Positions 1 to 64,000 of a stretch of DNA of 64,000 bases are shown in pieces (the first letter of the stretch is position 1; every line of letters starts with the position of its first letter). The position numbers and the translations under genes were made by a program. This DNA is from Salegentibacter salinarum (GTDB taxonomy: Bacteria > Bacteroidota > Bacteroidia > Flavobacteriales > Flavobacteriaceae): NCBI RefSeq assembly GCF_900168115.1, contig NZ_FUZC01000012.1, positions 62,001 through 126,000 on the forward strand, in the 5' to 3' direction. The notes under the pieces are model-generated. The model was not told where the DNA came from. It searched no databases and was given only the letters and a program-made list of their open reading frames with translations.

Positions 1-58
1 GTTAATATACAAGGTATTAAATCATTAGAAACTTATTTAACTTCTAAAATTAAACTTT

Positions 59-328
59 ATGATGGCCAGGTTATTTTTATCAAATTTTGTGAGCTGCGTA
101 TTAACCGCTATTTTTCTGTTACTGGGTGTAATGAATTTTATCCTGGTACATCCGGTGCCGGGGATATTTTATATTCTGTTTGCCTGTATTTTTACGCCCC
201 CTTTTAATACCCTGCTCAACCATAAAACAGGATGGGTTATTCCCCTCTGGATTAAAATTATTCTCGGTTTGGTTATTCTTTGGGGCACATTAGCGGTTGG
301 AGACCTCGCAGAAATATATGGTTTGTAG
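59..328 (+). CDS. Small hydrophobic membrane protein, unknown function
   Basis: This encodes 89 residues with three likely membrane helices (about residues 8-28, 31-50 and 63-82) and no recognisable catalytic motif. It starts at ATG 59; a second ATG follows directly. The gene is 23 bases upstream of the DUF2236-like gene in the same direction, so co-transcription is likely. I do not recognise the family. The hydrophobic pattern and clean spacing to its neighbour are the only evidence that it is real. Confidence 0.6.
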   Translation: MMARLFLSNFVSCVLTAIFLLLGVMNFILVHPVPGIFYILFACIFTPPFNTLLNHKTGWVIPLWIKIILGLVILWGTLAVGDLAEIYGL

Positions 329-351
329 ACTGAAAAATTAATAAGACAACA

Positions 352-1116
352 ATGAAATATTTTGTAGATGAAAATTCGATAGTAAGGGAGATCTGGGGAA
401 AGGGAGATACTATTCTTTTTATTTTCGCCGGGGCCTCGGCTGAGTTTGCCCTTAATAAAGCCGTAGACTGGCTCTATTTTACTGGAAGATTACCCAAAGA
501 TCCGTTAGGAAGGCTTTTTTCCACGGTTTCTTATGCCCGTGAAATAGTTTTTGCTGAAAAACACGCTGCGCTAAAGGCAATAGATCGTATCAATTCCATA
601 CACGCTTCAGTTGAAGCTGAACGCGAAAAGAGTATTCCGGATTGGGCTTACCGCGATGTACTTTTTATGCTTATAGATTATTCCATCAGGTCTTTTGAAA
701 TCCTGGAACGCAAACTGAAGCTTTCTGAAAAGACAGAAGTTTTTTACGTTTTCTGGCGGGTTGGAAAACGAATGAATTTAAAAGGTCTACCTGAGAATTT
801 TGAAGAATTTGAAGCAATGCGGCAAAGTCATTTGGAAGAAGATTTAATATATGGAGCATATACTAAAAATCTTTACAAGCAATATCGCAAACATCTTGGA
901 CTTGTTCGTTACCGACTTTTACTGGAAACGCAAAGCCTTATCACTCCTCTTCGTGTTCGCCGGTATTTAAACCTGAGAAATTTTTCATTTTTAAAACCGG
1001 TACTCCCCGCCTATAAAATTAGTAGAAGTATAAAATTAGACGGACTTCTAAAATCGTTAATTCTGCCATCGGAATATAAAGCAGAGATCAAATCGCTGGA
1101 TATGAAAAGTGCCTAA
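352..1116 (+). CDS. DUF2236 / MpaB-like oxygenase family protein
   Basis: The 254-residue protein resembles the DUF2236 family (ER-bound oxygenase MpaB / latex-clearing-protein catalytic fold), which holds a b-type heme in characterised members. Visible family features are the N-terminal FIFAGASAEFALNKA stretch, the DPLGRLFST segment (about residues 51-59), a conserved His in NSIHASVEAER (about 81-91) and the following WAYRDVLFMLIDYS helix. There is no signal peptide, so the protein is probably cytoplasmic or membrane-associated. It lies between two small membrane-protein genes in the same direction (gaps of 23 and 35 bases). The substrate is unknown; many bacterial members are annotated only as oxygenase MpaB family. 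Confidence 0.7.
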   Translation: MKYFVDENSIVREIWGKGDTILFIFAGASAEFALNKAVDWLYFTGRLPKDPLGRLFSTVSYAREIVFAEKHAALKAIDRINSIHASVEAEREKSIPDWAYRDVLFMLIDYSIRSFEILERKLKLSEKTEVFYVFWRVGKRMNLKGLPENFEEFEAMRQSHLEEDLIYGAYTKNLYKQYRKHLGLVRYRLLLETQSLITPLRVRRYLNLRNFSFLKPVLPAYKISRSIKLDGLLKSLILPSEYKAEIKSLDMKSA

Positions 1117-1151
1117 AGATATATCTAAAACACCCGAAATAATCTGCGAAA

Positions 1152-1550
1152 ATGAAAGCATTAAAAAGAGATTCCAGGAAAAATTATCTCGCCGGGTTTT
1201 TATTCCTTTTAATTATTGAAATCCTTATCGCGTTTTATGTAAAAGATGATTTTATAAGGCCTTATCTCGGTGACTTTTTGGTGGTAATCCTACTCTATTG
1301 TTTTGCAATGGGAATTAGCAGGATTTCCATTATAAAAGGCTTGTTTAGTGTACTAATATTTTCATTTGCAGTTGAATTTTTTCAGCTTATAAATATTGTA
1401 AAAGTACTTCAATACCAACCCCCAGAAATTGTCATAATTATGCTGGGCAGTAGCTTTTCCGTTTGGGATCTTGTTGCCTACCTCCTTGGCATTTTATGCT
1501 GTTCTCTGGTAGAATATCTTAGAAACAGAATCTATTCCCTCTCTACATAA
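1152..1550 (+). CDS. DUF2809 family membrane protein
   Basis: The protein has 132 residues and about four membrane helices (residues 14-32, 38-58, 62-80 and 101-122). The RPYLGDFLVVILLY segment followed by a glutamine-containing helix and a C-terminal WDLVAYLLGIL matches the DUF2809 pattern. Function is unknown. The last 19 bases overlap convergently with the end of the minus-strand dehydrogenase gene, so the two 3' ends share sequence. It is probably the last gene of the short plus-strand group beginning at 59. Confidence 0.65.
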   Translation: MKALKRDSRKNYLAGFLFLLIIEILIAFYVKDDFIRPYLGDFLVVILLYCFAMGISRISIIKGLFSVLIFSFAVEFFQLINIVKVLQYQPPEIVIIMLGSSFSVWDLVAYLLGILCCSLVEYLRNRIYSLST

Positions 1551-2737
1551 TCCTGTAAATAACCGAATTTCGGTGTTAATTTTCCATTTTGGGTCATCCG
1601 GGCGCGATCTAATACCCCATCTTTATCATCATTGAAAAAAGCCGGGATTACGTGTTTCAGAAACATTTCGCCAAAACCTTCGCTGGCATCTTTTGGTAAT
1701 TCACAAGGCAAATTATCTACGGCCATTACCAAAATACTATCTTTTTCTCTAAAATCTACTTCGGTTTCAGTTTCAGGATTATATCCGTAAAAAGGTTCAG
1801 CAATGGTTGAAGGTCTTATGGTGCTGGCAATTGGGCCCTTGATATCACAAGAAATATCGGCTATATATTTTATTCGAAAATCTTTAGATTTTGCATCTTC
1901 AGCAGTAAAAAATACCGGTGCCCTGTCGCCATAAAAGTGTCCTGAAATAAAGAAATCACTACTCCTGGCAAAACGCAAAAAGTTAGCTTCATACTTTTCG
2001 GGCTCTTTAAAAAATTCTTGCTGGCTTCCTTTTGTAAAATCTTTCTTCTTATTGTAATCCAGCACACCAATATTACAATAAACCGGCTCTTCGCCTTCAA
2101 ATTTAAGATAATCTTCTACGTTTAACTTTTTAATTCCTAAATGGTCTAAAACCTCCTTCGCTCCTTTAGCCACTTTACCGTTACCCGTGAGAACGATTTT
2201 TATAAGCGGAATTTCAATTTTATCTAGTTCTGCCAACATGGCATCAAGATCTGGCAGCGATTCTACTTTCGGAATATTGAATAAATTTTCTTTTAAACCA
2301 ATGCCTCGGAATCCGTTGTATGCACCAACAAGTCCGGCGTAGCGCCCAAAGCCAATAAGCCTGGCGCCATTTTCTTTTACAATTACCTCGTGATCGTATA
2401 ATTCGATATTAAGTTTAAGTATTTCCCTAAGCAAATCCTGGTTATAGGGTTGTTTTTTAATGGTATGCGAGAAGAAAAAATATTTTTTATTCGGAATTAA
2501 GGCTGGCAATGGCACTTCTTTCACCCCGAGTAAAACCTCACAATCTGAAATATCTTCGGTAACTTCGAAACCGGCATCACGATATTCCTGATCATTAAAG
2601 ATTCGGATCTCTGAACTTTGAACTTTAAAATTTGCTTCAGGAAACTTTTTCACGAGTTCTTTTAGTTTTTCAGGAGAAAAAACAACGCGTCTGTCTGGTG
2701 GTGTTTTTTCTTCTTTAATCAATGCAAATTTTATCAT
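1532..2737 (-). CDS. Saccharopine/alanine dehydrogenase-like NAD(P)-dependent oxidoreductase
   Basis: This encodes 401 residues from ATG 2737 (MIKFALIKEEKTPPDRR). An upstream extension to 2776 would need a TTG codon and adds residues unlike the family, so I chose the ATG. The N-terminal domain (AlaDh_PNT_N type: KEEKTPPDRRVVFSP near residue 10, LLGVKEVP near 85) is followed by a GFGRYAGLVGAYNGFR segment and a nucleotide-binding half with VLTGNGKVAKGA. Flavobacterial relatives are usually called saccharopine dehydrogenase (L-lysine forming) or alanine dehydrogenase. The sequence does not settle the substrate. The gene is divergent from ssrA, with about 155 bases between them holding both promoters. 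Confidence 0.75.
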   Translation of the reverse strand: MIKFALIKEEKTPPDRRVVFSPEKLKELVKKFPEANFKVQSSEIRIFNDQEYRDAGFEVTEDISDCEVLLGVKEVPLPALIPNKKYFFFSHTIKKQPYNQDLLREILKLNIELYDHEVIVKENGARLIGFGRYAGLVGAYNGFRGIGLKENLFNIPKVESLPDLDAMLAELDKIEIPLIKIVLTGNGKVAKGAKEVLDHLGIKKLNVEDYLKFEGEEPVYCNIGVLDYNKKKDFTKGSQQEFFKEPEKYEANFLRFARSSDFFISGHFYGDRAPVFFTAEDAKSKDFRIKYIADISCDIKGPIASTIRPSTIAEPFYGYNPETETEVDFREKDSILVMAVDNLPCELPKDASEGFGEMFLKHVIPAFFNDDKDGVLDRARMTQNGKLTPKFGYLQDYVERE

Positions 2738-2893
2738 TTCTGGTATGGGTTTTGTTCCTTTATGTGTGTCTTCCAAAGATATGAATTTAAAATTGTATCT
2801 TTGCAGGCTCAGATCAGTTAAGACTGACTGATTTCCGCCTTTACTGAAATAAATTCAGCACAGGCCAGGGAAATAACAATGTTCTTTATTTAT

Positions 2894-3294
2894 GGGGTCG
2901 ACTTGGTTTTGACAGCGAGTCTAATTGAGTTGTAAGCACGTCGAGCGCTGGGATATAGCTCGTAAATCTCATATTTCACACTTTTTTAAACGGCGAAGAT
3001 AACTACGCCTTGGCTGCATAATCCGAATCACAGTAGGATTTGCTTAGTCCCTACAAGGTAGGGAGCCAAGATGTCCCGCGAAGGCCTTGATTTACGGCAT
3101 TCGCAACCGGGGCACCGATAAAGTAAATATAGGAACTGTAGGACCTTGATGCAGTTTTGAAATCTAATTGAGGATACGGAAAAAGTTGGGTAGTTTTCAG
3201 CCAGACTTTTTCCTGACAATCTAAGTGAAAACTAAGCGTGTAGAAGGCAATTTAATTGCTTGTTTGGACGAGGGTTCGAACCCCTCCGACTCCA
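2894..3294 (+). ncRNA. ssrA: tmRNA (transfer-messenger RNA)
   Basis: The 5' end GGGGTCGAC pairs with the 3' end CGACTCC to form the acceptor stem, and GGGTTCGAACCCC (from about 3272) is the T-arm. The tag reading frame at 2989-3021 encodes NGEDNYALAA then TAA, a typical proteolysis tag ending in ALAA. The RNA rescues stalled ribosomes with SmpB. The final 13 bases (3282-3294) are duplicated at 46149-46161, which makes the gene end an attachment site. The reconstituted gene appears intact. A strong terminator follows at 3318-3352. Confidence 0.96.
3282..3294 (+). other. attL: ssrA 3' end used as integration site
   Basis: The sequence ccctccgactcca at the very end of ssrA recurs exactly at 46149-46161 in the same orientation. 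The flanking bases differ on both sides, as expected for a short recombination core. The adjoining tyrosine integrase gene, within 270 bases, supports the reading. The exact crossover point inside the 13 bases cannot be told. Confidence 0.85.
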
Positions 3295-3317
3295 CTTTTT
3301 ACATTTCAAAATGTATC

Positions 3318-3352
3318 AAAAACCCCGAAATCCTAGGATTTACGGGGTTTTT
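3318..3352 (+). terminator. Intrinsic terminator downstream of ssrA
   Basis: The arms aaaaaccccg and cggggttttt enclose the self-complementary aaatcctaggattt, giving a stem of about 17 pairs with one bulged base, followed by a T-rich tract. It lies inside the element (after attL), so the element supplies the present ssrA terminator. A near copy is found at 51270-51308. Confidence 0.85.
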
Positions 3353-3396
3353 TGTTTTTAGGAATATCAATTAAAATCAAATAAATACATCCTAAT

Positions 3397-3539
3397 CGAG
3401 ACCAATTCGGTGACCCCCTTCAATTACCATAAAGGGGGTCTCGATTGGCATACAAATTACTGTATTTCAAATGTTTAAGCAAAGTTAAAATTTTAGATTG
3501 TATACACTTTTTAGGTAATTTGGGTGACCAATCGAGACC
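3397..3539 (+). repeat. Cluster of integrase arm-type-like repeats at the left end
   Basis: Three related motifs lie between attL and the integrase start. They are cgagaccaattcggtgacc at 3397-3415, an inverted ggtctcgattgg at 3436-3447, and a direct ccaatcgagacc at 3528-3539, the last preceded by ggtga. The first 19-mer recurs exactly near the right end at 46070-46088. Short repeats of both orientations next to a tyrosine integrase are typical of arm-type or accessory-factor sites. That role is inference. Confidence 0.6.
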
Positions 3540-3555
3540 TAAAATTTCAAAAATT

Positions 3556-4818
3556 ATGAGAACTGACTTTCACACCCACTTTCACATTCTAGCAAAAAAG
3601 AAAAACAAGCGCGGCCTAGCTCCTATTTATTTACGTCTTACCGTCAACGGAAAAAGAAAAGAATATAGTATCTCCAGGAGAGTTCAACCTGAGTTTTGGA
3701 ATACCAAAATGGAAAAGGTAATGGGCAGTAATCCAAATGAAAAAGAGATTAACACACATATCAATAATATTCGCCATAAGCTCAATAAAATTCACCAAGT
3801 ATTATCAGAAACCGATCAGCCGATTACTGCAGCCATAATGATTGGAAACTTGAAGGGTGAGAATAAAAAACCGCCGAAATTAACCCTGGAAGTCTTTAGA
3901 GAACATAATAGTCAAATGGATCGCCTTTCAGGTAAAAGTATCTCTAAGAGCACCGCTAAACGTTATTGGACCTGTTACAACCATATTGAGCAGTTTATTA
4001 ACGAAGAACTTAAGACAGATGATTACCCAATGAATGATATTAACCACCAGTTCATTACCAAGTTTGAATACTTTCTTAAGACAAAACGAGAATGTAATCA
4101 TAACTCTGCCCTGAAGTATGTCAACAATTTCAAAAAGATTATTCGTATAGCATTGGCTAACGAATGGATAGATCGAGATCCTTTCTATAATTACAAGGTG
4201 CAGTTTGATGCGGTGGAACGTGAATTCTTAAATGAGGAAGAAGTTCAGAAACTTATAGAAAAAGACCTACATCTGGATCGTCTAAAACTGGTACGAGATA
4301 TGTTCGTTTTTAGCTGTTATACAGGCCTTGCCTATTCTGATGTAAAAAAATTAAGTAGTGCTGATATTACAAAAGGAATTGATGGTGGGAAATGGATTCG
4401 CATAAAAAGAACCAAAACAAAATCTCTCAGTAGTATTCCGCTGTTGCCTGTTGCTGAAGAGATTTTAGATCGTTATCAAGACTACCCTGAGGTGAAAGAC
4501 GGTAAGTATGTTTTACCGGTATTAAGCAACCAAAAATCTAATGCATTTTTAAAAGAAATAGCTGCGCTATGTGGAATAACCAAACCACTTACTACACACC
4601 TGGCCCGCCATACTTTTGCAACTACTATAACACTTACCAATGGAGTTCCTATAGAATCTGTAAGTAAAATGCTGGGACATCGAGATCTTCGAACTACCCA
4701 GCATTATGCAAAAATTGTAGATAGAAAAATTAGTGATGATATGAAGGCGTTAAGAAAGAAATTAGAAGAAAAAGCTGCTAAAGACTCTAAAAAAAATGAC
4801 TCTAAGAAGAAAAAATAG
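3556..4818 (+). CDS. int: Tyrosine recombinase (integrase) of the ssrA island
   Basis: The protein has 420 residues from ATG 3556 (MRTDFHTHFHILAKK). A longer frame to 3445 would need TTG and runs through the repeat cluster, so it is rejected. The order is: N-terminal arm-binding domain (residues 1-90), SAM-like core-binding domain (about 110-215), catalytic domain (about 220-395). Visible catalytic residues are Lys near 285 (RTKTK), H-x-x-R-H in THLARHTF (His348, Arg351), the GHRD His375 and nucleophile Tyr384 (TTQHYAK). The usual first Arg is absent: the box reads YTGLAYSD with Ala. This is common in Bacteroidetes integrases; IntDOT also lacks that Arg. The C-terminus is a lysine-rich tail. 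It probably catalyses integration into ssrA. Confidence 0.93.
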   Translation: MRTDFHTHFHILAKKKNKRGLAPIYLRLTVNGKRKEYSISRRVQPEFWNTKMEKVMGSNPNEKEINTHINNIRHKLNKIHQVLSETDQPITAAIMIGNLKGENKKPPKLTLEVFREHNSQMDRLSGKSISKSTAKRYWTCYNHIEQFINEELKTDDYPMNDINHQFITKFEYFLKTKRECNHNSALKYVNNFKKIIRIALANEWIDRDPFYNYKVQFDAVEREFLNEEEVQKLIEKDLHLDRLKLVRDMFVFSCYTGLAYSDVKKLSSADITKGIDGGKWIRIKRTKTKSLSSIPLLPVAEEILDRYQDYPEVKDGKYVLPVLSNQKSNAFLKEIAALCGITKPLTTHLARHTFATTITLTNGVPIESVSKMLGHRDLRTTQHYAKIVDRKISDDMKALRKKLEEKAAKDSKKNDSKKKK

Positions 4819-4856
4819 CCTGTCGTTTTTATATCTCCACGTGAGAAGCTTTCTGT

Positions 4857-5198
4857 TTACTCTTCATTAAAAAGATCGTACACCTCCCTATTAAGGTCTG
4901 GAATATATTTAGCCAAAGCCCTCAAGGCCCTTTCCTGAATTTTGCCAAAACTTTCTAATTCTAAATTTCCTCCGGCAATATCCCAAGCTTCAAAGTGAAG
5001 AACATCTGAGAGATAAGTGTCATCCTCCCCATAATACATAATTGCAACCCTACTTCCACTAAAAGCCAGTTGTAAGGAATAAAAAACGTTCTTAAAATAG
5101 TCTGGAGAATGAATTTCAGGTAAATCCAGAGAAATCATACTGGTTTCGGGGTCACAAGAAAGCCATGTTGGTAAATAAATTTTTCCCAGTTCTAACAT
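4857..5198 (-). CDS. Hypothetical protein next to the integrase
   Basis: This encodes 113 residues from ATG 5198, acidic overall, with no signal peptide or membrane helix. Features are a VAIMYYGEDDTYLSDVLHFEAWD segment near the middle and a C-terminal helix ending in NREVYDLFNEE. I do not recognise the family. It is convergent with the integrase (38 bases between ends) and lies just inside the element, a usual place for accessory genes of integrative elements. A role in excision or immunity cannot be claimed from the sequence. Confidence 0.55.
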   Translation of the reverse strand: MLELGKIYLPTWLSCDPETSMISLDLPEIHSPDYFKNVFYSLQLAFSGSRVAIMYYGEDDTYLSDVLHFEAWDIAGGNLELESFGKIQERALRALAKYIPDLNREVYDLFNEE

Positions 5199-5418
5199 TA
5201 GAATTTAATTTACAGACCAGTTCCATAAATGTAATATTTTTTACTTTAAGCGGTTGGTTATAAGGTGAGTTCCTAAAAATAAGATTAAAGTGGACTGTCG
5301 TGTATATTCTAATACCTGTTCAGCCTATTCTCGCTGCATTTCGCAAAAGCTTAATTTCGTGAAAAGCGTTTCACTAAAAGAGGCTTGGACACCATACTTC
5401 CATTATACTAACCCAACG

Positions 5419-5450
5419 AAAAAAGGGTCAGACTATAAATAGTCCAACCC
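5419..5450 (-). terminator. Intrinsic terminator of mannan block A
   Basis: The arms gggtcagactat (5425-5436) and atagtccaaccc (5439-5450) pair at 10 of 12 positions. On the minus strand six T residues follow (A-run 5419-5424). It lies 30 bases after the end of the isomerase gene and would end the block A transcript. Confidence 0.75.
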
Positions 5451-5479
5451 CTATAATTTAAACTTACGCATTGTATGGG

Positions 5480-7249
5480 CTATTTTACGAAAGCTTTAAC
5501 TACCATTACAGGATTTTTAGCTAAATTCTTTATGGTGTACTCTTCGGCAGCAGCCGGGATGACAAAAGATTCGGCATAATGAAAAGTGGAAGTACTATCC
5601 TTAGTGCTTAGCTCAATTTTCTCTCCCTCTACCAAGCTTAAAACATGGGCCTGACCATCTGTTTTAACTGTAACTGATGTATTAATTTTAAACCTATGTA
5701 TATCATACAGATGTTCTTTGTGTGTAGGAAGATGCTGCAGCTCCATATCAGCATTACTTTCAATAACTTTCGGTTTGGAAATCAACTCTTTTTCAACCCG
5801 ATCCCCTGAACGCTCAAAAACAAGGTTTTCCATACCCCGTTCAATATTAATTGGCCTGGGTTTTCCATCAATATCAACCCTTAGCCAATCATACATTTTA
5901 AAAGTATATAGATATTTTGTGGAACTTATCTCCAGTACCAGGTTATCTTTTCCTGAACTATGGATTGTTCCGGGTGGGATTAAGTACAATCCGTGTTTTT
6001 CTGAATCAAAAGATCGAACATAACGCAGTATATCCATCTCCTTATTTTCCTCCTGGCTTGATTGTAAAGCCTCTCTGAAATTATCTGGTGTTACGCCATC
6101 CTGAAAACCTAAATAAACCTGGGCATTATTTTTTTTATCAAGAATATAATAAGTTTCCTCCTGTGTGAAATTTTCACCAAAATTATTTTTTACATATTCT
6201 TTTTGCGGATGACACTGAACAGAAAGGTTGCCCCCATCAAATGTATCCAGGAAATTAAAACGAATAGGAAAATCGTATTGATAGCTTTCAAAATCCTTAC
6301 CGAGTATTTCCTCTCCGGCAACAAACATTAGAAAGTCAAAAGAATACTCTAAAAGAACTCCTGAACTTTCAATAATAATCCCATTTTCAGGCACAATTAA
6401 TTCAAAAGACCAGGCATAATTTACTACATCCTGTGGTAATCCTTTTATTTTATTTTTAATCCATTGTCCTCCCCAAGCGCCGGGTTCAAACCAGGGTCGA
6501 ACTCTTACAGGACGCTTTGTTAACTCAATTATACTTTCTCTCCATACATCGCCCTTAACCCAACTAATATCATCTGTTCTCTGGCCATCAACCAAATAAG
6601 AAATTTCATTTTTAATTTGATTTTTGTGCTTATTAAGCACCACCCAATCTACAAAATAAAACCGCTTATACATAGTTTTAGCCGCACCAGGTTCAGGGGT
6701 ACCTATGTTGGTTATAGAACCGGCACGAGACCTAAATTGAATTTCATTTTTACTGATATCAAAATAAATTGTTTTTCCCTCAACAGGAATAAGGTGAGCC
6801 CCGGTTCCGTAGAAGATAACCGGATTTGATGATTTTGGTTTAACCAAAGAACTCATCTTTTTTAAATCGAAAAAATCCTTTAATTCTATAGCTGCGATTT
6901 TCCCAAAAACGGGGTCATCACCTCCTAAAAACGGGGCGACCAAACTTTCAATTTCTCTTTCCTCTTTTAGGGCTTCCTGAATATTAACCCACTCCGATTT
7001 AATGCCAATTTTCCCAAAGGCCTCATTTAATTTTTCACGTACCTCTTCAAATAAAATCCCTACATACCCATCAATCTTTAAATAATCAAAAGATGCTAAC
7101 TCTTTAGCTAGCGATTCATAACTGTCCTGGATTAAGTTATCCCCGATATGATGTGCTGGATAAATATCATATTCAGATATAGACTTATTTTTCTTTAGAG
7201 GTAATTCTAATTGAGAAGTTTCCCTTACCTTACTTTTAATCTGATTCAT
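5480..7249 (-). CDS. manA: Class I mannose-6-phosphate isomerase
   Basis: The 589-residue cytoplasmic enzyme of the cupin-fold PMI class interconverts mannose-6-phosphate and fructose-6-phosphate. Zinc-site motifs are visible: VQCHPQKEY (His347) in place of the usual QVHPD-like motif, and IPPGTIH (His430) followed by NLVLE (Glu440). The N-terminal 200 residues (EYDIYPAHHIGD, LKIDGYVGILFEEV) form an extra domain seen in the long Bacteroidetes versions, which explains why it is longer than the enterobacterial enzyme (about 390). It is the last gene of the GntR-to-isomerase block, 15 bases after the GH76 gene, and channels mannose released by the locus into glycolysis. Confidence in the family is high; in vivo substrate is inferred. 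Confidence 0.88.
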   Translation of the reverse strand: MNQIKSKVRETSQLELPLKKNKSISEYDIYPAHHIGDNLIQDSYESLAKELASFDYLKIDGYVGILFEEVREKLNEAFGKIGIKSEWVNIQEALKEEREIESLVAPFLGGDDPVFGKIAAIELKDFFDLKKMSSLVKPKSSNPVIFYGTGAHLIPVEGKTIYFDISKNEIQFRSRAGSITNIGTPEPGAAKTMYKRFYFVDWVVLNKHKNQIKNEISYLVDGQRTDDISWVKGDVWRESIIELTKRPVRVRPWFEPGAWGGQWIKNKIKGLPQDVVNYAWSFELIVPENGIIIESSGVLLEYSFDFLMFVAGEEILGKDFESYQYDFPIRFNFLDTFDGGNLSVQCHPQKEYVKNNFGENFTQEETYYILDKKNNAQVYLGFQDGVTPDNFREALQSSQEENKEMDILRYVRSFDSEKHGLYLIPPGTIHSSGKDNLVLEISSTKYLYTFKMYDWLRVDIDGKPRPINIERGMENLVFERSGDRVEKELISKPKVIESNADMELQHLPTHKEHLYDIHRFKINTSVTVKTDGQAHVLSLVEGEKIELSTKDSTSTFHYAESFVIPAAAEEYTIKNLAKNPVMVVKAFVK

Positions 7250-7264
7250 TTAGTCTCTAAAATT

Positions 7265-8476
7265 TTATTCATTTTTAAATAGTGATGCTCTGGCATAAAC
7301 ATCGACAAGGGCTGCCTGATGCATTAACCAATAGTATCTCCCTCTATTATTTCCTGACCAGTCCTCATAGAATTGCCCTTCCGAGGTTCTGGCATTTTCC
7401 CAGGCATAATCGGCATTCCTTATAAATACCTCCACATAATCTTTAGATTTTGAATCATATTCAGAAAGCTCGATAAAAGAAGTCATTAACTCTGCATTAA
7501 ACCAGGGATCGTTAGTCTCATAAAACAACCGATCATTGATTACACTTGTGAACTTTGAGTGTGCAGACCTTGCAGTAGCAATTGACTGATCCAGATAAAA
7601 CTCTTCATCAGAGATCTCATACAGGTTAATTCCTGACATAATCATCATAGCTGCATTATAAGTCCATTTACGCGTGTTTATTTCTTCAGTATTAATGTGT
7701 ATACTATTCCAATATAAATTGTCAGAAGGATCCCGTAAAGTATCATAGGTCCACTTATAAACTCTTTCAGCAAAAGTGAGATATTGTGGATCCTCAGTTA
7801 TTTTATATAACTCACTGGTTACGTAAGCGGCATAAGCGCTCGTATTAGCTGCTTTTATACAATTAGAATCCGTAGTGCAGTCTGTTGAAACCCCCTCAAA
7901 CCAATAGAGGCCCCCACCAATACGGGAATCTTCACCTGACATTATAAATTCCGTGATTGTAATAGCTCGATCCAAATAAAATTGATTGTCAGTTAATCGA
8001 TAAGCATCAATCAATTCCATTGCTACAATACCACTATCATCATAGTAATGGTCTGTACTTCCTTCTGAAACTGGCTCAGCCTGATATGTTGGTAAGTTAC
8101 TCCTATTGTCGTAATACTTTTCTAGTCCTTCAAATTCTTTTTCCAATATAGATTCATCATAACCTAATTCATATAAAAGGTTGCCGGCTGTGAGCATACC
8201 AACATATGGCCACAAATAACTATAAGTGTTATCATTAGCCTGAGCAGGGTAATTTTCTTTATATAGGTCTCCTTCCTTATAGAGCTCCTGTATTAGATCA
8301 TAAGTTTCTTTTGCTTTCTCTTTATAAGTGAGATTTACCACCTCCGTGGTATCTTTATCCTCCCCATTGTCTACCATTTGGTCTTCAATGGAATCGTTAC
8401 TACAACCTGTTAAAGCGGTAACAAACGAAAAAAAAGTTATATTAATCAGTTTTAAAATCATCGCCTTTCTCTTCAT
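7265..8476 (-). CDS. GH76 endo-alpha-1,6-mannanase, lipoprotein
   Basis: This encodes 403 residues with a lipoprotein signal (ALTGC, Cys25), so it is probably anchored on the outer membrane and surface exposed. The catalytic Asp pair of GH76 is visible as HYYDDSGIVAMEL (Asp146-Asp147), with further family motifs GGGLYWFEG and RKWTYNAAMMIMSGINLYE. GH76 enzymes cut the alpha-1,6-mannan backbone of fungal mannans. Here it would produce oligosaccharides for the adjoining SusCD importer. It lies between the SusE-like gene (5-base gap) and the isomerase gene (15 bases), in the same operon. No truncation is seen; length is normal. Confidence 0.9.
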   Translation of the reverse strand: MKRKAMILKLINITFFSFVTALTGCSNDSIEDQMVDNGEDKDTTEVVNLTYKEKAKETYDLIQELYKEGDLYKENYPAQANDNTYSYLWPYVGMLTAGNLLYELGYDESILEKEFEGLEKYYDNRSNLPTYQAEPVSEGSTDHYYDDSGIVAMELIDAYRLTDNQFYLDRAITITEFIMSGEDSRIGGGLYWFEGVSTDCTTDSNCIKAANTSAYAAYVTSELYKITEDPQYLTFAERVYKWTYDTLRDPSDNLYWNSIHINTEEINTRKWTYNAAMMIMSGINLYEISDEEFYLDQSIATARSAHSKFTSVINDRLFYETNDPWFNAELMTSFIELSEYDSKSKDYVEVFIRNADYAWENARTSEGQFYEDWSGNNRGRYYWLMHQAALVDVYARASLFKNE

Positions 8477-8481
8477 TTTAA

Positions 8482-9711
8482 TTAATTTAATTCAAATTCG
8501 TGATAATAATGATCTGCTTTCGGATCAAAAATTACACGTACGCTAAAGGAAGCTCCATTAAATTGGTCAGCAAATTTCCACGCACCCTGCCAAAATTCGG
8601 CATCGGGACCCAAGAAGTAAGTATTATAATAATATTCAGGTTCTCCTTCGTTAGGCCTTGCATTAAATGCATCAAGCCCTGGAACCAAAGAACCATTCAT
8701 ATCTGCATTATGAAAGCTTCCAATATAGGATTGTTCCCCATCAATCAGAAATCTAAATCTGTACCTTTCCTCTTCCCAACCTAACCAATCTGGAGCATCT
8801 GGAGCTCCAGGAGTTAAAAAATCAAAGTACCCATTCGTAGATTCAAAAGTATGATTGCCAACATAGCTTAGTTCTCCCGTAGTAATTCCATTTGCAATTA
8901 CATACAGTTCCACATTAGACATTTCTTCATAAGAAATAGTGGTTCGGGATAAATTCATCCTAATTCTATAAACACCTTCAGAGCCTTCAAAATTTGTTGG
9001 CTCATCACCAGCTCGAATTTTACCCTCATCATTAATATAGTAATGGGTTGGATTGGAGTCAGGATCATTTGAATCTACAATATAAAACTCTCCAGAAGTA
9101 AATTTTGTAATCGATTCAAAGGTTCCAGGTTCAAAATCATTATTTGGTAATTCATTTTCTATTTGTCCAAAAGCTACTGCATTTTCAATATCTTCAGCTT
9201 CGGTAGCAGGTCCATAAACGTACATGTACTCTGGAAAATCTGCAAAACCTTCCGGTCTTGTTAAAGACAAGTCTGAAATTTCTAAAAACCGCTCTCGGTT
9301 ATAGCTACTTACAGCTTCTACCGTCCAAATAATATTTCCGGTTTCGAGTTGCCCAATTCCAGATTCTGAAGCAATTTCATTTAAATCACTTTGTCTTAGG
9401 TTTAAGGTATTAGAACTACCACTATTAGCGGATGGAAAAGTTGCCAATGGATCTTGAAAGTCCCCTCCTTCTTCATCAAAAAGAACATTATAAGTTACCA
9501 GGCCACCATCACCCGATTTTGCAGGAGACCAGGTAAAGGTAATTCTACTGTCGCTTTCCAAATCAATTTCTATATTCTCACCCATGCTAGGACTTTCAAG
9601 AGCCCCAAGTTCAACAATTTCAGGATTGAGTTCATACTCCTCTTCGTTGCAAGAGACCAAAGCCATCAAAGCAACTAACATCAAATATTTTAGTTTAATA
9701 ATTGTTTTCAT
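8482..9711 (-). CDS. SusE-like outer-membrane glycan-binding lipoprotein
   Basis: This encodes 409 residues with lipobox VSC (Cys21). The N-terminal region (about 35-150, ITFTWSPAKSGDGGLVTYNVLF and NIIWTVEA) is the Ig-like SusE domain. The middle and C-terminal parts (YMYVYGPATEA, YVIANGITTGELSY, FEFRVIFDPKADHYYHEFELN-like end) resemble the starch-binding-like beta-sandwich repeats of SusE/SusF proteins. It overlaps the SusD stop codon (TAATG) and is therefore translationally coupled. It probably binds mannan chains at the surface. Substrate preference is inferred from the neighbours only. Confidence 0.82.
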   Translation of the reverse strand: MKTIIKLKYLMLVALMALVSCNEEEYELNPEIVELGALESPSMGENIEIDLESDSRITFTWSPAKSGDGGLVTYNVLFDEEGGDFQDPLATFPSANSGSSNTLNLRQSDLNEIASESGIGQLETGNIIWTVEAVSSYNRERFLEISDLSLTRPEGFADFPEYMYVYGPATEAEDIENAVAFGQIENELPNNDFEPGTFESITKFTSGEFYIVDSNDPDSNPTHYYINDEGKIRAGDEPTNFEGSEGVYRIRMNLSRTTISYEEMSNVELYVIANGITTGELSYVGNHTFESTNGYFDFLTPGAPDAPDWLGWEEERYRFRFLIDGEQSYIGSFHNADMNGSLVPGLDAFNARPNEGEPEYYYNTYFLGPDAEFWQGAWKFADQFNGASFSVRVIFDPKADHYYHEFELN

Positions 9712-11279
9712 TACCAGTTGGGATTTTGTGATAAATTGTTATTGATATCTCGTTCGCTCAAAGGAATAGGAAATAAGTAGTGTTTATTCTCTTCAAAAGT
9801 TCTATGTTCCACCCTTGTATAGCCGTCGTCTTCGCTTGTCATATCTGTTTTCATTCCGTAAGCCCAACCATTTAGTACACCTTCTGCAATTCTCCATCTT
9901 CTGATATCAAAGAATCGATGCCCGGCTTCAAAGGCTAATTCAATCCTTCGCTCATTGCGTACAATATTCCTTAAGCTTTCCTGATCACCTCCTGGAAATT
10001 CCAGGGCTTCTTCAGACAATCCAGCTCTCTGCCTAATTGCTCCGATGCTCAAATCCCAATCTTCTGCAGTAAACTCGCCCAATTCAATTTTTGCTTCGGC
10101 ATAGTTTAAAAGAACTTCAGCGTAACGTATCAAGATCAGGTTTAAACCGGAATTAGTTTGATTTCTCGCTTCACGATCATAAAATTTAGAAACATAATAG
10201 CCCGTAGGAGTTGAATTGGAGGAATAATTTAGTCCATCTGGTGCAGCTCCCGGGGAAGTATCGATAGTTACCTGGTTTCCATCAAAATCTTGCATGGTAT
10301 AATCATCATAGATTATGGATGCTGCCAGACGGGGATCGCGGTTTTGAAATGGATTTTCTTCATCATAAAGCGATTCAGAATTATCAATTGCCAAACCATT
10401 AATAGTGGGGTAACTTTCCACCAAAGATTGTAATGGTGAAAAATTAGCATAACCACCGAGGCTTGGGGGAATAAGAGAGTACTGAATATTATGTTCTCTA
10501 TCTGTAGGAACATATTGTAAGCTTAAAATGATTTCATCATTATACTCATTATCCATTTTAAACAAATCCCCATAATTTTCAAATAGTGTATAATCACCAA
10601 TTAAATCTTCTGCAAGAGAAGCTGCCTCGGAATATTCTTCGTTATATAGGTGTATCCTGGATTTTAAAGCTACAGCCGCATTACTTGTTATTCTACCCTG
10701 TACTTCTGCTGCATAATTATTAGGAAGATTGGCTATTGCTTGATCAAGTTCGCTGTAAATAAAAGAAAGGATGGTATTTCGATCAGTTCTTTCGAGGACT
10801 AAAGATTCTTCAATAGAGATTTCCTCGGTAACAAAAGGAACATCTCCGTAGATTTCAATTAGCATAAAATAATGCCAGGCTCGAATAAAACGCGCTTGAG
10901 CGATAAGTGAGATTCTTTCCTCCTCACTAATTTCCTCAACTCTATCAATATTATTAAAAAATATATTCGCTCTTCTAATTCCTGCATATTTATTTTCCCA
11001 TAAGCTTTCCACTAAGCCATTAGAAGATCCATAACTTCCACTACCAATATTCCTATATTCTTCTCTACCCCTGGTATATGCATCATCTGAAGCTGAACTT
11101 AAAAATAAATACATATCTGCATCCATAATATCTGCATACATAGCATTTAAAAACACACGGGCATCTTCTTCTGTTTGCCAATAGGTAGATTCGCTAGTTG
11201 CATCGATTGGAGCAAGATCCAGATCCGAAGAACATCCTGCGCTGATTATCAACGTTATAATAATTAATATTTTTTTCAT
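9711..11279 (-). CDS. susD: SusD/RagB family nutrient-binding outer-membrane lipoprotein
   Basis: The 522-residue protein has lipobox SAGC (Cys16) and the typical RagB/SusD organisation: an N-terminal SusD-like half (TYWQTEEDARVFLNAMYADI, ARFIRAWHYFMLIEIYGDVPFV) and a C-terminal half with RYAEVLLNYAEAKIELG and NERRIELAFEAGHRFFDIRRW. It ends LSQNPNW, as most members do. The protein forms the lid of the SusC transporter and captures oligosaccharides. The gene is 10 bases after susC and overlaps the susE-like gene by one base. The mannan substrate is inferred from the GH76/GH92 neighbours. Confidence 0.95.
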   Translation of the reverse strand: MKKILIIITLIISAGCSSDLDLAPIDATSESTYWQTEEDARVFLNAMYADIMDADMYLFLSSASDDAYTRGREEYRNIGSGSYGSSNGLVESLWENKYAGIRRANIFFNNIDRVEEISEEERISLIAQARFIRAWHYFMLIEIYGDVPFVTEEISIEESLVLERTDRNTILSFIYSELDQAIANLPNNYAAEVQGRITSNAAVALKSRIHLYNEEYSEAASLAEDLIGDYTLFENYGDLFKMDNEYNDEIILSLQYVPTDREHNIQYSLIPPSLGGYANFSPLQSLVESYPTINGLAIDNSESLYDEENPFQNRDPRLAASIIYDDYTMQDFDGNQVTIDTSPGAAPDGLNYSSNSTPTGYYVSKFYDREARNQTNSGLNLILIRYAEVLLNYAEAKIELGEFTAEDWDLSIGAIRQRAGLSEEALEFPGGDQESLRNIVRNERRIELAFEAGHRFFDIRRWRIAEGVLNGWAYGMKTDMTSEDDGYTRVEHRTFEENKHYLFPIPLSERDINNNLSQNPNW

Positions 11280-11289
11280 AATTATTTTT

Positions 11290-14200
11290 TTAAAAGTTTA
11301 TATCAAGTCCTGCGGAAATAACCCTGGAAACCGGGTATACCCGACCATTTGAATCAATATTTTCAGGATCCAGACCTTTATCCAATAAAGGACTGAACGT
11401 TAGCAAGTTCAAACCGGTTAAATAAAATCTTGTACTTTCTATTCCTATTTGAGACATTATTGATTGAGGCAATGTATAGCCCAATTGAACATTTTTTATT
11501 CTCAAATACTTTGCATCAGCAATATAGAAATCAGATCGGGCTGCATTATTTACAGATTCAGATCCAACGGTTAATCGGGGATAGGTAGCATCAGTATTTT
11601 CTGGTGTCCAGCGATCAAGATGTCGTTGAAATACTGGGCCTTCATTATTATTATGAAAAGCTTCTGTGATTTCTCCACGAATCCATTGCTCTCTTTTTCC
11701 TACTCCCTGAATAAAAACTGAAAAATCTAATCCTTTCCAGTCTACCGCATAGGTTGCACCGAATGTATATCTAGGGAATGAATTACCTAGAATAAACCTA
11801 TCTCCTTCATAATCAATTTCACCGTCACCATTTCTATCTACATATTTGATATCTCCTGGTTGAACACTGTTTGCAAAGATTGGAGTAGCGCTTTGTTGTA
11901 TTTCTTCTTCTGAATTAAAAAATCCGTCAGATTTTAAAGCGTAATAGGAATTAATGGGATATCCTTCTCTAAGAATTGTTTGAACATCAAATCCATTTAC
12001 GAATTCCCGTCCTCTTAAATCAACCACCTCGTTCTTGTTATCAGAAAGATTAACATTAAAAGAATGATTAAAATCACCGGTTGCCAATCTATAATCCAAG
12101 GTAAGTTCCCAACCTCTGTTTCTTACCGATCCAGCATTTTGAAAAGGTTGCCCTAAACCATAAGTATCCGGAACTGGTAATTGCAAAAGAATATCTTCAG
12201 TAAGATTATCAAAAACTTCTACACTCAAATTTAGTTTTCTATCAAAAAAGGCAAGATCCACTCCTAAATTCTTCATTGTGGAAATCTCCCAGGTACGATT
12301 TTGATTTGAGACAGAGTAGTAAGATCCGGGGACCCCCACGTTTCCAAAAGCGTAAGCATTACTGGAAATATTCACCAAACTTTGGTAACCATATAAATCA
12401 TTTATATCCTGATTACCAAGTTGTCCCCAGGAAGCCCGGATTTTAGCAAAGGAGATGACTCCATCCAGAGGATCAAAAAAGTTTTCCTGACTTAAGATCC
12501 ATCCAGCAGAAACTGAAGGAAAAACGCCCCATCGATTATCTAAAGAAAAACGCGAAGACCCATCATATCTTAAATTCCCTTCAAAAAGATATTTATCATC
12601 GAATGTATATCCGATCCTACCAAAAAGAGACTGAATGGACCATTCATTTCCAGACCCATATGTCCCACTTTGCTGAATCTCACTAACGTTATCAATTACT
12701 CCAAATTCATTTCCTGGGACATCCAAACCTGTAACGCCAAAAAATTCTGTTTTGTAGCTTTCAGAAGATGCCCCTAAAAGAAAGTCAAAATCATGGTTAT
12801 CAAAAAAAGTATTATTATAAGTTGCTGTAATATATGGGTTTAAGTACAAAGATCTACTATAATTATCTGCTACAGAATTCTGGTTATTTCCACCTCCTGG
12901 ATAAACATATTCAATAGCTTTACGGAATTCATGAGTTTTATTACTTGTTATATTACCACCCAGAACTCCTTTTAGCACTAAGTTTTCAATAGGTTCATAA
13001 GAAATACTAACGTTTCCCAAAGCCTCATCATTTTGATTAGTTCTGGCACCTCCTTGTTCTAATTGAGCAAGGGGATTGCTATTACTACCGCTTACAAGAG
13101 TATATTCTCCATTTTCATCAACGATGTCATATATTGGAGGAGTCCTCACTGATGGTTCAATAATCCATTCGGTCCACCAGGCATGTCCTTTTATATCATT
13201 TCTTGCAAAAGAGATTCGTCCACCTACTTTTAATTTATCATTGATCTTCTTATCTAAATTAATTCGAAAATTGTACCGGGTGTGCCCATAATCAGGGCCC
13301 TTAAACAAACTCTCCTGGTCCATATATCCCAGCGACAGTAAATAATTAAGTCCATTTTCTGCACCACTCATGGATAGGTTATGATTACTTTGTGTTGCAT
13401 AGTCCTGAAAAAGAGATTCATAAAAAGAAACATTAGGACCGTTTTCTCTAAAATCCATTATTTGCTCGGGCGTAAAAGCTGGAGACATTCCAGAGTTAAC
13501 TAATGCCTCATTTCTTAAAGTTGCATACTCCCAAGAGTCCGCAAGCTCGGGGAAGTTAGTGGCTTCCTGAACGCCATAAGTCGCATTATAGGCAAATTTG
13601 GTTTTTCCTTCTTCTCCATTCTTTGTAGTTACCAGCACCACTCCATTTGCTGCTCTTGAACCATAAATTGAAGCTGAAGCTGCATCTTTTAATACACTTA
13701 TACTTTCAATATTTTGAGGGTTGATATTATTAAGTGAACCGATTACACCATCTACCACAATTAATGGGGTATTCCCATTTATTGTACTTATTCCTCGAAT
13801 ATTAATCTGTGGAACCGAACCTGGCTCTGAAGTGCCCTGTTGTATTGTTAACCCTGAAGCTTCTCCTTGTAGTGCCTGATAGGCATTACTAACTGGTTTT
13901 CCCTGGATTGCTTCATTATTAATTTCACTTACAGAACCTGTTAGATTCACTTTCTTCTTAGTTCCATAACCCACAACAATAACATCATCTAATTGCCCTG
14001 CATCGCTTTCAAGGGTTATACTAATATTATTATCATTTTCTGCTAAATTTACTTCTTTAGTGGCAAAGCCCATAAAGGTTATAACCAGAGTGGCATTCGT
14101 GGGGTTGGAAAGTTCCAGCTGGAAGTTACCATCAAAATCAGTTACCGTACCATTAGAGGTTCCCTTTTCTACTACTGATGCGCCTGGCAAAGGTCCATCA

Positions 14201-14304
14201 TCTGCGCTTGTAACCGTTCCAGATATGATAGACTCTTGTGCAAACGATTTCGAACACAAACATATCAACAACAAGATTGTAGTTAAGATTGATTTATTTA
14301 TCAT
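11290..14304 (-). CDS. susC: SusC/RagA family TonB-dependent transporter (block A)
   Basis: The 1004-residue protein has an N-terminal signal peptide (cleavage near SFA-QES), a carboxypeptidase-regulatory-like domain (about 25-110; GTSNGTVTDFDGNFQL), a TonB-box/plug region starting LDDVIVVGYGTKKK (about 105-120) with ISVLKDAASASIYGSRAANGVVLVTTK, and a C-terminal beta-barrel ending in GLDINF. It imports mannan oligosaccharides energised by TonB. The start at ATG 14304 follows a near-perfect inverted repeat (14321-14344), a candidate GntR operator, so susCD-susE-GH76-manA may have its own promoter apart from the upstream genes. Confidence 0.95.
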   Translation of the reverse strand: MINKSILTTILLLICLCSKSFAQESIISGTVTSADDGPLPGASVVEKGTSNGTVTDFDGNFQLELSNPTNATLVITFMGFATKEVNLAENDNNISITLESDAGQLDDVIVVGYGTKKKVNLTGSVSEINNEAIQGKPVSNAYQALQGEASGLTIQQGTSEPGSVPQINIRGISTINGNTPLIVVDGVIGSLNNINPQNIESISVLKDAASASIYGSRAANGVVLVTTKNGEEGKTKFAYNATYGVQEATNFPELADSWEYATLRNEALVNSGMSPAFTPEQIMDFRENGPNVSFYESLFQDYATQSNHNLSMSGAENGLNYLLSLGYMDQESLFKGPDYGHTRYNFRINLDKKINDKLKVGGRISFARNDIKGHAWWTEWIIEPSVRTPPIYDIVDENGEYTLVSGSNSNPLAQLEQGGARTNQNDEALGNVSISYEPIENLVLKGVLGGNITSNKTHEFRKAIEYVYPGGGNNQNSVADNYSRSLYLNPYITATYNNTFFDNHDFDFLLGASSESYKTEFFGVTGLDVPGNEFGVIDNVSEIQQSGTYGSGNEWSIQSLFGRIGYTFDDKYLFEGNLRYDGSSRFSLDNRWGVFPSVSAGWILSQENFFDPLDGVISFAKIRASWGQLGNQDINDLYGYQSLVNISSNAYAFGNVGVPGSYYSVSNQNRTWEISTMKNLGVDLAFFDRKLNLSVEVFDNLTEDILLQLPVPDTYGLGQPFQNAGSVRNRGWELTLDYRLATGDFNHSFNVNLSDNKNEVVDLRGREFVNGFDVQTILREGYPINSYYALKSDGFFNSEEEIQQSATPIFANSVQPGDIKYVDRNGDGEIDYEGDRFILGNSFPRYTFGATYAVDWKGLDFSVFIQGVGKREQWIRGEITEAFHNNNEGPVFQRHLDRWTPENTDATYPRLTVGSESVNNAARSDFYIADAKYLRIKNVQLGYTLPQSIMSQIGIESTRFYLTGLNLLTFSPLLDKGLDPENIDSNGRVYPVSRVISAGLDINF

Positions 14305-14320
14305 AATTTAAAGTTATTAA

Positions 14321-14344
14321 GTACATATGTTTGAACATACGTGC
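14321..14344. promoter_or_regulatory. Candidate GntR operator upstream of susC
   Basis: The inverted repeat TATGTTtgAACATA (14326-14339) is perfect over six-base arms and extends imperfectly to 11-base arms (9 of 11 pairs). It lies 17 bases before the susC start. The related sequences ATGTTCATACA occur before the GntR gene (19596-19606, minus sense) and inside the ROK gene (18790-18800). Binding by the local GntR protein is inferred. Confidence 0.55.
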
Positions 14345-14431
14345 AAATTAGAAAAAATATTCATTTAAAATAATTTTAGAACAATTTAATTTTTTATAAA
14401 TAACTATTAATCAAAGTAATGTATCTATTAC

Positions 14432-16780
14432 TTATTTTAATAAAGTTTTGTGAGGAGCAACTCCCATCTCTATTTCTAAGATAGCCCCATTTCTTAAAGT
14501 TTTCAGATCAATTTCTCGACTTTCATAGCTATTTCCATTTAACTTAATGGATTGTATATAATAGGCATCAGGAGAATTGTTTACCGTTTTTATTTTTAAA
14601 GTTTCATTTTCTCCAGTCTGTATTTCAACTTCATCAAAAATTGGACTTCCTAACTGAAAAGATGGATTTGTTTCAGTCAGACCTTTAACATCAAACAATC
14701 CCATCGATGACATTACGTACCAGGCTCCTAACTGCCCTTGGTCTTCATCCTGCCCATAGCCATAACCATGTACTTCTTCTACTCCATAAAACTTATTACC
14801 AATTTCCCTTGTCCATTTTTGGGTTAACCATGGGTGGTCGGTATAATTAAAAAGCCAGGAAATATGCAAATTGGGTTGGTTACCCTGATTATACAGATAG
14901 GTTAATCCGGCAAAGGCGTCTATATCCTCACCTCCAAATTTAGTTTTCTCTGATACGGTAAAAATAGAATCTAATCTTTTTACAAACTTCTCTTCTCCCA
15001 TTTTATTCACTAGTTCTTTTGGTGCATGAGGTACATAAAAAGTATACTGCCAGGCATTTCCTTCCTGAAATCCTTCCCAGGGAGCAAAAGGGTCAAATTC
15101 TTCAATGAATTTCCCTGATACTAATTTTGGTCTTACAAAGTCGGTACTTTCATCGTATAGATTTTTCCAATTATCAGAAAGTTCCATTAATTCTTTATAC
15201 TCTTTATCTTTACCAAGTGCCTTTGCAAACTGTGCAACAGCATAGCTGCTATAACTATACTCTAAAGTATGGGAAACTGAAAAACCAGAGCCTTCGGGTG
15301 ATGTTTCCCAACCCGGTACATAAGGCACATATCCGTTTTCGACAAAACCCTGAAGATCAGTTTTACCTGCGCCTTCATTTCTATTTTTATATTTGACTTC
15401 GTTTTCATAAGCTGCTTTAAAAGCAAGCTCTATATCATAATCTCTAATACCTGACTGATATGCAGATGCGATTATTAAACCTACAAAATTAGTCCCTACT
15501 CCTGAAACAAATTTGGAATTAGCCAGACCATCACCTAGCCATCCTGAATTTTTATAAACTGCCAGATGGCTTTGAACAAAATCATTATAATAATCTGGCC
15601 AGGCCAAAGTCCACAATTGCGTGAGATTCCAAAATGCTCCCCAAACCGAATCTGTATTATAAAATCCAAATTCAGGATCACCATTTTTGTCTAATGGAAT
15701 TTGTCCTACTGATCCATCATTTTCAGGAAATTGACCATTAGCATCACTAGCAAGCCCTCTACCTAATAGAGCATGATACAAACCAGTATAAAACTTCTTT
15801 TTATTCTGAGTTGAAGAATCTTTAACTTTAATTTTATTCAATTCTTCGGACCAGGTTATTTGTGCGGCGGACCTGGCTTCTTCAAAGTCTAAGTTTTCCG
15901 CTTCGGACTCAAAGTTTAAACGGGCATTTTCAACCGAGGTATAAGAAAATCCAGCTTTAATTTCAATCGATTCGTTAGCCTTTGTGTTAAATTCCATAAA
16001 AAGACCAGAACCCTTACCAGTTATACTCCTTTGCTTTTTAAATATTTCATCTCCTATGAATGTCCCTACTGCTTTGGGTCTTTTACTTACCTCACCATAG
16101 AAATACATGTTAACCTCTCCTTCCGGCTGATATTTTTTTACATATTCAGGGTAGGTTGTAACCCAGCCTTCTATGGTATTATCATCAGTAAAGGTCACAC
16201 TCGCATTTTTAACCTCACCGCTTTCGCCTAATTGGTTTCCTATATCAAGTATAATATTTGCATTGTCCGATTCAGGAAAGGTATATTTCTGAAAGCCAAC
16301 TCTTTTTGTAGCAGTCAATTCGGCTGTAACATCATAATCTTTCAGATTAACCTTATAATAACCAGGAGATGCGTGCTCATCTTCTTTATCGAATCGAGAC
16401 CGATAACCAGACTCCGGGTCTTCTAACGTACCAGGAATAGTTTGCAATTCTCCCGTCGTAGCAGTAAAAAGAAATCCACCAATTTGAAATTCGTGCAAAT
16501 TGGCAAAACCTTCTATGCTAGTATGGCGTGAATCATAACCTACTGCTTCCCAACCATTTTCATTCCCATAACTACCATTCGTTGATGGTCCCAACTTGGC
16601 CATACCAAAAGGCACGGCTCCAGGGGTGTAAAAGAACCAGCGACTATGTGCAGTACCAATGTTTGGGTCTACATAATCTAAAACTGATTTTTTATTAATA
16701 TCCTTTTTCTGATCATCAATTGCTGTCCCGCAGGAACAGACCAGACCCAAAACTGTAAGACAAAAAACAAATCTCTTCAT
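14432..16780 (-). CDS. GH92 exo-alpha-mannosidase, lipoprotein (copy A)
   Basis: This encodes 782 residues from ATG 16780 (MKRFVFCLTVLGLVCSC, lipobox Cys17). A start further upstream at 16852 would overlap the transporter gene and spoil the signal peptide. GH92 enzymes are calcium-dependent inverting exo-alpha-mannosidases. Visible motifs are TPGAVPFGMAKLGP, ANLHEFQIGGF, EGNAWQY (Glu near 573, aligned with the catalytic acid), QGNQPNLHISWLFNY and GQDEDQGQLGAWY (Asp near 678 and 680, base region). It follows the MFS gene by four bases and precedes susC by about 127 bases. It probably trims side chains or oligosaccharides in the periplasm or at the outer membrane. The linkage (1,2/1,3/1,4/1,6) cannot be read with confidence. 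Confidence 0.92.
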   Translation of the reverse strand: MKRFVFCLTVLGLVCSCGTAIDDQKKDINKKSVLDYVDPNIGTAHSRWFFYTPGAVPFGMAKLGPSTNGSYGNENGWEAVGYDSRHTSIEGFANLHEFQIGGFLFTATTGELQTIPGTLEDPESGYRSRFDKEDEHASPGYYKVNLKDYDVTAELTATKRVGFQKYTFPESDNANIILDIGNQLGESGEVKNASVTFTDDNTIEGWVTTYPEYVKKYQPEGEVNMYFYGEVSKRPKAVGTFIGDEIFKKQRSITGKGSGLFMEFNTKANESIEIKAGFSYTSVENARLNFESEAENLDFEEARSAAQITWSEELNKIKVKDSSTQNKKKFYTGLYHALLGRGLASDANGQFPENDGSVGQIPLDKNGDPEFGFYNTDSVWGAFWNLTQLWTLAWPDYYNDFVQSHLAVYKNSGWLGDGLANSKFVSGVGTNFVGLIIASAYQSGIRDYDIELAFKAAYENEVKYKNRNEGAGKTDLQGFVENGYVPYVPGWETSPEGSGFSVSHTLEYSYSSYAVAQFAKALGKDKEYKELMELSDNWKNLYDESTDFVRPKLVSGKFIEEFDPFAPWEGFQEGNAWQYTFYVPHAPKELVNKMGEEKFVKRLDSIFTVSEKTKFGGEDIDAFAGLTYLYNQGNQPNLHISWLFNYTDHPWLTQKWTREIGNKFYGVEEVHGYGYGQDEDQGQLGAWYVMSSMGLFDVKGLTETNPSFQLGSPIFDEVEIQTGENETLKIKTVNNSPDAYYIQSIKLNGNSYESREIDLKTLRNGAILEIEMGVAPHKTLLK

Positions 16781-16784
16781 ATTT

Positions 16785-17933
16785 CTAATTTTTAAATTTT
16801 TTAAATAAATGATAGGTAAAATAAACATACACTGCACAAAGTAAAAGCACAATAAAACTAATAGAAACCCCAGCCATCCTGTTTACCAGACCCATTAGAG
16901 GAGGGATTACTGCACCACCTACCACAGCCATAATCATCAAGCCTGAAATTTCATTAGCTCGGTTTGGAAGTTTTCCTATTGTTAAAGAAAAAACAAGGGG
17001 GAAAAGATTTCCGGAGCTAAGTCCTATTAAAAATATTAGCACCAATGCAACCAAAGAATTTGGAGCAACAATTAAAAGGACTATACAAAAAATTGTAGAA
17101 ATCGTAGTCCAATAAAGAAACTTAAGATTATCCACCTTCGCAAGAATTAAAGCTCCTAAAAAACGACTTGTCATAAGAGCAAAAAAGTAAACACTTATAC
17201 CTAAAGATGCCCTTTCCAGTCCCACCTCAAATTTTTGTACTAATAAGTTTTGTATACTGGTATTCATTCCCACATCCAGACCTACAATTAAAAAAATTGC
17301 TACTACCATAGATGCTACAAATGGATTTTTAAGAAGGCTCAAGCTTGTTTTAAAAGAAGCTTTAAATTCAGATTGAGTTTCATCAATACCTGTTAGAATC
17401 AACCAGCTCCCGGAAAAAATTGAAATAAAACCATAAACTAGAAACACCAACTTCCAATCTCCATATGAGGCAACCATAAAAGTCACTATAAGAGGCCCTA
17501 CTAAAGAACTGATTGCTTTTATAAATTGAGACAAGCTCATAAAACTGGAAAATTTATTTCTATTTACTACATCCTGCAGTAGTGGGTTTGAGGAAACCTG
17601 TATAATAGTATTGCCAATTCCCAATAAAAGGAAACATAATAATAAAGTAGGATAGGTATAATGCACAAAAGGAATAAACATTCCTATAGCGGTTGTAAAA
17701 ATTCCCGCTAAAAGAATTTTTCTCTTTCCGAAATTATTTTGAAATATCCCTACAGGAATTGAAAGAAGAAAAAACCATATAAAAACCATAGATGGAATAA
17801 GCTGGGCAACTTCGGGAGAAAGATCAAAATCCCGTTGAGCATAACCTGTAGAAACACCTACAATATCTACAAAACCCATGACAATATAGGACATCAAAAC
17901 CGGTGCTATTTTGTTGATTTTTTGCTTACCCAT
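16785..17933 (-). CDS. MFS sugar transporter, inner membrane
   Basis: The 382-residue protein has about 12 membrane helices and MFS features: an N-terminal GFVDIVGVSTGYAQRDFDLS loop, FGKRKILLAG (motif A-like, about 68-77) and a second-half GNLFPLVFSLTIGKLPNRANE loop typical of FucP/glucose-galactose-type sugar permeases. It probably carries mannose from periplasm to cytoplasm. It sits between the ROK kinase gene (8-base gap) and the GH92 gene (4-base gap), an arrangement that links release, uptake and phosphorylation of mannose. Proton coupling is typical of the family but is not shown here. Confidence 0.85.
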   Translation of the reverse strand: MGKQKINKIAPVLMSYIVMGFVDIVGVSTGYAQRDFDLSPEVAQLIPSMVFIWFFLLSIPVGIFQNNFGKRKILLAGIFTTAIGMFIPFVHYTYPTLLLCFLLLGIGNTIIQVSSNPLLQDVVNRNKFSSFMSLSQFIKAISSLVGPLIVTFMVASYGDWKLVFLVYGFISIFSGSWLILTGIDETQSEFKASFKTSLSLLKNPFVASMVVAIFLIVGLDVGMNTSIQNLLVQKFEVGLERASLGISVYFFALMTSRFLGALILAKVDNLKFLYWTTISTIFCIVLLIVAPNSLVALVLIFLIGLSSGNLFPLVFSLTIGKLPNRANEISGLMIMAVVGGAVIPPLMGLVNRMAGVSISFIVLLLCAVYVYFTYHLFKKFKN

Positions 17934-17940
17934 AAATAGT

Positions 17941-18849
17941 TTACATTAATTTTAATGTTGGTTTTAAATCATCGTAGTATATATCATCCAGCAGCAACGC
18001 ACTTCCAATAATCGCAGCATCCTCACCGAAGTCGGAAACGCATACCTCTATATTTGGTAATTGTAGTAGAAGTTCATTTTTGAAGTAAGGAAAAGCCTTT
18101 GCGATATTCCCCCCTATTACTATTATACTGCTTTTAAAATCTAATATATAAGGTTTCAAAAATTTTCCTAATTCAGTTCCAAACCATTGAAAAACTCGTT
18201 TAGCCTCTGGATCCGCTTCAAATCTGTCGCATAACTCTCTTACGTTATTAGCCTTCTGTCCAGACAAGTCTTTATATTTCTTTATGATACCGCGAGTCGA
18301 AAAAATATTATCTGCTAACATTCCATGGTACATTTTATCATATAAAAAACCTCCTTGCGGTACATTCATTCCTTGCATTACGGGTTGACCATTAATCAAA
18401 AAAGAAGATCCAAGTCCTGTTCCAAGGGTAATAGCTATAGAACGGTGATGATTAGTTGCATTTCCAATCAGAGCTTCGGTAATAGAAAAGGCCGTAGCGT
18501 CATTAATAAAACGGATTTGAGAAGGATTAATATTTAATCGGTTGGCAAGTTCTTCTCGAATATTTACGCCATATAAAGATTCAAACTTATCCACATTTGA
18601 TATTAAACTTATTCCGTCGAAATAATTAAATGGACCTGGCATTGCTATTCCTACACCTTTAATTTTTTCTTTAGCGACCTCAATCGTTTTCGAAATTGCA
18701 TAAACCCAAGAATTAAGTATTTCTTCTTTAGAACCTTTGGTATTCACTTTAGAATAAACTAAAGTTTTTCTCAATAATTGTTTGTTGGTATGTTCATACA
18801 TACAACTAGTGATATGACTTCCACCAATGTCTACTCCAATACTGTACAT
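17941..18849 (-). CDS. ROK family sugar kinase (putative mannokinase)
   Basis: The 302-residue protein has the ROK ATP-binding start IGVDIGGSHITS (residues 3-14), a GVGIAMPGPFNYFDG loop, a catalytic Asp in FINDATAFS (about 114-122) and GTGLGSSFL (about 141-149). The usual ROK zinc motif CxCGxxGCxE is absent, as in some hexokinase-like Bacteroidetes members. It starts within the GntR stop codon (TAATG), so translation is coupled. With a mannose-6-phosphate isomerase in the same operon, phosphorylation of mannose is the likely role. Glucose or another hexose cannot be excluded. Confidence 0.85.
   Translation of the reverse strand: MYSIGVDIGGSHITSCMYEHTNKQLLRKTLVYSKVNTKGSKEEILNSWVYAISKTIEVAKEKIKGVGIAMPGPFNYFDGISLISNVDKFESLYGVNIREELANRLNINPSQIRFINDATAFSITEALIGNATNHHRSIAITLGTGLGSSFLINGQPVMQGMNVPQGGFLYDKMYHGMLADNIFSTRGIIKKYKDLSGQKANNVRELCDRFEADPEAKRVFQWFGTELGKFLKPYILDFKSSIIVIGGNIAKAFPYFKNELLLQLPNIEVCVSDFGEDAAIIGSALLLDDIYYDDLKPTLKLM
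18790..18800. promoter_or_regulatory. Possible internal GntR operator in the ROK gene
   Basis: ATGTTCATACA is identical, in opposite orientation, to the motif in the GntR promoter region. It lies about 50 bases inside the ROK reading frame. It could be an auxiliary (roadblock) operator or chance; coding constraint makes this weak. Confidence 0.3.
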
Positions 18850-19571
18850 TATCTTCTAATTTCTATTGAATAAGTAAATTTATCGTTTCTATAATATCCT
18901 ATATTATATTCAAGCGGACGATCTCCAGGATCAGAAACAAATCTTTCTCGAATCAAAATAGGGTCATTTTTGTCAATTTCTAAAATTTCAGCGAATTCAG
19001 AAGCTTTCCCTGCCCTGATTTTCTCTTTAGAAACCGCTGGAACAGAATGATAATCATCTTCCAGTATTTCATAAAGCGGTCTTTGAAAATCTTCGTTTCC
19101 TGTTAAACCAATCCTTGGCTGGAAATAGCTCTCAAAATACACAAGAGGCTTATCACTTCCCTTTAACCTTGATAACTTAAGTACTTTGGTAGATGTATCT
19201 ACATTAAGAAAATTTGCAATTATTTCATCTACAAAAACCCACTCTACATTAAGCTTTAAATTCTTAAAAGGTATTCCTTTCGAATTCATCTCTTGTGTAA
19301 AACTATGCCATTCCCCTAAATTAGTGGTGATGCTATTAGTTGAAACTTTAGTTCCTACCCCTTTCTTTCTTACAATCAAACCTTCATTATGAAGTTTGTT
19401 CGCAGCCTGCCTAACAGTGTTCCTTGAAACACCTAATCTTTTAGCAAGCTCAACTTCCTGAGGAAGAAATGCTCCGTTTTTAAATTCAGGGAGCTCGATT
19501 AAAGACCTTAATAAATCCTCTACTTGTCGATGTAAAGGAACAGGACTTTTATGATCAACTTTTAACTCCAA
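18849..19571 (-). CDS. GntR/HutC family transcriptional regulator
   Basis: The 240-residue protein has an N-terminal winged helix (PVPLHRQVEDLLRSLI, ELAKRLGVSRNTVRQAANKL, residues about 10-75) and a C-terminal UTRA ligand-binding domain (about 90-238, ending PLEYNIGYYRNDKFTYSIEIRR-like). The only possible start is TTG 19571, because an in-frame stop lies directly upstream; the start gives the usual family N-terminus. It heads the operon with ROK, MFS and GH92 and probably represses it until a phosphosugar or mannose appears. The candidate operator lies 25 bases upstream. GntR control of a SusCD locus is less usual than HTCS or ECF-sigma control. Confidence 0.88.
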   Translation of the reverse strand: MELKVDHKSPVPLHRQVEDLLRSLIELPEFKNGAFLPQEVELAKRLGVSRNTVRQAANKLHNEGLIVRKKGVGTKVSTNSITTNLGEWHSFTQEMNSKGIPFKNLKLNVEWVFVDEIIANFLNVDTSTKVLKLSRLKGSDKPLVYFESYFQPRIGLTGNEDFQRPLYEILEDDYHSVPAVSKEKIRAGKASEFAEILEIDKNDPILIRERFVSDPGDRPLEYNIGYYRNDKFTYSIEIRR

Positions 19572-19595
19572 ACCTTATCATTTTCTTTGTTCCTT

Positions 19596-19606
19596 TGTAT
19601 GAACAT
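19596..19606. promoter_or_regulatory. Candidate GntR autoregulatory operator
   Basis: On the minus strand the sequence ATGTTCATACA lies 25 bases upstream of the regulator start and resembles the ATGTTTGAACAT inverted repeat before susC. Shared half-site ATGTT. The role is inferred from position and similarity. Confidence 0.45.
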
Positions 19607-20798
19607 TTGGCTAATATATAAATAATATGATAAATAATAATATTAAATTTATTATTAAGTTGAATTAAAAAATGCTTCTGGACCTATTTTAATCAGCAGA
19701 AATTGTGAGGAAATAAACCCATTGAAGTGGGAAAGTTGAAAAGATATTCATGAAAAATTCAATTGAGTACTATCGATATTTCATAAGCATCACATACTTA
19801 ATTTTCTTCCGGGGATTTCTCTCTATTTTCTATAAATGGTTCATTTCTCAACCCATCCGTTAATTGAGTTGTTCCAAATTCCAAAATACTAATTTTAAAA
19901 TTCCTACCTGGCAATAAAACATTTAGCGATTAATTGATCCAGAAATAATTCTTGTTCTGGGATTTGGACCTCCCTGTAAAAGTTCTATCTTTTTTATCAT
20001 AAATATCCAAGGCTAACCCGATGAAAAATCAGTACACTACATTACAGATCGAAATTTTCAGATGAAGTCCGCCAAATTGCATTTTAGAACATAGTCCTTC
20101 TTTCCCAACAAACTAGTGGTATTTCCTAAACCACATTTAAACTTTGTCCTAATCCCCCTCCCCCTTTTTAAGATGCAAATAACAACATCCTTTCCTGGAC
20201 AGCGGCATAAAGCCGATTCGGCTTTGCCTACTCTTTTTATACGCTTTACCAGGCCAGGATATTGTAAAATAAATGCATCGAAAAAAGGTAATGTGACGGC
20301 GCTATAGGAAGTAAATCTAAAAGGAAGCGGTAGACTCAGTTCAAAATCTTGAAAAAGCTTCGATCGAGTCTGGTGGTAAAATTCAAAATAAAAAGGAAAA
20401 TGGTCTGGATATAATAAGAAAATCATTTAAAAAATAAATTCAATGACGGAGTTAAGTTGTCCAAAATTGGATATGATTTATTTCAAGTCAACGGTGGAAA
20501 TTTTTGAATGGTTTTTAGTCTCCGTATTGAAAAATCTGCGTTCTGGAAATTATTGATTTGGAACAATTCTCGGTTTTCATATCAAATTAAACCAATTAGC
20601 ACCAGTTTAAATGAATATTTCATTTTCAAAAACACCCCAGAAATGGTATTTTAAAGTGTTGATTTTCTGATTGATATTATTACAGAAATTCCACAGTTTT
20701 GACTTTCGCCGATTAAAAAAATGATCCGAAAAGGAATAGGATTTTTCCTGATTCCTTTTTAAAAAAAGCAGTTGGTGCAAACCAACATGTATGAAAAA
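19607..20798. other. Long stretch without a convincing gene
   Basis: About 1.2 kb between the block A regulator and the mobilisation module. A minus-strand frame at 20058-20426 (122 residues) has no family features, odd composition and no neighbour coupling, so I do not call it. A tight hairpin AAAGCCGAtTCGGCTTT lies at 20209-20225. The region may hold remnants of the mobile element or its control sequences; nothing else is recognised. Confidence 0.5.
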
Positions 20799-20802
20799 TT
20801 TT

Positions 20803-20867
20803 GTCCCGCCTGCGGGACGAAATCGAATAGCAAGAGGGTAACACGCAGAGCGGTGTTATTCGATTTC
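20803..20867. other. Candidate oriT: nested inverted repeats before the mobilisation genes
   Basis: A near-palindrome GTCCCGCctGCGGGAC (20803-20818) is followed directly by an 11-base perfect inverted repeat, gaaatcgaata (20819-20829) and tattcgatttc (20857-20867), enclosing a smaller aacac/gtgtt pair. It lies 141 bases upstream of the BfmA/BtgA-like gene and reads towards it. Such repeat clusters next to relaxase genes are usual for transfer origins. A terminator is the main alternative, since T-rich sequence follows. Confidence 0.45.
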
Positions 20868-21007
20868 TTTTTTAGTCAAACCCTGAGTTTATAAGGGATT
20901 CTAAAATTAAAATTTTAAAAAATATCCACCCTACTGGATATGCCCCACTGGAAAAGGCTGAAAAATAAGGTTAGCGGTAGCCAGTAAATATTGAAATAGT
21001 ATCCATT

Positions 21008-21532
21008 ATGGCGAAATCAAGACTACAATTAAAAGCAAGTACGGCAAAGCGGTTCCGGGAGTTTTCTAAGAAAAACAATGGCAACCAGTCGGAAACCTTA
21101 GACCTGGTCCTGGACTTTTTTGAGCAAAATAACCTCTCTCCTTTTGAAACTTTAGTGCCCTCAAAAGTGAGCCTGGAACAACTGATTAAAAAAAGGATCG
21201 ATGCCGTGATCGCCATCCTTAAAAATATTGAGAAGACCCAGACCAAACCGAGCTTGTTAATGCTGGAGTTACTGATGGAAGGGCGATCGGTTCCAAAACT
21301 TCAAGTGGCCAAAAAAGAAAAGGGTTCTGTTTCGGATAAAAAAAGCCAAGCACAATTGGAATTGGAAATTTCCAGGCTTCAGGAGGAATTGAAAACTAAC
21401 AAAAGAGATCTGGAGTACCTCATTCAAAATGTGGAAATAAAGAGTAGCGCCTTTGGCCCAGATTATCTAAAGCTCAATATTCCCCGGTCTGAGTTGGCGC
21501 ATTATAAAATAGTTATTAAGCAAAAGAACTAA
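21008..21532 (+). CDS. BfmA/BtgA family mobilisation protein
   Basis: The 174-residue protein has an N-terminal small DNA-binding-like region (AKRFREFSKKNNGNQSETLDLVLDFF, about 14-40), a helical middle with LLMLELLMEGRSV, and a C-terminal coiled coil (about 110-150, SQAQLELEISRLQEELKTNKRDLEYL). This matches the accessory mobilisation proteins that precede relaxase genes in Bacteroidetes mobilisable elements. They help the relaxase find and nick oriT. Its stop codon overlaps the start of the next gene (TAATG). The candidate oriT lies upstream. Confidence 0.8.
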   Translation: MAKSRLQLKASTAKRFREFSKKNNGNQSETLDLVLDFFEQNNLSPFETLVPSKVSLEQLIKKRIDAVIAILKNIEKTQTKPSLLMLELLMEGRSVPKLQVAKKEKGSVSDKKSQAQLELEISRLQEELKTNKRDLEYLIQNVEIKSSAFGPDYLKLNIPRSELAHYKIVIKQKN

Positions 21533-22557
21533 TGTATATCAGTATCTCTCCTCAGAAAACCGGTGCCGCTTTTTCCAAAAGTGCAGGGGATTTTGTGAGC
21601 TATCTGGAAAAAGAAAACGAGGGAAAAAGCCCGATGGAAAAGGAATATTTCTTTAATCAGTATGATGATAATATAAAACCTTACGAAGTGATTAAAGGAA
21701 TTGATGACAATACTGCAAAATTAAAAACCAAAGAACCCAAATATTACTCGATCACTATGAGCCCAAGCCAGTACGAATTAAAACACATTCGTAATAATCC
21801 TGAAAAGCTAAAGGCTTTTGTTCGGGAAGCGATGAAAGAATATGCCGGCTCCTTCAATCGTGAGATAAACGGCAGGCCTGTGGGTGTTGACGACATTAAA
21901 TATTACGCCAAAGTTGAATATGAGCGAACTTATAAAAGTAACGATGTAGCTATTCGTGAAAACAAACCCTACAGCAAGCAGATCGCCCACTTGAAAAATG
22001 AACTTCGGAAGGTGCAACGTGGGGAAATTTATGGAAACACCCGGCAAATTGAAAATGAAATTCAAAAGCTGGTCAGGGATGCTCCTTATAAAATTCGAGG
22101 ACAGGTGATGGAATCTGGAATGAAAAAAGAAGGGCTGCAAAGCCATATTCATATCATCGTTAGCAGAAAAGATGCTTCTAATACCTACAGCCTTTCCCCT
22201 GGCAGTAAATACAAAGCTTCAGAAGTGAACATGCACGGTAAAGTTGTAATGAGGGGATTTGAGCGGGATCGTTTCTTTCAGAATTCCGAAAAGGCTTTTG
22301 ACAAAATGTTTCGATACAACCGAAATTATGTAGAGAGCTATGCTGCTAAAAAGATGCTGAGTAAGGATCCAAAACAATATTTTTTAGGCTTAAGAAACCT
22401 GGGGATCAATGAGAAAAAGATTGCCTTTAAAATGATCCGACAAGCGGGCTTGCAATTACCCATATTAAACCTGCCTACTAGTAAAGTAGGCTTCGCCTAT
22501 AAACAATTAAAAAAAGTCATCGAAGCCGGAATTAAATCAAGTTCTATCGGTTACTAA
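21532..22557 (+). CDS. DUF5712-like mobilisation relaxase
   Basis: The 341-residue protein resembles the DUF5712 mobilisation family of Bacteroidetes elements. The start MYISISPQKTGAAFSKSAG is followed by DFVSYLEKEN, YSITMSPSQYELKHI (about 72-86) and the His pair in SHIHIIVSRKD (His205, His207), then LSPGSK, MRGFERDRFFQNSEKAFDKMF. The His-x-His with hydrophobic flanks is the likely metal site of a relaxase. The nucleophilic Tyr is not assigned. It is coupled to the BfmA-like gene. The element lacks visible tra genes, so it would need helper conjugation functions. Confidence 0.8.
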   Translation: MYISISPQKTGAAFSKSAGDFVSYLEKENEGKSPMEKEYFFNQYDDNIKPYEVIKGIDDNTAKLKTKEPKYYSITMSPSQYELKHIRNNPEKLKAFVREAMKEYAGSFNREINGRPVGVDDIKYYAKVEYERTYKSNDVAIRENKPYSKQIAHLKNELRKVQRGEIYGNTRQIENEIQKLVRDAPYKIRGQVMESGMKKEGLQSHIHIIVSRKDASNTYSLSPGSKYKASEVNMHGKVVMRGFERDRFFQNSEKAFDKMFRYNRNYVESYAAKKMLSKDPKQYFLGLRNLGINEKKIAFKMIRQAGLQLPILNLPTSKVGFAYKQLKKVIEAGIKSSSIGY

Positions 22558-22669
22558 ATTTACCTGTTATGCTATCAAATATTTTTTTTTGGAGCAAGAT
22601 CTGGAATTGAATTGTCCCAAAAGATATGAGGAAGCAAAAGCCATATAAAAACCTAAGAACATAGAAGAC

Positions 22670-23206
22670 ATGAGCGAAGTCAATTACATTAGTCACTTAA
22701 ACGGAGTATTGCGGAAATTCGCTGAGGATGACAAGATCTCGTGCTCACACCGCAGTTTATACCTGGTCTTTTTTGAATTATGGAACCACAAGCGTTTTCC
22801 TATAACAATTATGCTTAACAGTAGGGAGGTGATGGCACTAGCTAAAATACGTTCCAGGACAACCTACCACAAATTACTTCGGGACCTAACAAACTGGGGA
22901 TATCTTAAATACCATCCCTCCACTAGTCCGCAAATGGGATCCCTCGTGGAGATGTTCAGATTTGATACACATCCTGTTCAAAAAATGAACAGGACTTATC
23001 CAGTTTCTGAACAGGTACCTGTCCAAAAATTGGTATCTTTTAAACCTCCAGGAGATAAAAGCATTTATTTTAATAATTTGCATTATTCTTGCTGTCAATT
23101 TTTATTTTCAATTAGAAAGAATTGTCTGATTGAGTTTGATTACAGGCTCTTGTTGACTGCACTTGTTGAAAAAATTGGTTTATACGTATTTATCCTACTG
23201 ATTTAA
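22670..23206 (+). CDS. Winged-helix protein of mobile-element type
   Basis: The 178-residue protein has an N-terminal half (SHLNGVLRKFAEDDKISCSHRSLYLVFFELWNH, VMALAKIRSRTTYHKLLRDLTNWGYLKYHPS) that matches a winged-helix family often found beside mobilisation genes in Bacteroidetes elements and annotated as transcriptional regulator. The C-terminal 50 residues (after LVSFKPPGDKS) look unlike the family and hydrophobic at the end, which suggests a frameshifted or replaced tail. It lies 112 bases after the relaxase gene. Function in copy or transfer control is inferred. Confidence 0.6.
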   Translation: MSEVNYISHLNGVLRKFAEDDKISCSHRSLYLVFFELWNHKRFPITIMLNSREVMALAKIRSRTTYHKLLRDLTNWGYLKYHPSTSPQMGSLVEMFRFDTHPVQKMNRTYPVSEQVPVQKLVSFKPPGDKSIYFNNLHYSCCQFLFSIRKNCLIEFDYRLLLTALVEKIGLYVFILLI

Positions 23207-23291
23207 AAAATATTATTTTTATTTTCTTTTCTCGTCCAAATACCCATCGGCAGATTCAAGAAGATCAAAAGAAAAGGCATTTTTTATTATT

Positions 23292-23352
23292 TTTTAGCAA
23301 AGCTGAAAAACAATTTTGCTTTGCTAAAATATTTCAAAGCGATGCTTTGAAA
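23292..23352. terminator. Two stacked hairpins between convergent genes
   Basis: The first has perfect 12-base arms ttttagcaaagc (23292-23303) and gctttgctaaaa (23318-23329). The second has perfect 9-base arms tttcaaagc (23332-23340) and gctttgaaa (23344-23352). They separate the plus-strand mobilisation module from the minus-strand block B and could act as a bidirectional terminator. Confidence 0.7.
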
Positions 23353-23423
23353 CTTCTATATTACCAGAATTTCAGTTTGACATTTAAAGTGATAGAGTAT
23401 GAAAACTTTCGGATGATAGTTAA

Positions 23424-24356
23424 TCAATAAGTAACATCTTCAAAATCAGATTGAGCCTTTTTGAATTGTGTTTCCCACTCGTCTGTCCATCCAAAGGCTT
23501 TTTCAGCCTGTGCTTGTAAATTGGTTTTCGCTGCCCCACTCCAAAAATGAATAAACTCACCCATATTCATTCTTCTGGCAAAAGCTTTATCATTGTCTTT
23601 TTTAGGAAAATGCTCATACAACAAGTCATAGAAACTTTTCAAAACCTCAGACTCCCCATAATTAGAGTAAATTGGAAAAAACCAATCTTTAAACCATTGT
23701 GTATTTTCCTGGGGGAAATCATCATAGGTCCCCATCATATCATCATAAGTTTGTTGAGCAAACTCTTCATCTCCCACTCCTTTATAAACATCGTAGATAA
23801 ATATTTCTGCCCATTTACTATCTTTCCAAATTTCCCAGGCTGGATTTTCTTTAACCCCATTAGTAGCACCTTCTACAATGTGACCAATCTCATGAATTAC
23901 CATACTTAAACCTGCTTCCGGTTTTCTTTCTTTCCAATCATAAGGCCCACAATCTACGACATTCCTATAGTCGTGACTTTCATCCATATAAACTGAAGGA
24001 TGGCCGCCGGAGTATTTTCCGGTATGAAAAATAGCGTAAAGCCTGGGATCATCTCCAAAATCTCCATAAACATTTTTAACATAAACCCAAACCTTGTCCA
24101 AATACTCTTTAGGCCAAGTAATTGTAGTGTCTACATCTTCGTCGTAATAAACTGCCAGATCATCAGTGTAATGTATTCGGGTGAGCAATTGCTCATGATC
24201 AAACCAATGTTCCTGCCAGGTCTCAGGTGGAGTATCATTATTTGCCTCTACCGTATTTTTTTCTTGATTTACCGTTTTGGAACTATTTCCTGAATTACAA
24301 GAGGAAAAAAGTCCTATTGTGATAGCTAGTACAAATAAAATTAGTTTGATTTTCAT
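23424..24356 (-). CDS. Secreted zinc-metallopeptidase-like lipoprotein (HEIGH)
   Basis: The 310-residue protein has lipobox FSSC (Cys20) and a gluzincin motif VIHEIGHIVEG (His155, Glu156, His159). The flanking sequence (LAVYYDEDVDTTITWP, YGDFGDDPRLYAIFH, NTQWFKDWFFPIYSNYGE, NMGEFIHFWSGAA) is shared with residues 60-300 of the protein encoded at 30349-32163, where the HExxH is lost. I cannot name the peptidase family with certainty. It is last in block B, its start overlapping the stop of a broken peptidase gene. A role in cleaving mannoproteins to expose glycans is plausible but inferred. Confidence 0.75.
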   Translation of the reverse strand: MKIKLILFVLAITIGLFSSCNSGNSSKTVNQEKNTVEANNDTPPETWQEHWFDHEQLLTRIHYTDDLAVYYDEDVDTTITWPKEYLDKVWVYVKNVYGDFGDDPRLYAIFHTGKYSGGHPSVYMDESHDYRNVVDCGPYDWKERKPEAGLSMVIHEIGHIVEGATNGVKENPAWEIWKDSKWAEIFIYDVYKGVGDEEFAQQTYDDMMGTYDDFPQENTQWFKDWFFPIYSNYGESEVLKSFYDLLYEHFPKKDNDKAFARRMNMGEFIHFWSGAAKTNLQAQAEKAFGWTDEWETQFKKAQSDFEDVTY

Positions 24357-24863
24357 AGTTTAAATTTGAGGGTTTTTCCTATACACTTTCTATAATTATA
24401 AAGACTTTCACCCGTCTTTTCTTTCCTTATATTTACTTTATAAGTAGCTTTTCTCCTGATTTTATCTAAGATTACTACAAAACCATTATTCCAAGCTAAA
24501 AAATGAGCAGTGATCCTGTAGATATTTTTATAATATTGTTTCGCTGAATATTCTGGCAAAGACCCAGTCCCTTCATTAGCAAATGTTAACTTAAAGCGAA
24601 CGTAATCGGCGATTCCTTCGGTAAACACCCTAAGCTACTATTGAAAGGGTATAAATGGATAATATGCAAAGATTCGTGGGTAACAACATCTATATCGTTT
24701 GGTTTATTCTTTAACCAACCAGAGGTACTTCGGGCTGCATCATTGGTAAAAATTAGTGTTTTACCAATCTTTTAAAAGTTTCAAACTGTTGTGCATTTGC
24801 TGAAAAGCTCAAGGAACTTAAAAGTATTAAACACCAGGTCATTTTCACGTTCTTTAAATTCAT
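24353..24863 (-). pseudogene. Broken BSP-family (plant/bacterial basic secretory type) peptidase
   Basis: Starting at ATG 24863 (MNLKNVKMTWCLILLSSLSF, signal peptide), the frame stops after about 36 codons. A second frame continues KTLIFTNDAARSTSGWLKN and VVTHESLHIIHLYPF, which contains the HExxH of the BSP (pfam04450-type) peptidases. A further frameshift leads into FTEGIADYVRFKL and ITAHFLAWN, the diagnostic C-terminal half of that family, ending at 24353. At least two frameshifts are needed to read through, so the gene is inactive unless sequencing errors are present. It lies at the head of the metallopeptidase unit, downstream of a LacI-type operator and a leader hairpin. Confidence 0.75.
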
Positions 24864-24889
24864 TCAAATAGTTATTATAATTTTAAAAA

Positions 24890-24962
24890 AGTGGAGGCGT
24901 ATTTAAACAGGCTAATCAAAAATTTAAAATGAAAAACATAATTTTTTCTTTTCGCCTCCACT
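24890..24962 (-). promoter_or_regulatory. Leader hairpin with terminator-like tail
   Basis: On the minus strand AGTGGAGGCG (24962-24953) pairs perfectly with CGCCTCCACT (24899-24890) across a 53-base AT-rich loop, and TTTTTT follows. It lies between the operator at 24998-25017 and the broken peptidase start at 24863. It may be an attenuator of the peptidase unit or the end of a short RNA of about 75-100 bases. Confidence 0.5.
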
Positions 24963-24997
24963 ACTAATTTAAAAGTAAAATACTTACCTCACCAATA

Positions 24998-25017
24998 TAC
25001 TAAAACGATTTAGTTTA
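24998..25017. promoter_or_regulatory. LacI-type operator, copy 1
   Basis: The sequence tactaaaacgatttagttta is identical over 20 bases to 37364-37383 upstream of the second susC. The core CTAAAACGATTTAG is a near-palindrome with a central CG, the usual form of LacI-family operators. It lies upstream of the peptidase unit (minus strand). Confidence 0.7.
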
Positions 25018-25157
25018 AAAAAATATTAACGAATTCCTTTAAAATTTTAACATATTTATTATTATCCTTAAATTCTAATTTCTCTATGAACCCAACACTA
25101 ATACTTCAAGCAGCTCCTTTCTAGTATTATTAAGATATGGATATTGACAAATTAGAT

Positions 25158-27449
25158 TCAATCTTCACTTTTACTTAAAGAAAACGGTCTGGATTCTTCT
25201 GAAATACCCCTATTTTTATTAGGGCTATCGTCCATTTGAAATTCTAATCTCCCTCCATTAAAAATTTGATCGTAAGTAAGAAAGTTCTTTCCAAATTCCT
25301 CCCCATTTAAAGAAGCCGATTGGATATAGACATTTTCTTTATTGTTATTCTTAGCCCTAATTACAAAGGATTCCCCATTCTCCAAATTGATGGTGGATTT
25401 TTCAAAAATAGGGCTACCAATCACATACTCGTAAGTTCCGGGAGCTACACTATAAAAGCCAAGTGCACTAAGCACATACCAGGAAGAAGTTTGCCCCTGG
25501 TCTTCATCGCCGGGATAACCATTCTCTGTATAACTATACAAGTTTTCCATAACTTCCCTAGCCTTCTGTTGTGCCTTCCAGGGTTGGCCGGCATAATTAT
25601 AAAGATAAATCATATGCTGAATTGGCTGATTTCCGTGGGCATATTGGCCCATATCGGCCATTTGCATTTCGGTCATTTCGTGAATTTTTCCGCCGTAGGT
25701 CCCCACATTTACTTTATTGGAAACATTGAAAACCGAATCCATTTTAGCCGTAAAGCGTTCATCCCCTCCCATTAAATCAATAAGTCCTTTCGGGTCCTGA
25801 AAAACTGACCACAGGTAATGCCACGCATTTCCTTCCGTAAAAGGGCCGCCCCATTCATAAGGATCAAAATTTTCTACCCATTCTCCATTTTTCTTTCTTC
25901 CACGCATAAAACCGGTTTTTTTATCAAAAACATTTTTATAGTTATACATATGGCGGGAAAATATTTCTTCATAGAATTCGTTTCCTGAATCTTTCGCCAG
26001 TTTATAGGCACAAAAATCATCATATGCATATTCTAAAGTTTTTGCAGTACCTTCTCTTACCTCTGGATAAGGAACATAACCCAGGGTAAAATATTCTTTC
26101 CAACCTTCACGACCATTCGCAGGTCCCCACGGACCTTTATTGGTTGCCTCATGGAAATAGGCATCAAGCGCTTTATCTGGGTCAAAAGTTCTGAGTCCTT
26201 TTGCCCAGGCATCGGCAAGAAGAGAAATGGCGTGATTCCCAACCATACTTCCAGCTTCACTGGGGAAAGACCAGGAAGGAAGCCAGCCACATTGTTCATA
26301 AGCATCTAACAAAGCAGCCACATAACGGCCGTGCATCTTGGGCGAAAGAATGGCGTTTAAAGGAAATTGACCGCGGAAAGTATCCCAAAAACCAGTATCG
26401 GTATACATATATCCTTCATGAATTTTTCCATCATAAGGACTGTAATAATAAGGTTCTCCCTTCTCATTTATTTCGTAAAACTTTCTGGAAAATAAGCTCG
26501 CTCTAAAAAAACAGGAATAAAAGGTTTTAAACTGTTCTTCTGTGCCGCCTTCTACCTCTATCTTTCCTAATTGTTTATTCCATATTTCACCTGCATTTTT
26601 CTTTGTTTGCTCAAGGTTTCTATCTTTACCCAACTCATTTTCCAGGGTAACCTGAGCCTGTTCTTTACTAATGTAGGAAGATGCTACCTTAGCCTGAACT
26701 ATTATCCCTCTTTTAAATTCCAGATACGCTCCTATTCCTTTACCTTCCCGAGTAGTCTCTCCTTCCCATTTCTTTCCATTTTTATTTTCCCAGGTTCCGT
26801 AGGCTTTAAAAGGTTTATCAAACTGAATTACAAAATAATTTCTAAAATTATCAAAACGTTGCATTCCACGACCATTTCTAACATATCCGGTAATTCTTCG
26901 ATTCTTTTTATCAATTTCCACTCCGCTTAATCCAGTATATCCATCTAAAACTAGATAAGAGGATTTCTCCTTTGGAAAATCAAAACGAAGGTGAGCCCCG
27001 CGTTCGGTGGGTGCGATTTCAGTTTTTATTCCGTTCTCCAGCTTTACCATATAATAATTGGGTTTGGCAGTTTCATTATCGTGGCTAAATTTAGTAGAAC
27101 GTTCATCTTCCATTAATTTTAATTCTCCAACAACCGGCATTAAGGAAAATACAGCATAGTCATTAGACCAGGAGCTACACTGATGCGCCTGTTGAAAACC
27201 TCGTATTTCATCTTTAAAATATTGATATTTCCAGCCATCACCATTTACCCCGGTTTGCGGGGTCCAGGTGTTCATCCCAAATGGCAGGGCTGTAGTGGGA
27301 TAAGTATTACCACGGGTAAGTTCAAATTTTGAATTCGTTCCCTGCAAAGTATTCACATATTCTACAAGCTCCTTTGCTGGATTGATATTCTGTGCAGGAA
27401 GACTAAACGAAATTAAAATAAGGCTTATTAAAAATAGATTTTTGTTCAT
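25158..27449 (-). CDS. GH92 exo-alpha-mannosidase (copy B)
   Basis: The 763-residue protein has a cleavable signal peptide (…SFSLPAQN) and is therefore probably periplasmic. The N-terminal beta-sandwich (RGNTYPTTALPFGMNTWTPQTG, QQAHQCSSWSNDY) and the (alpha/alpha)6 barrel carry FTEGNAWHY (Glu539, aligned with the catalytic acid), HGNQPIQHMIYLYNYAGQPW and GYPGDEDQGQTSSWY (Asp648 and Asp650). The Glu-to-Asp spacing of 109-111 residues matches what I recall for BT3990. It is the third gene after the terminator in block B, 19 bases after the 58-residue membrane-protein gene. All catalytic motifs are intact. Linkage specificity is not assigned. Confidence 0.92.
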   Translation of the reverse strand: MNKNLFLISLILISFSLPAQNINPAKELVEYVNTLQGTNSKFELTRGNTYPTTALPFGMNTWTPQTGVNGDGWKYQYFKDEIRGFQQAHQCSSWSNDYAVFSLMPVVGELKLMEDERSTKFSHDNETAKPNYYMVKLENGIKTEIAPTERGAHLRFDFPKEKSSYLVLDGYTGLSGVEIDKKNRRITGYVRNGRGMQRFDNFRNYFVIQFDKPFKAYGTWENKNGKKWEGETTREGKGIGAYLEFKRGIIVQAKVASSYISKEQAQVTLENELGKDRNLEQTKKNAGEIWNKQLGKIEVEGGTEEQFKTFYSCFFRASLFSRKFYEINEKGEPYYYSPYDGKIHEGYMYTDTGFWDTFRGQFPLNAILSPKMHGRYVAALLDAYEQCGWLPSWSFPSEAGSMVGNHAISLLADAWAKGLRTFDPDKALDAYFHEATNKGPWGPANGREGWKEYFTLGYVPYPEVREGTAKTLEYAYDDFCAYKLAKDSGNEFYEEIFSRHMYNYKNVFDKKTGFMRGRKKNGEWVENFDPYEWGGPFTEGNAWHYLWSVFQDPKGLIDLMGGDERFTAKMDSVFNVSNKVNVGTYGGKIHEMTEMQMADMGQYAHGNQPIQHMIYLYNYAGQPWKAQQKAREVMENLYSYTENGYPGDEDQGQTSSWYVLSALGFYSVAPGTYEYVIGSPIFEKSTINLENGESFVIRAKNNNKENVYIQSASLNGEEFGKNFLTYDQIFNGGRLEFQMDDSPNKNRGISEESRPFSLSKSED

Positions 27450-27468
27450 TTTGGGTAGGGATATTAAT

Positions 27469-27645
27469 TTAATTAATAGGAGCTTCTATAACTCCTGAAT
27501 CTGTTTCCATTGTGGTTAACAAGAAAAATGTAACAACAAAGAAGATTAAAAATAGGAGGGAACTAATCCAAAACCTTTTATTCTTTAGCACCAGACCGGT
27601 TACTACCAGGAGAGCTAACAGTATTATTATTAAAATCAGGACCAT
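27469..27645 (-). CDS. 58-residue two-helix membrane protein
   Basis: Starting at ATG 27645 and ending with TAA at 27469-27471, this frame encodes MVLILIIILLALLVVTGLVL, then a basic loop KNKR, a second helix WISSLLFLIFFVVTFFLL and a short acidic tail. It fits exactly between the glycosidase-like gene (24 bases away) and the GH92 gene (19 bases), which suggests a true operon member. It resembles no family I can name. A role in anchoring or in membrane stress is speculation. Confidence 0.65.
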   Translation of the reverse strand: MVLILIIILLALLVVTGLVLKNKRFWISSLLFLIFFVVTFFLLTTMETDSGVIEAPIN

Positions 27646-27669
27646 GAAAATTGTGATTCTTGAGTACAG

Positions 27670-29895
27670 CTACCAGGAAATATTAACTTTCACACCATCT
27701 GGGGCATTCTCAAACTTCAGGTATTGTGTAGAAGAATTTTCATCCCATTCCGATTCTGGTTGATTTATATCTTCGCCTTCGGAATCTACTAATTGAATAT
27801 TTTTAGGTTCTTGGGGAAGCAAAATCCGCATACTATTGACAGTGTTTTTTGGACTTTTGCAGATAAAACTGTACCTATTATCGTTATTTTCTTCTTCATA
27901 AACCCGGGAAGCTGAAGCCAAAACCTGAGGTTTTAATTGCTCTACCACTTTATTTATATTAAACAGCAAGGCTTGCTGTCCCGGTTTAATAGTTTTATTA
28001 TAGATCACAGGTAATTCAGGATCAAATAGATCAATATATGTACCTTCTACTTCAAAATTATCCCTACTAATACTTTCATCCATTACCGCAACAATTTCGT
28101 AATTTCCCCGCTTTAAGTGAAGGTTATTCTTAAGTTCCAGTTTTCCTGCGAAAGCATCCTTTTCATAGGCATGTTTAACTACATCAAGGTAAGTAACATC
28201 AGAATTTGATTCCAATACAAATTCTTTAGGATTTTGTGTAATAAAATGTACCACTCCATCACCAACATTATACATATTTTCCTCCGCGCTTTTTTCTATT
28301 TCCAACTCTTCTAATAAATGCTGAGAGGGTTTTTCGAAACTATAATTACCGGAATTCCACCATTCCCTAACAGTTTGGTAAGGATCATCGTCCCGGCCGG
28401 CATAGACCAGAACCCCTCCGCTTTTTACCCAATTAGAAATTCTTTCATGTACCTCAGGACCTTCGGGTTTCATATTGGAATAACTCATCACGAGCACCTT
28501 TATATTTTCTAAAGTTGCATCAAAAGATAAATTCTCCATATGTACTGTTTCTACTGGAATTCCTCGTTTTAACAAGGGAAGGGTTTGTCCGTAAAAATTG
28601 GAGAATTTAGGATCTTCAAAACCATCGTGGGTGGGAAAACGCTGGAACATTAATGAATTTCCCATTAAAACGCCTATTCCATGGCTACCGCTCACTTGAT
28701 TTTCAGATTCTGGCATATGATTTAAAGCATTTATCATTACCTGCATTTGAGTCGCATATTTTTCGGGTATTAAAACCTCTTCATCACTTCCTTCTACACT
28801 GTAGGGCCTTGTGTATATTCTTTCAGGCCAAGGCATAACTTCATAATTAGCTACCATTGGATATAAAAGTTTAGCGACAAAAGTTGCCTGGTAATTTTTC
28901 TTATAATCATCCCAGCTTTTTTTACGATCTTCAATGGGATCCGTCAAAAAGAACAATTTACGGTTGGTTGGGGCCGTCATAGAAACCATTGAACCATATT
29001 CCAGAAAAGCATTCTCAAAAGTTCGTTCTTTCTCCTCTCCATTAAAATAAGTAGGCTCTCTTGAAGTTCCTGTCCAAACCTGTGCAATATACCCATCGAT
29101 TCCGGGGAGGGCAGCTAAACTTGCTTCAGGACTTACAATTTGCCAGGAAGAATAGTTGACCAGGGAATGGGTAGGCACATATACTTTAATATCCATCCCT
29201 TTTTCTTTTCCATATTTTTTGGCATAAGAAGAAACTTTATCTACAGCTTCATAATATAATTGATATTTAAGCTTGTTGGAAAGCCAGGTATTTTCCGGAG
29301 ATTCGTGTTGAGGTTTCCATTCTTCATCATAATAGTCCTCCCAGGCTTTTTTAAAAGCACTACTGTAGCCTGCACGGGCCCAAAACTCAGGTTCTTCAAG
29401 GTATAGCGAAGATATTCCTGCATCTATAACTCTTTCAATTACCTCCTCTTTCATATATTCAATAAAGGGCTCGGTAGGAACAATATATGGCACATTATGA
29501 CCGTGCCAGATGGTATCACCGTTTTTCTGAACCTGACCTTCACCAAGGTGATTTTCGCCATCCCATTCCCCCAGAAAATATTCCTGGTAAGAACCCCAGG
29601 CAATACCAGTCATAAAATGAGTATTGTAACCTCTCTCCCGCCAGGATTCTACCCTGTCTTCAAAAGTTATTTCCTGCTCCCCGTCTGTGGGATTTCCATG
29701 CACACCATAAACTATGGCCACATCTGCCCGAACATCAATTTCGGGCATCCATTCACTGCTGGTTTGAAAGGCTGTTTTTGCTTTTGAGTTTTCGTATTTT
29801 TTATCTTCTGAAGGTTTTCCCCCTTCTTTTTCGTAGCAACTAAAAAAAGTAACGCAAACTAAGCTTAGCAAAAGATAGATTTTCAGATTATTCAT
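27670..29895 (-). CDS. Large lipoprotein with glycosidase-like architecture, unrecognised family
   Basis: The 741-residue protein has lipobox FFSC (Cys20). An N-terminal segment (about 55-420) looks like a TIM barrel: AIVYGVHG, FMTGIAWGSYQEYF, ISSLYLEEPEFWARAG (Glu167, Glu168, Glu170, candidate catalytic acids), IKVYVPTHS, YIAQVWTGTS. A middle segment (about 440-560; VLMGNSLMFQRF, KVLVMSYSNMKPEGPEVHERISNWVKSGGVLVYAG) resembles the glutaminase-like trimerisation domain of GH42-type enzymes, followed by C-terminal beta-sandwich sequence. I cannot place it in a known GH family. It starts the GH92-B transcription unit, so an accessory glycosidase for mannoprotein glycans is likely. The alternative is a non-catalytic binding protein. 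Confidence 0.65.
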   Translation of the reverse strand: MNNLKIYLLLSLVCVTFFSCYEKEGGKPSEDKKYENSKAKTAFQTSSEWMPEIDVRADVAIVYGVHGNPTDGEQEITFEDRVESWRERGYNTHFMTGIAWGSYQEYFLGEWDGENHLGEGQVQKNGDTIWHGHNVPYIVPTEPFIEYMKEEVIERVIDAGISSLYLEEPEFWARAGYSSAFKKAWEDYYDEEWKPQHESPENTWLSNKLKYQLYYEAVDKVSSYAKKYGKEKGMDIKVYVPTHSLVNYSSWQIVSPEASLAALPGIDGYIAQVWTGTSREPTYFNGEEKERTFENAFLEYGSMVSMTAPTNRKLFFLTDPIEDRKKSWDDYKKNYQATFVAKLLYPMVANYEVMPWPERIYTRPYSVEGSDEEVLIPEKYATQMQVMINALNHMPESENQVSGSHGIGVLMGNSLMFQRFPTHDGFEDPKFSNFYGQTLPLLKRGIPVETVHMENLSFDATLENIKVLVMSYSNMKPEGPEVHERISNWVKSGGVLVYAGRDDDPYQTVREWWNSGNYSFEKPSQHLLEELEIEKSAEENMYNVGDGVVHFITQNPKEFVLESNSDVTYLDVVKHAYEKDAFAGKLELKNNLHLKRGNYEIVAVMDESISRDNFEVEGTYIDLFDPELPVIYNKTIKPGQQALLFNINKVVEQLKPQVLASASRVYEEENNDNRYSFICKSPKNTVNSMRILLPQEPKNIQLVDSEGEDINQPESEWDENSSTQYLKFENAPDGVKVNISW

Positions 29896-30280
29896 ATTAT
29901 TTTTGCTTTATTTATTTAAATTCATTTTACGGGGAAAGACTTAATGTCTTGGAACCAAATTGTGGCATTGATAGGCTAATTAAAACAGTTTGGCTTTACC
30001 AATTTATTAATATGCCTAAAGTTGTTTGAACGTATCTCTTCCTTTAATTTAGCTCATTTTGAGACTGGCATTAAAAAATAAAACATAATTATTAGCCTAC
30101 AAACTACACTGTTATAGTTGTTGAAGTTTCGACGTTTCAAGTAGTATTATTGGAACCGGTTTGGCGGTTTATTCCAAGCGAGAGTGTAGTAATATACTAG
30201 GTATTATCATAGGTTAATTTAAATTCTGAATTCATTCTCTGTAAAATGTACTCATAATTGACTAATTCCATTTAGTGATC
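29896..30280. other. Gene-free promoter region of the glycosidase/GH92-B unit
   Basis: About 385 bases between the start at 29895 and the terminator at 30281. It presumably holds the promoter of the 741-residue lipoprotein gene. An AACCGGTT palindrome at about 30153-30160 within ttggaaccggtttgg is the only regulatory-looking sequence I see. No copy of the CTAAAACGATTTAG operator is present here. Confidence 0.45.
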
Positions 30281-30324
30281 GAAAAATAAAAAACAACTAT
30301 TCCGGGTGTATAGACCACCCGAAA
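30281..30324 (-). terminator. Intrinsic terminator after the inactive peptidase gene
   Basis: The arms ttccgggtg (30300-30308) and cacccgaaa (30316-30324) pair with one wobble, and on the minus strand a T-rich tract follows (A-run 30283-30293 region). It separates susC-susD-binding protein from the next transcription unit. Confidence 0.75.
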
Positions 30325-30348
30325 TAGATGCATTAAATAAGCTTTATT

Positions 30349-32163
30349 TTATTCTATACCCAGAATGCGCCATTCACTTAGTTGCATGGCACCACCACTA
30401 CTAATTGCAGTCACATGGAAGCGATAGTATTTATAGGCAGTTTCATTATCTACCAAAAATTCTTTAGTCTGGTTTCGCTCACTAAATGTCTGCTCCTCCC
30501 GAGTATCTAGAACAACCCATGATTCTCCATTGTTAGATCCAAGAATCTCCCAATTTTTGGGATCTCTTTCTGGAGAATCATTCCCAGAAGTTAGGGTATA
30601 TTTAGTAATTATTTTAGCCTCCGGTAATTCCTGTTGTGCATAAAACTCGGAAGTATACCCACCTAAAAAGAATTTGGTGTTCACATCATTATCTATCAGT
30701 TTTAATGAGCCTTCAGGACCGTCAGGGCCTGAGCCATTTTCCTGATTTACCGAAAGTATTGCATTTTCAGTAAAATCTTTAGGACCAAAGTCTAATAGCT
30801 GTAAATTAAGCAGTCTCCATTCACTTACCTGAATCAAGCTACTGCCATTATTGTCAAGAACATTTATTCTGTAATACAGGTAAGCATTGGAATTGTCAAA
30901 ATTATATTCACGTGTTTGGTTACGCTCTGTCCAAGATTGATCCGTTCGAGTATCAATTACTTCCCAGGTAATTCCGTCATTAGACCCAAGCAGTTCCCAG
31001 CTTTTCATATCCCTGTCCGGAGCATCGTTTCCAGAAGTAATTGTATATTTATTAGCTACTTTAGCGTCAGTAAAATTCTGTTGCATCCAGAAATCCTGAG
31101 GAAATCCTCCTGTTAAGAATTTACTATTCACATCGTTATCAATAAGTTTTAAAGATCCTTCGTTGGCTTCTGCTCCTCCATCATTATCCTTACTTACACT
31201 TACTGTAGCTTCTGAGGTTAAATCTATAAGCTCTGAAGCTGGTTCAAAAGGATAATTCAAATTAGGAAATTCTGCCCTTGCTTGTAGCAGTTCATCATTA
31301 TATCCATCGTTCCATTCAAAGGCAGCTTCTGCCATAGGTAAGAGATCCTCTCCTGTAGCAGCACTCCAAAAATGAATAAATTCACCCATATTCATATCCT
31401 TGGAGTATTCGCTTCCATCTATAGGATAGTTTTGAGAAAGTACTTCAAAAAAGTTACTTACAGTATTAGCTCCATTATAAGTCTCATAAATAGGAAGAAA
31501 CCAGTCCTTAAACCACTGGGTACCAGGATTAGGAAAATCATCAACATCATTCAAATATTCCTGTTTTACTCTACTAGCCTCGTTATCCATGCCTAATTTT
31601 CTATACAGGTCAAATATAAATATTTGGGAAAACTTATCCTTCCAAACAGCCTTGGCAGGAGATTTAAAAACACCATTAGCCGACATCTGAACAACATCTG
31701 CCATTAAGCGCAGAGGCTCATCTAATACCGCTCCAGTTGAATCTGCAGGAACTGTAAAATCAATAAGGCTATGGGAATCTTGCTGATCAAAAACAGTGGT
31801 ATAAATACCTTCACTTGACTCTCCATGTCCCACAACATAAAGTGCGCTTTCATTTCCAAAATCGCCATAAATATCAGTAACTTCATTCCAAGCGGAACTA
31901 AAGAAATTAAATGGCCAGGTAATGGAACGATCTACAACAGTGTCATAATATACCCCTACATAATCATCAAAATACTGTCTCCTAACCGCGTGATCATGGC
32001 TCTGATAATTTTCTACAAAGCCACGAGGAGGTGCTCCTGGTGGATCATTATTAACCTCAGCATCAGGCAAGCCTTCAATCGCCGAAGTAGATTCTGGTGT
32101 ACAAGAATAGATCAATCCTGACATAATTGTAATCACCAATATTTTAAAAGTATGTTTTTTCAT
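30349..32163 (-). CDS. Inactive metallopeptidase-like protein with two F5/8C-type domains
   Basis: The 604-residue protein has lipobox IYSC (Cys21). Residues about 50-300 are homologous to the HEIGH peptidase at 23424-24356 (shared YDDYVGVYYD, ITWP, YGDFG, GTQWFKDWFLPIYE, MNMGEFIHFWSAA), but the metal site reads RLMADVVQMSANGV, with no HExxH. Two tandem repeats follow (about 310-455 and 460-604) with LIDNDVNSKF, YTITSGNDAPDRD, SWELLGSNDGITW, VSEWRLL, the pattern of F5/8 type C (discoidin, CBM32-like) domains. The gene is 157 bases after susD. It is best read as a surface glycan-binding protein built on a dead peptidase. Confidence 0.85.
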   Translation of the reverse strand: MKKHTFKILVITIMSGLIYSCTPESTSAIEGLPDAEVNNDPPGAPPRGFVENYQSHDHAVRRQYFDDYVGVYYDTVVDRSITWPFNFFSSAWNEVTDIYGDFGNESALYVVGHGESSEGIYTTVFDQQDSHSLIDFTVPADSTGAVLDEPLRLMADVVQMSANGVFKSPAKAVWKDKFSQIFIFDLYRKLGMDNEASRVKQEYLNDVDDFPNPGTQWFKDWFLPIYETYNGANTVSNFFEVLSQNYPIDGSEYSKDMNMGEFIHFWSAATGEDLLPMAEAAFEWNDGYNDELLQARAEFPNLNYPFEPASELIDLTSEATVSVSKDNDGGAEANEGSLKLIDNDVNSKFLTGGFPQDFWMQQNFTDAKVANKYTITSGNDAPDRDMKSWELLGSNDGITWEVIDTRTDQSWTERNQTREYNFDNSNAYLYYRINVLDNNGSSLIQVSEWRLLNLQLLDFGPKDFTENAILSVNQENGSGPDGPEGSLKLIDNDVNTKFFLGGYTSEFYAQQELPEAKIITKYTLTSGNDSPERDPKNWEILGSNNGESWVVLDTREEQTFSERNQTKEFLVDNETAYKYYRFHVTAISSGGAMQLSEWRILGIE

Positions 32164-32320
32164 AATCTTGATGTGTTTAAAAATGATTAACCAACCAATG
32201 GCTTTTTTTAAAAATTAAAATAGTTAAGAAGTTTCTGGCTTATAAAGTTTCACTCCAAGGTGATGATTAAAGCACTTGCTTTTACAAAAGAGTATTAATC
32301 AAACCTAATTCTATGCTAAA

Positions 32321-34114
32321 CTACCACCCTGGATTTTGAATCAGTTTTGGATTTGCATTTATCTCGTCTTGGGGAATTGGCCATAGATAATCTTGTGGAC
32401 GAAAAACCCTTTTTTCAAAAACAACCGTATTATAAAATTCTTGCTCATCTCTGGCATTAACGTCTTTTCCGTGCATATCTCCACCAAAGGCGTCCTCAGC
32501 AATTTTCCAACGGCGTGCATCAAAATAACGAACATTCTCAACAAAAAGTTCAATACGTCTTTCTTTATGAATTGCTTCTCTTACAGCATCTTGTCCTGAG
32601 GGCGCGGGAAGGTCAACATCTCCATATTCAGGTATTCCAGCTCGCTCACGAATAAGATTAACATACTTCAGAATATCTGGATTTCCAGGATCGTATTCGT
32701 TTAAAGCCTCAGCATAATCTAAATAAATTTCTGCCAGACGCATATATGGAAGACTCCTAGCGCCATAATCTTCGGCAGCTTTTTTACGAACAATATACCC
32801 TGTTGGTGGGTAATCATTAGTTCCAGCTTGAATGCCTGAATTCCCACTATACCAGGTTGTTGTAACAATGTCACCAAAATTTCGATTTAACCAAAGTCGA
32901 TTATTGTAGGTTACACCTGCATAAAAGCGGGGCTCCCTATTGGTCCAAGGATTAAAGGTTGTTCTTGGTGCGAAATCGTCAGGCGCTTGAAAATCAGAAA
33001 ATCCGCTATCTCGGTAACCTGATTGAGGATCGTCTATAGATCTACCACTATTGGTAAAAAATGCGTCTACCATTTCTTGAGTAACACTAAGTCCTCCAGC
33101 ACCAGTGGGTGAATTACCAGCCACTCCAATATGTAAAGGTGTTACATCATATTGATATGAATTATTCCCTCTAGGTATTGCATAAATAATTTCAACATTA
33201 AAATCTTCTAATGTGCTATTTTTAACTGAGAGGAATGGATTTAAACTTCCATCATTATTAAATTCCTTATAAAGCTCAAACGAACTAGGTACAAATTTAT
33301 CGATAAATGCTTTTGCAGCATCAGCTGCCTTTTTCCATTTTTGTTGATCATAGCTTTGAGGTACTAAGTTATTCCCCTCTGAATCTATTAAATCTGAATA
33401 ATCAGAATTACCATTATAAAGTGGACTTGCAGCAAAAAGCAATGTTTTTTCTTTAATAGCCATCGCAAAAGGTGTACTCATACGCCCCGCATTTTGGCCA
33501 TCAAAATTCACTCCATCTAGAGCTTCAGCTCCTTTATCTAACTCTGATACTATATAGTTAGTTACAGCATCTATACTATTTCTTTCTAAGCCCAACTCAT
33601 CTAAATTGGCATTAGTTGGAACAACTGTTTCCGGCATTAGAAGAATAGGTCCCCAGCTACGCATTAAATTGTAATAATAAAACGCTCGTAAAATACGTGC
33701 TTCAGCTGCGTATTGTTCTTTTATATCTGCAGAGCAGTTTTGACATTGATCAATACTGTTAATCAAGGTAGTAGATGCTCGTATCCCTCTATAAAAATTT
33801 GACCATAGATTACTCACATTTTGAGTAGTTGCATTCCAATCGGCAATGTTTAAATTATTACCCATATGGAAACCCCATACGTATTCAGCTTCATCTGAAG
33901 CTCCAGTCCATGGACCTGAATTCGCACTAGTAGTATACCGTTGACTAAACTCATTCGGAAATCGTGAATAAATATTAGCCAAATACCCCCTCACAGTATT
34001 TTGTTTAGAAAAAGTCTCATCGAAAGTTAAACGATCATCGGGAACCTGATCCAGATAATCATCGCTGCAGGAGAGCATCATTAAGCCACAACATAAAATT
34101 ATTATTTTTTTCAT
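32321..34114 (-). CDS. susD: SusD/RagB family nutrient-binding lipoprotein (block B)
   Basis: The 597-residue protein has lipobox MLSC (Cys16), followed by SDDYLDQVPDDRLTFDETF. SusD motifs are ILRAFYYYNLMRSWGPILLMPE, YMRLAEIYLDYAEALNEYD and ERRIELFVENVRYFDARRW; the end is KLIQNPGW. It is longer than the block A copy (522) with extra loops in the middle. The gene is 41 bases after susC of the same pair. It should present a second class of glycan, perhaps the more complex mannoprotein chains handled by the GH92 and peptidase genes below. Confidence 0.95.
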   Translation of the reverse strand: MKKIIILCCGLMMLSCSDDYLDQVPDDRLTFDETFSKQNTVRGYLANIYSRFPNEFSQRYTTSANSGPWTGASDEAEYVWGFHMGNNLNIADWNATTQNVSNLWSNFYRGIRASTTLINSIDQCQNCSADIKEQYAAEARILRAFYYYNLMRSWGPILLMPETVVPTNANLDELGLERNSIDAVTNYIVSELDKGAEALDGVNFDGQNAGRMSTPFAMAIKEKTLLFAASPLYNGNSDYSDLIDSEGNNLVPQSYDQQKWKKAADAAKAFIDKFVPSSFELYKEFNNDGSLNPFLSVKNSTLEDFNVEIIYAIPRGNNSYQYDVTPLHIGVAGNSPTGAGGLSVTQEMVDAFFTNSGRSIDDPQSGYRDSGFSDFQAPDDFAPRTTFNPWTNREPRFYAGVTYNNRLWLNRNFGDIVTTTWYSGNSGIQAGTNDYPPTGYIVRKKAAEDYGARSLPYMRLAEIYLDYAEALNEYDPGNPDILKYVNLIRERAGIPEYGDVDLPAPSGQDAVREAIHKERRIELFVENVRYFDARRWKIAEDAFGGDMHGKDVNARDEQEFYNTVVFEKRVFRPQDYLWPIPQDEINANPKLIQNPGW

Positions 34115-34155
34115 CCTATTATATTTATAAATTAAAAAATTAGTCTACCAAAAGT

Positions 34156-37100
34156 TTAAAATTGTATGGTTCCGCCTAAAGCAATTACAGATATATTGGG
34201 ATAACGACTACCGTTACTTGTATTCAACTCAGGATCCCAAAGATCAAAATCCGTTATCGTAAATACATTTGTAGCTCGGAGGTAAACCCTAAAGTTATTA
34301 ACACCCACATATTTGGTCAGCGTTTCAGGAAGATTATAGCCCAATTCTGCAGATTTTAATCTGAAAAATGCAATGTCTCGCAACCAATAAGTACTCAACT
34401 GCGTATTGTTACCCTGCCCAATTGCTGATTGTCCATAAGATAATCTGGGAGTGGTCGCATTGGGATCATTATTTTCGGGTGTCCATCGGTCATTTACTAT
34501 AGCATATGTACTACCTTCCCCACCATCACCGGTAAATGGCTGTACTCCATAACCTCCTATATAACGATCTGCAAACTCTTGCCCCTGAAAAAACATACTG
34601 AGATCAAAACCTTTAAATTGACCTGTAATTCCAGCACCGTAGGTTAAAGCAGGAACATCTCCATCACCGATAACCTTACGATCGAAGGCATCTATTTGAC
34701 CATCTTCATTAAGATCTACGTATTTAATATCACCAGGTTGTATTTGACCGTATTGCGTAGGAAAACCATCTTCGGTTGTAATAAAACCGTCTCCATTTAT
34801 ATCGTCTTCAAGAGTAAAAAGTCCATCAGCAACCAAGCCTCTGTTAGCGAGCAAACCATAACCTTTATCATTTAACCAAGGATGAGGTTGCCTAGGTTGA
34901 CCGCTCTGTATAATTTCATTTCTATTATAAGAAAATGTACCTCTAAAACCTAAGCGAAATTCTTGACCTATTGTAGTATTATAGTTAATTGTACCATCAA
35001 AACCTTTATTATTCACAACCCCAATATTTGCTGAAGGGTCAGAATTTAATCCTATATAGTTAGGAATATCTCTACGGTTTAAGAATGCACCTGTGGTATG
35101 TTCTTTAAAAAAGTCAACAATCACTCTAAGATCGTTATTGAAAGCATTAAATTCAATTCCTAAATCCTGTTTACGAGAAGTAGCCCAGGTAACGTCAGCA
35201 CCATAGAAAGTTTCTTGAATTCCTCCAATACCTCCAGGATTTTCACCATAAGAATAACCAGGTTGACCCTCTTCTACCCTACTTAAAAAAGCAAAACGAC
35301 CAGCTCCAGAATCAGAACCTACTTCACCATCAGAATACCGTATCTTAAAATAATTAATAGTATTTGAGATTGGCTCAAAGAATTTTTCATTAGAGAGTAC
35401 CCAACCAACAGCAAAAGACGGAAAGAAACCATATCGATTTTCTGGAGCAAATTTCTCAGAACCGTTATAACCGGCATTCACTTCCATAAAGTAACGTTCG
35501 TCATAAGAATAAGTAGCTCGGCCGGCCAAACCTTGATTTCTATACGGAATAGCATCGGTAAAATTACCAGCGAAATTATCTGAGAAATCTGATCGATTTG
35601 CCAAAAGCAAGCCACTCACATTGTGTTTTCCAAATTCACGATCGTAATTAAGAGAAGCTTGAAGATAAGTTCTCTTATTACCACCATTTGATCTATCATA
35701 TCCCAAAAAGTTTTGACCGGTAAAAGTTTCGTTCAACAGCAATGAGCCATCTTCGTTATAAGGGAAATTAGAATCTACAAAAAACGTGCTTTCTCGTTTG
35801 CCTCGGTTTATATCTTGTTCGTTATAGGTATCAAACCCAAACAAACCATGAAAAGACAAGCCCTTAACAATAGAACCCAATTCTTGGGTAATATCAAGGT
35901 TTGTATTAAGTTTATTACGGGTTAAAGATCGATAACCTCTTAAAGCAACCTCAGCATAAGGGTTACGCAAACCTCCGTTAACACTTCTACCAGGAACATA
36001 GCCTCCCGGATAAATTTTAGGATATACTACAGGGTTTGCCTCTAAAGCCGTTCCAAATATCGCATCTACACCACTAGAAGGATAATCTCCTTCAGAAAGG
36101 TATCCCTGGATCCCAACATTGACCTGTGTAGTCTTAGTAATATCCAGAGTCAAGTTTGAGGTGAAATTATAACGTTTAAAGCGAGTATCTGAATCGTAGT
36201 TTTCAAGTCCATCGGTTACAAAAAGACCGGTTTCATCATAATACCCCATTGATACATAATATCGAGCTCTTTCAGCCCCACCACTAACATTGAGTAAGGC
36301 TTTTCTATTTCGCCCAAAATCTCTAAATACTTCGTCCAGCCAATTTACATTAGGATATAACAAAGGGTCTTCGCCACTGGCCGTTCTGTCGATATAGTCT
36401 TGCGAATAGAGGGGAACCTGACCTCTGGTGGTTCTGGCTTCATTAGCTAAATTCATATACTCAATACCGCTAGTGAGCTCAGGCACTTGTGTGAAATAAG
36501 TAATACCCTCAAAATAATCAAGACTTATTTCTGGCTTTCCTATTTCACCTCTTTTCGTTTGAATAAGGATAACTCCATTCGCCCCACGAACACCGTAGAC
36601 CGCTGTCGCCGAAGCATCTTTTAGTACGGTAAAGGAGTCAATATCTCGAGGATCGATATTATCTAAGGAACGTTCTATACCATCTACGAGAACAAGTGGT
36701 CCTGAACCTCCAAAAGTAGAAATACCACGTATCCAAAGATCTGCCCCATCAAAACCAGGCAGTCCTGATCGTTGCACCCCTGTAAGACCAGCAACACGTC
36801 CTGCCAACTGAGTTCCTAAATTAGCGACAGGCAATTCGAGCTCCTCGGCCTTCACCGTAGATTGCGCCCCCACTACACTTATTTTCTTTTGCTTTCCATA
36901 TCCAACTAGTACCACCTGATCTAAAGCTTGAGGATCATTTTCAAGCGCTACATTTATAGTAGTCTCCCCCTCCACAGCTCTTTCCAATGTCTGCATTCCC
37001 ACATAAGAAAATATTAAAACAGCATTTTGAGGTGCAACATCAATTGAGTAATTCCCATCAAAATCAGTCATCACCCCGTTAGTAGTACTTTTTTCAAGCA

Positions 37101-37311
37101 CATTTACTCCCGGTAGAGGCAGCCCCATATTATCTGTTACCGAACCGGTAACCGTAATTGTATTGTCTTCCTGTTGCTGAAAAGCCAGAGCATCCAAATC
37201 ACTACCAATGTAGAAAATTAAAGTAAAGACAAGAAGTTGAGTAAACTTTTTTGTTGTGACTCCAGTCTTACATTTAATTAATGTAAGATCCCATATCATT
37301 TGTATTTTCAT
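34156..37311 (-). CDS. susC: SusC/RagA family TonB-dependent transporter (block B)
   Basis: The 1051-residue protein starts at ATG 37311 with a long, weakly typical leader (MKIQMIWDLTLIKCKTGVTT) before the hydrophobic segment LLVFTLIFYIGS; a start at Met5 is possible. It has a carboxypeptidase-regulatory-like domain (about 50-125; TNGVMTDFDGNYSIDV), a plug beginning LDQVVLVGYGKQKK (about 130) with SFTVLKDASATAVYGVRGANGVILIQTK, and a barrel ending ALGGTIQF. It is only distantly similar to the block A copy, so the two pairs are not a recent duplication. Its promoter region holds the LacI-type operator at 37364-37383, 53 bases upstream. Confidence 0.94.
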   Translation of the reverse strand: MKIQMIWDLTLIKCKTGVTTKKFTQLLVFTLIFYIGSDLDALAFQQQEDNTITVTGSVTDNMGLPLPGVNVLEKSTTNGVMTDFDGNYSIDVAPQNAVLIFSYVGMQTLERAVEGETTINVALENDPQALDQVVLVGYGKQKKISVVGAQSTVKAEELELPVANLGTQLAGRVAGLTGVQRSGLPGFDGADLWIRGISTFGGSGPLVLVDGIERSLDNIDPRDIDSFTVLKDASATAVYGVRGANGVILIQTKRGEIGKPEISLDYFEGITYFTQVPELTSGIEYMNLANEARTTRGQVPLYSQDYIDRTASGEDPLLYPNVNWLDEVFRDFGRNRKALLNVSGGAERARYYVSMGYYDETGLFVTDGLENYDSDTRFKRYNFTSNLTLDITKTTQVNVGIQGYLSEGDYPSSGVDAIFGTALEANPVVYPKIYPGGYVPGRSVNGGLRNPYAEVALRGYRSLTRNKLNTNLDITQELGSIVKGLSFHGLFGFDTYNEQDINRGKRESTFFVDSNFPYNEDGSLLLNETFTGQNFLGYDRSNGGNKRTYLQASLNYDREFGKHNVSGLLLANRSDFSDNFAGNFTDAIPYRNQGLAGRATYSYDERYFMEVNAGYNGSEKFAPENRYGFFPSFAVGWVLSNEKFFEPISNTINYFKIRYSDGEVGSDSGAGRFAFLSRVEEGQPGYSYGENPGGIGGIQETFYGADVTWATSRKQDLGIEFNAFNNDLRVIVDFFKEHTTGAFLNRRDIPNYIGLNSDPSANIGVVNNKGFDGTINYNTTIGQEFRLGFRGTFSYNRNEIIQSGQPRQPHPWLNDKGYGLLANRGLVADGLFTLEDDINGDGFITTEDGFPTQYGQIQPGDIKYVDLNEDGQIDAFDRKVIGDGDVPALTYGAGITGQFKGFDLSMFFQGQEFADRYIGGYGVQPFTGDGGEGSTYAIVNDRWTPENNDPNATTPRLSYGQSAIGQGNNTQLSTYWLRDIAFFRLKSAELGYNLPETLTKYVGVNNFRVYLRATNVFTITDFDLWDPELNTSNGSRYPNISVIALGGTIQF

Positions 37312-37363
37312 TCCATGTTAATTTTTTAGGTTAGTATTAACAGTAATTATTATTTCGACAAAT

Positions 37364-37383
37364 TACTAAAACGATTTAGTTTA
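37364..37383. promoter_or_regulatory. LacI-type operator, copy 2
   Basis: tactaaaacgatttagttta is identical to 24998-25017 and lies 53 bases upstream of the block B susC start. The match over 20 bases at two distant promoters points to one regulator encoded elsewhere. Confidence 0.75.
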
Positions 37384-38353
37384 GAAAAATAATTTTTAAC
37401 TAAAATTTACAATAGATCAATTTTTAACAATTTATACCAGAACAAACTGACTATTTTTGAAAATAATGTGCTTTTAAAAACATAAAACAAGTTCCTAGGT
37501 GTAAAATTTGATAGTCAAGTTGTAAAAGGCAATCCTTAGATTTGTGTTAAATATTATTAACATTATTTCATAATTTTTCAATTTCGGTCGTAGGCGAAAA
37601 TATAACTGAAACTGACGGATGTTAATTTTATCTTGTGCCGGTCATTCGAAAATTAGCGGACCTGCACATTTCCATCCAAATGTGGAAATTCATCTTTTGT
37701 GATCTCCTAGATCACTTTGGAGCAGATAATTGAACCGAAAATAGCATCAAAGAAATGGGAAGAAATTTATTTTGGTGATTTTTTAGTTCAATAAAACTTT
37801 CTTATTTGCAGCCGATTCATTTTTTATTGTAAATCAAATTTTGCAATAGCTTCTTAATTATCTGGAAGTCGTTCCTAAATTTGGATATGCTTCTCATTAA
37901 GAACACTTAAGTTTGTATTTATACTTAATTAATGAGGGGCAGCAGTAGTGGCTGCATCTTTATTATCTATATCATAATACATCACGTTCTGAAACAAAGC
38001 TTTCAAAAAAATACTGTGTTTAACTACATCGCATAAAGCCACAATATTCTGAGCTAAAATATTAATAAGACTTACACTGCCCAATCCACTAACCCAATGC
38101 CGGCAATACTTAAAGTATTGTTTGGTACAGTGTAACCCAATTGTCCGAAGACGTGTCAGCACAATGGTTATTCAAGCAGATGATTTTAATATTCAATGAG
38201 CTTTCAATTGCAAAACTCCAATTATTTTAAACCGTTTTAATTATTAAGAATTTAAAAAATAATGTTTTAAAGTTTTCAGAATGATTTAAGAAGTTAGATA
38301 GAAAAGACACTATCCAAAAATAATCGACCTGTTTATATTAACACACTTAATAC
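37384..38353. other. Nearly 1 kb without a convincing gene
   Basis: The stretch lies between the block B susC promoter and the membrane-protein gene ending at 38354. A minus-strand frame at 37929-38162 (77 residues, ending NKDAATTAAPH) has no recognisable family. A neighbouring frame there reads GQLGYTVPNNTLSIAG, so this may be a decayed gene fragment. Nothing else is seen. Confidence 0.45.
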
Positions 38354-39247
38354 CTACTTAATCTTCGGAAACCCAGTCATAGATATTTTATAATATATTG
38401 ATTTAGCATTGTTTTTTTTAATTATATAATAAGTTAATAAAGGAATCAATCCGTGCGGAAGCCTGTATATAGTAGTAAACAAATATTGATGAAATATTAT
38501 TGCTGAAAATTCATAGGTCAATCCACTAATTATCCTTGCGAAGGCGGTAAAAAAACCCCAAAAGACAGCATAAACTAATGCTATATTTGAAGTTTTAGGT
38601 AAAAAAATCAATATTGCTGCTAAAAAATCTAAACATCCAGCAATCAACAGAAAACTCATTGCCTGACCTTCAGTAATTGTCAAAATATTGATAACCATCG
38701 TCACGAAATTTCCTGGCACCGGATAAGGCCGTCCAACTGCATATAATCCATGGCTTATAAAAGTTAACGCTATAATCAATTTTAAAAATAAAATCCAGGT
38801 AAATTGCCTTTCTTTCAATTTAAAACACGCCAGAAGTGCTATTGGAGAACCAAATTGGATAGCATGTTCAAAAAACATGGCAAAATGGTAAAAATTACTT
38901 TTTGCCTGTAAAACAGCTAAAAAGATTAATGACCCAGCTCCGGTTCCGATAATATATTTTAAAACATCATAATTTTTTCTAGTGATGAAAACGCTTGCTA
39001 TTCCACAGAAAAAATAAAAGAAACCTACACTAACAATTCCAATTTGTATTTTATTATCAATTGAAGTATTTGTTACATAATCCGCCCAATCCATCCTAAA
39101 AACACTTTTTATTATAGGGCTTAATATGGCTTCATCCCAGAGAAGAGATCTGTAAGGAGGATCATAAAAAATATGTTCATAAGCTCTTCCAAAAAAAACA
39201 CAGACACAGCAAAATTTTAAAAGATTTAAAGTGCGCGTTATTGGCAT
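38354..39247 (-). CDS. Polytopic membrane protein, unknown function
   Basis: The 297-residue protein has about seven to eight membrane helices and conserved-looking polar spots: FGRAYEHIFYDPPYRSLLWDE near the N-terminus, FEHAIQFGSPIALL, LTFISHGLYAVGRPYPVPGNFV in the middle. The pattern is reminiscent of DoxX-like or heme-copper-type membrane proteins, but I cannot assign a family. It is divergent from GH92-C; about 200 bases between the two starts contain a LacI-type operator, so both may be controlled together. Confidence 0.65.
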   Translation of the reverse strand: MPITRTLNLLKFCCVCVFFGRAYEHIFYDPPYRSLLWDEAILSPIIKSVFRMDWADYVTNTSIDNKIQIGIVSVGFFYFFCGIASVFITRKNYDVLKYIIGTGAGSLIFLAVLQAKSNFYHFAMFFEHAIQFGSPIALLACFKLKERQFTWILFLKLIIALTFISHGLYAVGRPYPVPGNFVTMVINILTITEGQAMSFLLIAGCLDFLAAILIFLPKTSNIALVYAVFWGFFTAFARIISGLTYEFSAIIFHQYLFTTIYRLPHGLIPLLTYYIIKKNNAKSIYYKISMTGFPKIK

Positions 39248-39297
39248 AATTATTTATCTAGTTATTCATTTTTAGAAGTTAAAATTATAATTTATTT

Positions 39298-39316
39298 TGA
39301 CTAAATCGTTTTAATA
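39298..39316. promoter_or_regulatory. LacI-type operator, copy 3 (inverted)
   Basis: Reading the minus strand, ttaaaacgatttagtca matches the CTAAAACGATTTAG operator at 13 of its 14 core bases (plus-strand core ctaaatcgtttta at 39301-39313). It lies between the divergent membrane-protein gene and GH92-C. Confidence 0.65.
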
Positions 39317-39448
39317 GCGATATTTATCCAATTTTAAATGGAAAAATAAAAGGATTTCAAATAGCTGTTTCTTTTTTAATATAAAAAGTTTTAAACAAGC
39401 CTCAAAGTATTGATCGCGCCTATCCGTTGAATATTCAAAAAATAATTA

Positions 39449-41521
39449 ATGAGTTGTAAAAAGTCTATTTTATCAAGTTTATTATTTCTCGCATTTACCA
39501 CCATTTTTTCACAGCAAAATTTCACGGAAAAAGTAAATGTTTTTCTGGGAACTTCTGGAGATTATGGTCAAATGTCACCAGCAGCATCCTATCCATTTAG
39601 TATGATGAGTATTAGCCCTCAAACAATCCCGCACAATCATACTGGATATGAATATTACGCAAAAAAATATATTGGCTTCACCCATACACGAATTGAAGGA
39701 GTGGGATGCACAGGTTCCGGAGGAAATATTTTAATTAGGCCATTCTCAGGTAATGACTATTCAAAAAATCTAATCAAAAAGTCTCAAACAGCAAGTCCCG
39801 GTAATTATTCTGTTTTTTTTGAAAATGGAATTAAAGCAAAGATAAACTCTGGTTTAAATTACGGAGTTAATAGTTTCACATTTCCAAAAAATAAAAATGG
39901 TGTTTACATAGATTTAGGCTTTGCACTTGCCGGACGATTTAAGGCTGAAGAACATCAAATAAAAAATGGATTAATAAAGGGTTGGATAGATACAGAGACA
40001 ACCTGTAGCAGGGGTGTTTATAGGTTATATTTCGCAATAAAACTCCCTTCAGATTATGATTTAAAAAAATTAACAGAACATAAGTATATATTGAGCGGAG
40101 ATTCTGATGAAATTCAAATACCCGTGGCATTTTCTTCAGTAAATAGTGAATATGCTGCGGAAAAAATTAAAAATAATCAATCTTTAAATTTGAAGGAAAC
40201 TACTGAAAAGAAATGGAATGAGCTGTTAGGTAGGATTCAGGTAGAAGGAGAGAATGATAGAGAGAAATTGTTTTATTCACTACTTTATCGTGGACTGCAA
40301 GCTCCATTTCAAATTTCTGAAAATGACGGGAAATTCAGAGCCACAAATGGCTCAATTCAAACATCAAAAAATACAACTTATAACGGTTGGGCCATTTGGG
40401 ATAATTATAGAGAGCAACTACCCATGCTTTCGCTTATGTACCCCGACAAATATGCCGATATTGTAAAATCTATTGCAAATCTTTATCGGTTTGGAAAACA
40501 AGAATGGGCAACCATGCATGAGCCGTCTCCAACGGTACGTACAGAACATGCATTAGTCGTTTTATTAGACGCAGTAAGAAAAGGTTATGATCTAAATTTA
40601 AAATCAATTAAGAAATCTTTAATGGAGGAAGCCAACAATCTAAAGTATGATTCACCGGATAAAGCTTTGGAAACTTCTTACGATAAATGGGCTATGGCCG
40701 GTCTGCTACACCAGATCAATGAAAAAGAACTGAGCTATAAATATTTAAAAGAATCCCAGAAATATAAAGAATTCTGGAAAAAAGATTTTAAAGACCTTTC
40801 CAGAAATGATGTAGATCAAATGCACGCTCGAGGACTTTATCAAGGTACAATTTGGCAGTACAGGTGGTTTGTCCCTTTCGACTTAAATGGTTTAAAAAAA
40901 TTGGTTGGAGGAGAAGATAAATTTTTAGACCAGCTAGACCAGTTTTTTGAAGACTATAATTATAATCACGCTAATCAGCCTGATCTTCAAGTTCCAGGAA
41001 TATACAATGCAACTAAAAAACCCTGGAAATCACAAAAACTTTTCCGTAAAATCCTGTTGGATACGATGGTGCAAACCTATTTTAATAATAACAGTAAAGG
41101 AATAGATTCTTATATAGGCAAGATATATAAAAACCAGCCCAGAGCTTATCTCAGAACTATGGATGACGACGCCGGAACAATGTCCTCATGGTTTGTTATG
41201 AGAAGTTTAGGCTTATCTGCAGCTAATGTGGGCTCACCTATATATTATCTAACAGCACCAATATTTAGGGAGTATACAATCACCTATAAAAATAATAAAG
41301 AATTTAAAGTCAAGGTCAATAATTATAATAAAGATTGGTTTTATATTAAATCGGCCAAACTAAACGGAAAAACCTTAAATAGAAATTGGCTTACTCATCA
41401 GGAAATTGTCAATGGAGGTTATCTTGAAATAGAACTTTCAAAAGAACCAAACAAGAAATGGGGACTACAAGATCAATTTGCAACCGATCTGGAACGGCCT
41501 TTTTCCCTACCATCAAAATAA
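39449..41521 (+). CDS. GH92-family enzyme with Glu-to-Gln at the catalytic-acid position (copy C)
   Basis: The 690-residue protein has an N-terminal signal peptide (to about FSQQ). GH92 motifs: SPAASYPFSMMSISPQT, RIEGVGCTGSGGNI, WAIWDNYREQLPML, NHANQPDLQVPGIYN and TMDDDAGTMSSWF (Asp572, Asp574). The box holding the catalytic acid reads YQGTIWQYRW: Gln465 where copies A and B have Glu in EGNAW-Q/H-Y. Spacing to the Asp pair (107-109) confirms the alignment. In GH92 this Glu-to-Gln change is known from a mannosyl-phosphate uncapping enzyme (CcMan5, as I recall), whose phosphate leaving group needs no protonation. The gene heads a three-gene unit with a phosphatase. The phosphomannan role is inferred. 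Confidence 0.88.
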   Translation: MSCKKSILSSLLFLAFTTIFSQQNFTEKVNVFLGTSGDYGQMSPAASYPFSMMSISPQTIPHNHTGYEYYAKKYIGFTHTRIEGVGCTGSGGNILIRPFSGNDYSKNLIKKSQTASPGNYSVFFENGIKAKINSGLNYGVNSFTFPKNKNGVYIDLGFALAGRFKAEEHQIKNGLIKGWIDTETTCSRGVYRLYFAIKLPSDYDLKKLTEHKYILSGDSDEIQIPVAFSSVNSEYAAEKIKNNQSLNLKETTEKKWNELLGRIQVEGENDREKLFYSLLYRGLQAPFQISENDGKFRATNGSIQTSKNTTYNGWAIWDNYREQLPMLSLMYPDKYADIVKSIANLYRFGKQEWATMHEPSPTVRTEHALVVLLDAVRKGYDLNLKSIKKSLMEEANNLKYDSPDKALETSYDKWAMAGLLHQINEKELSYKYLKESQKYKEFWKKDFKDLSRNDVDQMHARGLYQGTIWQYRWFVPFDLNGLKKLVGGEDKFLDQLDQFFEDYNYNHANQPDLQVPGIYNATKKPWKSQKLFRKILLDTMVQTYFNNNSKGIDSYIGKIYKNQPRAYLRTMDDDAGTMSSWFVMRSLGLSAANVGSPIYYLTAPIFREYTITYKNNKEFKVKVNNYNKDWFYIKSAKLNGKTLNRNWLTHQEIVNGGYLEIELSKEPNKKWGLQDQFATDLERPFSLPSK

Positions 41522-41566
41522 AATCAAAAAAATAGATTTGTAATCCAATTTACTAAACTAATCATA

Positions 41567-42799
41567 ATGAAGCATTTAACCCTCACCATAATATTCTCTT
41601 TTTTAACTTTCTATAGTATTGCTAAAAATAGCCGTTATAGAATTATTATAACAGATGACCCATCTTCAACCATAACAATAGCTTGGGATCAAATTTCTGG
41701 TCAAAATCCAAGAGTATATTATGGAATAACAGATGGAGGAATGTATAGTTCCAAATATTCCTTAAAAAAATCACCCGATAGAAAAGTCGACTATAAAGGA
41801 ATGAATAATCATTTCGTTACACTAACCAAGCTTAATCCTGATACTAATTATTATTTTATTATTAAAGATAGTGAAGGTGTAAGTAAGAGATTTTGGTTTA
41901 AAACAGCTCCAAAAGACAATATAAGCATGTCTTTTATTTCCGGTGGTGATTCTCGGAATAACAGAGTACCCCGGATTGAAGCAAATAAATTGGTTGCAAA
42001 ATTAAAACCCACAGCAGTATTTTTTGGCGGGGATATGACTAATAGTGGTTCAGAAGAAGAGTGGATTGAATGGATGGATGACTGGCAGCATACTATAGCT
42101 CTAGATGGCAGAATGTTCCCTATTTTACCAGCTAGAGGAAATCATGAAAGATCGAATAGTTCGATTTACAATCTCTTCAACACTCCTTCAAAAGCAGTCT
42201 ATTATAACATCGTTTTCGGAAAAAATTTATTTTCCACATATACCTTAAATTCTGAAATAGCGGCTGGTGGAAATCAGTATGCATGGTTAAAGAAGAAAAT
42301 TAAAAATGACAAGGCATTATGGAAATTTATACAGTATCATAAACCAATGCGCCCTCATCAATCTCATAAAGCAGAAGGAAATGATGAATACAATAACTGG
42401 GCAGAATTATTCTATAAAAACGGAGTTAACCTGGTAAGCGAATCGGATTCTCATGTTGTTAAAACTACCTACCCTATTAAACCATGTAATGGAGGAGAAG
42501 ACTGTGACGAGGGCTTTGTACGAGATGATCAGAAAGGTACTGTATATGTTGGGGAAGGTTGCTGGGGAGCCCCATTAAGAAATAATGATGATGATAAAAG
42601 CTGGACTAAAAATTCAGGTTCATTTAATCAGTTTAAATGGATTACAGTTTCCAGAAAAGAAATAAAACTCCAAACCATAATTGTTGACAAGGCCAACCAG
42701 GTTTGCGAAAATTCAAATAGCACAAAGCTCGTAAAATTACCGTTTGGAGTAAAAGTATGGGAAAACGAGGGAGAAAGTATAGTTATCCGTAACCCATAA
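41567..42799 (+). CDS. Secreted purple-acid-phosphatase-like metallophosphoesterase
   Basis: The 410-residue protein has a signal peptide (to about SIAKN), an N-terminal Fn3-like purple acid phosphatase domain (about 25-115) and a metallophosphoesterase domain with ISGGDSRNN, FFGGDMTNSG, ARGNHERS and QYHKPMRPH. The last metal motif reads SESDSHVV where many relatives have GHxH. It begins 45 bases after GH92-C and is followed after 25 bases by the rhamnosidase gene. In this setting it could remove phosphate from mannose-6-phosphate groups after the GH92-C enzyme has removed the mannose cap. Substrate is inferred from context. Confidence 0.85.
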   Translation: MKHLTLTIIFSFLTFYSIAKNSRYRIIITDDPSSTITIAWDQISGQNPRVYYGITDGGMYSSKYSLKKSPDRKVDYKGMNNHFVTLTKLNPDTNYYFIIKDSEGVSKRFWFKTAPKDNISMSFISGGDSRNNRVPRIEANKLVAKLKPTAVFFGGDMTNSGSEEEWIEWMDDWQHTIALDGRMFPILPARGNHERSNSSIYNLFNTPSKAVYYNIVFGKNLFSTYTLNSEIAAGGNQYAWLKKKIKNDKALWKFIQYHKPMRPHQSHKAEGNDEYNNWAELFYKNGVNLVSESDSHVVKTTYPIKPCNGGEDCDEGFVRDDQKGTVYVGEGCWGAPLRNNDDDKSWTKNSGSFNQFKWITVSRKEIKLQTIIVDKANQVCENSNSTKLVKLPFGVKVWENEGESIVIRNP

Positions 42800-42824
42800 G
42801 AAACAAAATACATTTATACTTTAT

Positions 42825-45515
42825 ATGAAACTTAACTCTCTTACAACTGGCTTATTTATTTTACTCCTCCAGATCTTTGTTTCATGCCAGAAAGAGAAAC
42901 CTAAAAACGTAAAAGTAGCTAGTCTAACTTCCGAGTACCTTAAAAACCCAATAGGCCTCGATACTGAAAAACCCAGGTTTAGATGGAAGCTAGAAACCGG
43001 AGATCAAGAGGTGCTGCAGGAAAACTATGAAATCTATGTGGGAACTGATTCTGTTGAGGTTTCCAACGGAAAGGGCAATTTTTGGCAATCAGGAGAACTA
43101 GCTGATGGTAGCAATCTAGCCATCTATGACGGAGAACCTTTAAAACCATTTACCAAATATTACTGGAGCGTTAGAATTGGTGTTGAAAACTCAAAGATTA
43201 ATGCGATTTCAGAAGTCGCCAGTTTTGAAACCGGAATAATGAACGAAACTTGGAAAGGTTCGTGGATTACCGATGGAGAAGATATGGATTTAAAACCAGC
43301 ACCCTATTTTAGAAAAGAAATTGATATCACTAAAGAGGTAAAAAAAGCTACTGCTTATATTACTGCTGCTGGATTATTTGAACTGCATATTAATGGTGAT
43401 AAAATAGGGAATAATCGCTTAGACCCAACTTACACCCGCTATGATAAAAGAAACCTATATGTTACCCACGATGTAACAAAGCAAATTCAGGAAGAAGATG
43501 AAATTGCCCTTGGAGTTATTTTAGGAAATGGATGGTATAATCATCAATCTACCGCTGTATGGAATTTCCACGAAGCGGGGTGGCGTAACCGCCCCAGATT
43601 TTTAATGAACTTAAAGATTCAATATAAAGATGGGACTTCAGAAGATATTGTTACCGATAGCGACTGGAAAACCGCCACCGGCCCTATTATCTTTAATAGT
43701 ATTTATACCGCCGAACATTATAATGCAAATTTAGAAGACTCTAACTGGAACTCTCCTAATTTTGAAGGTTCTGCATGGGAAAATGCGATAGAGACCGAAG
43801 CCCCTTCTAATAATATTGTGGCACAAAGCTTACATCCTGTAAGAAGTACAGAAGAAATTAAACCAGTTAGTGTACAAAAAATTAGTGATACGAAATACAT
43901 CTTTGATTTGGGCCGTAATATTTCTGGGGTAAGCAAGATAAAACTCAAAGGAGAACCAAACACGGAATTAAGGATCACTCATGCGGAACAACTGGATAGT
44001 ACTGGTGCCATTGACATGTCCAATATCGATGTACATTACAGGCCTACGGACGATTCTGACCCATTTCAAACCGATATTTTCACTTTAAAGGGGGATGGAG
44101 AAGAAACCTTTATGCCTAAATTCAACTATAAGGGCTTTCAATATGTGGAAGTAAAAAGTAATAAACCTGTTGAATTAAATAAAGAAAGCCTTACCGGTAT
44201 GTTTATGCATAGTGATGTGCCGCAAGTGGGGAAAATTAAAAGCTCAAATGAGATAATAAATAAAATCTGGGAAGCCACCAATGCTTCATACTTATCTAAC
44301 CTATTTGGCTACCCAACAGATTGCCCTCAGCGAGAAAAAAACGGGTGGACAGGGGATGCCCATATAGCCATAGAAACGGGTTTATATAATTATGACGGAA
44401 TTACCGTGTATGAAAAATGGATGGATGACCATAGGGACGAGCAGCAGCCAAATGGGGTGTTGCCTTCTATTATCCCTACTTGGGGATGGGGGTATGATTG
44501 GGGGAATGGTCCGGATTGGACCAGTACCATCGCAATAATACCCTGGGAATTATACCAGTTTTATGGAGACAGTCGTGCATTGGAAGAAAATTACGATAAT
44601 ATAAAACTTTATGTAGATCATATTACAGAAATCAGTCCTTCTGGTTTGACAGACTGGGGATTGGGTGATTGGGTTCCTGTGGAGGATAAAACTCCGGTGG
44701 AATTAACCTCCTCTATCTACTATTATGTAGATGCAAATATTTTAGCAAAGACAGCCAAACTTCTTGGTAAAGAAGAGGATAATAGAAAGTATAGCGATCT
44801 GGCTGAAAAGATCAAACTAGCTATTAATGAGAAATACCTGAATAAAGAAACAGGTATCTATGGAAGTGGATTCCAGACAGAATTAAGCGCTCCATTATAT
44901 TGGGGGATTGTTCCAACAAATCAAAAAGAACTAGTGGCGAAGAATCTTGCTGCAAAAGTAATAGAAGATGAGAAACATATTAATGTCGGCTTACTGGGAT
45001 CAAAGACTATTTTAAATGCGCTTAGCGAAAATGGATATGAAGATCTCGCTTATGAGGTAGCATCGAGAGAGACATATCCTTCCTGGGGATGGTGGATAAA
45101 AAATGGCGCTACCACCCTATTGGAAAACTGGGATATTGGTGCAGATTCCGATCTTTCCAGGAATCATATCATGTTTGGAGAAGTTAGCGCCTGGTTTTTT
45201 AAAGCACTGGGAGGGATTTTTCCTGATCACGAAAATCCCGGATTTAAAAATGTAATTTTAAAACCAAATTTTGTAGATGACCTTGAAAATTTTGAGGCAA
45301 GGCATGATGGGCCATATGGTGAAATTATTTCCAAGTGGGAGAAACAGGAAGAAAATGTCGTAAAATATGAAGTATCTATCCCTCCTAATAGTACAGCTAC
45401 GGTTCATTTAAAAGCTAAGAACATGCAGCTAAATGGAAAGGATGTTGAATCGGGAGAAAAAGCAAGATTTAATTTAAAGTCTGGAAAACACGAAATATTA
45501 ATCTCCCTTCAATAG
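42825..45515 (+). CDS. GH78 alpha-L-rhamnosidase, lipoprotein
   Basis: The 896-residue protein has lipobox FVSC (Cys21). Family domains in order: Fn3-like N-terminal domain (about 40-135), Bac_rhamnosid_N carbohydrate-binding beta-sandwich (about 160-330, LFELHINGDKIGNNRLDPTYT), second sandwich (about 340-450), (alpha/alpha)6 barrel (about 455-800) with DCPQREKNGWTGDAHIA, which carries catalytic-region acids, and a C-terminal sandwich. The Arg-Glu-Lys-Asn sequence differs slightly from the usual R-D/E-E-R. The enzyme would remove terminal rhamnose, or a similar 6-deoxyhexose, from the glycan. It is last in the GH92-C unit. Confidence 0.9.
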   Translation: MKLNSLTTGLFILLLQIFVSCQKEKPKNVKVASLTSEYLKNPIGLDTEKPRFRWKLETGDQEVLQENYEIYVGTDSVEVSNGKGNFWQSGELADGSNLAIYDGEPLKPFTKYYWSVRIGVENSKINAISEVASFETGIMNETWKGSWITDGEDMDLKPAPYFRKEIDITKEVKKATAYITAAGLFELHINGDKIGNNRLDPTYTRYDKRNLYVTHDVTKQIQEEDEIALGVILGNGWYNHQSTAVWNFHEAGWRNRPRFLMNLKIQYKDGTSEDIVTDSDWKTATGPIIFNSIYTAEHYNANLEDSNWNSPNFEGSAWENAIETEAPSNNIVAQSLHPVRSTEEIKPVSVQKISDTKYIFDLGRNISGVSKIKLKGEPNTELRITHAEQLDSTGAIDMSNIDVHYRPTDDSDPFQTDIFTLKGDGEETFMPKFNYKGFQYVEVKSNKPVELNKESLTGMFMHSDVPQVGKIKSSNEIINKIWEATNASYLSNLFGYPTDCPQREKNGWTGDAHIAIETGLYNYDGITVYEKWMDDHRDEQQPNGVLPSIIPTWGWGYDWGNGPDWTSTIAIIPWELYQFYGDSRALEENYDNIKLYVDHITEISPSGLTDWGLGDWVPVEDKTPVELTSSIYYYVDANILAKTAKLLGKEEDNRKYSDLAEKIKLAINEKYLNKETGIYGSGFQTELSAPLYWGIVPTNQKELVAKNLAAKVIEDEKHINVGLLGSKTILNALSENGYEDLAYEVASRETYPSWGWWIKNGATTLLENWDIGADSDLSRNHIMFGEVSAWFFKALGGIFPDHENPGFKNVILKPNFVDDLENFEARHDGPYGEIISKWEKQEENVVKYEVSIPPNSTATVHLKAKNMQLNGKDVESGEKARFNLKSGKHEILISLQ

Positions 45516-46069
45516 AATGTTGACCTTTCCATGCCATATGTAATTATAATCACGTTGGTTTCCTATCCAGGTTTCATTGTAATGCAAACAGGGATAGCCG
45601 ATCAATTATTTTGGCTACGATTGCTGTAAGCAGTTGTCATGGCAAATATTTAATTCTTCACTTTTTTTAGCTTGACTAGAGATAAGTTTTTAGATACCTA
45701 TGCTTGCCATATAAATTTCATTATAGGTGATAATGGTAACAATATTTTCTACCTCAGAACTATCTATAGGCTCCTGTTTTACCTTAACACAGCCAAAGTT
45801 CAATTTGCTTCAGATGAAAGTTTGAAAACTTTCAAGATTTTTGAATCTTTAGGAAAGAACAAATTTTGGAGTTTTCCAGATCATCATTTAATTTCTATTT
45901 ATACTTGCCAATTTGTAAAGAATAATACAGATACCTAGGCCTATTATATTTTAGTCTAAAGGAATCTACAAAAACTTTACATTTGTACATAATAATCAAA
46001 ATAAATCATACTGTTTCTTAATTACTCCAAAAATCATCCGGACTATTCAAACGTTAAAGTTTGTTAAAG
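45516..46069. other. Right end of the element, no convincing gene
   Basis: About 550 bases. A plus-strand frame at 45672-45938 needs a TTG start and has no family features. No terminator is evident directly after the rhamnosidase gene. Confidence 0.45.
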
Positions 46070-46088
46070 CGAGACCAATTCGGTGACC
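46070..46088 (+). repeat. 19-bp repeat near the right end, copy of 3397-3415
   Basis: cgagaccaattcggtgacc is identical to and in the same orientation as the copy just inside the left end. It lies 61 bases from attR. Such paired end repeats fit arm-type sites of the integrase. Confidence 0.75.
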
Positions 46089-46148
46089 AATAAATTTCAC
46101 CCCTTTGGGAGGCCCTGCAAACACTATAAAGTCGAAATTTAGGTCGTT

Positions 46149-46161
46149 CCCTCCGACTCCA
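46149..46161 (+). other. attR: partial ssrA 3' end
   Basis: ccctccgactcca is identical to the last 13 bases of ssrA (3282-3294) in the same orientation. A terminator follows at 46164-46200, which is probably the original ssrA terminator before insertion. Confidence 0.85.
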
Positions 46162-46163
46162 TT

Positions 46164-46200
46164 AAAAAGCCTCGTAAGCCCAGTGTTTACGAGGCTTTTT
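46164..46200 (+). terminator. Terminator behind attR (probably the former ssrA terminator)
   Basis: aaaaagcctcgtaa and ttacgaggcttttt form a 14-base perfect stem with a short loop and T-rich end. Its position three bases after the ssrA end duplicate suggests it once terminated ssrA. Confidence 0.8.
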
Positions 46201-46226
46201 AATTTGCGTTGACAAAATAGTTGACA

Positions 46227-46642
46227 GGTTCGATCTATTCGCTTGGTGATATATGATAACTTTCCAGAAGATAGTCTAATCAAAGAATGAGGAACAACAT
46301 CAATATTAAATAATTGGCCATTTTCATTGTTACATGCTCATTGGCCGGCATTTCGGAAAAATCTTCTGAAGGTGGTTTAAATATATAGTTACCCCCTAAA
46401 GCGCCAACTACGGTAAGACGCTGATCTTTTCTATTATCCTCCAACACAGACATAGATAATTTAGGCTGCACACCAGGAACTGAAATTCTTCTTTCTACAA
46501 CTTGTTGAGCCAGTTTGGCCATTTCCTGAATAGAATAGTCTATTCTAGGAGCTGTCTTTGTTCTAAAGAATTTTAGACTACATTCTTCGTGAAAATCTCC
46601 TCCTGTGGAAACTTCTTTATAACAATATAAACACTTACTCAT
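46227..46642 (-). pseudogene. HipT-like kinase toxin remnant
   Basis: From ATG 46642 the frame gives SKCLYCYKEVSTGGDFHEEC, then VPGVQPKLSMSVLE, VVGALGGNYIFKPP and EHVTMKMANYL, the start of the HipA-like kinase of split (HipBST-like) systems in Bacteroidetes. After MANYL a frameshift occurs (about 46300). The other frame continues VVPHSLIRLSSGKLSYITKRIDRT to 46227, where homology ends next to the attR terminator. The kinase core, including the catalytic loop, is lost. The start overlaps the stop of the HipS-like frame. Confidence 0.8.
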
Positions 46643-46962
46643 TCTGCTCTGGTATTGGTTGCACACTCACAGCTCCTATACAATTTTGGTAGCACTCCAA
46701 AAGTATTCCCATTCGATCATTCCTATTGATTTCCAATTTTTCGAAGCTATATCTAGTAGCCAACCTTCCGGAATTAAACCTTCAAAAAATGCAAATAAGC
46801 GCTTATCCTTATACTCTTTCTTACTGGCATAGTGAAAGTTATGAACTGACTAGGGTGACGATTTAAGTATTCTTCATCATATTGAAATGTAAAAGTGCCA
46901 TCGTCAGTTTCGGTCAATAACCCACAAAATAGATTATTATATAAAATTTTAGCCTGCCTCAT
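46635..46962 (-). pseudogene. HipS-like (HipA N-terminal subdomain) remnant, frameshifted
   Basis: From ATG 46962: RQAKILYNNLFCGLLTETD, FTFQYDEEYL and FITFTMPVRKS, then a frameshift (about 46800) into KRLFAFFEGLIPEGWLLDIA, then another into DRMGILLECYQNCIGAVSV ending at 46635. All three pieces together are the about 105-residue small subunit of split HipA systems. At least two frameshifts inactivate it. It overlaps both the HipB-like and HipT-like frames, as in intact loci. Confidence 0.82.
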
Positions 46963-47116
46963 TGCTCTCTCTATCTTTAAAACTTACGGGTACAAGTTTA
47001 TGACCAAACATTTTTAAAACCTGATTGACCTTTTCCAGATTTAGATTCATTTTATTTTGCTCGATTTTTCGGATAACAGTTAATGCTACCCCTGCCCTTG
47101 CTGCAAGCTCCTCCAT
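46949..47116 (-). pseudogene. HipB-like antitoxin fragment (HTH), N-terminally shortened
   Basis: From ATG 47116 the 55-residue frame MEELAARAGVALTVIRKIEQ continues with LNLEKVNQVLKMFGHKLVPVSF, the recognition-helix half of an XRE-type HTH. The first helix, which should precede EELAARAGV, is missing; an in-frame stop lies about 40 bases upstream. The stop codon overlaps the HipS-like start. It may still fold partly, but is probably a remnant. Confidence 0.7.
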
Positions 47117-47205
47117 TATATGTTTTAACGTATAAATTTTATAAAAAATAAAAAATTATATGCTATAACATATAATACTAGTGTAATATGTTTTTTATAT
47201 GTTTT
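47117..47205. promoter_or_regulatory. Operator-like repeats upstream of the HipB fragment
   Basis: TTATATGctataaCATATAA (47156-47175) is an inverted repeat with perfect 7-base arms. tatatgtttt occurs at 47117-47126 and again at 47196-47205, with a related taatatgttttt between. HipB-type antitoxins bind such repeats in their own promoter; here the site may outlive its regulator. Confidence 0.45.
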
Positions 47206-47315
47206 AAAATACAAACTTATAAACCTGCGAAGACTCTATTAACAGTTTTTAAAAGAACTAATGTGATGGTACATATTAAATGTCTTAATATCCCGGTGTC
47301 CTTTAATACTCATAA

Positions 47316-47791
47316 TTATTTTATCTGCCACTCCTGCGTCACGAAGTATAGTAACAAAAGTCCCCATCCAGCAATAAAAATAACCATGATAATATTCGCA
47401 TAGTCATAATTTTCTTGTATCCATTGGGATATTGAAAGAGTCACCTTGTCTTCGTTCCCTGAAAATTGAGCGTAACCATCCTCAAAGTGAAAAATAGTAT
47501 TGAATACAGTATAAATAAGAGACATTATTATTAAAAACACCACTGGTTTTACTAATCTATTTCTGTCTTCATTTAAAAAGTCTTTTATACTTCTCCCGGG
47601 GTTAGTGGCCAATTCTCGAACGGTAAATGGAAAACCTTTCTCAAAACTCAAGACAGAACGAAGTTCTTGAATTAAATACTTTCCATCAATTCTTTTTATT
47701 TTTTTTGAATTACCACAAATTGGGCAGTAATTATGAGTTACTTTAGATTTGAATTTATTACAGATTCCGGACCCTCTCTATTATAAGTCAT
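47316..47791 (-). pseudogene. Truncated, frameshifted DUF3667 zinc-ribbon membrane protein
   Basis: An ATG at 47791 opens MTYNREG and is out of frame with the following HNYCPICGNSKKIKRIDGKYL, which is the zinc ribbon of DUF3667 proteins. A two-base change in the GAGAG run near 47775 would restore the frame. The downstream part FEKGFPFTVRELATNPG and RLVKPVVFLIIMSLIY matches the family, then the protein stops after the second helix, well short of the usual length. Both ends are therefore damaged. It lies 8 bases after the CPBP protease gene. Confidence 0.7.
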
Positions 47792-47798
47792 GACAACA

Positions 47799-48461
47799 TT
47801 ACGCCAAACCAAAATAAATACAAATTATGGCAATGGAGTCAAAAAAACCATGTACAGCAATAACAAACCACAAATCGTATTTACGCAAGTAGAAAATCAA
47901 GGCCAATAGCCCCCCGACAATTCCTGTAACAAGCTGCCCTGTAATTCCCTGATAACTATGCAGAAAGCCAAAAAAAGCAGCAAGTAGCACAATATTAAGC
48001 ACAATACTGACTTTGCTCTCTCCAAAGAATTTTACAAATTGTCGCATAAAATAGCCGCGAAAGATAATTTCTTCACCAAACCCCGCAGTTGCCCACACTA
48101 ACAATAATGCAATTAAACAGGCTAGAAGATTTCCTCTCAATTGATCGAAACTTGAATAATCAATAGGAACTCCTGTGAGTTCTGTAATTCCAGGAACCAA
48201 TGCGAAGACATAAAAAACAAAGAGTCCTAATGCCACTAATGGAGCAAATACTAAGATGTTTTTTACTGTGAATTTTTTCCGTTGAAACCCCAGGGCGGAA
48301 AACGGTTTTCCGTTATATTCTATATAATTAGCTATAATAATTAGTATTGATATAACAATGTTTTCTACGTAACTTAAACGTATGGGTCCAAACCATATAA
48401 AGCAGATGATTGCAATGGTGATGGAAGGAACTAATATTTGTCGGAAAGTGATGTTGTTCAT
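47799..48461 (-). CDS. CPBP family intramembrane metalloprotease
   Basis: The 220-residue protein has about six to seven membrane helices. The CPBP (CAAX protease / Abi) motifs are visible: GFGEEIIFRGYFMRQF (Glu-Glu and Arg, about 127-142), FGFLHSYQG (His) and VIAVHGFFDS (His, with Asp). In bacteria these proteins act in peptide maturation, bacteriocin immunity or regulation by proteolysis. The gene precedes the broken DUF3667 gene and follows, in the same direction, a LytTR regulator gene, 125 bases away. Confidence 0.88.
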   Translation of the reverse strand: MNNITFRQILVPSITIAIICFIWFGPIRLSYVENIVISILIIIANYIEYNGKPFSALGFQRKKFTVKNILVFAPLVALGLFVFYVFALVPGITELTGVPIDYSSFDQLRGNLLACLIALLLVWATAGFGEEIIFRGYFMRQFVKFFGESKVSIVLNIVLLAAFFGFLHSYQGITGQLVTGIVGGLLALIFYLRKYDLWFVIAVHGFFDSIAIICIYFGLA

Positions 48462-48585
48462 TTTTTTATGATTCTAAATTCTAAGCTAAACAATGAACAA
48501 AATCTCTAAAAATCCCTTTGATTACATAGGTTTTTACTGAATGGTAATGAATTTATAACTGAATAGTCGGTACTTTTTGGCATCT

Positions 48586-49422
48586 TCATTGAAACCAATC
48601 CATAAATTCTTTTCGCTTGTAACGACTGATATGGATTTGAGCAATCGTATCGTTTTCAATGGAAGTTTTTAACCGAATACGCAACTTACCATTTTCAATC
48701 TTTTCAATTTGGTCAACAGCATCTTTGTGAATAATAGTTTTCCGATTGGCTCTAAAAAACAATTGATCGTTTATTTTTTCTTCAAGCTCATTCAATGTAA
48801 AATCGGTGCTAATTGTTGTGCCATCATTTTGAACCGTATACACAATTTTGTCCTCTATGTAAAAGCAAACAATATTTTCATAGGTAAGTTTCGTCATTTT
48901 CGCGCCGCTTTCAATAGTAATTTCAGCATTTTTTAAAGACAACTTATATAAATTGTATAGGTCTCTCGCATACAATAAACCCACGAGAATAAAACTCAAT
49001 AATAAGGTGATGAGCAAACCAATTAATAAATAGTAGAACTCTGTATTTCCTCCTGCAACTATATTTATAATGATATTTAGAGGGATATACAAGATTATAA
49101 TATAGCCTAGGGTAGACGCCATAAACCCCGCAATAGTGACCATTTCTACCTTTCTAGAGAAATGCTTTTTCTTGTAAAATTTAAAATTAAGATCAGCTAT
49201 AATTCCAATGAGAATACATAAAGCAATAGACGACAGAAAACCTTCTATGGGAAATCTATACGATTCACCATCTGGAAAACTATCGCGCGATGCTAGATGA
49301 TTTACCACTAAAGAGAAAATTGTAAATACCATTAAATACTGAAACCAACGCCACGCATAGCTACTGATAAATGTATGCCATAGTGTTCCTACTGTATTCT
49401 TGGATGGGTGCTTAGTACTCAT
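48586..49422 (-). CDS. Membrane-anchored LytTR transcriptional regulator (1)
   Basis: The 278-residue protein has four N-terminal membrane helices (about 24-44, 62-80, 96-116, 128-152) and a C-terminal LytTR DNA-binding domain (about 175-275: YENIVCFYIEDKIVYTV, TLNELEEKINDQLFFRANRKTIIHKDAVDQIE). No receiver domain is present, so it is not a normal response regulator. It probably senses a membrane signal and controls nearby genes, perhaps the CPBP protease gene. A second regulator of the same design lies at 50475-51215. Confidence 0.85.
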   Translation of the reverse strand: MSTKHPSKNTVGTLWHTFISSYAWRWFQYLMVFTIFSLVVNHLASRDSFPDGESYRFPIEGFLSSIALCILIGIIADLNFKFYKKKHFSRKVEMVTIAGFMASTLGYIIILYIPLNIIINIVAGGNTEFYYLLIGLLITLLLSFILVGLLYARDLYNLYKLSLKNAEITIESGAKMTKLTYENIVCFYIEDKIVYTVQNDGTTISTDFTLNELEEKINDQLFFRANRKTIIHKDAVDQIEKIENGKLRIRLKTSIENDTIAQIHISRYKRKEFMDWFQ

Positions 49423-49801
49423 GAATTAGAAGCTCTTTTTTGCTAGAGTCTAAAGTTAAGAAATACCTGGTTATGTAATTTTAAACTGAATCCCGTAAGT
49501 TTTAGGCTGAACTGCAACAAACCGATTAATTATGTAAGTGCGCCTTGAGAAATATGACCTTAAAAGAAGATGTTCTATAAGTTATTATTTAAGTTCCACC
49601 GATCTTGGCGATAATATGTGTCGTCCTGAAAAAACATTACAGTTTTTACTGTTAATCCTTATTTATAATTTACACCTTTTTATGATAATCCTAAATAAAG
49701 TTTACAACCTTATTTATGAAGGATTTGGATCAAGGAATAGATGATAGAATCTAAACCTGCAACCACTGAAAGTAAACCAAACAAAAGCTATGTCGCTTTC
49801 T
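49423..49801. other. Gene-free region upstream of LytTR regulator 1
   Basis: About 380 bases. A plus-strand frame at 49538-49744 shows no family features. The region should contain the promoter of the regulator gene; no clear operator is seen. Confidence 0.4.
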
Positions 49802-50374
49802 TTATTTAATTTTAAAACGTTTTAGAGTGTATTTTTCTCTAAATAGAAGTAGTGCCAATCCAGTTGCAAATATGACGCAGCTTAATGCCATAAAGGATCC
49901 ACTCTTAATTATAAAAAATGATAAACCTATTGCTGGTGCACCAATAATTACCATACTTGAACTTATTGGGTTTGTTTTAATGAAATTAGATGCGTGAATT
50001 GCCAGGCCCAGAAAAAGTAAAGAAGGGCCAATTATAATGAAAGGATAGAATATTGAGGGAGTATTGCTAATATGATTACTTAATTCCGCTTTACTAATTT
50101 CATCATTCCCAAAACTCCACATTATAAAATCGATTGTGCAAAGACCAATATGGGCAATAACTCCTAAAATTAATAAAAAGGAAGCTAATGAATGTATCTT
50201 GTTTTTTGGAAACACCTTGTTAAACGAAATCAGCAATACTGCTCCAATTAAATTGAACCAATGTGCAAAATCTATCGGTTTTTGAGCGAAGGCCCATTTT
50301 GCACCTTGTGAAAACAGGATATAGCTTATTACAAAAAGCACCAATCCAGTAAGACAAAGAGTTTTTAGTTTCAT
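49802..50374 (-). CDS. Six-helix membrane protein, unknown function
   Basis: The 190-residue protein has about six membrane helices (residues 6-24, 37-52, 62-84, 108-127, 138-158, 160-178) and a basic C-terminus (REKYTLKRFKIK). I do not recognise the family. It lies 100 bases downstream of LytTR regulator 2 in the same direction. Pairs of a small membrane protein and a LytTR protein are known as LytTR regulatory systems in Firmicutes; a similar partnership here is only a suggestion. Confidence 0.65.
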   Translation of the reverse strand: MKLKTLCLTGLVLFVISYILFSQGAKWAFAQKPIDFAHWFNLIGAVLLISFNKVFPKNKIHSLASFLLILGVIAHIGLCTIDFIMWSFGNDEISKAELSNHISNTPSIFYPFIIIGPSLLFLGLAIHASNFIKTNPISSSMVIIGAPAIGLSFFIIKSGSFMALSCVIFATGLALLLFREKYTLKRFKIK

Positions 50375-50474
50375 GTTTTATTAATTTTTTAGAGGGTAAA
50401 ATTAAAATGAAACTTGAGTCCAAGTGAGTCTGAAAAGGATTAGGGATGAAATGTTTCGTTTTAGGTATGAAAAA

Positions 50475-51215
50475 TTATAAAGATAATAGTTGATCTTTGT
50501 AATTTTTTGAAACTGGAAGTTCAATCTGTGTTAAATATATTGTATTGGAATTTTTCCATGACTTAAAATGTGATAGATTTATTAAATGTGAACGATGGAT
50601 TTGAACTAAAATGTCAAAATCTTCTTGCATTTTTTTCAGGGAGTACCGAATGAGTTTTGATTTTAATTGACCGTTTTCCGTGTGGAAAATTTCAATATAA
50701 TTTTGTGCATTGGAAACACATATTAAATCGGATTTTGTGATTCTTAGTAAATCTAATTTATTATCTCCCCTAATAGTCAGAATATCCTCTTTTACTGGAA
50801 TAAGCTTAATTAGATACCTACGTGCTAAAATAATAACAGGCGCACTAATCAAGGCCAACTTGAGGAATATTATAGTAGTAAATTCCATAAAAGTGTATCC
50901 TCCTGCCAAAATCGGACTTTTGTAATAGACATATATGCCCAATAAATAAACTAGATAGAAAAGAATAAGACTGGCGATTTCAAAATGGATATTCCAGCTT
51001 GATAGTTTTAGGTATACACTTTTTTGAATTATGGCAAGCAAGGTATAAGAAAAAAAAGTCATTAGACTAAACCCTATACTTATTAACGCCCATAAACGAA
51101 AATTGAGAGTGCCATCATCAAATGGTCTAATAATAAAAGCAAAAATGAATGTCCAAATACCTATAAGGAAACCTATTATAATGTGATGTTTTATGGATGG
51201 ATTTAATATACTCAA
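50475..51215 (-). CDS. Membrane-anchored LytTR transcriptional regulator (2)
   Basis: The 246-residue protein has four membrane helices (about 12-30, 42-62, 77-98, 110-130) and a C-terminal LytTR domain (about 145-245: LRITKSDLICVSNAQNYIEIFH, LKKMQEDFDILVQIHRSHLINLSHFKSW). The only upstream start in frame is TTG 51215, because a stop codon precedes it directly; start assignment is therefore uncertain. It resembles regulator 1 in design but not closely in sequence. It precedes the six-helix protein gene. Confidence 0.82.
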   Translation of the reverse strand: MSILNPSIKHHIIIGFLIGIWTFIFAFIIRPFDDGTLNFRLWALISIGFSLMTFFSYTLLAIIQKSVYLKLSSWNIHFEIASLILFYLVYLLGIYVYYKSPILAGGYTFMEFTTIIFLKLALISAPVIILARRYLIKLIPVKEDILTIRGDNKLDLLRITKSDLICVSNAQNYIEIFHTENGQLKSKLIRYSLKKMQEDFDILVQIHRSHLINLSHFKSWKNSNTIYLTQIELPVSKNYKDQLLSL

Positions 51216-51269
51216 TTATTTTACCCGTTAAATTATTGATGGCAGTCATTTTACTGCAAAAAATTAAAG

Positions 51270-51308
51270 TAAAAAACCCCAAAATCCTAAGATTTACGGG
51301 GTGTTTTA
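51270..51308. terminator. Terminator nearly identical to the ssrA terminator
   Basis: aaaaaaccccaaaatcct and aagatttacggggtgttt form a long stem. The sequence differs from 3318-3352 at only a few positions. It sits between the minus-strand gene starts/ends at 51215 and 51386, and may mark the old outer limit of an earlier ssrA insertion. Confidence 0.6.
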
Positions 51309-51385
51309 CTTTACGATGATAATTGGGAAAATTCGTTAAAAAATTTCATTTATCGATTCTTTTCTTTCAACTTTCAAAAAAGCAA

Positions 51386-51601
51386 TTAATCAACTTTAAT
51401 ATCTGGAATTTCTTTCATTTTTCCGTTCTCAGATTTTCCTAATACAACAACCTCTTTGCTTTCCTTATACTCTTCAATAGCAAGAAGCAATTGCTCTTTG
51501 GTATCTCTTCTTATCTTGATACCGCTTCGTTGGTTCTTATTCCTGACTTCAATATAATAGCCATCTCTCAAATCTTTAGCTTTTGTGGAAGGTCTGCCCA
51601 T
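51386..51601 (-). CDS. Small basic conserved-looking protein, unknown
   Basis: The 71-residue protein starts at ATG 51601 (MGRPSTKAKDLRDGYYIEVRN); the longer frame to 51607 would use TTG. It is rich in Lys and Glu, with a GIKIRRDTKEQLLLAIEEYK segment. I recall similar short hypothetical proteins in Flavobacteriaceae but know no function. The initial GRPS-basic pattern suggests possible nucleic-acid contact. It stands alone between terminators and the lipoate ligase gene. Confidence 0.65.
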   Translation of the reverse strand: MGRPSTKAKDLRDGYYIEVRNKNQRSGIKIRRDTKEQLLLAIEEYKESKEVVVLGKSENGKMKEIPDIKVD

Positions 51602-51959
51602 AATCAATTTTTAAATATAAAATAATAAATAATTTCGTTCTGTCACCAAAAACCGGTAAGATAATTAATTTTTACTACATGGTTAAGCTTAGAAGTTCTA
51701 AAACTAATCTAAACTTTACAAAATGTTCTTTTTTACCGAAAATTTAAATGATTCGCCCAGCTATCTAAATATTCAACTCCCGATTCTTGTATATGATTTC
51801 AATCATTATCCCTGCCCTATTATAACCGTTACTTTGTTGCCGAATTGAATTTGAAATCAGCATTTCAATAATTTGTTCTGAAATAAGCTGAAATTAGAAA
51901 TAAACCCGAAAAATATTCTAAATTGAAGAATCACGTTTTTGGTAATTAAAAAATGAAAA
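51602..51959. other. Gene-free region before the lipoate ligase gene
   Basis: About 360 bases between divergent genes. It should hold the promoters of both. I see no repeat, hairpin or RNA element that I can support. Confidence 0.4.
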
Positions 51960-52973
51960 ATGGTTTTTATAGATAACGAAGGAATTAATGATCCCAGAAT
52001 AAATCTTGCACTGGAAGAATATGCACTGCGAAATTTTGATCCCGCAAATGATTATTTGCTCTTTTATATAAATGAACCTTCCATAATTATTGGAAGAAAC
52101 CAGAATACCCTGGAAGAAATCAATTTTGATTATGTTGAAGAAAACGGGCTTCACGTGGTGAGAAGGGTTTCTGGCGGTGGCGCCGTATATCACGATTTTG
52201 GCAATCTAAATTTCAGCTTTATCACAAATCACGATGTAAAAAGCTTAAATAACTTTGCAAAATTCACCGAGCCGGTGATAAAAATCCTCAGGAAAATGGG
52301 AGTCCCTGCCGAATTAAAAGGGCGAAATGATGTGTTGGCAAACGACAAGAAGATTTCAGGAAATGCACAGTTTTCTACGGGAAAAAGAATGTTACACCAC
52401 GGTACTTTGCTTCTGGACACTAATCTGGAAGAGGTAGTAAAAGCTCTGAATGTAAAAATGACCAAAATTCAGTCTAAAGGTCACAAATCCAGCCGTAGCC
52501 GGGTGGCAAATATTAGCGAATTTCTCACAGAAAAAATAGATGTTGAAGATTTTAGAGCTTTAATCTTAAAGGGATTATATAATGAAAATGAAGATTTTGA
52601 AACCTATCATCTCTCTGCTGCAGAATGGAAGGCGGTACATGCGCTAAAAGATGAAAAATATGGGACCTGGGAATGGAACTACGGTAAGTCGCCTAAATTC
52701 AATATTCAACGTAGTAAGCGTTTTTCGGTAGGGGAAATTGATCTAAGGATTTTCGTAGAAAAAGGGGAAATCATCAATTTTAAAATCTATGGAGATTTCT
52801 TCGGAAAAGAACCCGTAAAACAGCTGGAAAATTTATTACTCGGAGCGAGGTATGACAGGCAGGAAATCAATAAATTATTGGAACCGGTAATAATTGAAGA
52901 TTACTTTGGCGCCCTGCCCAAAGTTGATTTTTTAGAACTGATATATGGCAACGATGAAGTTGAAGCTTCATAA
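51960..52973 (+). CDS. lplA: Lipoate-protein ligase A
   Basis: The 337-residue cytoplasmic enzyme attaches lipoate to E2 and H proteins using ATP. LplA motifs: NLALEEYALRN (residues 15-25), SIIIGRNQN (about 43-51), VVRRVSGGGAVYHDFGNLNFSF (about 64-85, the RRxSGGGAVYHD signature), NDVLANDKKISGNAQ and LHHGTLLLDTNL. The C-terminal accessory domain (about 245-330) has the WEWNYGKSPKFN start. Full length for the family. A cupin gene follows in the same direction after 57 bases. Confidence 0.95.
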   Translation: MVFIDNEGINDPRINLALEEYALRNFDPANDYLLFYINEPSIIIGRNQNTLEEINFDYVEENGLHVVRRVSGGGAVYHDFGNLNFSFITNHDVKSLNNFAKFTEPVIKILRKMGVPAELKGRNDVLANDKKISGNAQFSTGKRMLHHGTLLLDTNLEEVVKALNVKMTKIQSKGHKSSRSRVANISEFLTEKIDVEDFRALILKGLYNENEDFETYHLSAAEWKAVHALKDEKYGTWEWNYGKSPKFNIQRSKRFSVGEIDLRIFVEKGEIINFKIYGDFFGKEPVKQLENLLLGARYDRQEINKLLEPVIIEDYFGALPKVDFLELIYGNDEVEAS

Positions 52974-53030
52974 AGAACCCTGGACCAAAAATCGAGTAAA
53001 TTAAAGAATATAATTTTAAAAAAAATAAAA

Positions 53031-53375
53031 ATGAAGAAATCATCACTAACCGAGAATCTGGAATATAGCGAGAAATCGCCGGCGGTAAAAGTATTATTTG
53101 AAACTGAAGTCAGTAAAGAAATAAGGATGGCCTTTAAAAAAGATCAGGGTCTTAAAGAGCATAAAACTCCCTTCCCCATAGTGGTAGAAATATTTGAAGG
53201 GGCTATTGATTTTGGGGTAAACGGAGAAAAACACCCCTTGAAAAAAGGAGATTTAATAACCCTGGAAGGCAATGTGCCCCACGACTTAAAAGCCACGGAA
53301 AATAGTATAGTGAGACTGAGCCTTACAAAAGCGGATACCACGCAGCGCGTGGAGAATGTGGCAAAGAACTCCTAA
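53031..53375 (+). CDS. Small cupin-domain protein
   Basis: The 114-residue single cupin has HKTPFPIVVEIFEGAIDFGVNGE (motif 1-like) and LKKGDLITLEGNVPHDLKA (motif 2-like, His near 89). Only part of the usual metal-ligand set is clear, with a single His in each motif. These proteins often bind small molecules or a metal, and many are described as cytosolic cupin. The gene follows lplA. The function is unknown. Confidence 0.8.
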   Translation: MKKSSLTENLEYSEKSPAVKVLFETEVSKEIRMAFKKDQGLKEHKTPFPIVVEIFEGAIDFGVNGEKHPLKKGDLITLEGNVPHDLKATENSIVRLSLTKADTTQRVENVAKNS

Positions 53376-53444
53376 CTTTTGCTTTTTAGTTTAGGGAGTG
53401 CGTAGACTGATAAAAGAATTTGCAGACCAGGATTTTAGTTCAAA

Positions 53445-53876
53445 CTATCTGCGATGCCATCTTTTAGAAAACCACCAGATGGCAGCGTGGATAAAAGCGG
53501 TCATTCCGCAAATAAGCAAAATATTCCTGATGACCAGAAAAGTCACATTTCCTCTAAAAGAATCACCCAAGGACCACAATTCGAGTTCTGCTCCCCGATT
53601 TACATAAACACCAAAAATGATAAAAGCGGTGACAGCAATTAGATAATCTATGATGAAAAGTATATGATTCCCTGCTTTCCACCGGAAATAAATAGCGGGG
53701 CCGGTAATTAACAGCCATCCGCACCAAATACTAATTTGAAAATTCTGAAGCGCCTGTTGCGCAGCCTCCGCGGTAGGTGTTGCTGAAAATGCCTGTTCCA
53801 GTTTGAATAGGAACAAAGCCATTACACAAAATCCCAGTACAGCAAACGCCCAGTTAATCACTTTATAAAAAGCCAT
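53445..53876 (-). CDS. Four-helix membrane protein, unknown function
   Basis: The 143-residue protein starts at ATG 53876 (MAFYKVINWAFAVLGFCV); the frame opens earlier only with TTG. It has four membrane helices (about 8-26, 48-66, 74-92, 112-132) and a basic C-terminus (FSKRWHRR). I recognise no family. It is convergent with the cupin gene. Confidence 0.65.
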   Translation of the reverse strand: MAFYKVINWAFAVLGFCVMALFLFKLEQAFSATPTAEAAQQALQNFQISIWCGWLLITGPAIYFRWKAGNHILFIIDYLIAVTAFIIFGVYVNRGAELELWSLGDSFRGNVTFLVIRNILLICGMTAFIHAAIWWFSKRWHRR

Positions 53877-53900
53877 ATAAATCAATTCAAAAAAATATTA

Positions 53901-53949
53901 AAGAAAAAATCAGACCTTCCGGTAGTTATAAACTCCGGAAAGGGCCTGA
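53901..53949 (-). terminator. Intrinsic terminator after the zinc alcohol dehydrogenase gene
   Basis: tcagaccttccgg (53910-53922) and ccggaaagggcctga (53935-53949) pair with small irregularities. On the minus strand a T-rich tract follows (A-run 53901-53909). Confidence 0.7.
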
Positions 53950-53968
53950 TAGAAAAATATGATAAATA

Positions 53969-55144
53969 TTAAGGTGTTAATACCACCTTGACACACTTAT
54001 CTTCTTTCTTTTTAAATAGATCGTATGCTTTTGGAGCCTCGTCCAGTTTCATTCTGTGGGTAATTATAAAACTAGGATCAATGAGTCCCTCATCGACTTT
54101 ATCCAGTAAAGGTTTTAAATAACGCTGAACGTGAGTTTGTCCCATTTTAAAAGTCAGCGCTTTATTCATAGCAGCGCCAAACGGAATCTCGTTAACCATC
54201 CCAATATACACACCCGGAATAGAAACTGTTCCCGCTTTTTTACAACTCATCATAATTTGTTGTAGCACATAGGGTCGGGACATTGGTAATTGAAGAACTT
54301 CTTTGGTTTTATCTACAGCTTTGCCAACTAGTGTATCTCCGTGAGCTTCTGCTCCTACTGCATCTATACAGGAATCGGGACCTTTCCCGTTAGTCATTTC
54401 CATCAGTTTTTCATATACATCATCACGATCAGTGGTTCGAATAAGCTCAACCCTGGAATGATTTTTGGCCATATCCAATCTTTCTTTTACTGAATCTATG
54501 GCGATAACCCTTTCGGCTCCCAGCATAAAGGCACTTTGAATCGCAAACTGTCCCACAGGACCACAACCCCAAATAGCCACGGTATCACCTCTTTTAATAT
54601 CGGCATTTTCTGCTGCCATATAGCCTGTAGGGAAAATATCTGATAGAAAAAGTGACTGATCATCGCTTAAAGTTGAAGGAACTTTAATAGGGCCAACATC
54701 GGCATAAGGAACTCTCACATATTCTGCCTGGCCACCGTCAAAGCCCCCAAGCATATGGGAATAACCAAAAATCCCTGAAATAGAATGTCCTAAATTTGCT
54801 TTGGCTTTTTCGGGATTTGGATTGGAATTATCACATAAACTGTAAAGGGTATCATCACAATATTCGCAATTCCCGCAGGCTATGGTGAATGGCACCACAA
54901 CCCTGTCTCCTACTTTGAACTTTTTTACCTCACGGCCGGCTTCCACAACTTCGCCCATAAATTCGTGGCCTAAAATATCTCCTTTTTCCATAGTGGGAAC
55001 CATTCCATCTACAATATGAAGATCTGATCCACAAATTGCAGTAGAAGTTATTTTAAGAATAACATCTGTAGGTTCTTTGATTTTCGGATCGGGAACGGTG
55101 TCTATTCTTACGTCGTTTCTTCCATGCCAAACTAATGCTTTCAT
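53969..55144 (-). CDS. Zinc-dependent alcohol/formaldehyde dehydrogenase (MDR family)
   Basis: The 391-residue protein has CGSDLH (catalytic Cys38), [12 protein letters not shown] (His-Glu, about 59-70), a structural zinc lobe [15 protein letters not shown] (four Cys, about 90-104) and a Rossmann motif [10 protein letters not shown] (about 193-202). The long insertion after residue 105 is typical of glutathione-independent formaldehyde-dehydrogenase-like members. It would use NAD(P) to oxidise small alcohols or aldehydes. It shares direction with the FAD/Rieske oxidoreductase gene, which lies 67 bases upstream, and a terminator follows. Confidence 0.88.
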
Positions 55145-55211
55145 AATTTTTCTGTTTTTGGTGGTTATTATATACTTTCTATTAATTTTAAAATTATAGG
55201 GATATTATTTT

Positions 55212-56720
55212 TTACTCGTTATCACTTATTCTCGGCAGTGCATCCATTGCTGGGCCTTCAATTACTTCGCCCGATGGTGTAAACCTGCTCCCATGACAGG
55301 GGCAATCCCATGATTTTTCTAAATCGTTCCAATGAATTACACATCCCAAATGCGTGCAACTTGCCGATACTATTTCGTACCGGTTATTTATGTCCCGGGA
55401 AACTCCAAACTTCTTACCTTCAATCTCCACTACTCTACCTTCTCCCGCGCCTAGTTTTTCTATTTCTTCAGTAGAACTTCCCAGGATATGATCTTTGAAA
55501 AATTCTTTCGCAACATTCAGGTTTTCCTTGATAAAAGATTTTGACGATTTTACCGGATTAACCCGCAACGGATTAAATAATTCTTCATACTCATTTACCT
55601 TTCCGGTAATTAAATCGGTTATGATTTTTCCGGCAAGGCTTCCATAGATCAATCCATCAGTAGAAAAACCGGTGGCTATAAATTCATCTTTATTCATACT
55701 TTTTCTCCCAATAGATGGTAAAAGGTCTGCAGGTTTATAATTTTGACCTCCCCAAAAATGTGTGAGTTTCTCTACTGGAAATTTTCCCTGTAAATACTTT
55801 ACCAGGGAATCCATTAATTCGGAATTATTATCAGACTGGCCTACTTTATAAGATTTTCCAACCGCCATCACGTAAGATTTCCCATTCCGTTTATAAGAGC
55901 GGAAAGAGTATTTTTCTTTGCCTTTATATTCCCAGAAAATTCCCTGCGGATAATTCTCTGTTTTCAACCTTGCGGCTACGGCATATTCGCGGTAAGGCCC
56001 TAAAGTAGTATCAAACTTTATATCAATGCCTTTAGAACTATGCGCGGCATGTACCAAATATTTGCTTGAAACTTCGCCTTTCGCAGTTTTTAAATTGTAA
56101 TTATCATGCTCCAACTTTTCAACTTCTTCTACTTTTGAATCCTGAAAAATCTGACACTCTTCTGATTTGATTTTATTTGCTAATTGATTGACATACAAGA
56201 AAGGATTAAACTGTGCCTGAGCGGGATATTTAAGGATTTTTGCAGCCTTAAAAGAGAAATTTTCCCCGGAAAGGTCTTCATGAGAAACTCCCAGCTTTGA
56301 GGAAACTGAAATTTCCTTCTGAATTTTCCCGGTATTATCTTCAGAGAAAAGGTACATGGGTTGCCGGGTGAAATCACAATCCATACTTTCCTTCTGGATA
56401 ATTCTTTCAATAATTTCTAAAGCTGAAGCTCGGGCTTTCAATACTTTTTTAATCGTCTCCTCATCATATTTAGAATCTAATGAAGAAAGTAACTCGGCTA
56501 TTATATGATAAAGATTTCCAGTGCTATGGCCGGTGGTTCCCATTCCAATTTTTCCAGCATCGAGTACGGCAACTTTTAAACCGGCCTTTTTAAGAAAATA
56601 AGCGGTAGAAATTCCGGTAATTCCCCCGCCAATTATACTTACATCTACCTGATGATTACTTTCCAGAACGGGAAATTCATGAACTGTCTCAAAAGAATTC
56701 CAAATGGTATTTGAAACCAT
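55212..56720 (-). CDS. FAD-dependent oxidoreductase fused to a Rieske domain
   Basis: The 502-residue protein has an N-terminal DAO-type FAD fold (VSIIGGGITGISTAYFLKKAG, about 27-47; GMGTTGHSTGNLYH) and a C-terminal Rieske [2Fe-2S] domain with CTHLGCVIHW (about 453-462) and CPCHGSRF (about 471-478). This fusion is known in Bacteroidetes and Firmicutes, usually unassigned. The Rieske cluster probably passes electrons to or from the flavin. The substrate is unknown. The dehydrogenase gene follows. Confidence 0.88.
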   Translation of the reverse strand: MVSNTIWNSFETVHEFPVLESNHQVDVSIIGGGITGISTAYFLKKAGLKVAVLDAGKIGMGTTGHSTGNLYHIIAELLSSLDSKYDEETIKKVLKARASALEIIERIIQKESMDCDFTRQPMYLFSEDNTGKIQKEISVSSKLGVSHEDLSGENFSFKAAKILKYPAQAQFNPFLYVNQLANKIKSEECQIFQDSKVEEVEKLEHDNYNLKTAKGEVSSKYLVHAAHSSKGIDIKFDTTLGPYREYAVAARLKTENYPQGIFWEYKGKEKYSFRSYKRNGKSYVMAVGKSYKVGQSDNNSELMDSLVKYLQGKFPVEKLTHFWGGQNYKPADLLPSIGRKSMNKDEFIATGFSTDGLIYGSLAGKIITDLITGKVNEYEELFNPLRVNPVKSSKSFIKENLNVAKEFFKDHILGSSTEEIEKLGAGEGRVVEIEGKKFGVSRDINNRYEIVSASCTHLGCVIHWNDLEKSWDCPCHGSRFTPSGEVIEGPAMDALPRISDNE

Positions 56721-57247
56721 AGTTTTTAAGGTTTTAAAATTAAATTCCAGGGAGATAATAGCTGCTATAAGCTGATTATCTACTCTTTAAAAACCTTGTA
56801 TTGAGGAACTGAACAAGGCTTATTTATAAAATTAGGAAGGAGCAGGAAAAATTTATACTAATTTCAGGCAAAACCTTTGTTAATAAAATCTTGGGAGGTA
56901 TTATATTTTAAAACCTGCTTCAGAGCCGGCAATAACTAAGCTGAAGTCAATATTTCTTTACGGCTGAATGTTAAACCGAATCCGGATTTCTAAATTTTCT
57001 TATTAATTTTTTCCTATAAGGGAAAATGAAGGATGTATAATGCCTTTAGAAGAATTTAATTTTTATAGATAATTAAAAAAGAATGACCTTTCCAGTTTTT
57101 TAATAAAAACTGGCGAAATTACTAATTAGAAGAAATAAAATGAATAATGTGAATATGGTTGGGGCTCCAATTCACCGTGTTGGACAAATTTCTATAAATA
57201 TTTAGAGATTGGACCGAAAGCTTTAGCAAAATGAACTAATAGTAAAA
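56721..57247. other. Gene-free region
   Basis: About 530 bases upstream of the FAD/Rieske gene. It contains its promoter. I find no open frame with family features and no strong hairpin. Confidence 0.4.
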
Positions 57248-57433
57248 CTATTTTTTATTGCTGCCTTCCTCCTCTTCCTCAGTTTCAGGTTTTGATGAAA
57301 ATTCCGGGTTAAAATCTTCTTTTTTTGCTTTTATATTATCGGTTTTAGAATCACGATTCGAGTGTCTCTTTCTCCAAAAAAAGATTAGGATAAAAAGCAC
57401 AATAAAAAACAAAATATACCAGATAGAAATCAT
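57248..57433 (-). CDS. Small single-pass membrane protein
   Basis: The 61-residue protein starts at ATG 57431-57433. One membrane helix (about 4-20, ISIWYILFFIVLFILIFFW) is followed by a basic segment (RKRHSNRDSK) and an acidic tail (ETEEEEEGSNKK). The composition is that of many short flavobacterial membrane proteins of unknown function. Confidence 0.55.
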   Translation of the reverse strand: MISIWYILFFIVLFILIFFWRKRHSNRDSKTDNIKAKKEDFNPEFSSKPETEEEEEGSNKK

Positions 57434-57629
57434 AATCTCTTGTGTTTGATTACTATAAAAGTATCAATAGATAGATGCACGGCGATACAATCTGTAATAA
57501 ACTTTAGTTAATCTTTCTAAACAAATATTAAAATAGGTCCTGGCGTTTTAAGCTAAAAATGATCTAGTCTAATCCTCAAATGCAAGCATGCAGGTTGTGG
57601 TTTTTAAACCATTTCGAGCTTCCTTGACG

Positions 57630-58007
57630 CTAAATAACTTTCTCGGCCAGGTACCGTTGTACCGCATATATATCTATGCTTTTATTAAAACGTTTACTTA
57701 CGCTTGGTGCATTTTCACTGGAAATCCAGATCTTTAATTCGGCGTCTAAATCAAAGGTCCCGGCGGTTTCAAGGGAAAACCTGGAAATATGCCTGTACGG
57801 AAGCGATAAATATTCCTGTTTTTTCCCGGTAAGGCCCTGGATATCTATTAAAATAAGTCGCTTGTTAGTAAACATAAAAATATCGCGCAAGAGCGAAAAA
57901 CCCAGTTCAATTTCTTCGGTTTCGGTTAATAAGCGGCCATATTTTTTATCTAATTCTTCTTTAGATATACTGGCCGCATTGCCCATTAATTTATTCAGTA
58001 AACTCAT
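57630..58007 (-). CDS. PH-domain protein (bacterial PH family)
   Basis: The 125-residue protein has the bacterial PH-like fold pattern: EEIELGFSLLRDIFMFTNKRLILIDIQG (about 31-58), YLSLPYRHISRFSLE and a C-terminal helix AVQRYLAEKVI. These domains occur alone in many bacteria and are thought to oligomerise; the role is unknown. The gene lies 31 bases after the pentapeptide-repeat gene in the same direction. Confidence 0.82.
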   Translation of the reverse strand: MSLLNKLMGNAASISKEELDKKYGRLLTETEEIELGFSLLRDIFMFTNKRLILIDIQGLTGKKQEYLSLPYRHISRFSLETAGTFDLDAELKIWISSENAPSVSKRFNKSIDIYAVQRYLAEKVI

Positions 58008-58038
58008 CTCTTTTTCTTATAAATTTAAGTTCAACTTT

Positions 58039-58605
58039 TTATTCAATTTTAATTTGATATTTATTCAATAATCCGCTTACCTGATCAAGGCTGAATTTAG
58101 CCCCTTTCAATTTATTATTTTCAGGATCTATATTATAATCTCGTGCACTGCTGAAATCGGCTTTAGTAAGATTTGTATTCTGAAAAACAGCACCGGAAAG
58201 TTCAGAATTCAGGAATTTTGAATGAGATAAATCGGCCGCCGAAAAATCTACTTCCTGAAGTTTAGAATTCTGAAAATTAGTTTTATTAAGTTTCATTCCG
58301 AAGAAAGAAGAGTGATTTAGAATACACTCATTAACCGAAAGAGAGAAAGCGAAAGGCTCGCAATTATTAAAAAGCAGCCCCATCATTTTACAGGCTTTAA
58401 AATTGCAATTTTGGAATGAGGTATGGTCAAGATTTACATTACTCAGGTCGCAATCTTCAAATTCACAATCTATAAAAAGGATTCCTTTTAAGCTACCAGT
58501 AGAAAAATTACAGTTAGTAAATTGGCAAGATTCATAGCTGTTAGCAAAAGTATGATTTTGAAGGTTTTTATTATTAAAAACCTGCTCTTCAATTTGATTT
58601 TCCAT
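58039..58605 (-). CDS. Pentapeptide-repeat protein (Qnr-like fold)
   Basis: The 188-residue protein carries many A(D/N)LXX-type pentapeptides: CQFTNCNFS, CDLSNVNLDHTSFQNCNF, TNFQNSKLQEVDFSAADLSHSKFLNSELSGAVFQNTNLTKADFS. The right-handed beta-helix of this type occurs in Qnr and MfpA, which protect DNA gyrase. Similarity here is of fold only, and resistance cannot be claimed. It is upstream of the PH-domain gene. Confidence 0.85.
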   Translation of the reverse strand: MENQIEEQVFNNKNLQNHTFANSYESCQFTNCNFSTGSLKGILFIDCEFEDCDLSNVNLDHTSFQNCNFKACKMMGLLFNNCEPFAFSLSVNECILNHSSFFGMKLNKTNFQNSKLQEVDFSAADLSHSKFLNSELSGAVFQNTNLTKADFSSARDYNIDPENNKLKGAKFSLDQVSGLLNKYQIKIE

Positions 58606-58736
58606 AGGCTAAAAATACCTCTTTTAGATTTCTAAAAGAAGTATTTCCAGATTCTTAATTTCTTAAAACAAATCGGGAGCAATAGCTCATCTTATGGAAA
58701 TTCTAATATTCTGAGCTCTTTATTACAGAAATTTTT

Positions 58737-59435
58737 TCACCTCTTCTTTTTATCCCAATACACATACCCGATAAAAAGGACTAAACTCACCAGAGAACCC
58801 CATAACAAGCCGTCTTTTAGTTGCTGAGTGCTATCTCCGATTAAGGCGATAAAAAGTGTAAGTGGTGCGATCCCCAATAAGGTGGCACCAATAAATTTCC
58901 AGTAACCAATTTTTAGAATTCCGCCTACAAAACTAATTGCATCATTACTTAAAAACGGATTAATCCTGGTAACAATCACAGCCCAAAAACCATAATCATC
59001 CAAAAAGTCACTTATTTTGTTTTCAGTTTTTGGCCCCAATAATTTTTGAACAATTACAGGGCCAAAATAGCGACCAATAAAATAGCCTACCGATGATGCG
59101 CAAAAGATGGCGGTAAAAACTATTAAGCTCCCACCTACCGGTCCGTAAGCAAGAATTGAAACAATCATCAATGCTACCGATGGAATAACTAAAAGAAACA
59201 TTTGGGCAATCATGGCAATAATAAGCACCAAAGGCCCTATCCATCCAAAATTGGAAACCCAGGCTTTTATTCTTTGGTTATCGTTACTGGTTAAAACCTC
59301 CCAGGCTTCATTAAAAAATTCGTTCACTGAAGGGATAAAAAAATATCCCCCTACAAGAACAAGAATTACGATTAATGAAAAAATTAATGGAGCTTTACTC
59401 TTCTTTATGTTAGTATTCTCTTCTAATTCTTTCAT
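58737..59435 (-). CDS. VTT-domain (TVP38/TMEM64, DedA-like) membrane protein
   Basis: The 232-residue protein has about five to six membrane helices and the VTT signature (FCASSVGYFIGRYFGP, about 110-125; FWAVIVTRINPFLSNDAISFVGGILKIGYWKF, about 148-180). The family is linked to lipid scrambling or membrane homeostasis. The gene starts four bases after the SdiA-regulated-like gene, so the two are probably co-transcribed. Confidence 0.88.
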   Translation of the reverse strand: MKELEENTNIKKSKAPLIFSLIVILVLVGGYFFIPSVNEFFNEAWEVLTSNDNQRIKAWVSNFGWIGPLVLIIAMIAQMFLLVIPSVALMIVSILAYGPVGGSLIVFTAIFCASSVGYFIGRYFGPVIVQKLLGPKTENKISDFLDDYGFWAVIVTRINPFLSNDAISFVGGILKIGYWKFIGATLLGIAPLTLFIALIGDSTQQLKDGLLWGSLVSLVLFIGYVYWDKKKR

Positions 59436-59439
59436 AAAT

Positions 59440-60303
59440 CTATTTAAAAACTATTTCAAGGATATTTGCTTTTCCGCCTTTGCCTTCATTAGAAATAAAC
59501 AGTCTGCCGTTTTCACTAAAAGTAAGACCTTCGGCCTGCTCAAAATCATCCTTGTGCAAAGCGTATCGCTTTTTGAATTTCATTTTACTGTTAGCAATTA
59601 TCAACTGTGGAGCCCGGCCATCCAGAATGTAGAAATTGCTATTTCCCGGGTGAATGGAAAGTGCAGAAGGCTGCAGTTTTTTATTGAGTTTTGTTTCTCT
59701 TTGCCTCAGTAAACTGTCTTCCATATTTAAACGATAAAGTGGCTTTTCCTGTAATTCTTTATCGGTTAAAGAGAATTGATAAACGCCTTTATAATTATCA
59801 TCCTTAGGTTCTTTATCTTTTATGGCCAAAAGCAAACGCTTATTATTTTTATCCCAGGCTAAGCTTTCCAGGTTCTGTTTTTGAGTTAAAAAATTACTGT
59901 AGGTTTTGGTTTTTGAATTACCCGATAAAAAATCTCGAACTTCAAAAATTTCACCATCACTTCTTAAAACAAAGGCGGTTGTGCCAACAATGCGAATATC
60001 CTCGTAATCGCCTGCTCCTGCGAATTCTACACTTTTTTCTACTTTAGAAGTTTCCAAGTTGAAAATAAAAATCATACCATCTTCATCCTGAATGCAAGCC
60101 AGTTTATTATCGCCTAACCAGTCTATTCCCGAAACCTCATCGAGTTCTTTAGGCAGCTGCCATTCATTAATTATCTCGTACGCCACAGGTTGATCCTGAA
60201 GTATATCTTTAGTTACAAATTCGCTATAACCAAAGAGTATTAAGCCGGCAAGGCTTAATACTCCCAATACAATTAGCGTTACTATTTTATTTACCATTTT
60301 CAT
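59440..60303 (-). CDS. SdiA-regulated domain (beta-propeller-like) protein
   Basis: The 287-residue protein has an N-terminal membrane anchor (about 8-26) and a SdiA-regulated domain: ELDEVSGIDWLGDNKLACIQDEDG, GDYEDIRIVGTTAFVLRSDG, LESLAWDKNNKRLLLAIK, PSALSIHPGNSNFYIL, EGLTFSENGRLFISNEG. The domain is a calcium-binding type beta-propeller in relatives, located in the periplasm. It lies 11 bases after the PepSY-like gene. The function is unknown. Confidence 0.83.
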   Translation of the reverse strand: MKMVNKIVTLIVLGVLSLAGLILFGYSEFVTKDILQDQPVAYEIINEWQLPKELDEVSGIDWLGDNKLACIQDEDGMIFIFNLETSKVEKSVEFAGAGDYEDIRIVGTTAFVLRSDGEIFEVRDFLSGNSKTKTYSNFLTQKQNLESLAWDKNNKRLLLAIKDKEPKDDNYKGVYQFSLTDKELQEKPLYRLNMEDSLLRQRETKLNKKLQPSALSIHPGNSNFYILDGRAPQLIIANSKMKFKKRYALHKDDFEQAEGLTFSENGRLFISNEGKGGKANILEIVFK

Positions 60304-60314
60304 TATTTTTATAA

Positions 60315-60758
60315 TTACCAGGTGGTAACTTCAGTATTAACCTCGCCTGTTTTTCCAAAAATGACCTTCACATCGGTTGGTTCTTCATCAAATTCTATCT
60401 GGTAATAGGTGTTTTCTGAGATTTTAAGCACCTCAATATCATCAATTTTTGTTTGATCGTAATCGGCAGTGATTGTAGCTTTTACTGCTTCGGGAAGCTC
60501 ATCGTAAACAATCTCATACTTATATCTCACAAGACTTCCATCTGTATTTATTACAGCTTCGTAATCAACATTCGCAAGATCGAAATCGGCTTCATAGAAA
60601 TCGGCTTTTATCTCCCATTCTACGCCTTTAGCATCAGGAAATTCTTCGGTAAACCCATTTAATACTACTGAAGGAATATCAGAGTTCCGCATATCATCAT
60701 TTTCACAAGCGGTAAAGCCCAGGGCAATTGCCAGGATTAAAAAAATTGACTTTTTCAT
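60315..60758 (-). CDS. PepSY-like (BLIP-type) lipoprotein
   Basis: The 147-residue protein has lipobox GFTAC (Cys18) and two PepSY-like half repeats: FPDAKGVEWEIKADFYEADF followed by LVRYKYEIVYDELPEAVKATI and VLKISENTYYQIEF. Such periplasmic proteins in flavobacteria often neighbour two-component genes and may act as inhibitors or ligands. The kinase gene begins after about 100 bases on the same strand, upstream in transcription, so joint control is likely. Confidence 0.82.
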   Translation of the reverse strand: MKKSIFLILAIALGFTACENDDMRNSDIPSVVLNGFTEEFPDAKGVEWEIKADFYEADFDLANVDYEAVINTDGSLVRYKYEIVYDELPEAVKATITADYDQTKIDDIEVLKISENTYYQIEFDEEPTDVKVIFGKTGEVNTEVTTW

Positions 60759-60854
60759 CTTTATTATTTTTAATTTTAAACAAAGTTGAAGTACAATACT
60801 GGAAGAAAGCTGGAATTAGTGGAGGGTAAATTTTATTTTTGAAATAAATAACGT

Positions 60855-62123
60855 TTAGTATGGAAATCTTAGCTGAAAAACGTGTTTTTGCTTGTAATGA
60901 TAAATTAATTGTAACTCGTATTTTTTAGCAATGGTTTGCGCGATGGCCAGCCCGATGCCGGTGGAATTTTTGGAAGGAGATTTCTTTTGAAACCGCGAAA
61001 ATACATTTTCAGGATCTAAAGCACCATTATTTGCAATATTGCTTATGATAAAATTTCTTGCTGAAATTTCTATTTCAATCTCACTCCTCTTTTGCCCGTG
61101 AATAATAGCATTTTTCAACAAATTTGAAAGTAAAATTCTCGCCAGGCCTTTATTCATTTTATAATTTAATTCTGATGTACTTCCTATACTGATCTCCATT
61201 TCTTTATGACCGGCGAGGTCTTGAAAATCGCTTTTTAATTCAGTAATTAAATCATTAAAATTCACTATTTCTTCCTCGGGAAATTGCTGGTTTTCAATTT
61301 TAGAGAGTAAAAGCAAAGACTTGTTCATTCGGGTTAAGCCTTCTAAATTATATAAAACCGAAGCAATTAACTCAATTTGTTCATCGTTCATATCTTCCTT
61401 TTCTACAAGCAACTCCAGCTTATTGATACTGATAGCCAAAGGAGTTTGTAGTTCGTGCGCGGCATTTTCTATAAATTGTTTCTGGCTATTATAACTCGAA
61501 ATAGATTTCCCCAACATTTGCTCTACCCGGGTATTTAGCAAATTAAATTCTTCAATCTTTGACGGAACGGTTTCAATCTTTTGATCTTTACCAAGCCTGA
61601 AATCTTTGAGTTGTTGCAACAAAGTATAAAACGGATTCCATATTTTCTTCAGTATTAAATTATTGAGTAAAACAATACTCAAAATCAAACCTACATAAAG
61701 AAGAATAAGGGAAAACAGTAAATCTTCAATAAGGTCGTCTTCTTCGACCATGGATGTTATAATCTTCAGCTTATAAAATTCATCGTCTTTTTTAAATACG
61801 GTTTCCAGCAGCCTTACCGGTTCATATTCATCTTCATTTTGCATATACATAAGCGTATCGCGATAAAAATCCTTGAAGCTTATTGCACTACTTTTATCTA
61901 TTGGCTTAATGGTGTAACTGCCATCTTTAAATTCTGAACGTTGAAGCACTTCAGGATCTTGTTTGGCCCGGTTAATCACCAGCATTTTCTGGTTGTCCAG
62001 GCCATCGTCCAGGCTGTCATAAATTTCATCCAGCATTTCCAGGTAAAAAATTACCGCCCAAATTCCCAAAAGAACCAGCAGTATCGCTGAAAAATAACTG
62101 GTGGTATAATTTAATAATTTCAT
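60855..62123 (-). CDS. Sensor histidine kinase
   Basis: The 422-residue protein has two membrane helices (about 11-29 and 135-157) around a periplasmic sensor of about 105 residues, then the H-box ENAAHELQTPLA (His223), the N-box LSNLLKNAIIHG and the G-box STGIGLAIAQTIAKKY. The stop of the regulator gene overlaps its start by four bases (ATGA type), so the pair is coupled. The signal is unknown; the PepSY-like protein downstream is a candidate partner. Confidence 0.92.
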   Translation of the reverse strand: MKLLNYTTSYFSAILLVLLGIWAVIFYLEMLDEIYDSLDDGLDNQKMLVINRAKQDPEVLQRSEFKDGSYTIKPIDKSSAISFKDFYRDTLMYMQNEDEYEPVRLLETVFKKDDEFYKLKIITSMVEEDDLIEDLLFSLILLYVGLILSIVLLNNLILKKIWNPFYTLLQQLKDFRLGKDQKIETVPSKIEEFNLLNTRVEQMLGKSISSYNSQKQFIENAAHELQTPLAISINKLELLVEKEDMNDEQIELIASVLYNLEGLTRMNKSLLLLSKIENQQFPEEEIVNFNDLITELKSDFQDLAGHKEMEISIGSTSELNYKMNKGLARILLSNLLKNAIIHGQKRSEIEIEISARNFIISNIANNGALDPENVFSRFQKKSPSKNSTGIGLAIAQTIAKKYELQLIYHYKQKHVFQLRFPY

Positions 62124-62797
62124 TGGGTAATTAATTTATAGCCAATTCCATAAACCGCCTTGATTTCTATCTCGGCACCGGCGGTTTTTAGTTTTTTTCG
62201 AAGATTTTTAATCTGGGAATAAATGAATTCAAAACTATCGGCCTGGTCAATATGATCTCCCCAAACGTGCTCTGCCAATGCCGACTTATTTACCAGCCGG
62301 TTTTGGTTTGAAGTAAAGAATAATAGTATTTCGTATTCTTTTCGGTTTAAATGTAAGGGCTTATCATCTATGCTCGCTTCGTGCTCATCCAGGTCTATAC
62401 TTAGGTTGCCAATCTTAATTTTATTATTCCCGTTAAACTGGCGTCTTCGCAGTACGGCTTTAACACGGGCATTTAACTCTGCCATATGAAAAGGCTTCGC
62501 GAGATAGTCGTCGGCTCCCAGGTTTAAGCCTTCAAGTTTATCGTCTAAGGAATTCCTGGCGGAAACAATAATTACCCCGTCTTCAATTTTATTTTGTTTC
62601 AATTCTTCTAAAAGCTGAAAACCACTTCCGTCTTTTAAATTAATATCCAGTAAAATGCAGTCGTAGGTATAAACCCCAATTTTATTACGTGCCTCGGCAA
62701 CACTCTCTGCTGTTTCTACCACAAAATTCTCCTTCAATAGAAAATCTTTCATGTTTTGCAACATATCCTTTTCGTCTTCTATTATTAGAATTTTCAT
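62120..62797 (-). CDS. OmpR-family response regulator
   Basis: The 225-residue protein has a receiver domain with the acidic pair EDEK, phosphoacceptor Asp51 (CILLDINLKDGSG), VSARNS (switch Ser/Thr position) and conserved Lys in ADDYLAKPF. The C-terminal winged helix (about 130-225) has EYEILLFFTSNQNRLVNKSALAEHVWG and SQIKNLRKKL. It forms a two-component pair with the downstream kinase. The porin-like gene lies 46 bases upstream in transcription. Confidence 0.95.
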   Translation of the reverse strand: MKILIIEDEKDMLQNMKDFLLKENFVVETAESVAEARNKIGVYTYDCILLDINLKDGSGFQLLEELKQNKIEDGVIIVSARNSLDDKLEGLNLGADDYLAKPFHMAELNARVKAVLRRRQFNGNNKIKIGNLSIDLDEHEASIDDKPLHLNRKEYEILLFFTSNQNRLVNKSALAEHVWGDHIDQADSFEFIYSQIKNLRKKLKTAGAEIEIKAVYGIGYKLITQ

Positions 62798-62843
62798 GGT
62801 AATAGTTTTAAAACATCAGTTAGATTTTCTTCTCTTTCAAAAA

Positions 62844-64000
62844 TTATAAATGGAAATCTACCTGAAGCCGGTACATAAGATTATTCCATTTGGGATCTGG
62901 ACTATCTCTGAAACTTAAATCGGTTTGTACTTTTAATTTGTGTTTAAAAATATATTTAGAAAGCCCCAAGGTATATTGTTTTTCATCAGGAAACAGCGAA
63001 CCCATAATGTCTTCTTTAACCTGGGTAAATCTACCTACAACTTCTATGTTGTTATCAAATAAATATCCACCCTGCAGGTTAATAGAGTTCCCTACATTTA
63101 CAACTGCACCGGTGGGTGTTCCATCTTCCTCCAAGGCAATCGGATTATCGGCATCCCGGTGAGCAAATTCCCCTAAAACTGATATTCCTTTGTATTTAAA
63201 CATTAGATCGGCGAAAAATGTAGAAATATTGGTTGAATGAAAGCCGTTTTCAGTAAACATATATCCACCCATATTAGAGCGGGTTTTTACGGCGTCATTA
63301 TTAAAATCATATGTTACGCCCATTGCCAATTTTGGAGTTTCATATCTTTCTAAGGAAGCCTCGCGGTAATCCTTAAATTCTCCAAAAGGTAAAACCTCTA
63401 AACGGCCGGTATATTGAAATCCTCCAAGATTTCCGGTGACTACATTTCTTCCTTCCCCCTGGGAAAAAGCTAAAATTTCCTTAACCACAAATTGATTTCC
63501 TAAATAGGTTTTATGCCTCAATTGTACCCCTACATCCCTGTCTATATTGAATCTGCTATTTAATAAAGATCTGTCTACAAATTGTAGATCTCCTGAAGAA
63601 ACTACCCGTTCCCTGTTTCCGGGCAATTTTGTCTGGCCGGCCCATAACACGAAATTCTCATAGAAATTCCACTTTAATACTGCATCCAGTAAATAACGCG
63701 GAGTATTATTGGTGAATTTTGAAGCTCCTGACATATCACGGTTAGAAAGTCCCAACTCGATTTTATATTTTAATCTAGGCGAATAAGCAAAACCATCAAA
63801 TTTTAACCTGGCACGTCTAATTAGAAGATTTGAACTTTCCGATTCAAATCCTTCAAACTCAGAATCGCGCCATTCACTAACAAACAATGACTGAAACCTT
63901 GCGCCAAACTTTAAGCTGAAGGAACTATCTCTTGCTACCGTATTAATTATGCCATTCCCAAAACTATTTTCAGTGATATCCTGCGCGTGGGAAATACTAA
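62844..64000 (-). CDS. Phosphate-selective-type porin (OprP/OprO-like), 5' end outside the window
   Basis: The reading frame is open from 64000 (SISHAQDITENSFG, the end of a signal peptide region) to 62844, with no in-frame start lost by frameshift; residues continue SLKFGARFQSLFVSEWRD. The barrel pattern and RRARLKFDGFAYSPRLKYKIELGLSN, LWAGQTKLPGNRER, VGVQLRHKTYLGN match the porin O/P family. In Bacteroidetes these may carry anions or other solutes. The window cuts off the first residues only. It is followed by the two-component genes. Confidence 0.85.
   Translation of the reverse strand, partial: SISHAQDITENSFGNGIINTVARDSSFSLKFGARFQSLFVSEWRDSEFEGFESESSNLLIRRARLKFDGFAYSPRLKYKIELGLSNRDMSGASKFTNNTPRYLLDAVLKWNFYENFVLWAGQTKLPGNRERVVSSGDLQFVDRSLLNSRFNIDRDVGVQLRHKTYLGNQFVVKEILAFSQGEGRNVVTGNLGGFQYTGRLEVLPFGEFKDYREASLERYETPKLAMGVTYDFNNDAVKTRSNMGGYMFTENGFHSTNISTFFADLMFKYKGISVLGEFAHRDADNPIALEEDGTPTGAVVNVGNSINLQGGYLFDNNIEVVGRFTQVKEDIMGSLFPDEKQYTLGLSKYIFKHKLKVQTDLSFRDSPDPKWNNLMYRLQVDFHL

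Follow-up and report, generated by a model that had tools for sequence, protein, structure and literature searches.

P604, a predicted lipoprotein encoded directly downstream of a SusC/SusD pair in the 64,000-nucleotide stretch of Salegentibacter salinarum DNA analysed here (the window), carries a peptidase domain that has lost its metal site. We consider it likely that P604 is a pseudo-peptidase that has been retained to bind glycans, as an accessory lipoprotein of a single SusC/SusD system for alpha-mannan or mannose-rich glycans. We infer its surface exposure, its mannose binding, its substrate and the absence of any activity.

The intact member of the family, P310 (310 aa ORF; 23424..24356, minus strand), combines a lipoprotein signal (SSC at residues 18-20) with a gluzincin-type zinc peptidase domain. 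The HEIGH motif described in the original prediction is indeed present as H155-E156-I-G-H159 (23880..23894, minus strand), and its HExxH pattern occurs without exception in the 20 active members compared. E184 (23805..23807, minus strand; within WAEIF) lies 25 residues past H159, at a position occupied by Glu in 18 of the 20 active members and by Asp in the other two. The predicted model places it on helix 181-193, downstream of HEIGH, and the gluzincin fold suggests that it is probably the third zinc ligand. The model has a gluzincin-type zinc peptidase fold (pLDDT 88), and the fold search matched it to M1 aminopeptidases (Z up to 13.6, rmsd 3.0, 205 residues aligned), to lugdulysin of M30 (Z 12.9) and to AM0627 of M60 (Z 12.1). 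The motif, the downstream Glu and the predicted fold thus point to a gluzincin of clan MA(E), which we leave without a subfamily because these three matches are tied or nearly tied. Neither the N-terminal domain of P310 nor that of P604 matched any Pfam or NCBIfam family. By profile, P310 belongs neither to M60 nor to the BSP family: PF13402 had no match genome-wide, nor in P310 at E up to 1, and PF04450 had no match in P310 at E up to 1; separate BSP genes were found beside P310-family genes. NCBIfam and PDB sequence searches with the peptidase domain returned nothing useful, and the PDB entries 8z4f, 3m1r and 1hu9 were dismissed as chance-level matches.

The first 304 residues of P604 (604 aa ORF; 30349..32163, minus strand) align with P310 over 308 positions, with 103 identities (33%), 56% positives and a BLASTP E value of 2e-59, bearing out the sequence sharing claimed for the two proteins. 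The dead peptidase domain comprises residues 35-304 (31252..32061, minus strand). Opposite HEIGH, the register-matched stretch reads R152-L153-M-A-D156-V-V-Q159, which overlaps the altered site quoted in the original prediction, MADVVQMSANGV, with R152-L-M-A-D156 (31696..31710, minus strand) replacing the motif itself. The whole matching segment, VLDEPLRLMADVVQMSANGVFKSPAKAVWKDKFSQIF, contains no His, and Q180 (31624..31626, minus strand) is aligned with E184, so that P604 has neither the HExxH nor the third ligand of an active zinc peptidase. The N-terminal models of the two proteins have helices and strands in identical order, contrary to one of the two refuting outcomes foreseen in the original prediction; P604 either lacks the strand seen at P310 residues 117-121 or has it in disordered form, with pLDDT below 50 at 118-129. 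When the complete P604 model was used for the fold search, most matches were to CBM32/discoidin structures and covered residues 309-604, so that the N-terminal domain has no match of its own among solved structures; the evidence that it resembles P310 comes from sequence and from predicted secondary-structure order.

Dead copies are present in six genomes, that of the window and five others, and form one clade with 100/100 support, whether or not active-site columns are included. Both zinc His are gone in all six (H155 replaced by R, S, S, S, A and F; H159 by D, N, K, K, K and D), the catalytic Glu is gone in five and the third ligand in four. The DSKW motif and the GGH edge-strand motif are lost from every member and the HDxRN motif is broken. 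As six genomes keep such copies, a pseudogene or a sequencing error was rejected as the origin of P604, and we regard the dead form as an old, maintained part rather than an accident; sequence comparison confirms that the loss of the metal site is real, beyond chance and sequencing error. A recent lineage-specific duplication was also rejected, as dead and active copies fall in separate deep groups. An order-wide profile search found no further dead member, and two candidates from other genomes (G100 and G576; E about 6e-4 to 9e-4 over about 100 residues) were judged to be chance matches.

It is very improbable that P604 is still an enzyme, working through another metal site or without a metal. 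Within the MNMGEFIHF motif, H270 is kept in all six dead members and E267 in five, but both look structural because they are common to active members. The alignment of the six contains no alternative conserved metal site, contrary to the other refuting outcome foreseen in the original prediction, and no His, Cys or Glu in it is both invariant and peculiar to the clade; the residues that are invariant and specific to the clade are N, D, R, R, F, S, G, P and L, with the single Asp located in the N-terminal linker. The core shared with active members is retained throughout (Y70, W81, Y97, D135, D189, F222, W225, P228, G266, H270 and F271), and the dead-clade ORFs are intact, at 464-608 aa, despite divergence of the dead domain to 32-53% identity, a level at which synonymous sites are saturated. 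SusC and SusD are 60-81% identical, showing that the dead domain diverges faster, which could also mean that it is under weak constraint. The place of the dead domain among the more rapidly evolving parts of the operon, together with the strict retention of sugar-contact residues in the attached CBM32 domains, would fit a relic without a role of its own, carried because those domains are useful. We find this quite unlikely, since all six domains are intact and none is truncated or departs from the invariant core at such deep divergence, whereas a useless, drifting domain of 270 residues should have been removed or disrupted in at least some of the six.

The gene for P604 follows that for the SusD-like lipoprotein (32321..34114, minus strand; 60-70% identical to its partner in the five other genomes) directly, as originally predicted for the window, and the SusC-like TonB-dependent transporter gene lies at 34156..37311 (minus strand; partners 62-69% identical in those genomes). 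The dead copy is linked to, and downstream of, the same SusC/SusD pair in 6/6 genomes; the gene order varies, with BSP and active genes between SusD and the dead gene in two genomes and a BSP gene there in a third. In the window, P604 is followed by an unclassified lipoprotein, U741 (27670..29895, minus strand), which is conserved between P604 and GH92 in another genome (G143), and by a GH92 alpha-mannosidase (25158..27449, minus strand; PF07971, 2.5e-160). Immediately upstream of P310 lies a decayed peptidase gene of the BSP family (24401..24863, minus strand; tblastn E = 5e-30, in two frames; PF04450 match sub-threshold), so that within one locus the BSP gene is frameshifted while the P604 ORF is intact. 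Surface glycan-binding lipoproteins of the SusE/SusF type are likewise encoded after SusD; P604, whose surface location is putative, differs from them in being built on a dead peptidase and CBM32 domains.

A Ser-Cys lipobox is present in all six dead members (YSC at residues 19-21 of P604), and in five of them the lipid Cys is followed by an acid-rich stretch (CESDD twice, CETDD, CEEDD and CSKDE) resembling SDDFE and C-X-K-(D/E)2, signals for surface export in Bacteroidetes (PMC5080379). The SusD-like protein carries a similar sequence, CSDDY. The signal of P604 itself is weak, as a single acidic residue follows its Cys (CTPES).

The C-terminus of P604 matches PF00754 (5.6e-16) in two stretches, the F5/8C (CBM32-like) domains at residues 313-456 (30796..31227, minus strand) and 462-604 (30352..30780, minus strand). 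Their best PDB match is to the CBM32 domains of the alpha-mannosidase NnGH92 (7nsn; E 1.5e-34; Z 22.2), and the ZmpB CBM32 is matched likewise. The N-terminal CBM32 of NnGH92 binds mannoimidazole through E105, F122, D148 and R152 (PMC10167667). Of these contacts, E105, D148 and R152 are kept in 11/11 dead-clade domains, including both of P604, while at F122 the loop length differs and the alignment is ambiguous; the C-terminal CBM32 of NnGH92 has neither the Asp nor the Arg. Deletion work on NnGH92, whose CBM32s, unlike those of P604, are attached to an active GH92, did not show added mannan affinity from these domains (PMC10167667). Arg and Glu are also found in CBM32 sites for other sugars, and the galactose site of the sialidase CBM32 has both. 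The conserved feature of the dead clade is the putative CBM32 sugar site. Both F5/8C domains that the original prediction saw as additions are thus present, but active relatives carry such domains too, and they were therefore not gained together with inactivation. At a second Salegentibacter locus, the place after SusD is occupied by a CBM32-bearing protein without a peptidase domain.

We propose that P604 is an ancient paralogue of a zinc peptidase of the gluzincin type and that its metal site was lost once, in an ancestor within the Flavobacteriaceae. Its lipid would anchor it on the cell surface, where the two CBM32-like domains may hold mannose-rich glycans or glycopeptides and the dead domain may serve as a spacer or docking scaffold beside SusC/D. 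The ligand would be trimmed by GH92 and other mannosidases and then imported by SusC/D, while P310 may cleave the polypeptide of the same glycoproteins. A more specific version, in which the dead domain touches the polypeptide (or docks on SusC/D) and the CBM32 pair holds the mannose branches, making P604 a dedicated glycoprotein receptor of the uptake complex that would read both the sugar and the protein of a mannoprotein, seems unlikely.

The conversion of a peptidase into a binding protein agrees with a lineage-wide inactive relative that is predicted to be a lipoprotein and is encoded in a SusC/SusD operon; recognition of the mannoprotein core, the other part of that proposal, fared less well. 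If the dead domain retained peptide or glycopeptide recognition, P604 would capture the core that P310 cuts, in keeping with the conserved fold, the many core residues shared with active members, and the occurrence of active and dead genes together in four genomes, adjacent in two. The loss of the edge strand (missing or disordered) and of the GGH and DSKW motifs weakens this idea, as does the broken HDxRN, with no clade-specific conserved residues in their place, and G143, a single-contig genome, has the dead form without any active relative; we rate such recognition as a minor possibility. The same co-occurrence would fit a P604 that regulates or scaffolds P310 or the BSP peptidase, as pseudopeptidases do elsewhere according to a review (PMC11266112). 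This is improbable, as G143 and G144 lack an active copy, and G297 and many other genomes carry an active copy without a dead one.

A close parallel to our preferred reading, an accessory glycan-binding pseudo-peptidase, comes from the GH18-like proteins BT1284 and its B. faecium counterpart of Bacteroidales high-mannose N-glycan PULs, in which a dead paralogue shares a SusC/D locus for mannose-rich glycans with an active enzyme, is conserved across species and has also changed its substrate-binding residues (PMC11180146). Those proteins are dead glycosidases, with no CBM32 pair reported, and BT1284 showed no measurable glycan binding (PMC11180146). M60-like/PF13402 peptidases (C. perfringens ZmpB, BT4244 and also AM0627; PMC3267712) likewise combine a zinc peptidase with CBM32 in a glycoprotein setting, but P310 has no Pfam match, its model is matched just as well by M1 and M30 peptidases, and P604 is dead. 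Metallopeptidase pseudoenzymes such as ADAM2, FtsHi and CPXM resemble P604 in substitutions of metal ligands and the general base on a kept fold; the review mentions neither M60 nor Bacteroid-, and none of its examples belongs to an operon for glycan uptake (PMC11266112). Our search of open-licence papers found neither an account of the P310/P604 family nor any PUL described as encoding a pseudo-peptidase.

These data document a pseudo-peptidase that has been maintained in an operon for glycan uptake, near its intact relative, and a zinc-peptidase family, that of P310, not yet covered by Pfam or NCBIfam. The presence of P310-type and BSP peptidases in a SusC/D operon suggests that some loci for mannose-rich glycans handle glycoproteins, including the protein part. 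Active and dead versions of one fold in a single locus offer a clean test of dead enzymes as receptors and, together with the GH18-like case from gut Bacteroidales, hint at a general habit of such loci of keeping dead paralogues.

P310 (310-aa lipoprotein; 23424-24356, minus strand) and P604 (604-aa lipoprotein; 30349-32163, minus strand) are homologous, aligning over 308 residues with 33% identity and 56% positives (E = 2e-59). HEIGH in P310 is replaced by R-L-M-A-D at the same place in P604, whose segment matching the HEIGH region contains no His. The original prediction of active and inactive versions of one peptidase in a single locus, with two F5/8 type C domains on the longer protein, is thus borne out. 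No further family member was found in a search of this genome.

The shared domain matched no Pfam or NCBIfam model, and a PDB sequence search with it gave no meaningful match. Relatives, gathered from one GTDB contig scan and several genome searches, occur in Bacteroidota, Actinomycetota (Amycolatopsis, Trebonia) and MAGs labelled Armatimonadetes, Clostridiales and Planctomycetota. Streptomyces and Fischerella gave matches that lie on plasmids. These proteins are rare: counting the window's own genome each time, 4 of 299 genomes sampled from its taxonomic family have one, and 3 of 395 sampled from its phylum. The P310 model (15-sequence alignment, mean pLDDT 87.9) resembles M1 aminopeptidases (Z up to 13.6), lugdulysin (M30; Z 12.9) and AM0627, an M60-type O-glycopeptidase (Z 12.1). 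Because these values are nearly equal, we assign the modelled P310 to the gluzincin fold group and leave its family unnamed. H155, E156 and H159 (P310 numbering) are unchanged in all 20 active members, and position E184 is Glu in 18 and Asp in 2. Mucilaginibacter oryzae has three peptidase paralogues, two with Asp at the third-ligand position and an altered GGH motif, changes that may tune the site differently. In two Niabella genomes the family members seem frameshifted, with GH92 and BSP (PF04450 peptidase) genes nearby.

Five other genomes carry full or near-full dead relatives: Salegentibacter sp. oa5, Zunongwangia atlantica (L005), a MAG contig labelled Planctomycetota (L004), and G143 and G144 from the window's own family. 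In all six members both zinc His are replaced, by residues that vary among genomes, and the DSKW and GGH motifs are gone; the catalytic Glu is gone in five and the third ligand in four. They form one side of a single branch (support 100/100), still fully supported without the columns around the active-site motifs. With active members spread over several phyla and dead ones grouped close to one family, it is simpler to suppose that the dead line lost the site, although the root is unproven. The Planctomycetota-labelled contig (NYSS01000185.1) bears a Flavobacteriaceae-type operon whose SusC is 81% identical to that of Z. atlantica; the contig is probably misbinned.

Many core residues are retained in the dead members. 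A P604 that remains an active enzyme is a very unlikely alternative, as the dead clade has no conserved His or Cys of its own from which another metal site could be built. The P604 model (mean pLDDT 81.2) keeps over residues 46-298 the helix and strand order of P310, one strand excepted. That short strand (P310 117-121, GGHPS motif) has no counterpart in the P604 model, where residues 118-129 have pLDDT < 50; P604 has therefore lost more than its metal. Judged from the fold, the missing strand corresponds to the edge strand that would face the substrate in a gluzincin, and its loss speaks against the alternative that the dead domain, with its retained core, still recognises peptides. The domain might also be a relic, and its identity among the six members is down to 32-53%, but all six reading frames are intact. 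Decay looks different in the same window, where a BSP gene directly upstream of P310 (24401-24863, minus strand), intact in related loci, carries frameshifts and deletions.

Both F5/8C domains of P604 match the CBM32 domains of NnGH92 (E 1.5e-34; Z 22.2), an alpha-1,2-mannosidase that binds mannoimidazole on its N-terminal CBM32 near Glu105, Phe122, Asp148 and Arg152 (PMC10167667). The Glu, Asp and Arg are kept in 11 of 11 dead-clade domains, the Phe loop is unlike that of NnGH92, and the C-terminal CBM32 of NnGH92 itself is missing Asp and Arg. The same proteins that lost the zinc His therefore retain three of the four contacts of a putative sugar site, but not the catalytic site. The domains had been thought an addition to the dead form, but active relatives (in L004, L005, L014 and L029) bear them too, N- or C-terminal to the peptidase domain, so inactivation did not introduce them. 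Same-type CBM32 proteins without a peptidase domain lie directly after SusD (L049, 9220-10017) and immediately ahead of SusC (L010, 4278-4886).

SusC/SusD partners 60-70% identical to those beside P604 adjoin every other dead member. The order is SusC-SusD-dead-U741-GH92 in the window and G143; SusC-SusD-dead in Salegentibacter, where U741 and GH92 come later and the active gene belongs to a locus close by; SusC-SusD-BSP-active-dead in Z. atlantica and the MAG; SusC-SusD-BSP-dead in G144; and SusC-SusD-BSP-active in G297, another relative's genome. Elsewhere too, active members have BSP genes nearby. Active and dead genes side by side would suit the alternative of a P604 that regulates the active enzyme; an obligate partnership is countered by G143, a single-contig genome with a dead copy and no active one. 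U741 (741-aa lipoprotein; 27670-29895, minus strand), without a match in Pfam, NCBIfam or PDB sequences, is conserved next to GH92 (65% in G143, 80-84% in Salegentibacter) and is possibly an unclassified enzyme of mannan loci.

The wider window encodes GH76, three GH92, a second SusC/D pair and one protein with a weak mannose-6-phosphate-isomerase match. Because this set matches marine Flavobacteriia loci read as targeting alpha-mannan or alpha-mannose-rich N-glycoproteins (PMC6298971), "mannose-rich glycan or glycoprotein" is the fitting substrate class. The "mannoprotein core" originally proposed is a guess. A GH78-type alpha-L-rhamnosidase (42825-45515, plus strand) lies near the mannan genes. 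The second mannan set (PMI-like, GH76, SusC/D, GH92, MFS, ROK, GntR) is flanked by a tyrosine integrase and a DUF5712 protein, presumably relaxase-like, with two small neighbours (3445-4818 and 21008-23206, plus strand), and may be a mobile element.

In each of the six dead members Ser stands before the lipobox Cys, and in five the Cys is followed by an acid-rich stretch (CESDD twice, CETDD, CEEDD, CSKDE) that matches reported Bacteroidetes surface export signals (PMC5080379). P604 has a weak match (CTPES), and P310 (CNSGN) has none. By analogy with those five relatives, P604 too is likely to be surface-exposed. Of the predicted change from peptidase to surface binding protein, the data show the homology, the metal-site loss, a single origin of the dead form, the gene linkage and the conserved sugar contacts, while location, ligand and role are what we infer.

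The closest known case is BT1284 of Bacteroidales high-mannose loci, with homologues in at least 20 species; it lacks catalytic residues, and neither enzymatic activity nor binding to glycans was seen (PMC11180146). Like P604 it is a dead protein in a mannose-rich-glycan locus, but its fold is GH18-like rather than that of a peptidase, and its null result cautions against assuming glycan binding by P604. With that caution, the most plausible role of P604 is that of a surface lectin accessory to the SusC/D complex, with the dead peptidase as its N-terminal module.

Follow-up and report, generated by a model that had tools for sequence, protein, structure and literature searches.

The closest described relative of the protein treated here is CcMan5 (CcGH92_5) of Cellulosimicrobium cellulans (PDB 2xsg, 4aq0), a GH92 enzyme with Gln at the position of the catalytic acid. 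According to PMC5930347, which cites Tiels et al. 2012, CcMan5 targets Man-P-Man phosphodiesters. Exchange of the acid Glu for Gln in other GH92s has been damaging: AnGH92A E598Q lost its activity on mannosides (PMC12858847), and NnGH92 E944Q was described as inactive (PMC10167667). The marine alpha-mannan PULs of Salegentibacter Hel_I_6 combine several GH92 genes with GH76, as does the genome studied here, and the main text of the paper on them has no word starting with 'phosph' (PMC9213526). Our literature search found only one GH92 of mannose-phosphate chemistry named in open papers, and no report of a Gln-type GH92 in Bacteroidota.

The window, a stretch of 64,000 nucleotides from Salegentibacter salinarum, holds three GH92 genes, copies A, B and C (Table 1). 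Copy C (GH92-C) and the phosphatase gene downstream are intact ORFs on the same strand, the latter of 410 codons, with a gap of 45 bp between them, and both GH92 domains of GH92-C exceed the Pfam and NCBIfam cut-offs. The preliminary description had read copies A and B as EGNAW-Q/H-Y with Glu ahead of the Asp site, and copy C as Gln465 with the DDD site at 572-574 at like spacing. ORF reading and alignments bear out both readings: GH92-C has the sequence GLYQGTIWQYRW at the acid site, and Gln465 precedes the retained DDD site by 107 residues. In a 48-row alignment Gln465 shares its column with the acid residue, Glu, of BT3130 and copies A and B, so Gln465 fills the acid position; Asp574 aligns as the catalytic base and is invariant. 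Since the catalytic acid Glu of ordinary alpha-mannosidases is absent, we do not class GH92-C among them.

Table 1. Coordinates of the features discussed, numbered from the first nucleotide of the window.
Feature	Position	Strand	Remarks
Left end of island, tmRNA 3' end CCCTCCGACTCCA	3282..3294	+	
Inner 22-nt repeats, both island ends	3394-3415 and 46067-46088		
Tyrosine integrase	3445-4818		beside tmRNA
GH92 copy A, ordinary Glu type	14432..16852	-	EGNAWQY, DED; Glu 105 residues before Asp site
DUF5712 protein	21532-22557		in island
GH92 copy B, ordinary Glu type	25158..27449	-	EGNAWHY, DED; Glu 109 residues before Asp site
Secreted protein with two F5/8 type C domains	30349..32163	-	N-terminal part appears to resemble basic secretory protein family
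SusD-like lipoprotein, GH92-C PUL	32321..34114	-	
SusC-like TonB-dependent receptor, GH92-C PUL	34156..37311	-	
Membrane protein, no Pfam match	38354..39247	-	homologue adjoins phosphatase homologue in nine other genomes
Palindrome-like operator candidate ACTAAATCGTTTTA	39300..39313	+	14 nt, upstream of GH92-C; candidate LacI-type operator
GH92 copy C (GH92-C), Gln type	39449..41521	+	690 aa; GH92N and GH92 catalytic domain (Pfam)
Secreted metallophosphatase	41567..42799	+	Pur_ac_phosph_N and Metallophos (Pfam); family-specific SDSH for GHxH
GH78-type alpha-L-rhamnosidase	42825..45515	+	25 bp after phosphatase gene
Right end of island, repeated tmRNA 3' end	46149..46161	+	

Kinship with CcMan5, to which the Glu-to-Gln reading had pointed, was supported by sequence and by modelled fold. 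In a phmmer search of the PDB the best match to GH92-C was CcMan5 (2xsg, E 4e-70), with GLYQGTLWQYHW aligned to GLYQGTIWQYRW and Gln465 to Gln536. The AF2 model of GH92-C (pLDDT 90.8) has the GH92 fold of beta-sandwich and (alpha/alpha)6 barrel, and its best match by both Foldseek and VIA-align was again 2xsg (Z 43.2, rmsd 2.0 over 654 residues); the next structure in VIA-align had Z 38.6, and all GH92 structures listed had Z of at least 34. A mixed Gln/Glu profile ranked 6f8z slightly above CcMan5. The two proteins have in common the GLYQGT-WQY context of the Gln, a D-D/N-D base site and an insert before the Asp site that ordinary Glu-type GH92s lack. However, they are only 25-29% identical, and GH92-C is a single catalytic unit in a Bacteroidota PUL whereas CcMan5 is a multi-domain actinobacterial protein. 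BT3990, BT3130 and other Glu-type GH92 alpha-mannosidases agree with GH92-C in fold, Pfam domains, WD motif and base Asp, but carry the Glu acid and lack Arg364 and Glu366. This last pair is common to GH92-C and CcMan5, and among 82 control GH92s the Arg occurs in none and the Glu in one.

The Gln-type GH92 is no oddity of one genome but a widespread lineage. An alignment of ten relatives, used to scan genome contigs, recovered 80 loci, and a further genome search raised the total to 84, which form 32 clusters at 75% identity. Gln stands at the acid position in all 84 of these orthologous loci from Bacteroidota, and Glu in all 82 other GH92s of 63 control stretches; Gln465 is thus neither a base error nor chance. 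The lineage extends from Flavobacteriaceae to Chitinophagaceae, Hymenobacteraceae, Sphingobacteriaceae and Prolixibacteraceae, and is sparse within each taxon (5 of 248 other genomes of the family, 4 of 394 other genomes of the class). Relatives from Streptomyces, Novosphingobium and a Persicobacter plasmid also carry Gln; viral contigs yielded no relative. On the tree, ordinary Glu-type GH92s are separated, with support 100/99, from a group of CcMan5, Streptomyces, the Gln clade and a sister group of the latter (L016, L018, L019, L103), which is 37-40% identical and carries Glu (GLYEGTLWQYRW). It is this Glu-type sister that sets CcMan5 apart from the Gln lineage. The best tree places Gln rows in more than one clade, with at least three Gln/Glu changes; a tree with one Gln clade was borderline (p-AU 0.05), and branches are long. 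Arg364 and Glu366 mark the wider group of CcMan5, Gln lineage and Glu sister, and as the Glu-bearing sister keeps both residues, they are no proof of phosphate binding. In the sister group nature also provides a control for what the acid residue does.

A fixed Gln beside an intact base site suggests a leaving group able to depart without protonation, for example phosphate. Other activated leaving groups have a precedent in myrosinase, and Gln beside a retained base would fit any good leaving group. A pocket that accepts either residue is, moreover, implied by the Glu sister clade. GH92-C could then be an ordinary alpha-mannosidase that takes its proton from another group, or act on a substrate with a different activated leaving group. 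We consider this improbable, because the exchange of Glu for Gln kills ordinary GH92s (PMC12858847) and because phosphoester enzymes recur nearby, as detailed below. Loss of the acid would also agree with a catalytically dead protein that serves binding; but in diverse orthologues the base Asp and further residues of the site hardly vary, and the Gln itself is fixed, which is unlike decay and makes this reading very improbable indeed.

We lean towards the reading that GH92-C cuts alpha-mannosyl phosphodiesters (Man-1-P-X) and not ordinary alpha-mannosides, and it probably opens phosphate-capped mannose chains. GH92-C would be a secreted, inverting GH92 hydrolase in which Asp574, with Asp572 and Asp573, activates water. 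The phosphate ester would leave as a weak base, and for this reason Gln465 could stand in for the acidic Glu, as in CcMan5. The reaction would release mannose and leave the remaining glycan with a phosphomonoester, which a phosphatase would have to remove before trimming could continue. The co-directional metallophosphatase of the window may take off this phosphomonoester, for which we see somewhat less than an even chance. What GH92-C catalyses, that the sugar at -1 is manno, in which order the steps follow and which role the phosphatase has are all inferred.

The neighbours of Gln-type GH92 genes give an independent pointer. A phosphoester enzyme lies at +-1 on the same strand in 7 of 32 Gln clusters and, among the Pfam families listed (those of single control proteins being listed in part), in 2 of 70 control clusters (Fisher p=0.004; p=0.01 without the window cluster). 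After a split by class each half was marginal (p 0.04-0.05). The 70 controls combine two sets: a first set of Flavobacteriales (0/32), which we judged too kind, and a second, matched set from genomes that themselves hold a Gln-type GH92 (2/38 at +-1, 3/38 at +-2), so that controls too have phosphoester enzymes nearby at times. The adjoining enzymes belong to four mutually non-homologous families. Proteins with Pur_ac_phosph_N and Metallophos domains stand directly beside the Gln-type gene on the same strand in the window, and beside it in six Muricauda-type loci, where they are about 25% identical to the window phosphatase. An alkaline phosphatase adjoins it on the same strand in L034 and L050, GDPD stands beside it, on either side, in eleven loci of two clusters, and EEP is directly adjacent in L079 and L100. 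A neighbour in cluster c54 that had been taken for EEP is a basic-secretory-like protein and was removed from the count. Recurrence of non-homologous phosphoester enzymes beside these genes thus supports a phosphorylated substrate, as had been proposed.

The window phosphatase had been described as purple-acid-phosphatase-like and, with GH92-C, as an uncapping pair; each description holds in part. Its two domains and the GD and GNHE motifs are those of purple acid phosphatases, but it lacks the metal-ligand Tyr of GDxxY and the full GHxH, reading GDMTN and SDSH instead. Because these divergent motifs are conserved within its own family, the protein is probably catalytically active. It does adjoin GH92-C co-directionally, but it is no evolved partner. 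Nine other genomes of the family have a homologue 46-62% identical to it, and in all nine this adjoins a homologue of the window's membrane protein, in non-PUL surroundings that lack GH92; the membrane protein is therefore taken as the original partner of the phosphatase gene. In the window GH92-C stands exactly between these two genes. In Salegentibacter oa5, the closest relative, about 11.8 kb with an extra SusC/SusD set and a GH92-like gene separate the Gln-type GH92 from the phosphatase. Hence the adjacency most likely arose through PUL genes inserting into an older membrane-protein/phosphatase pair. That the phosphatase is a passenger of this event, serving general phosphate release, has about an even chance. 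The nine pairs that lack GH92 and other PUL genes, and the genes intervening in oa5, favour it; against it, the window and oa5 alike retain the phosphatase-GH78 junction, and the tight, co-directional genes and the 14-nt operator-like sequence upstream, shared with SusC, are pointers to co-option of the phosphatase into the PUL, which is possible. The membrane protein and secreted metallophosphatase, the latter often with long C-terminal extensions, also form a conserved two-gene unit in Flavobacteriaceae (the window and L149-L157).

The commonest partner of Gln-type GH92 genes is a secreted DUF218 protein, present in 48 of 84 loci versus 0 of 63 control loci. It lies within six genes on the same strand in 46 loci, directly beside the GH92 gene in 38 of them, and SusC and SusD are within three genes in 44 loci; the typical order is FecR-sigma-SusC-SusD-DUF218-GH92Q. 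The protein has about 420 aa and near-invariant motifs SGGHxHP and PHARHTTTN (for example L057:8665-9900), and its model (pLDDT 89) gave YdcF (3ca8) as its sole, weak relative and no clue to activity. Small SusC/SusD-DUF218-GH92 operons of this kind are the commonest Gln-GH92 locus. For this reason, and because the window PUL also holds a GH78 rhamnosidase, the fungal phosphomannan caps named as substrate in the preliminary description are not established, and a fungal-mannan target is a guess. The same chemistry could instead act on a small or simple phospho-mannoside, such as mannosyl-phospho-glycerol, the repeat of a phosphoglycan or the head group of a lipid, with its own SusC/SusD import and help from DUF218. 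This alternative is credible, if clearly short of even chances. The small operons favour it, annotated genes outside the unit seem unrelated in L057, L063 and L040 (few loci being fully annotated), and diester enzymes occur in the GDPD and EEP families; the PULs of the window, L034 and L050, however, hold several Glu-type GH92s, which suits mannan or N-glycan. At less than even odds, Gln-type GH92 and secreted DUF218 protein, joined in many lineages by a phosphatase or phosphodiesterase, may make up a system that Bacteroidota dedicate to the use of phosphoglycans and that has its own SusC/SusD; DUF218 would in that case be a novel enzyme for phosphoesters or glycan phosphates.

In the window, SusC, SusD, the F5/8 type C protein, a 741-aa protein and copy B are encoded on the strand opposite to GH92-C. 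Exact copies of ACTAAATCGTTTTA occur at 37367-37380, upstream of SusC, and at 25001-25014; counting the one before GH92-C, the sequence precedes three PUL transcription units, and it is retained upstream of the Gln-type gene in oa5. The 741-aa protein (27670-29895), between copy B and the F5/8 type C protein, had no match in Pfam or the PDB and is possibly an unrecognised enzyme. Two ORFs at 23424-24628 jointly resemble the F5/8 type C protein, with a 34-nt stretch 97% identical (23537 versus 31362), and are likely a broken second copy of its gene. Elsewhere, a 589-aa protein (5480-7249) whose C-terminal part is similar to mannose-6-phosphate isomerase (ManA cupin) adjoins a GH76 gene.

Both mannan-type GH92 PULs lie inside a 42.9-kb island (3282-46161) integrated at the 3' end of tmRNA. 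The integrase stands beside tmRNA, and the tmRNA 3' end and the inner repeat are duplicated at the far end. A congeneric genome carries an island of about 60 kb with the same end sequences and other cargo, and this genome holds no match to GH92-C. From these shared ends, together with the repeats and integrase of the window, the Gln-GH92 system appears to move with an integrative island.

If our reading is true, it would provide many new candidates for the production of mannose-6-phosphate glycans on therapeutic lysosomal enzymes, and the widespread DUF218 domain gains a testable setting. Moreover, the breadth of the Gln-type lineage would mean that bacteria commonly attack mannose-phosphate links.
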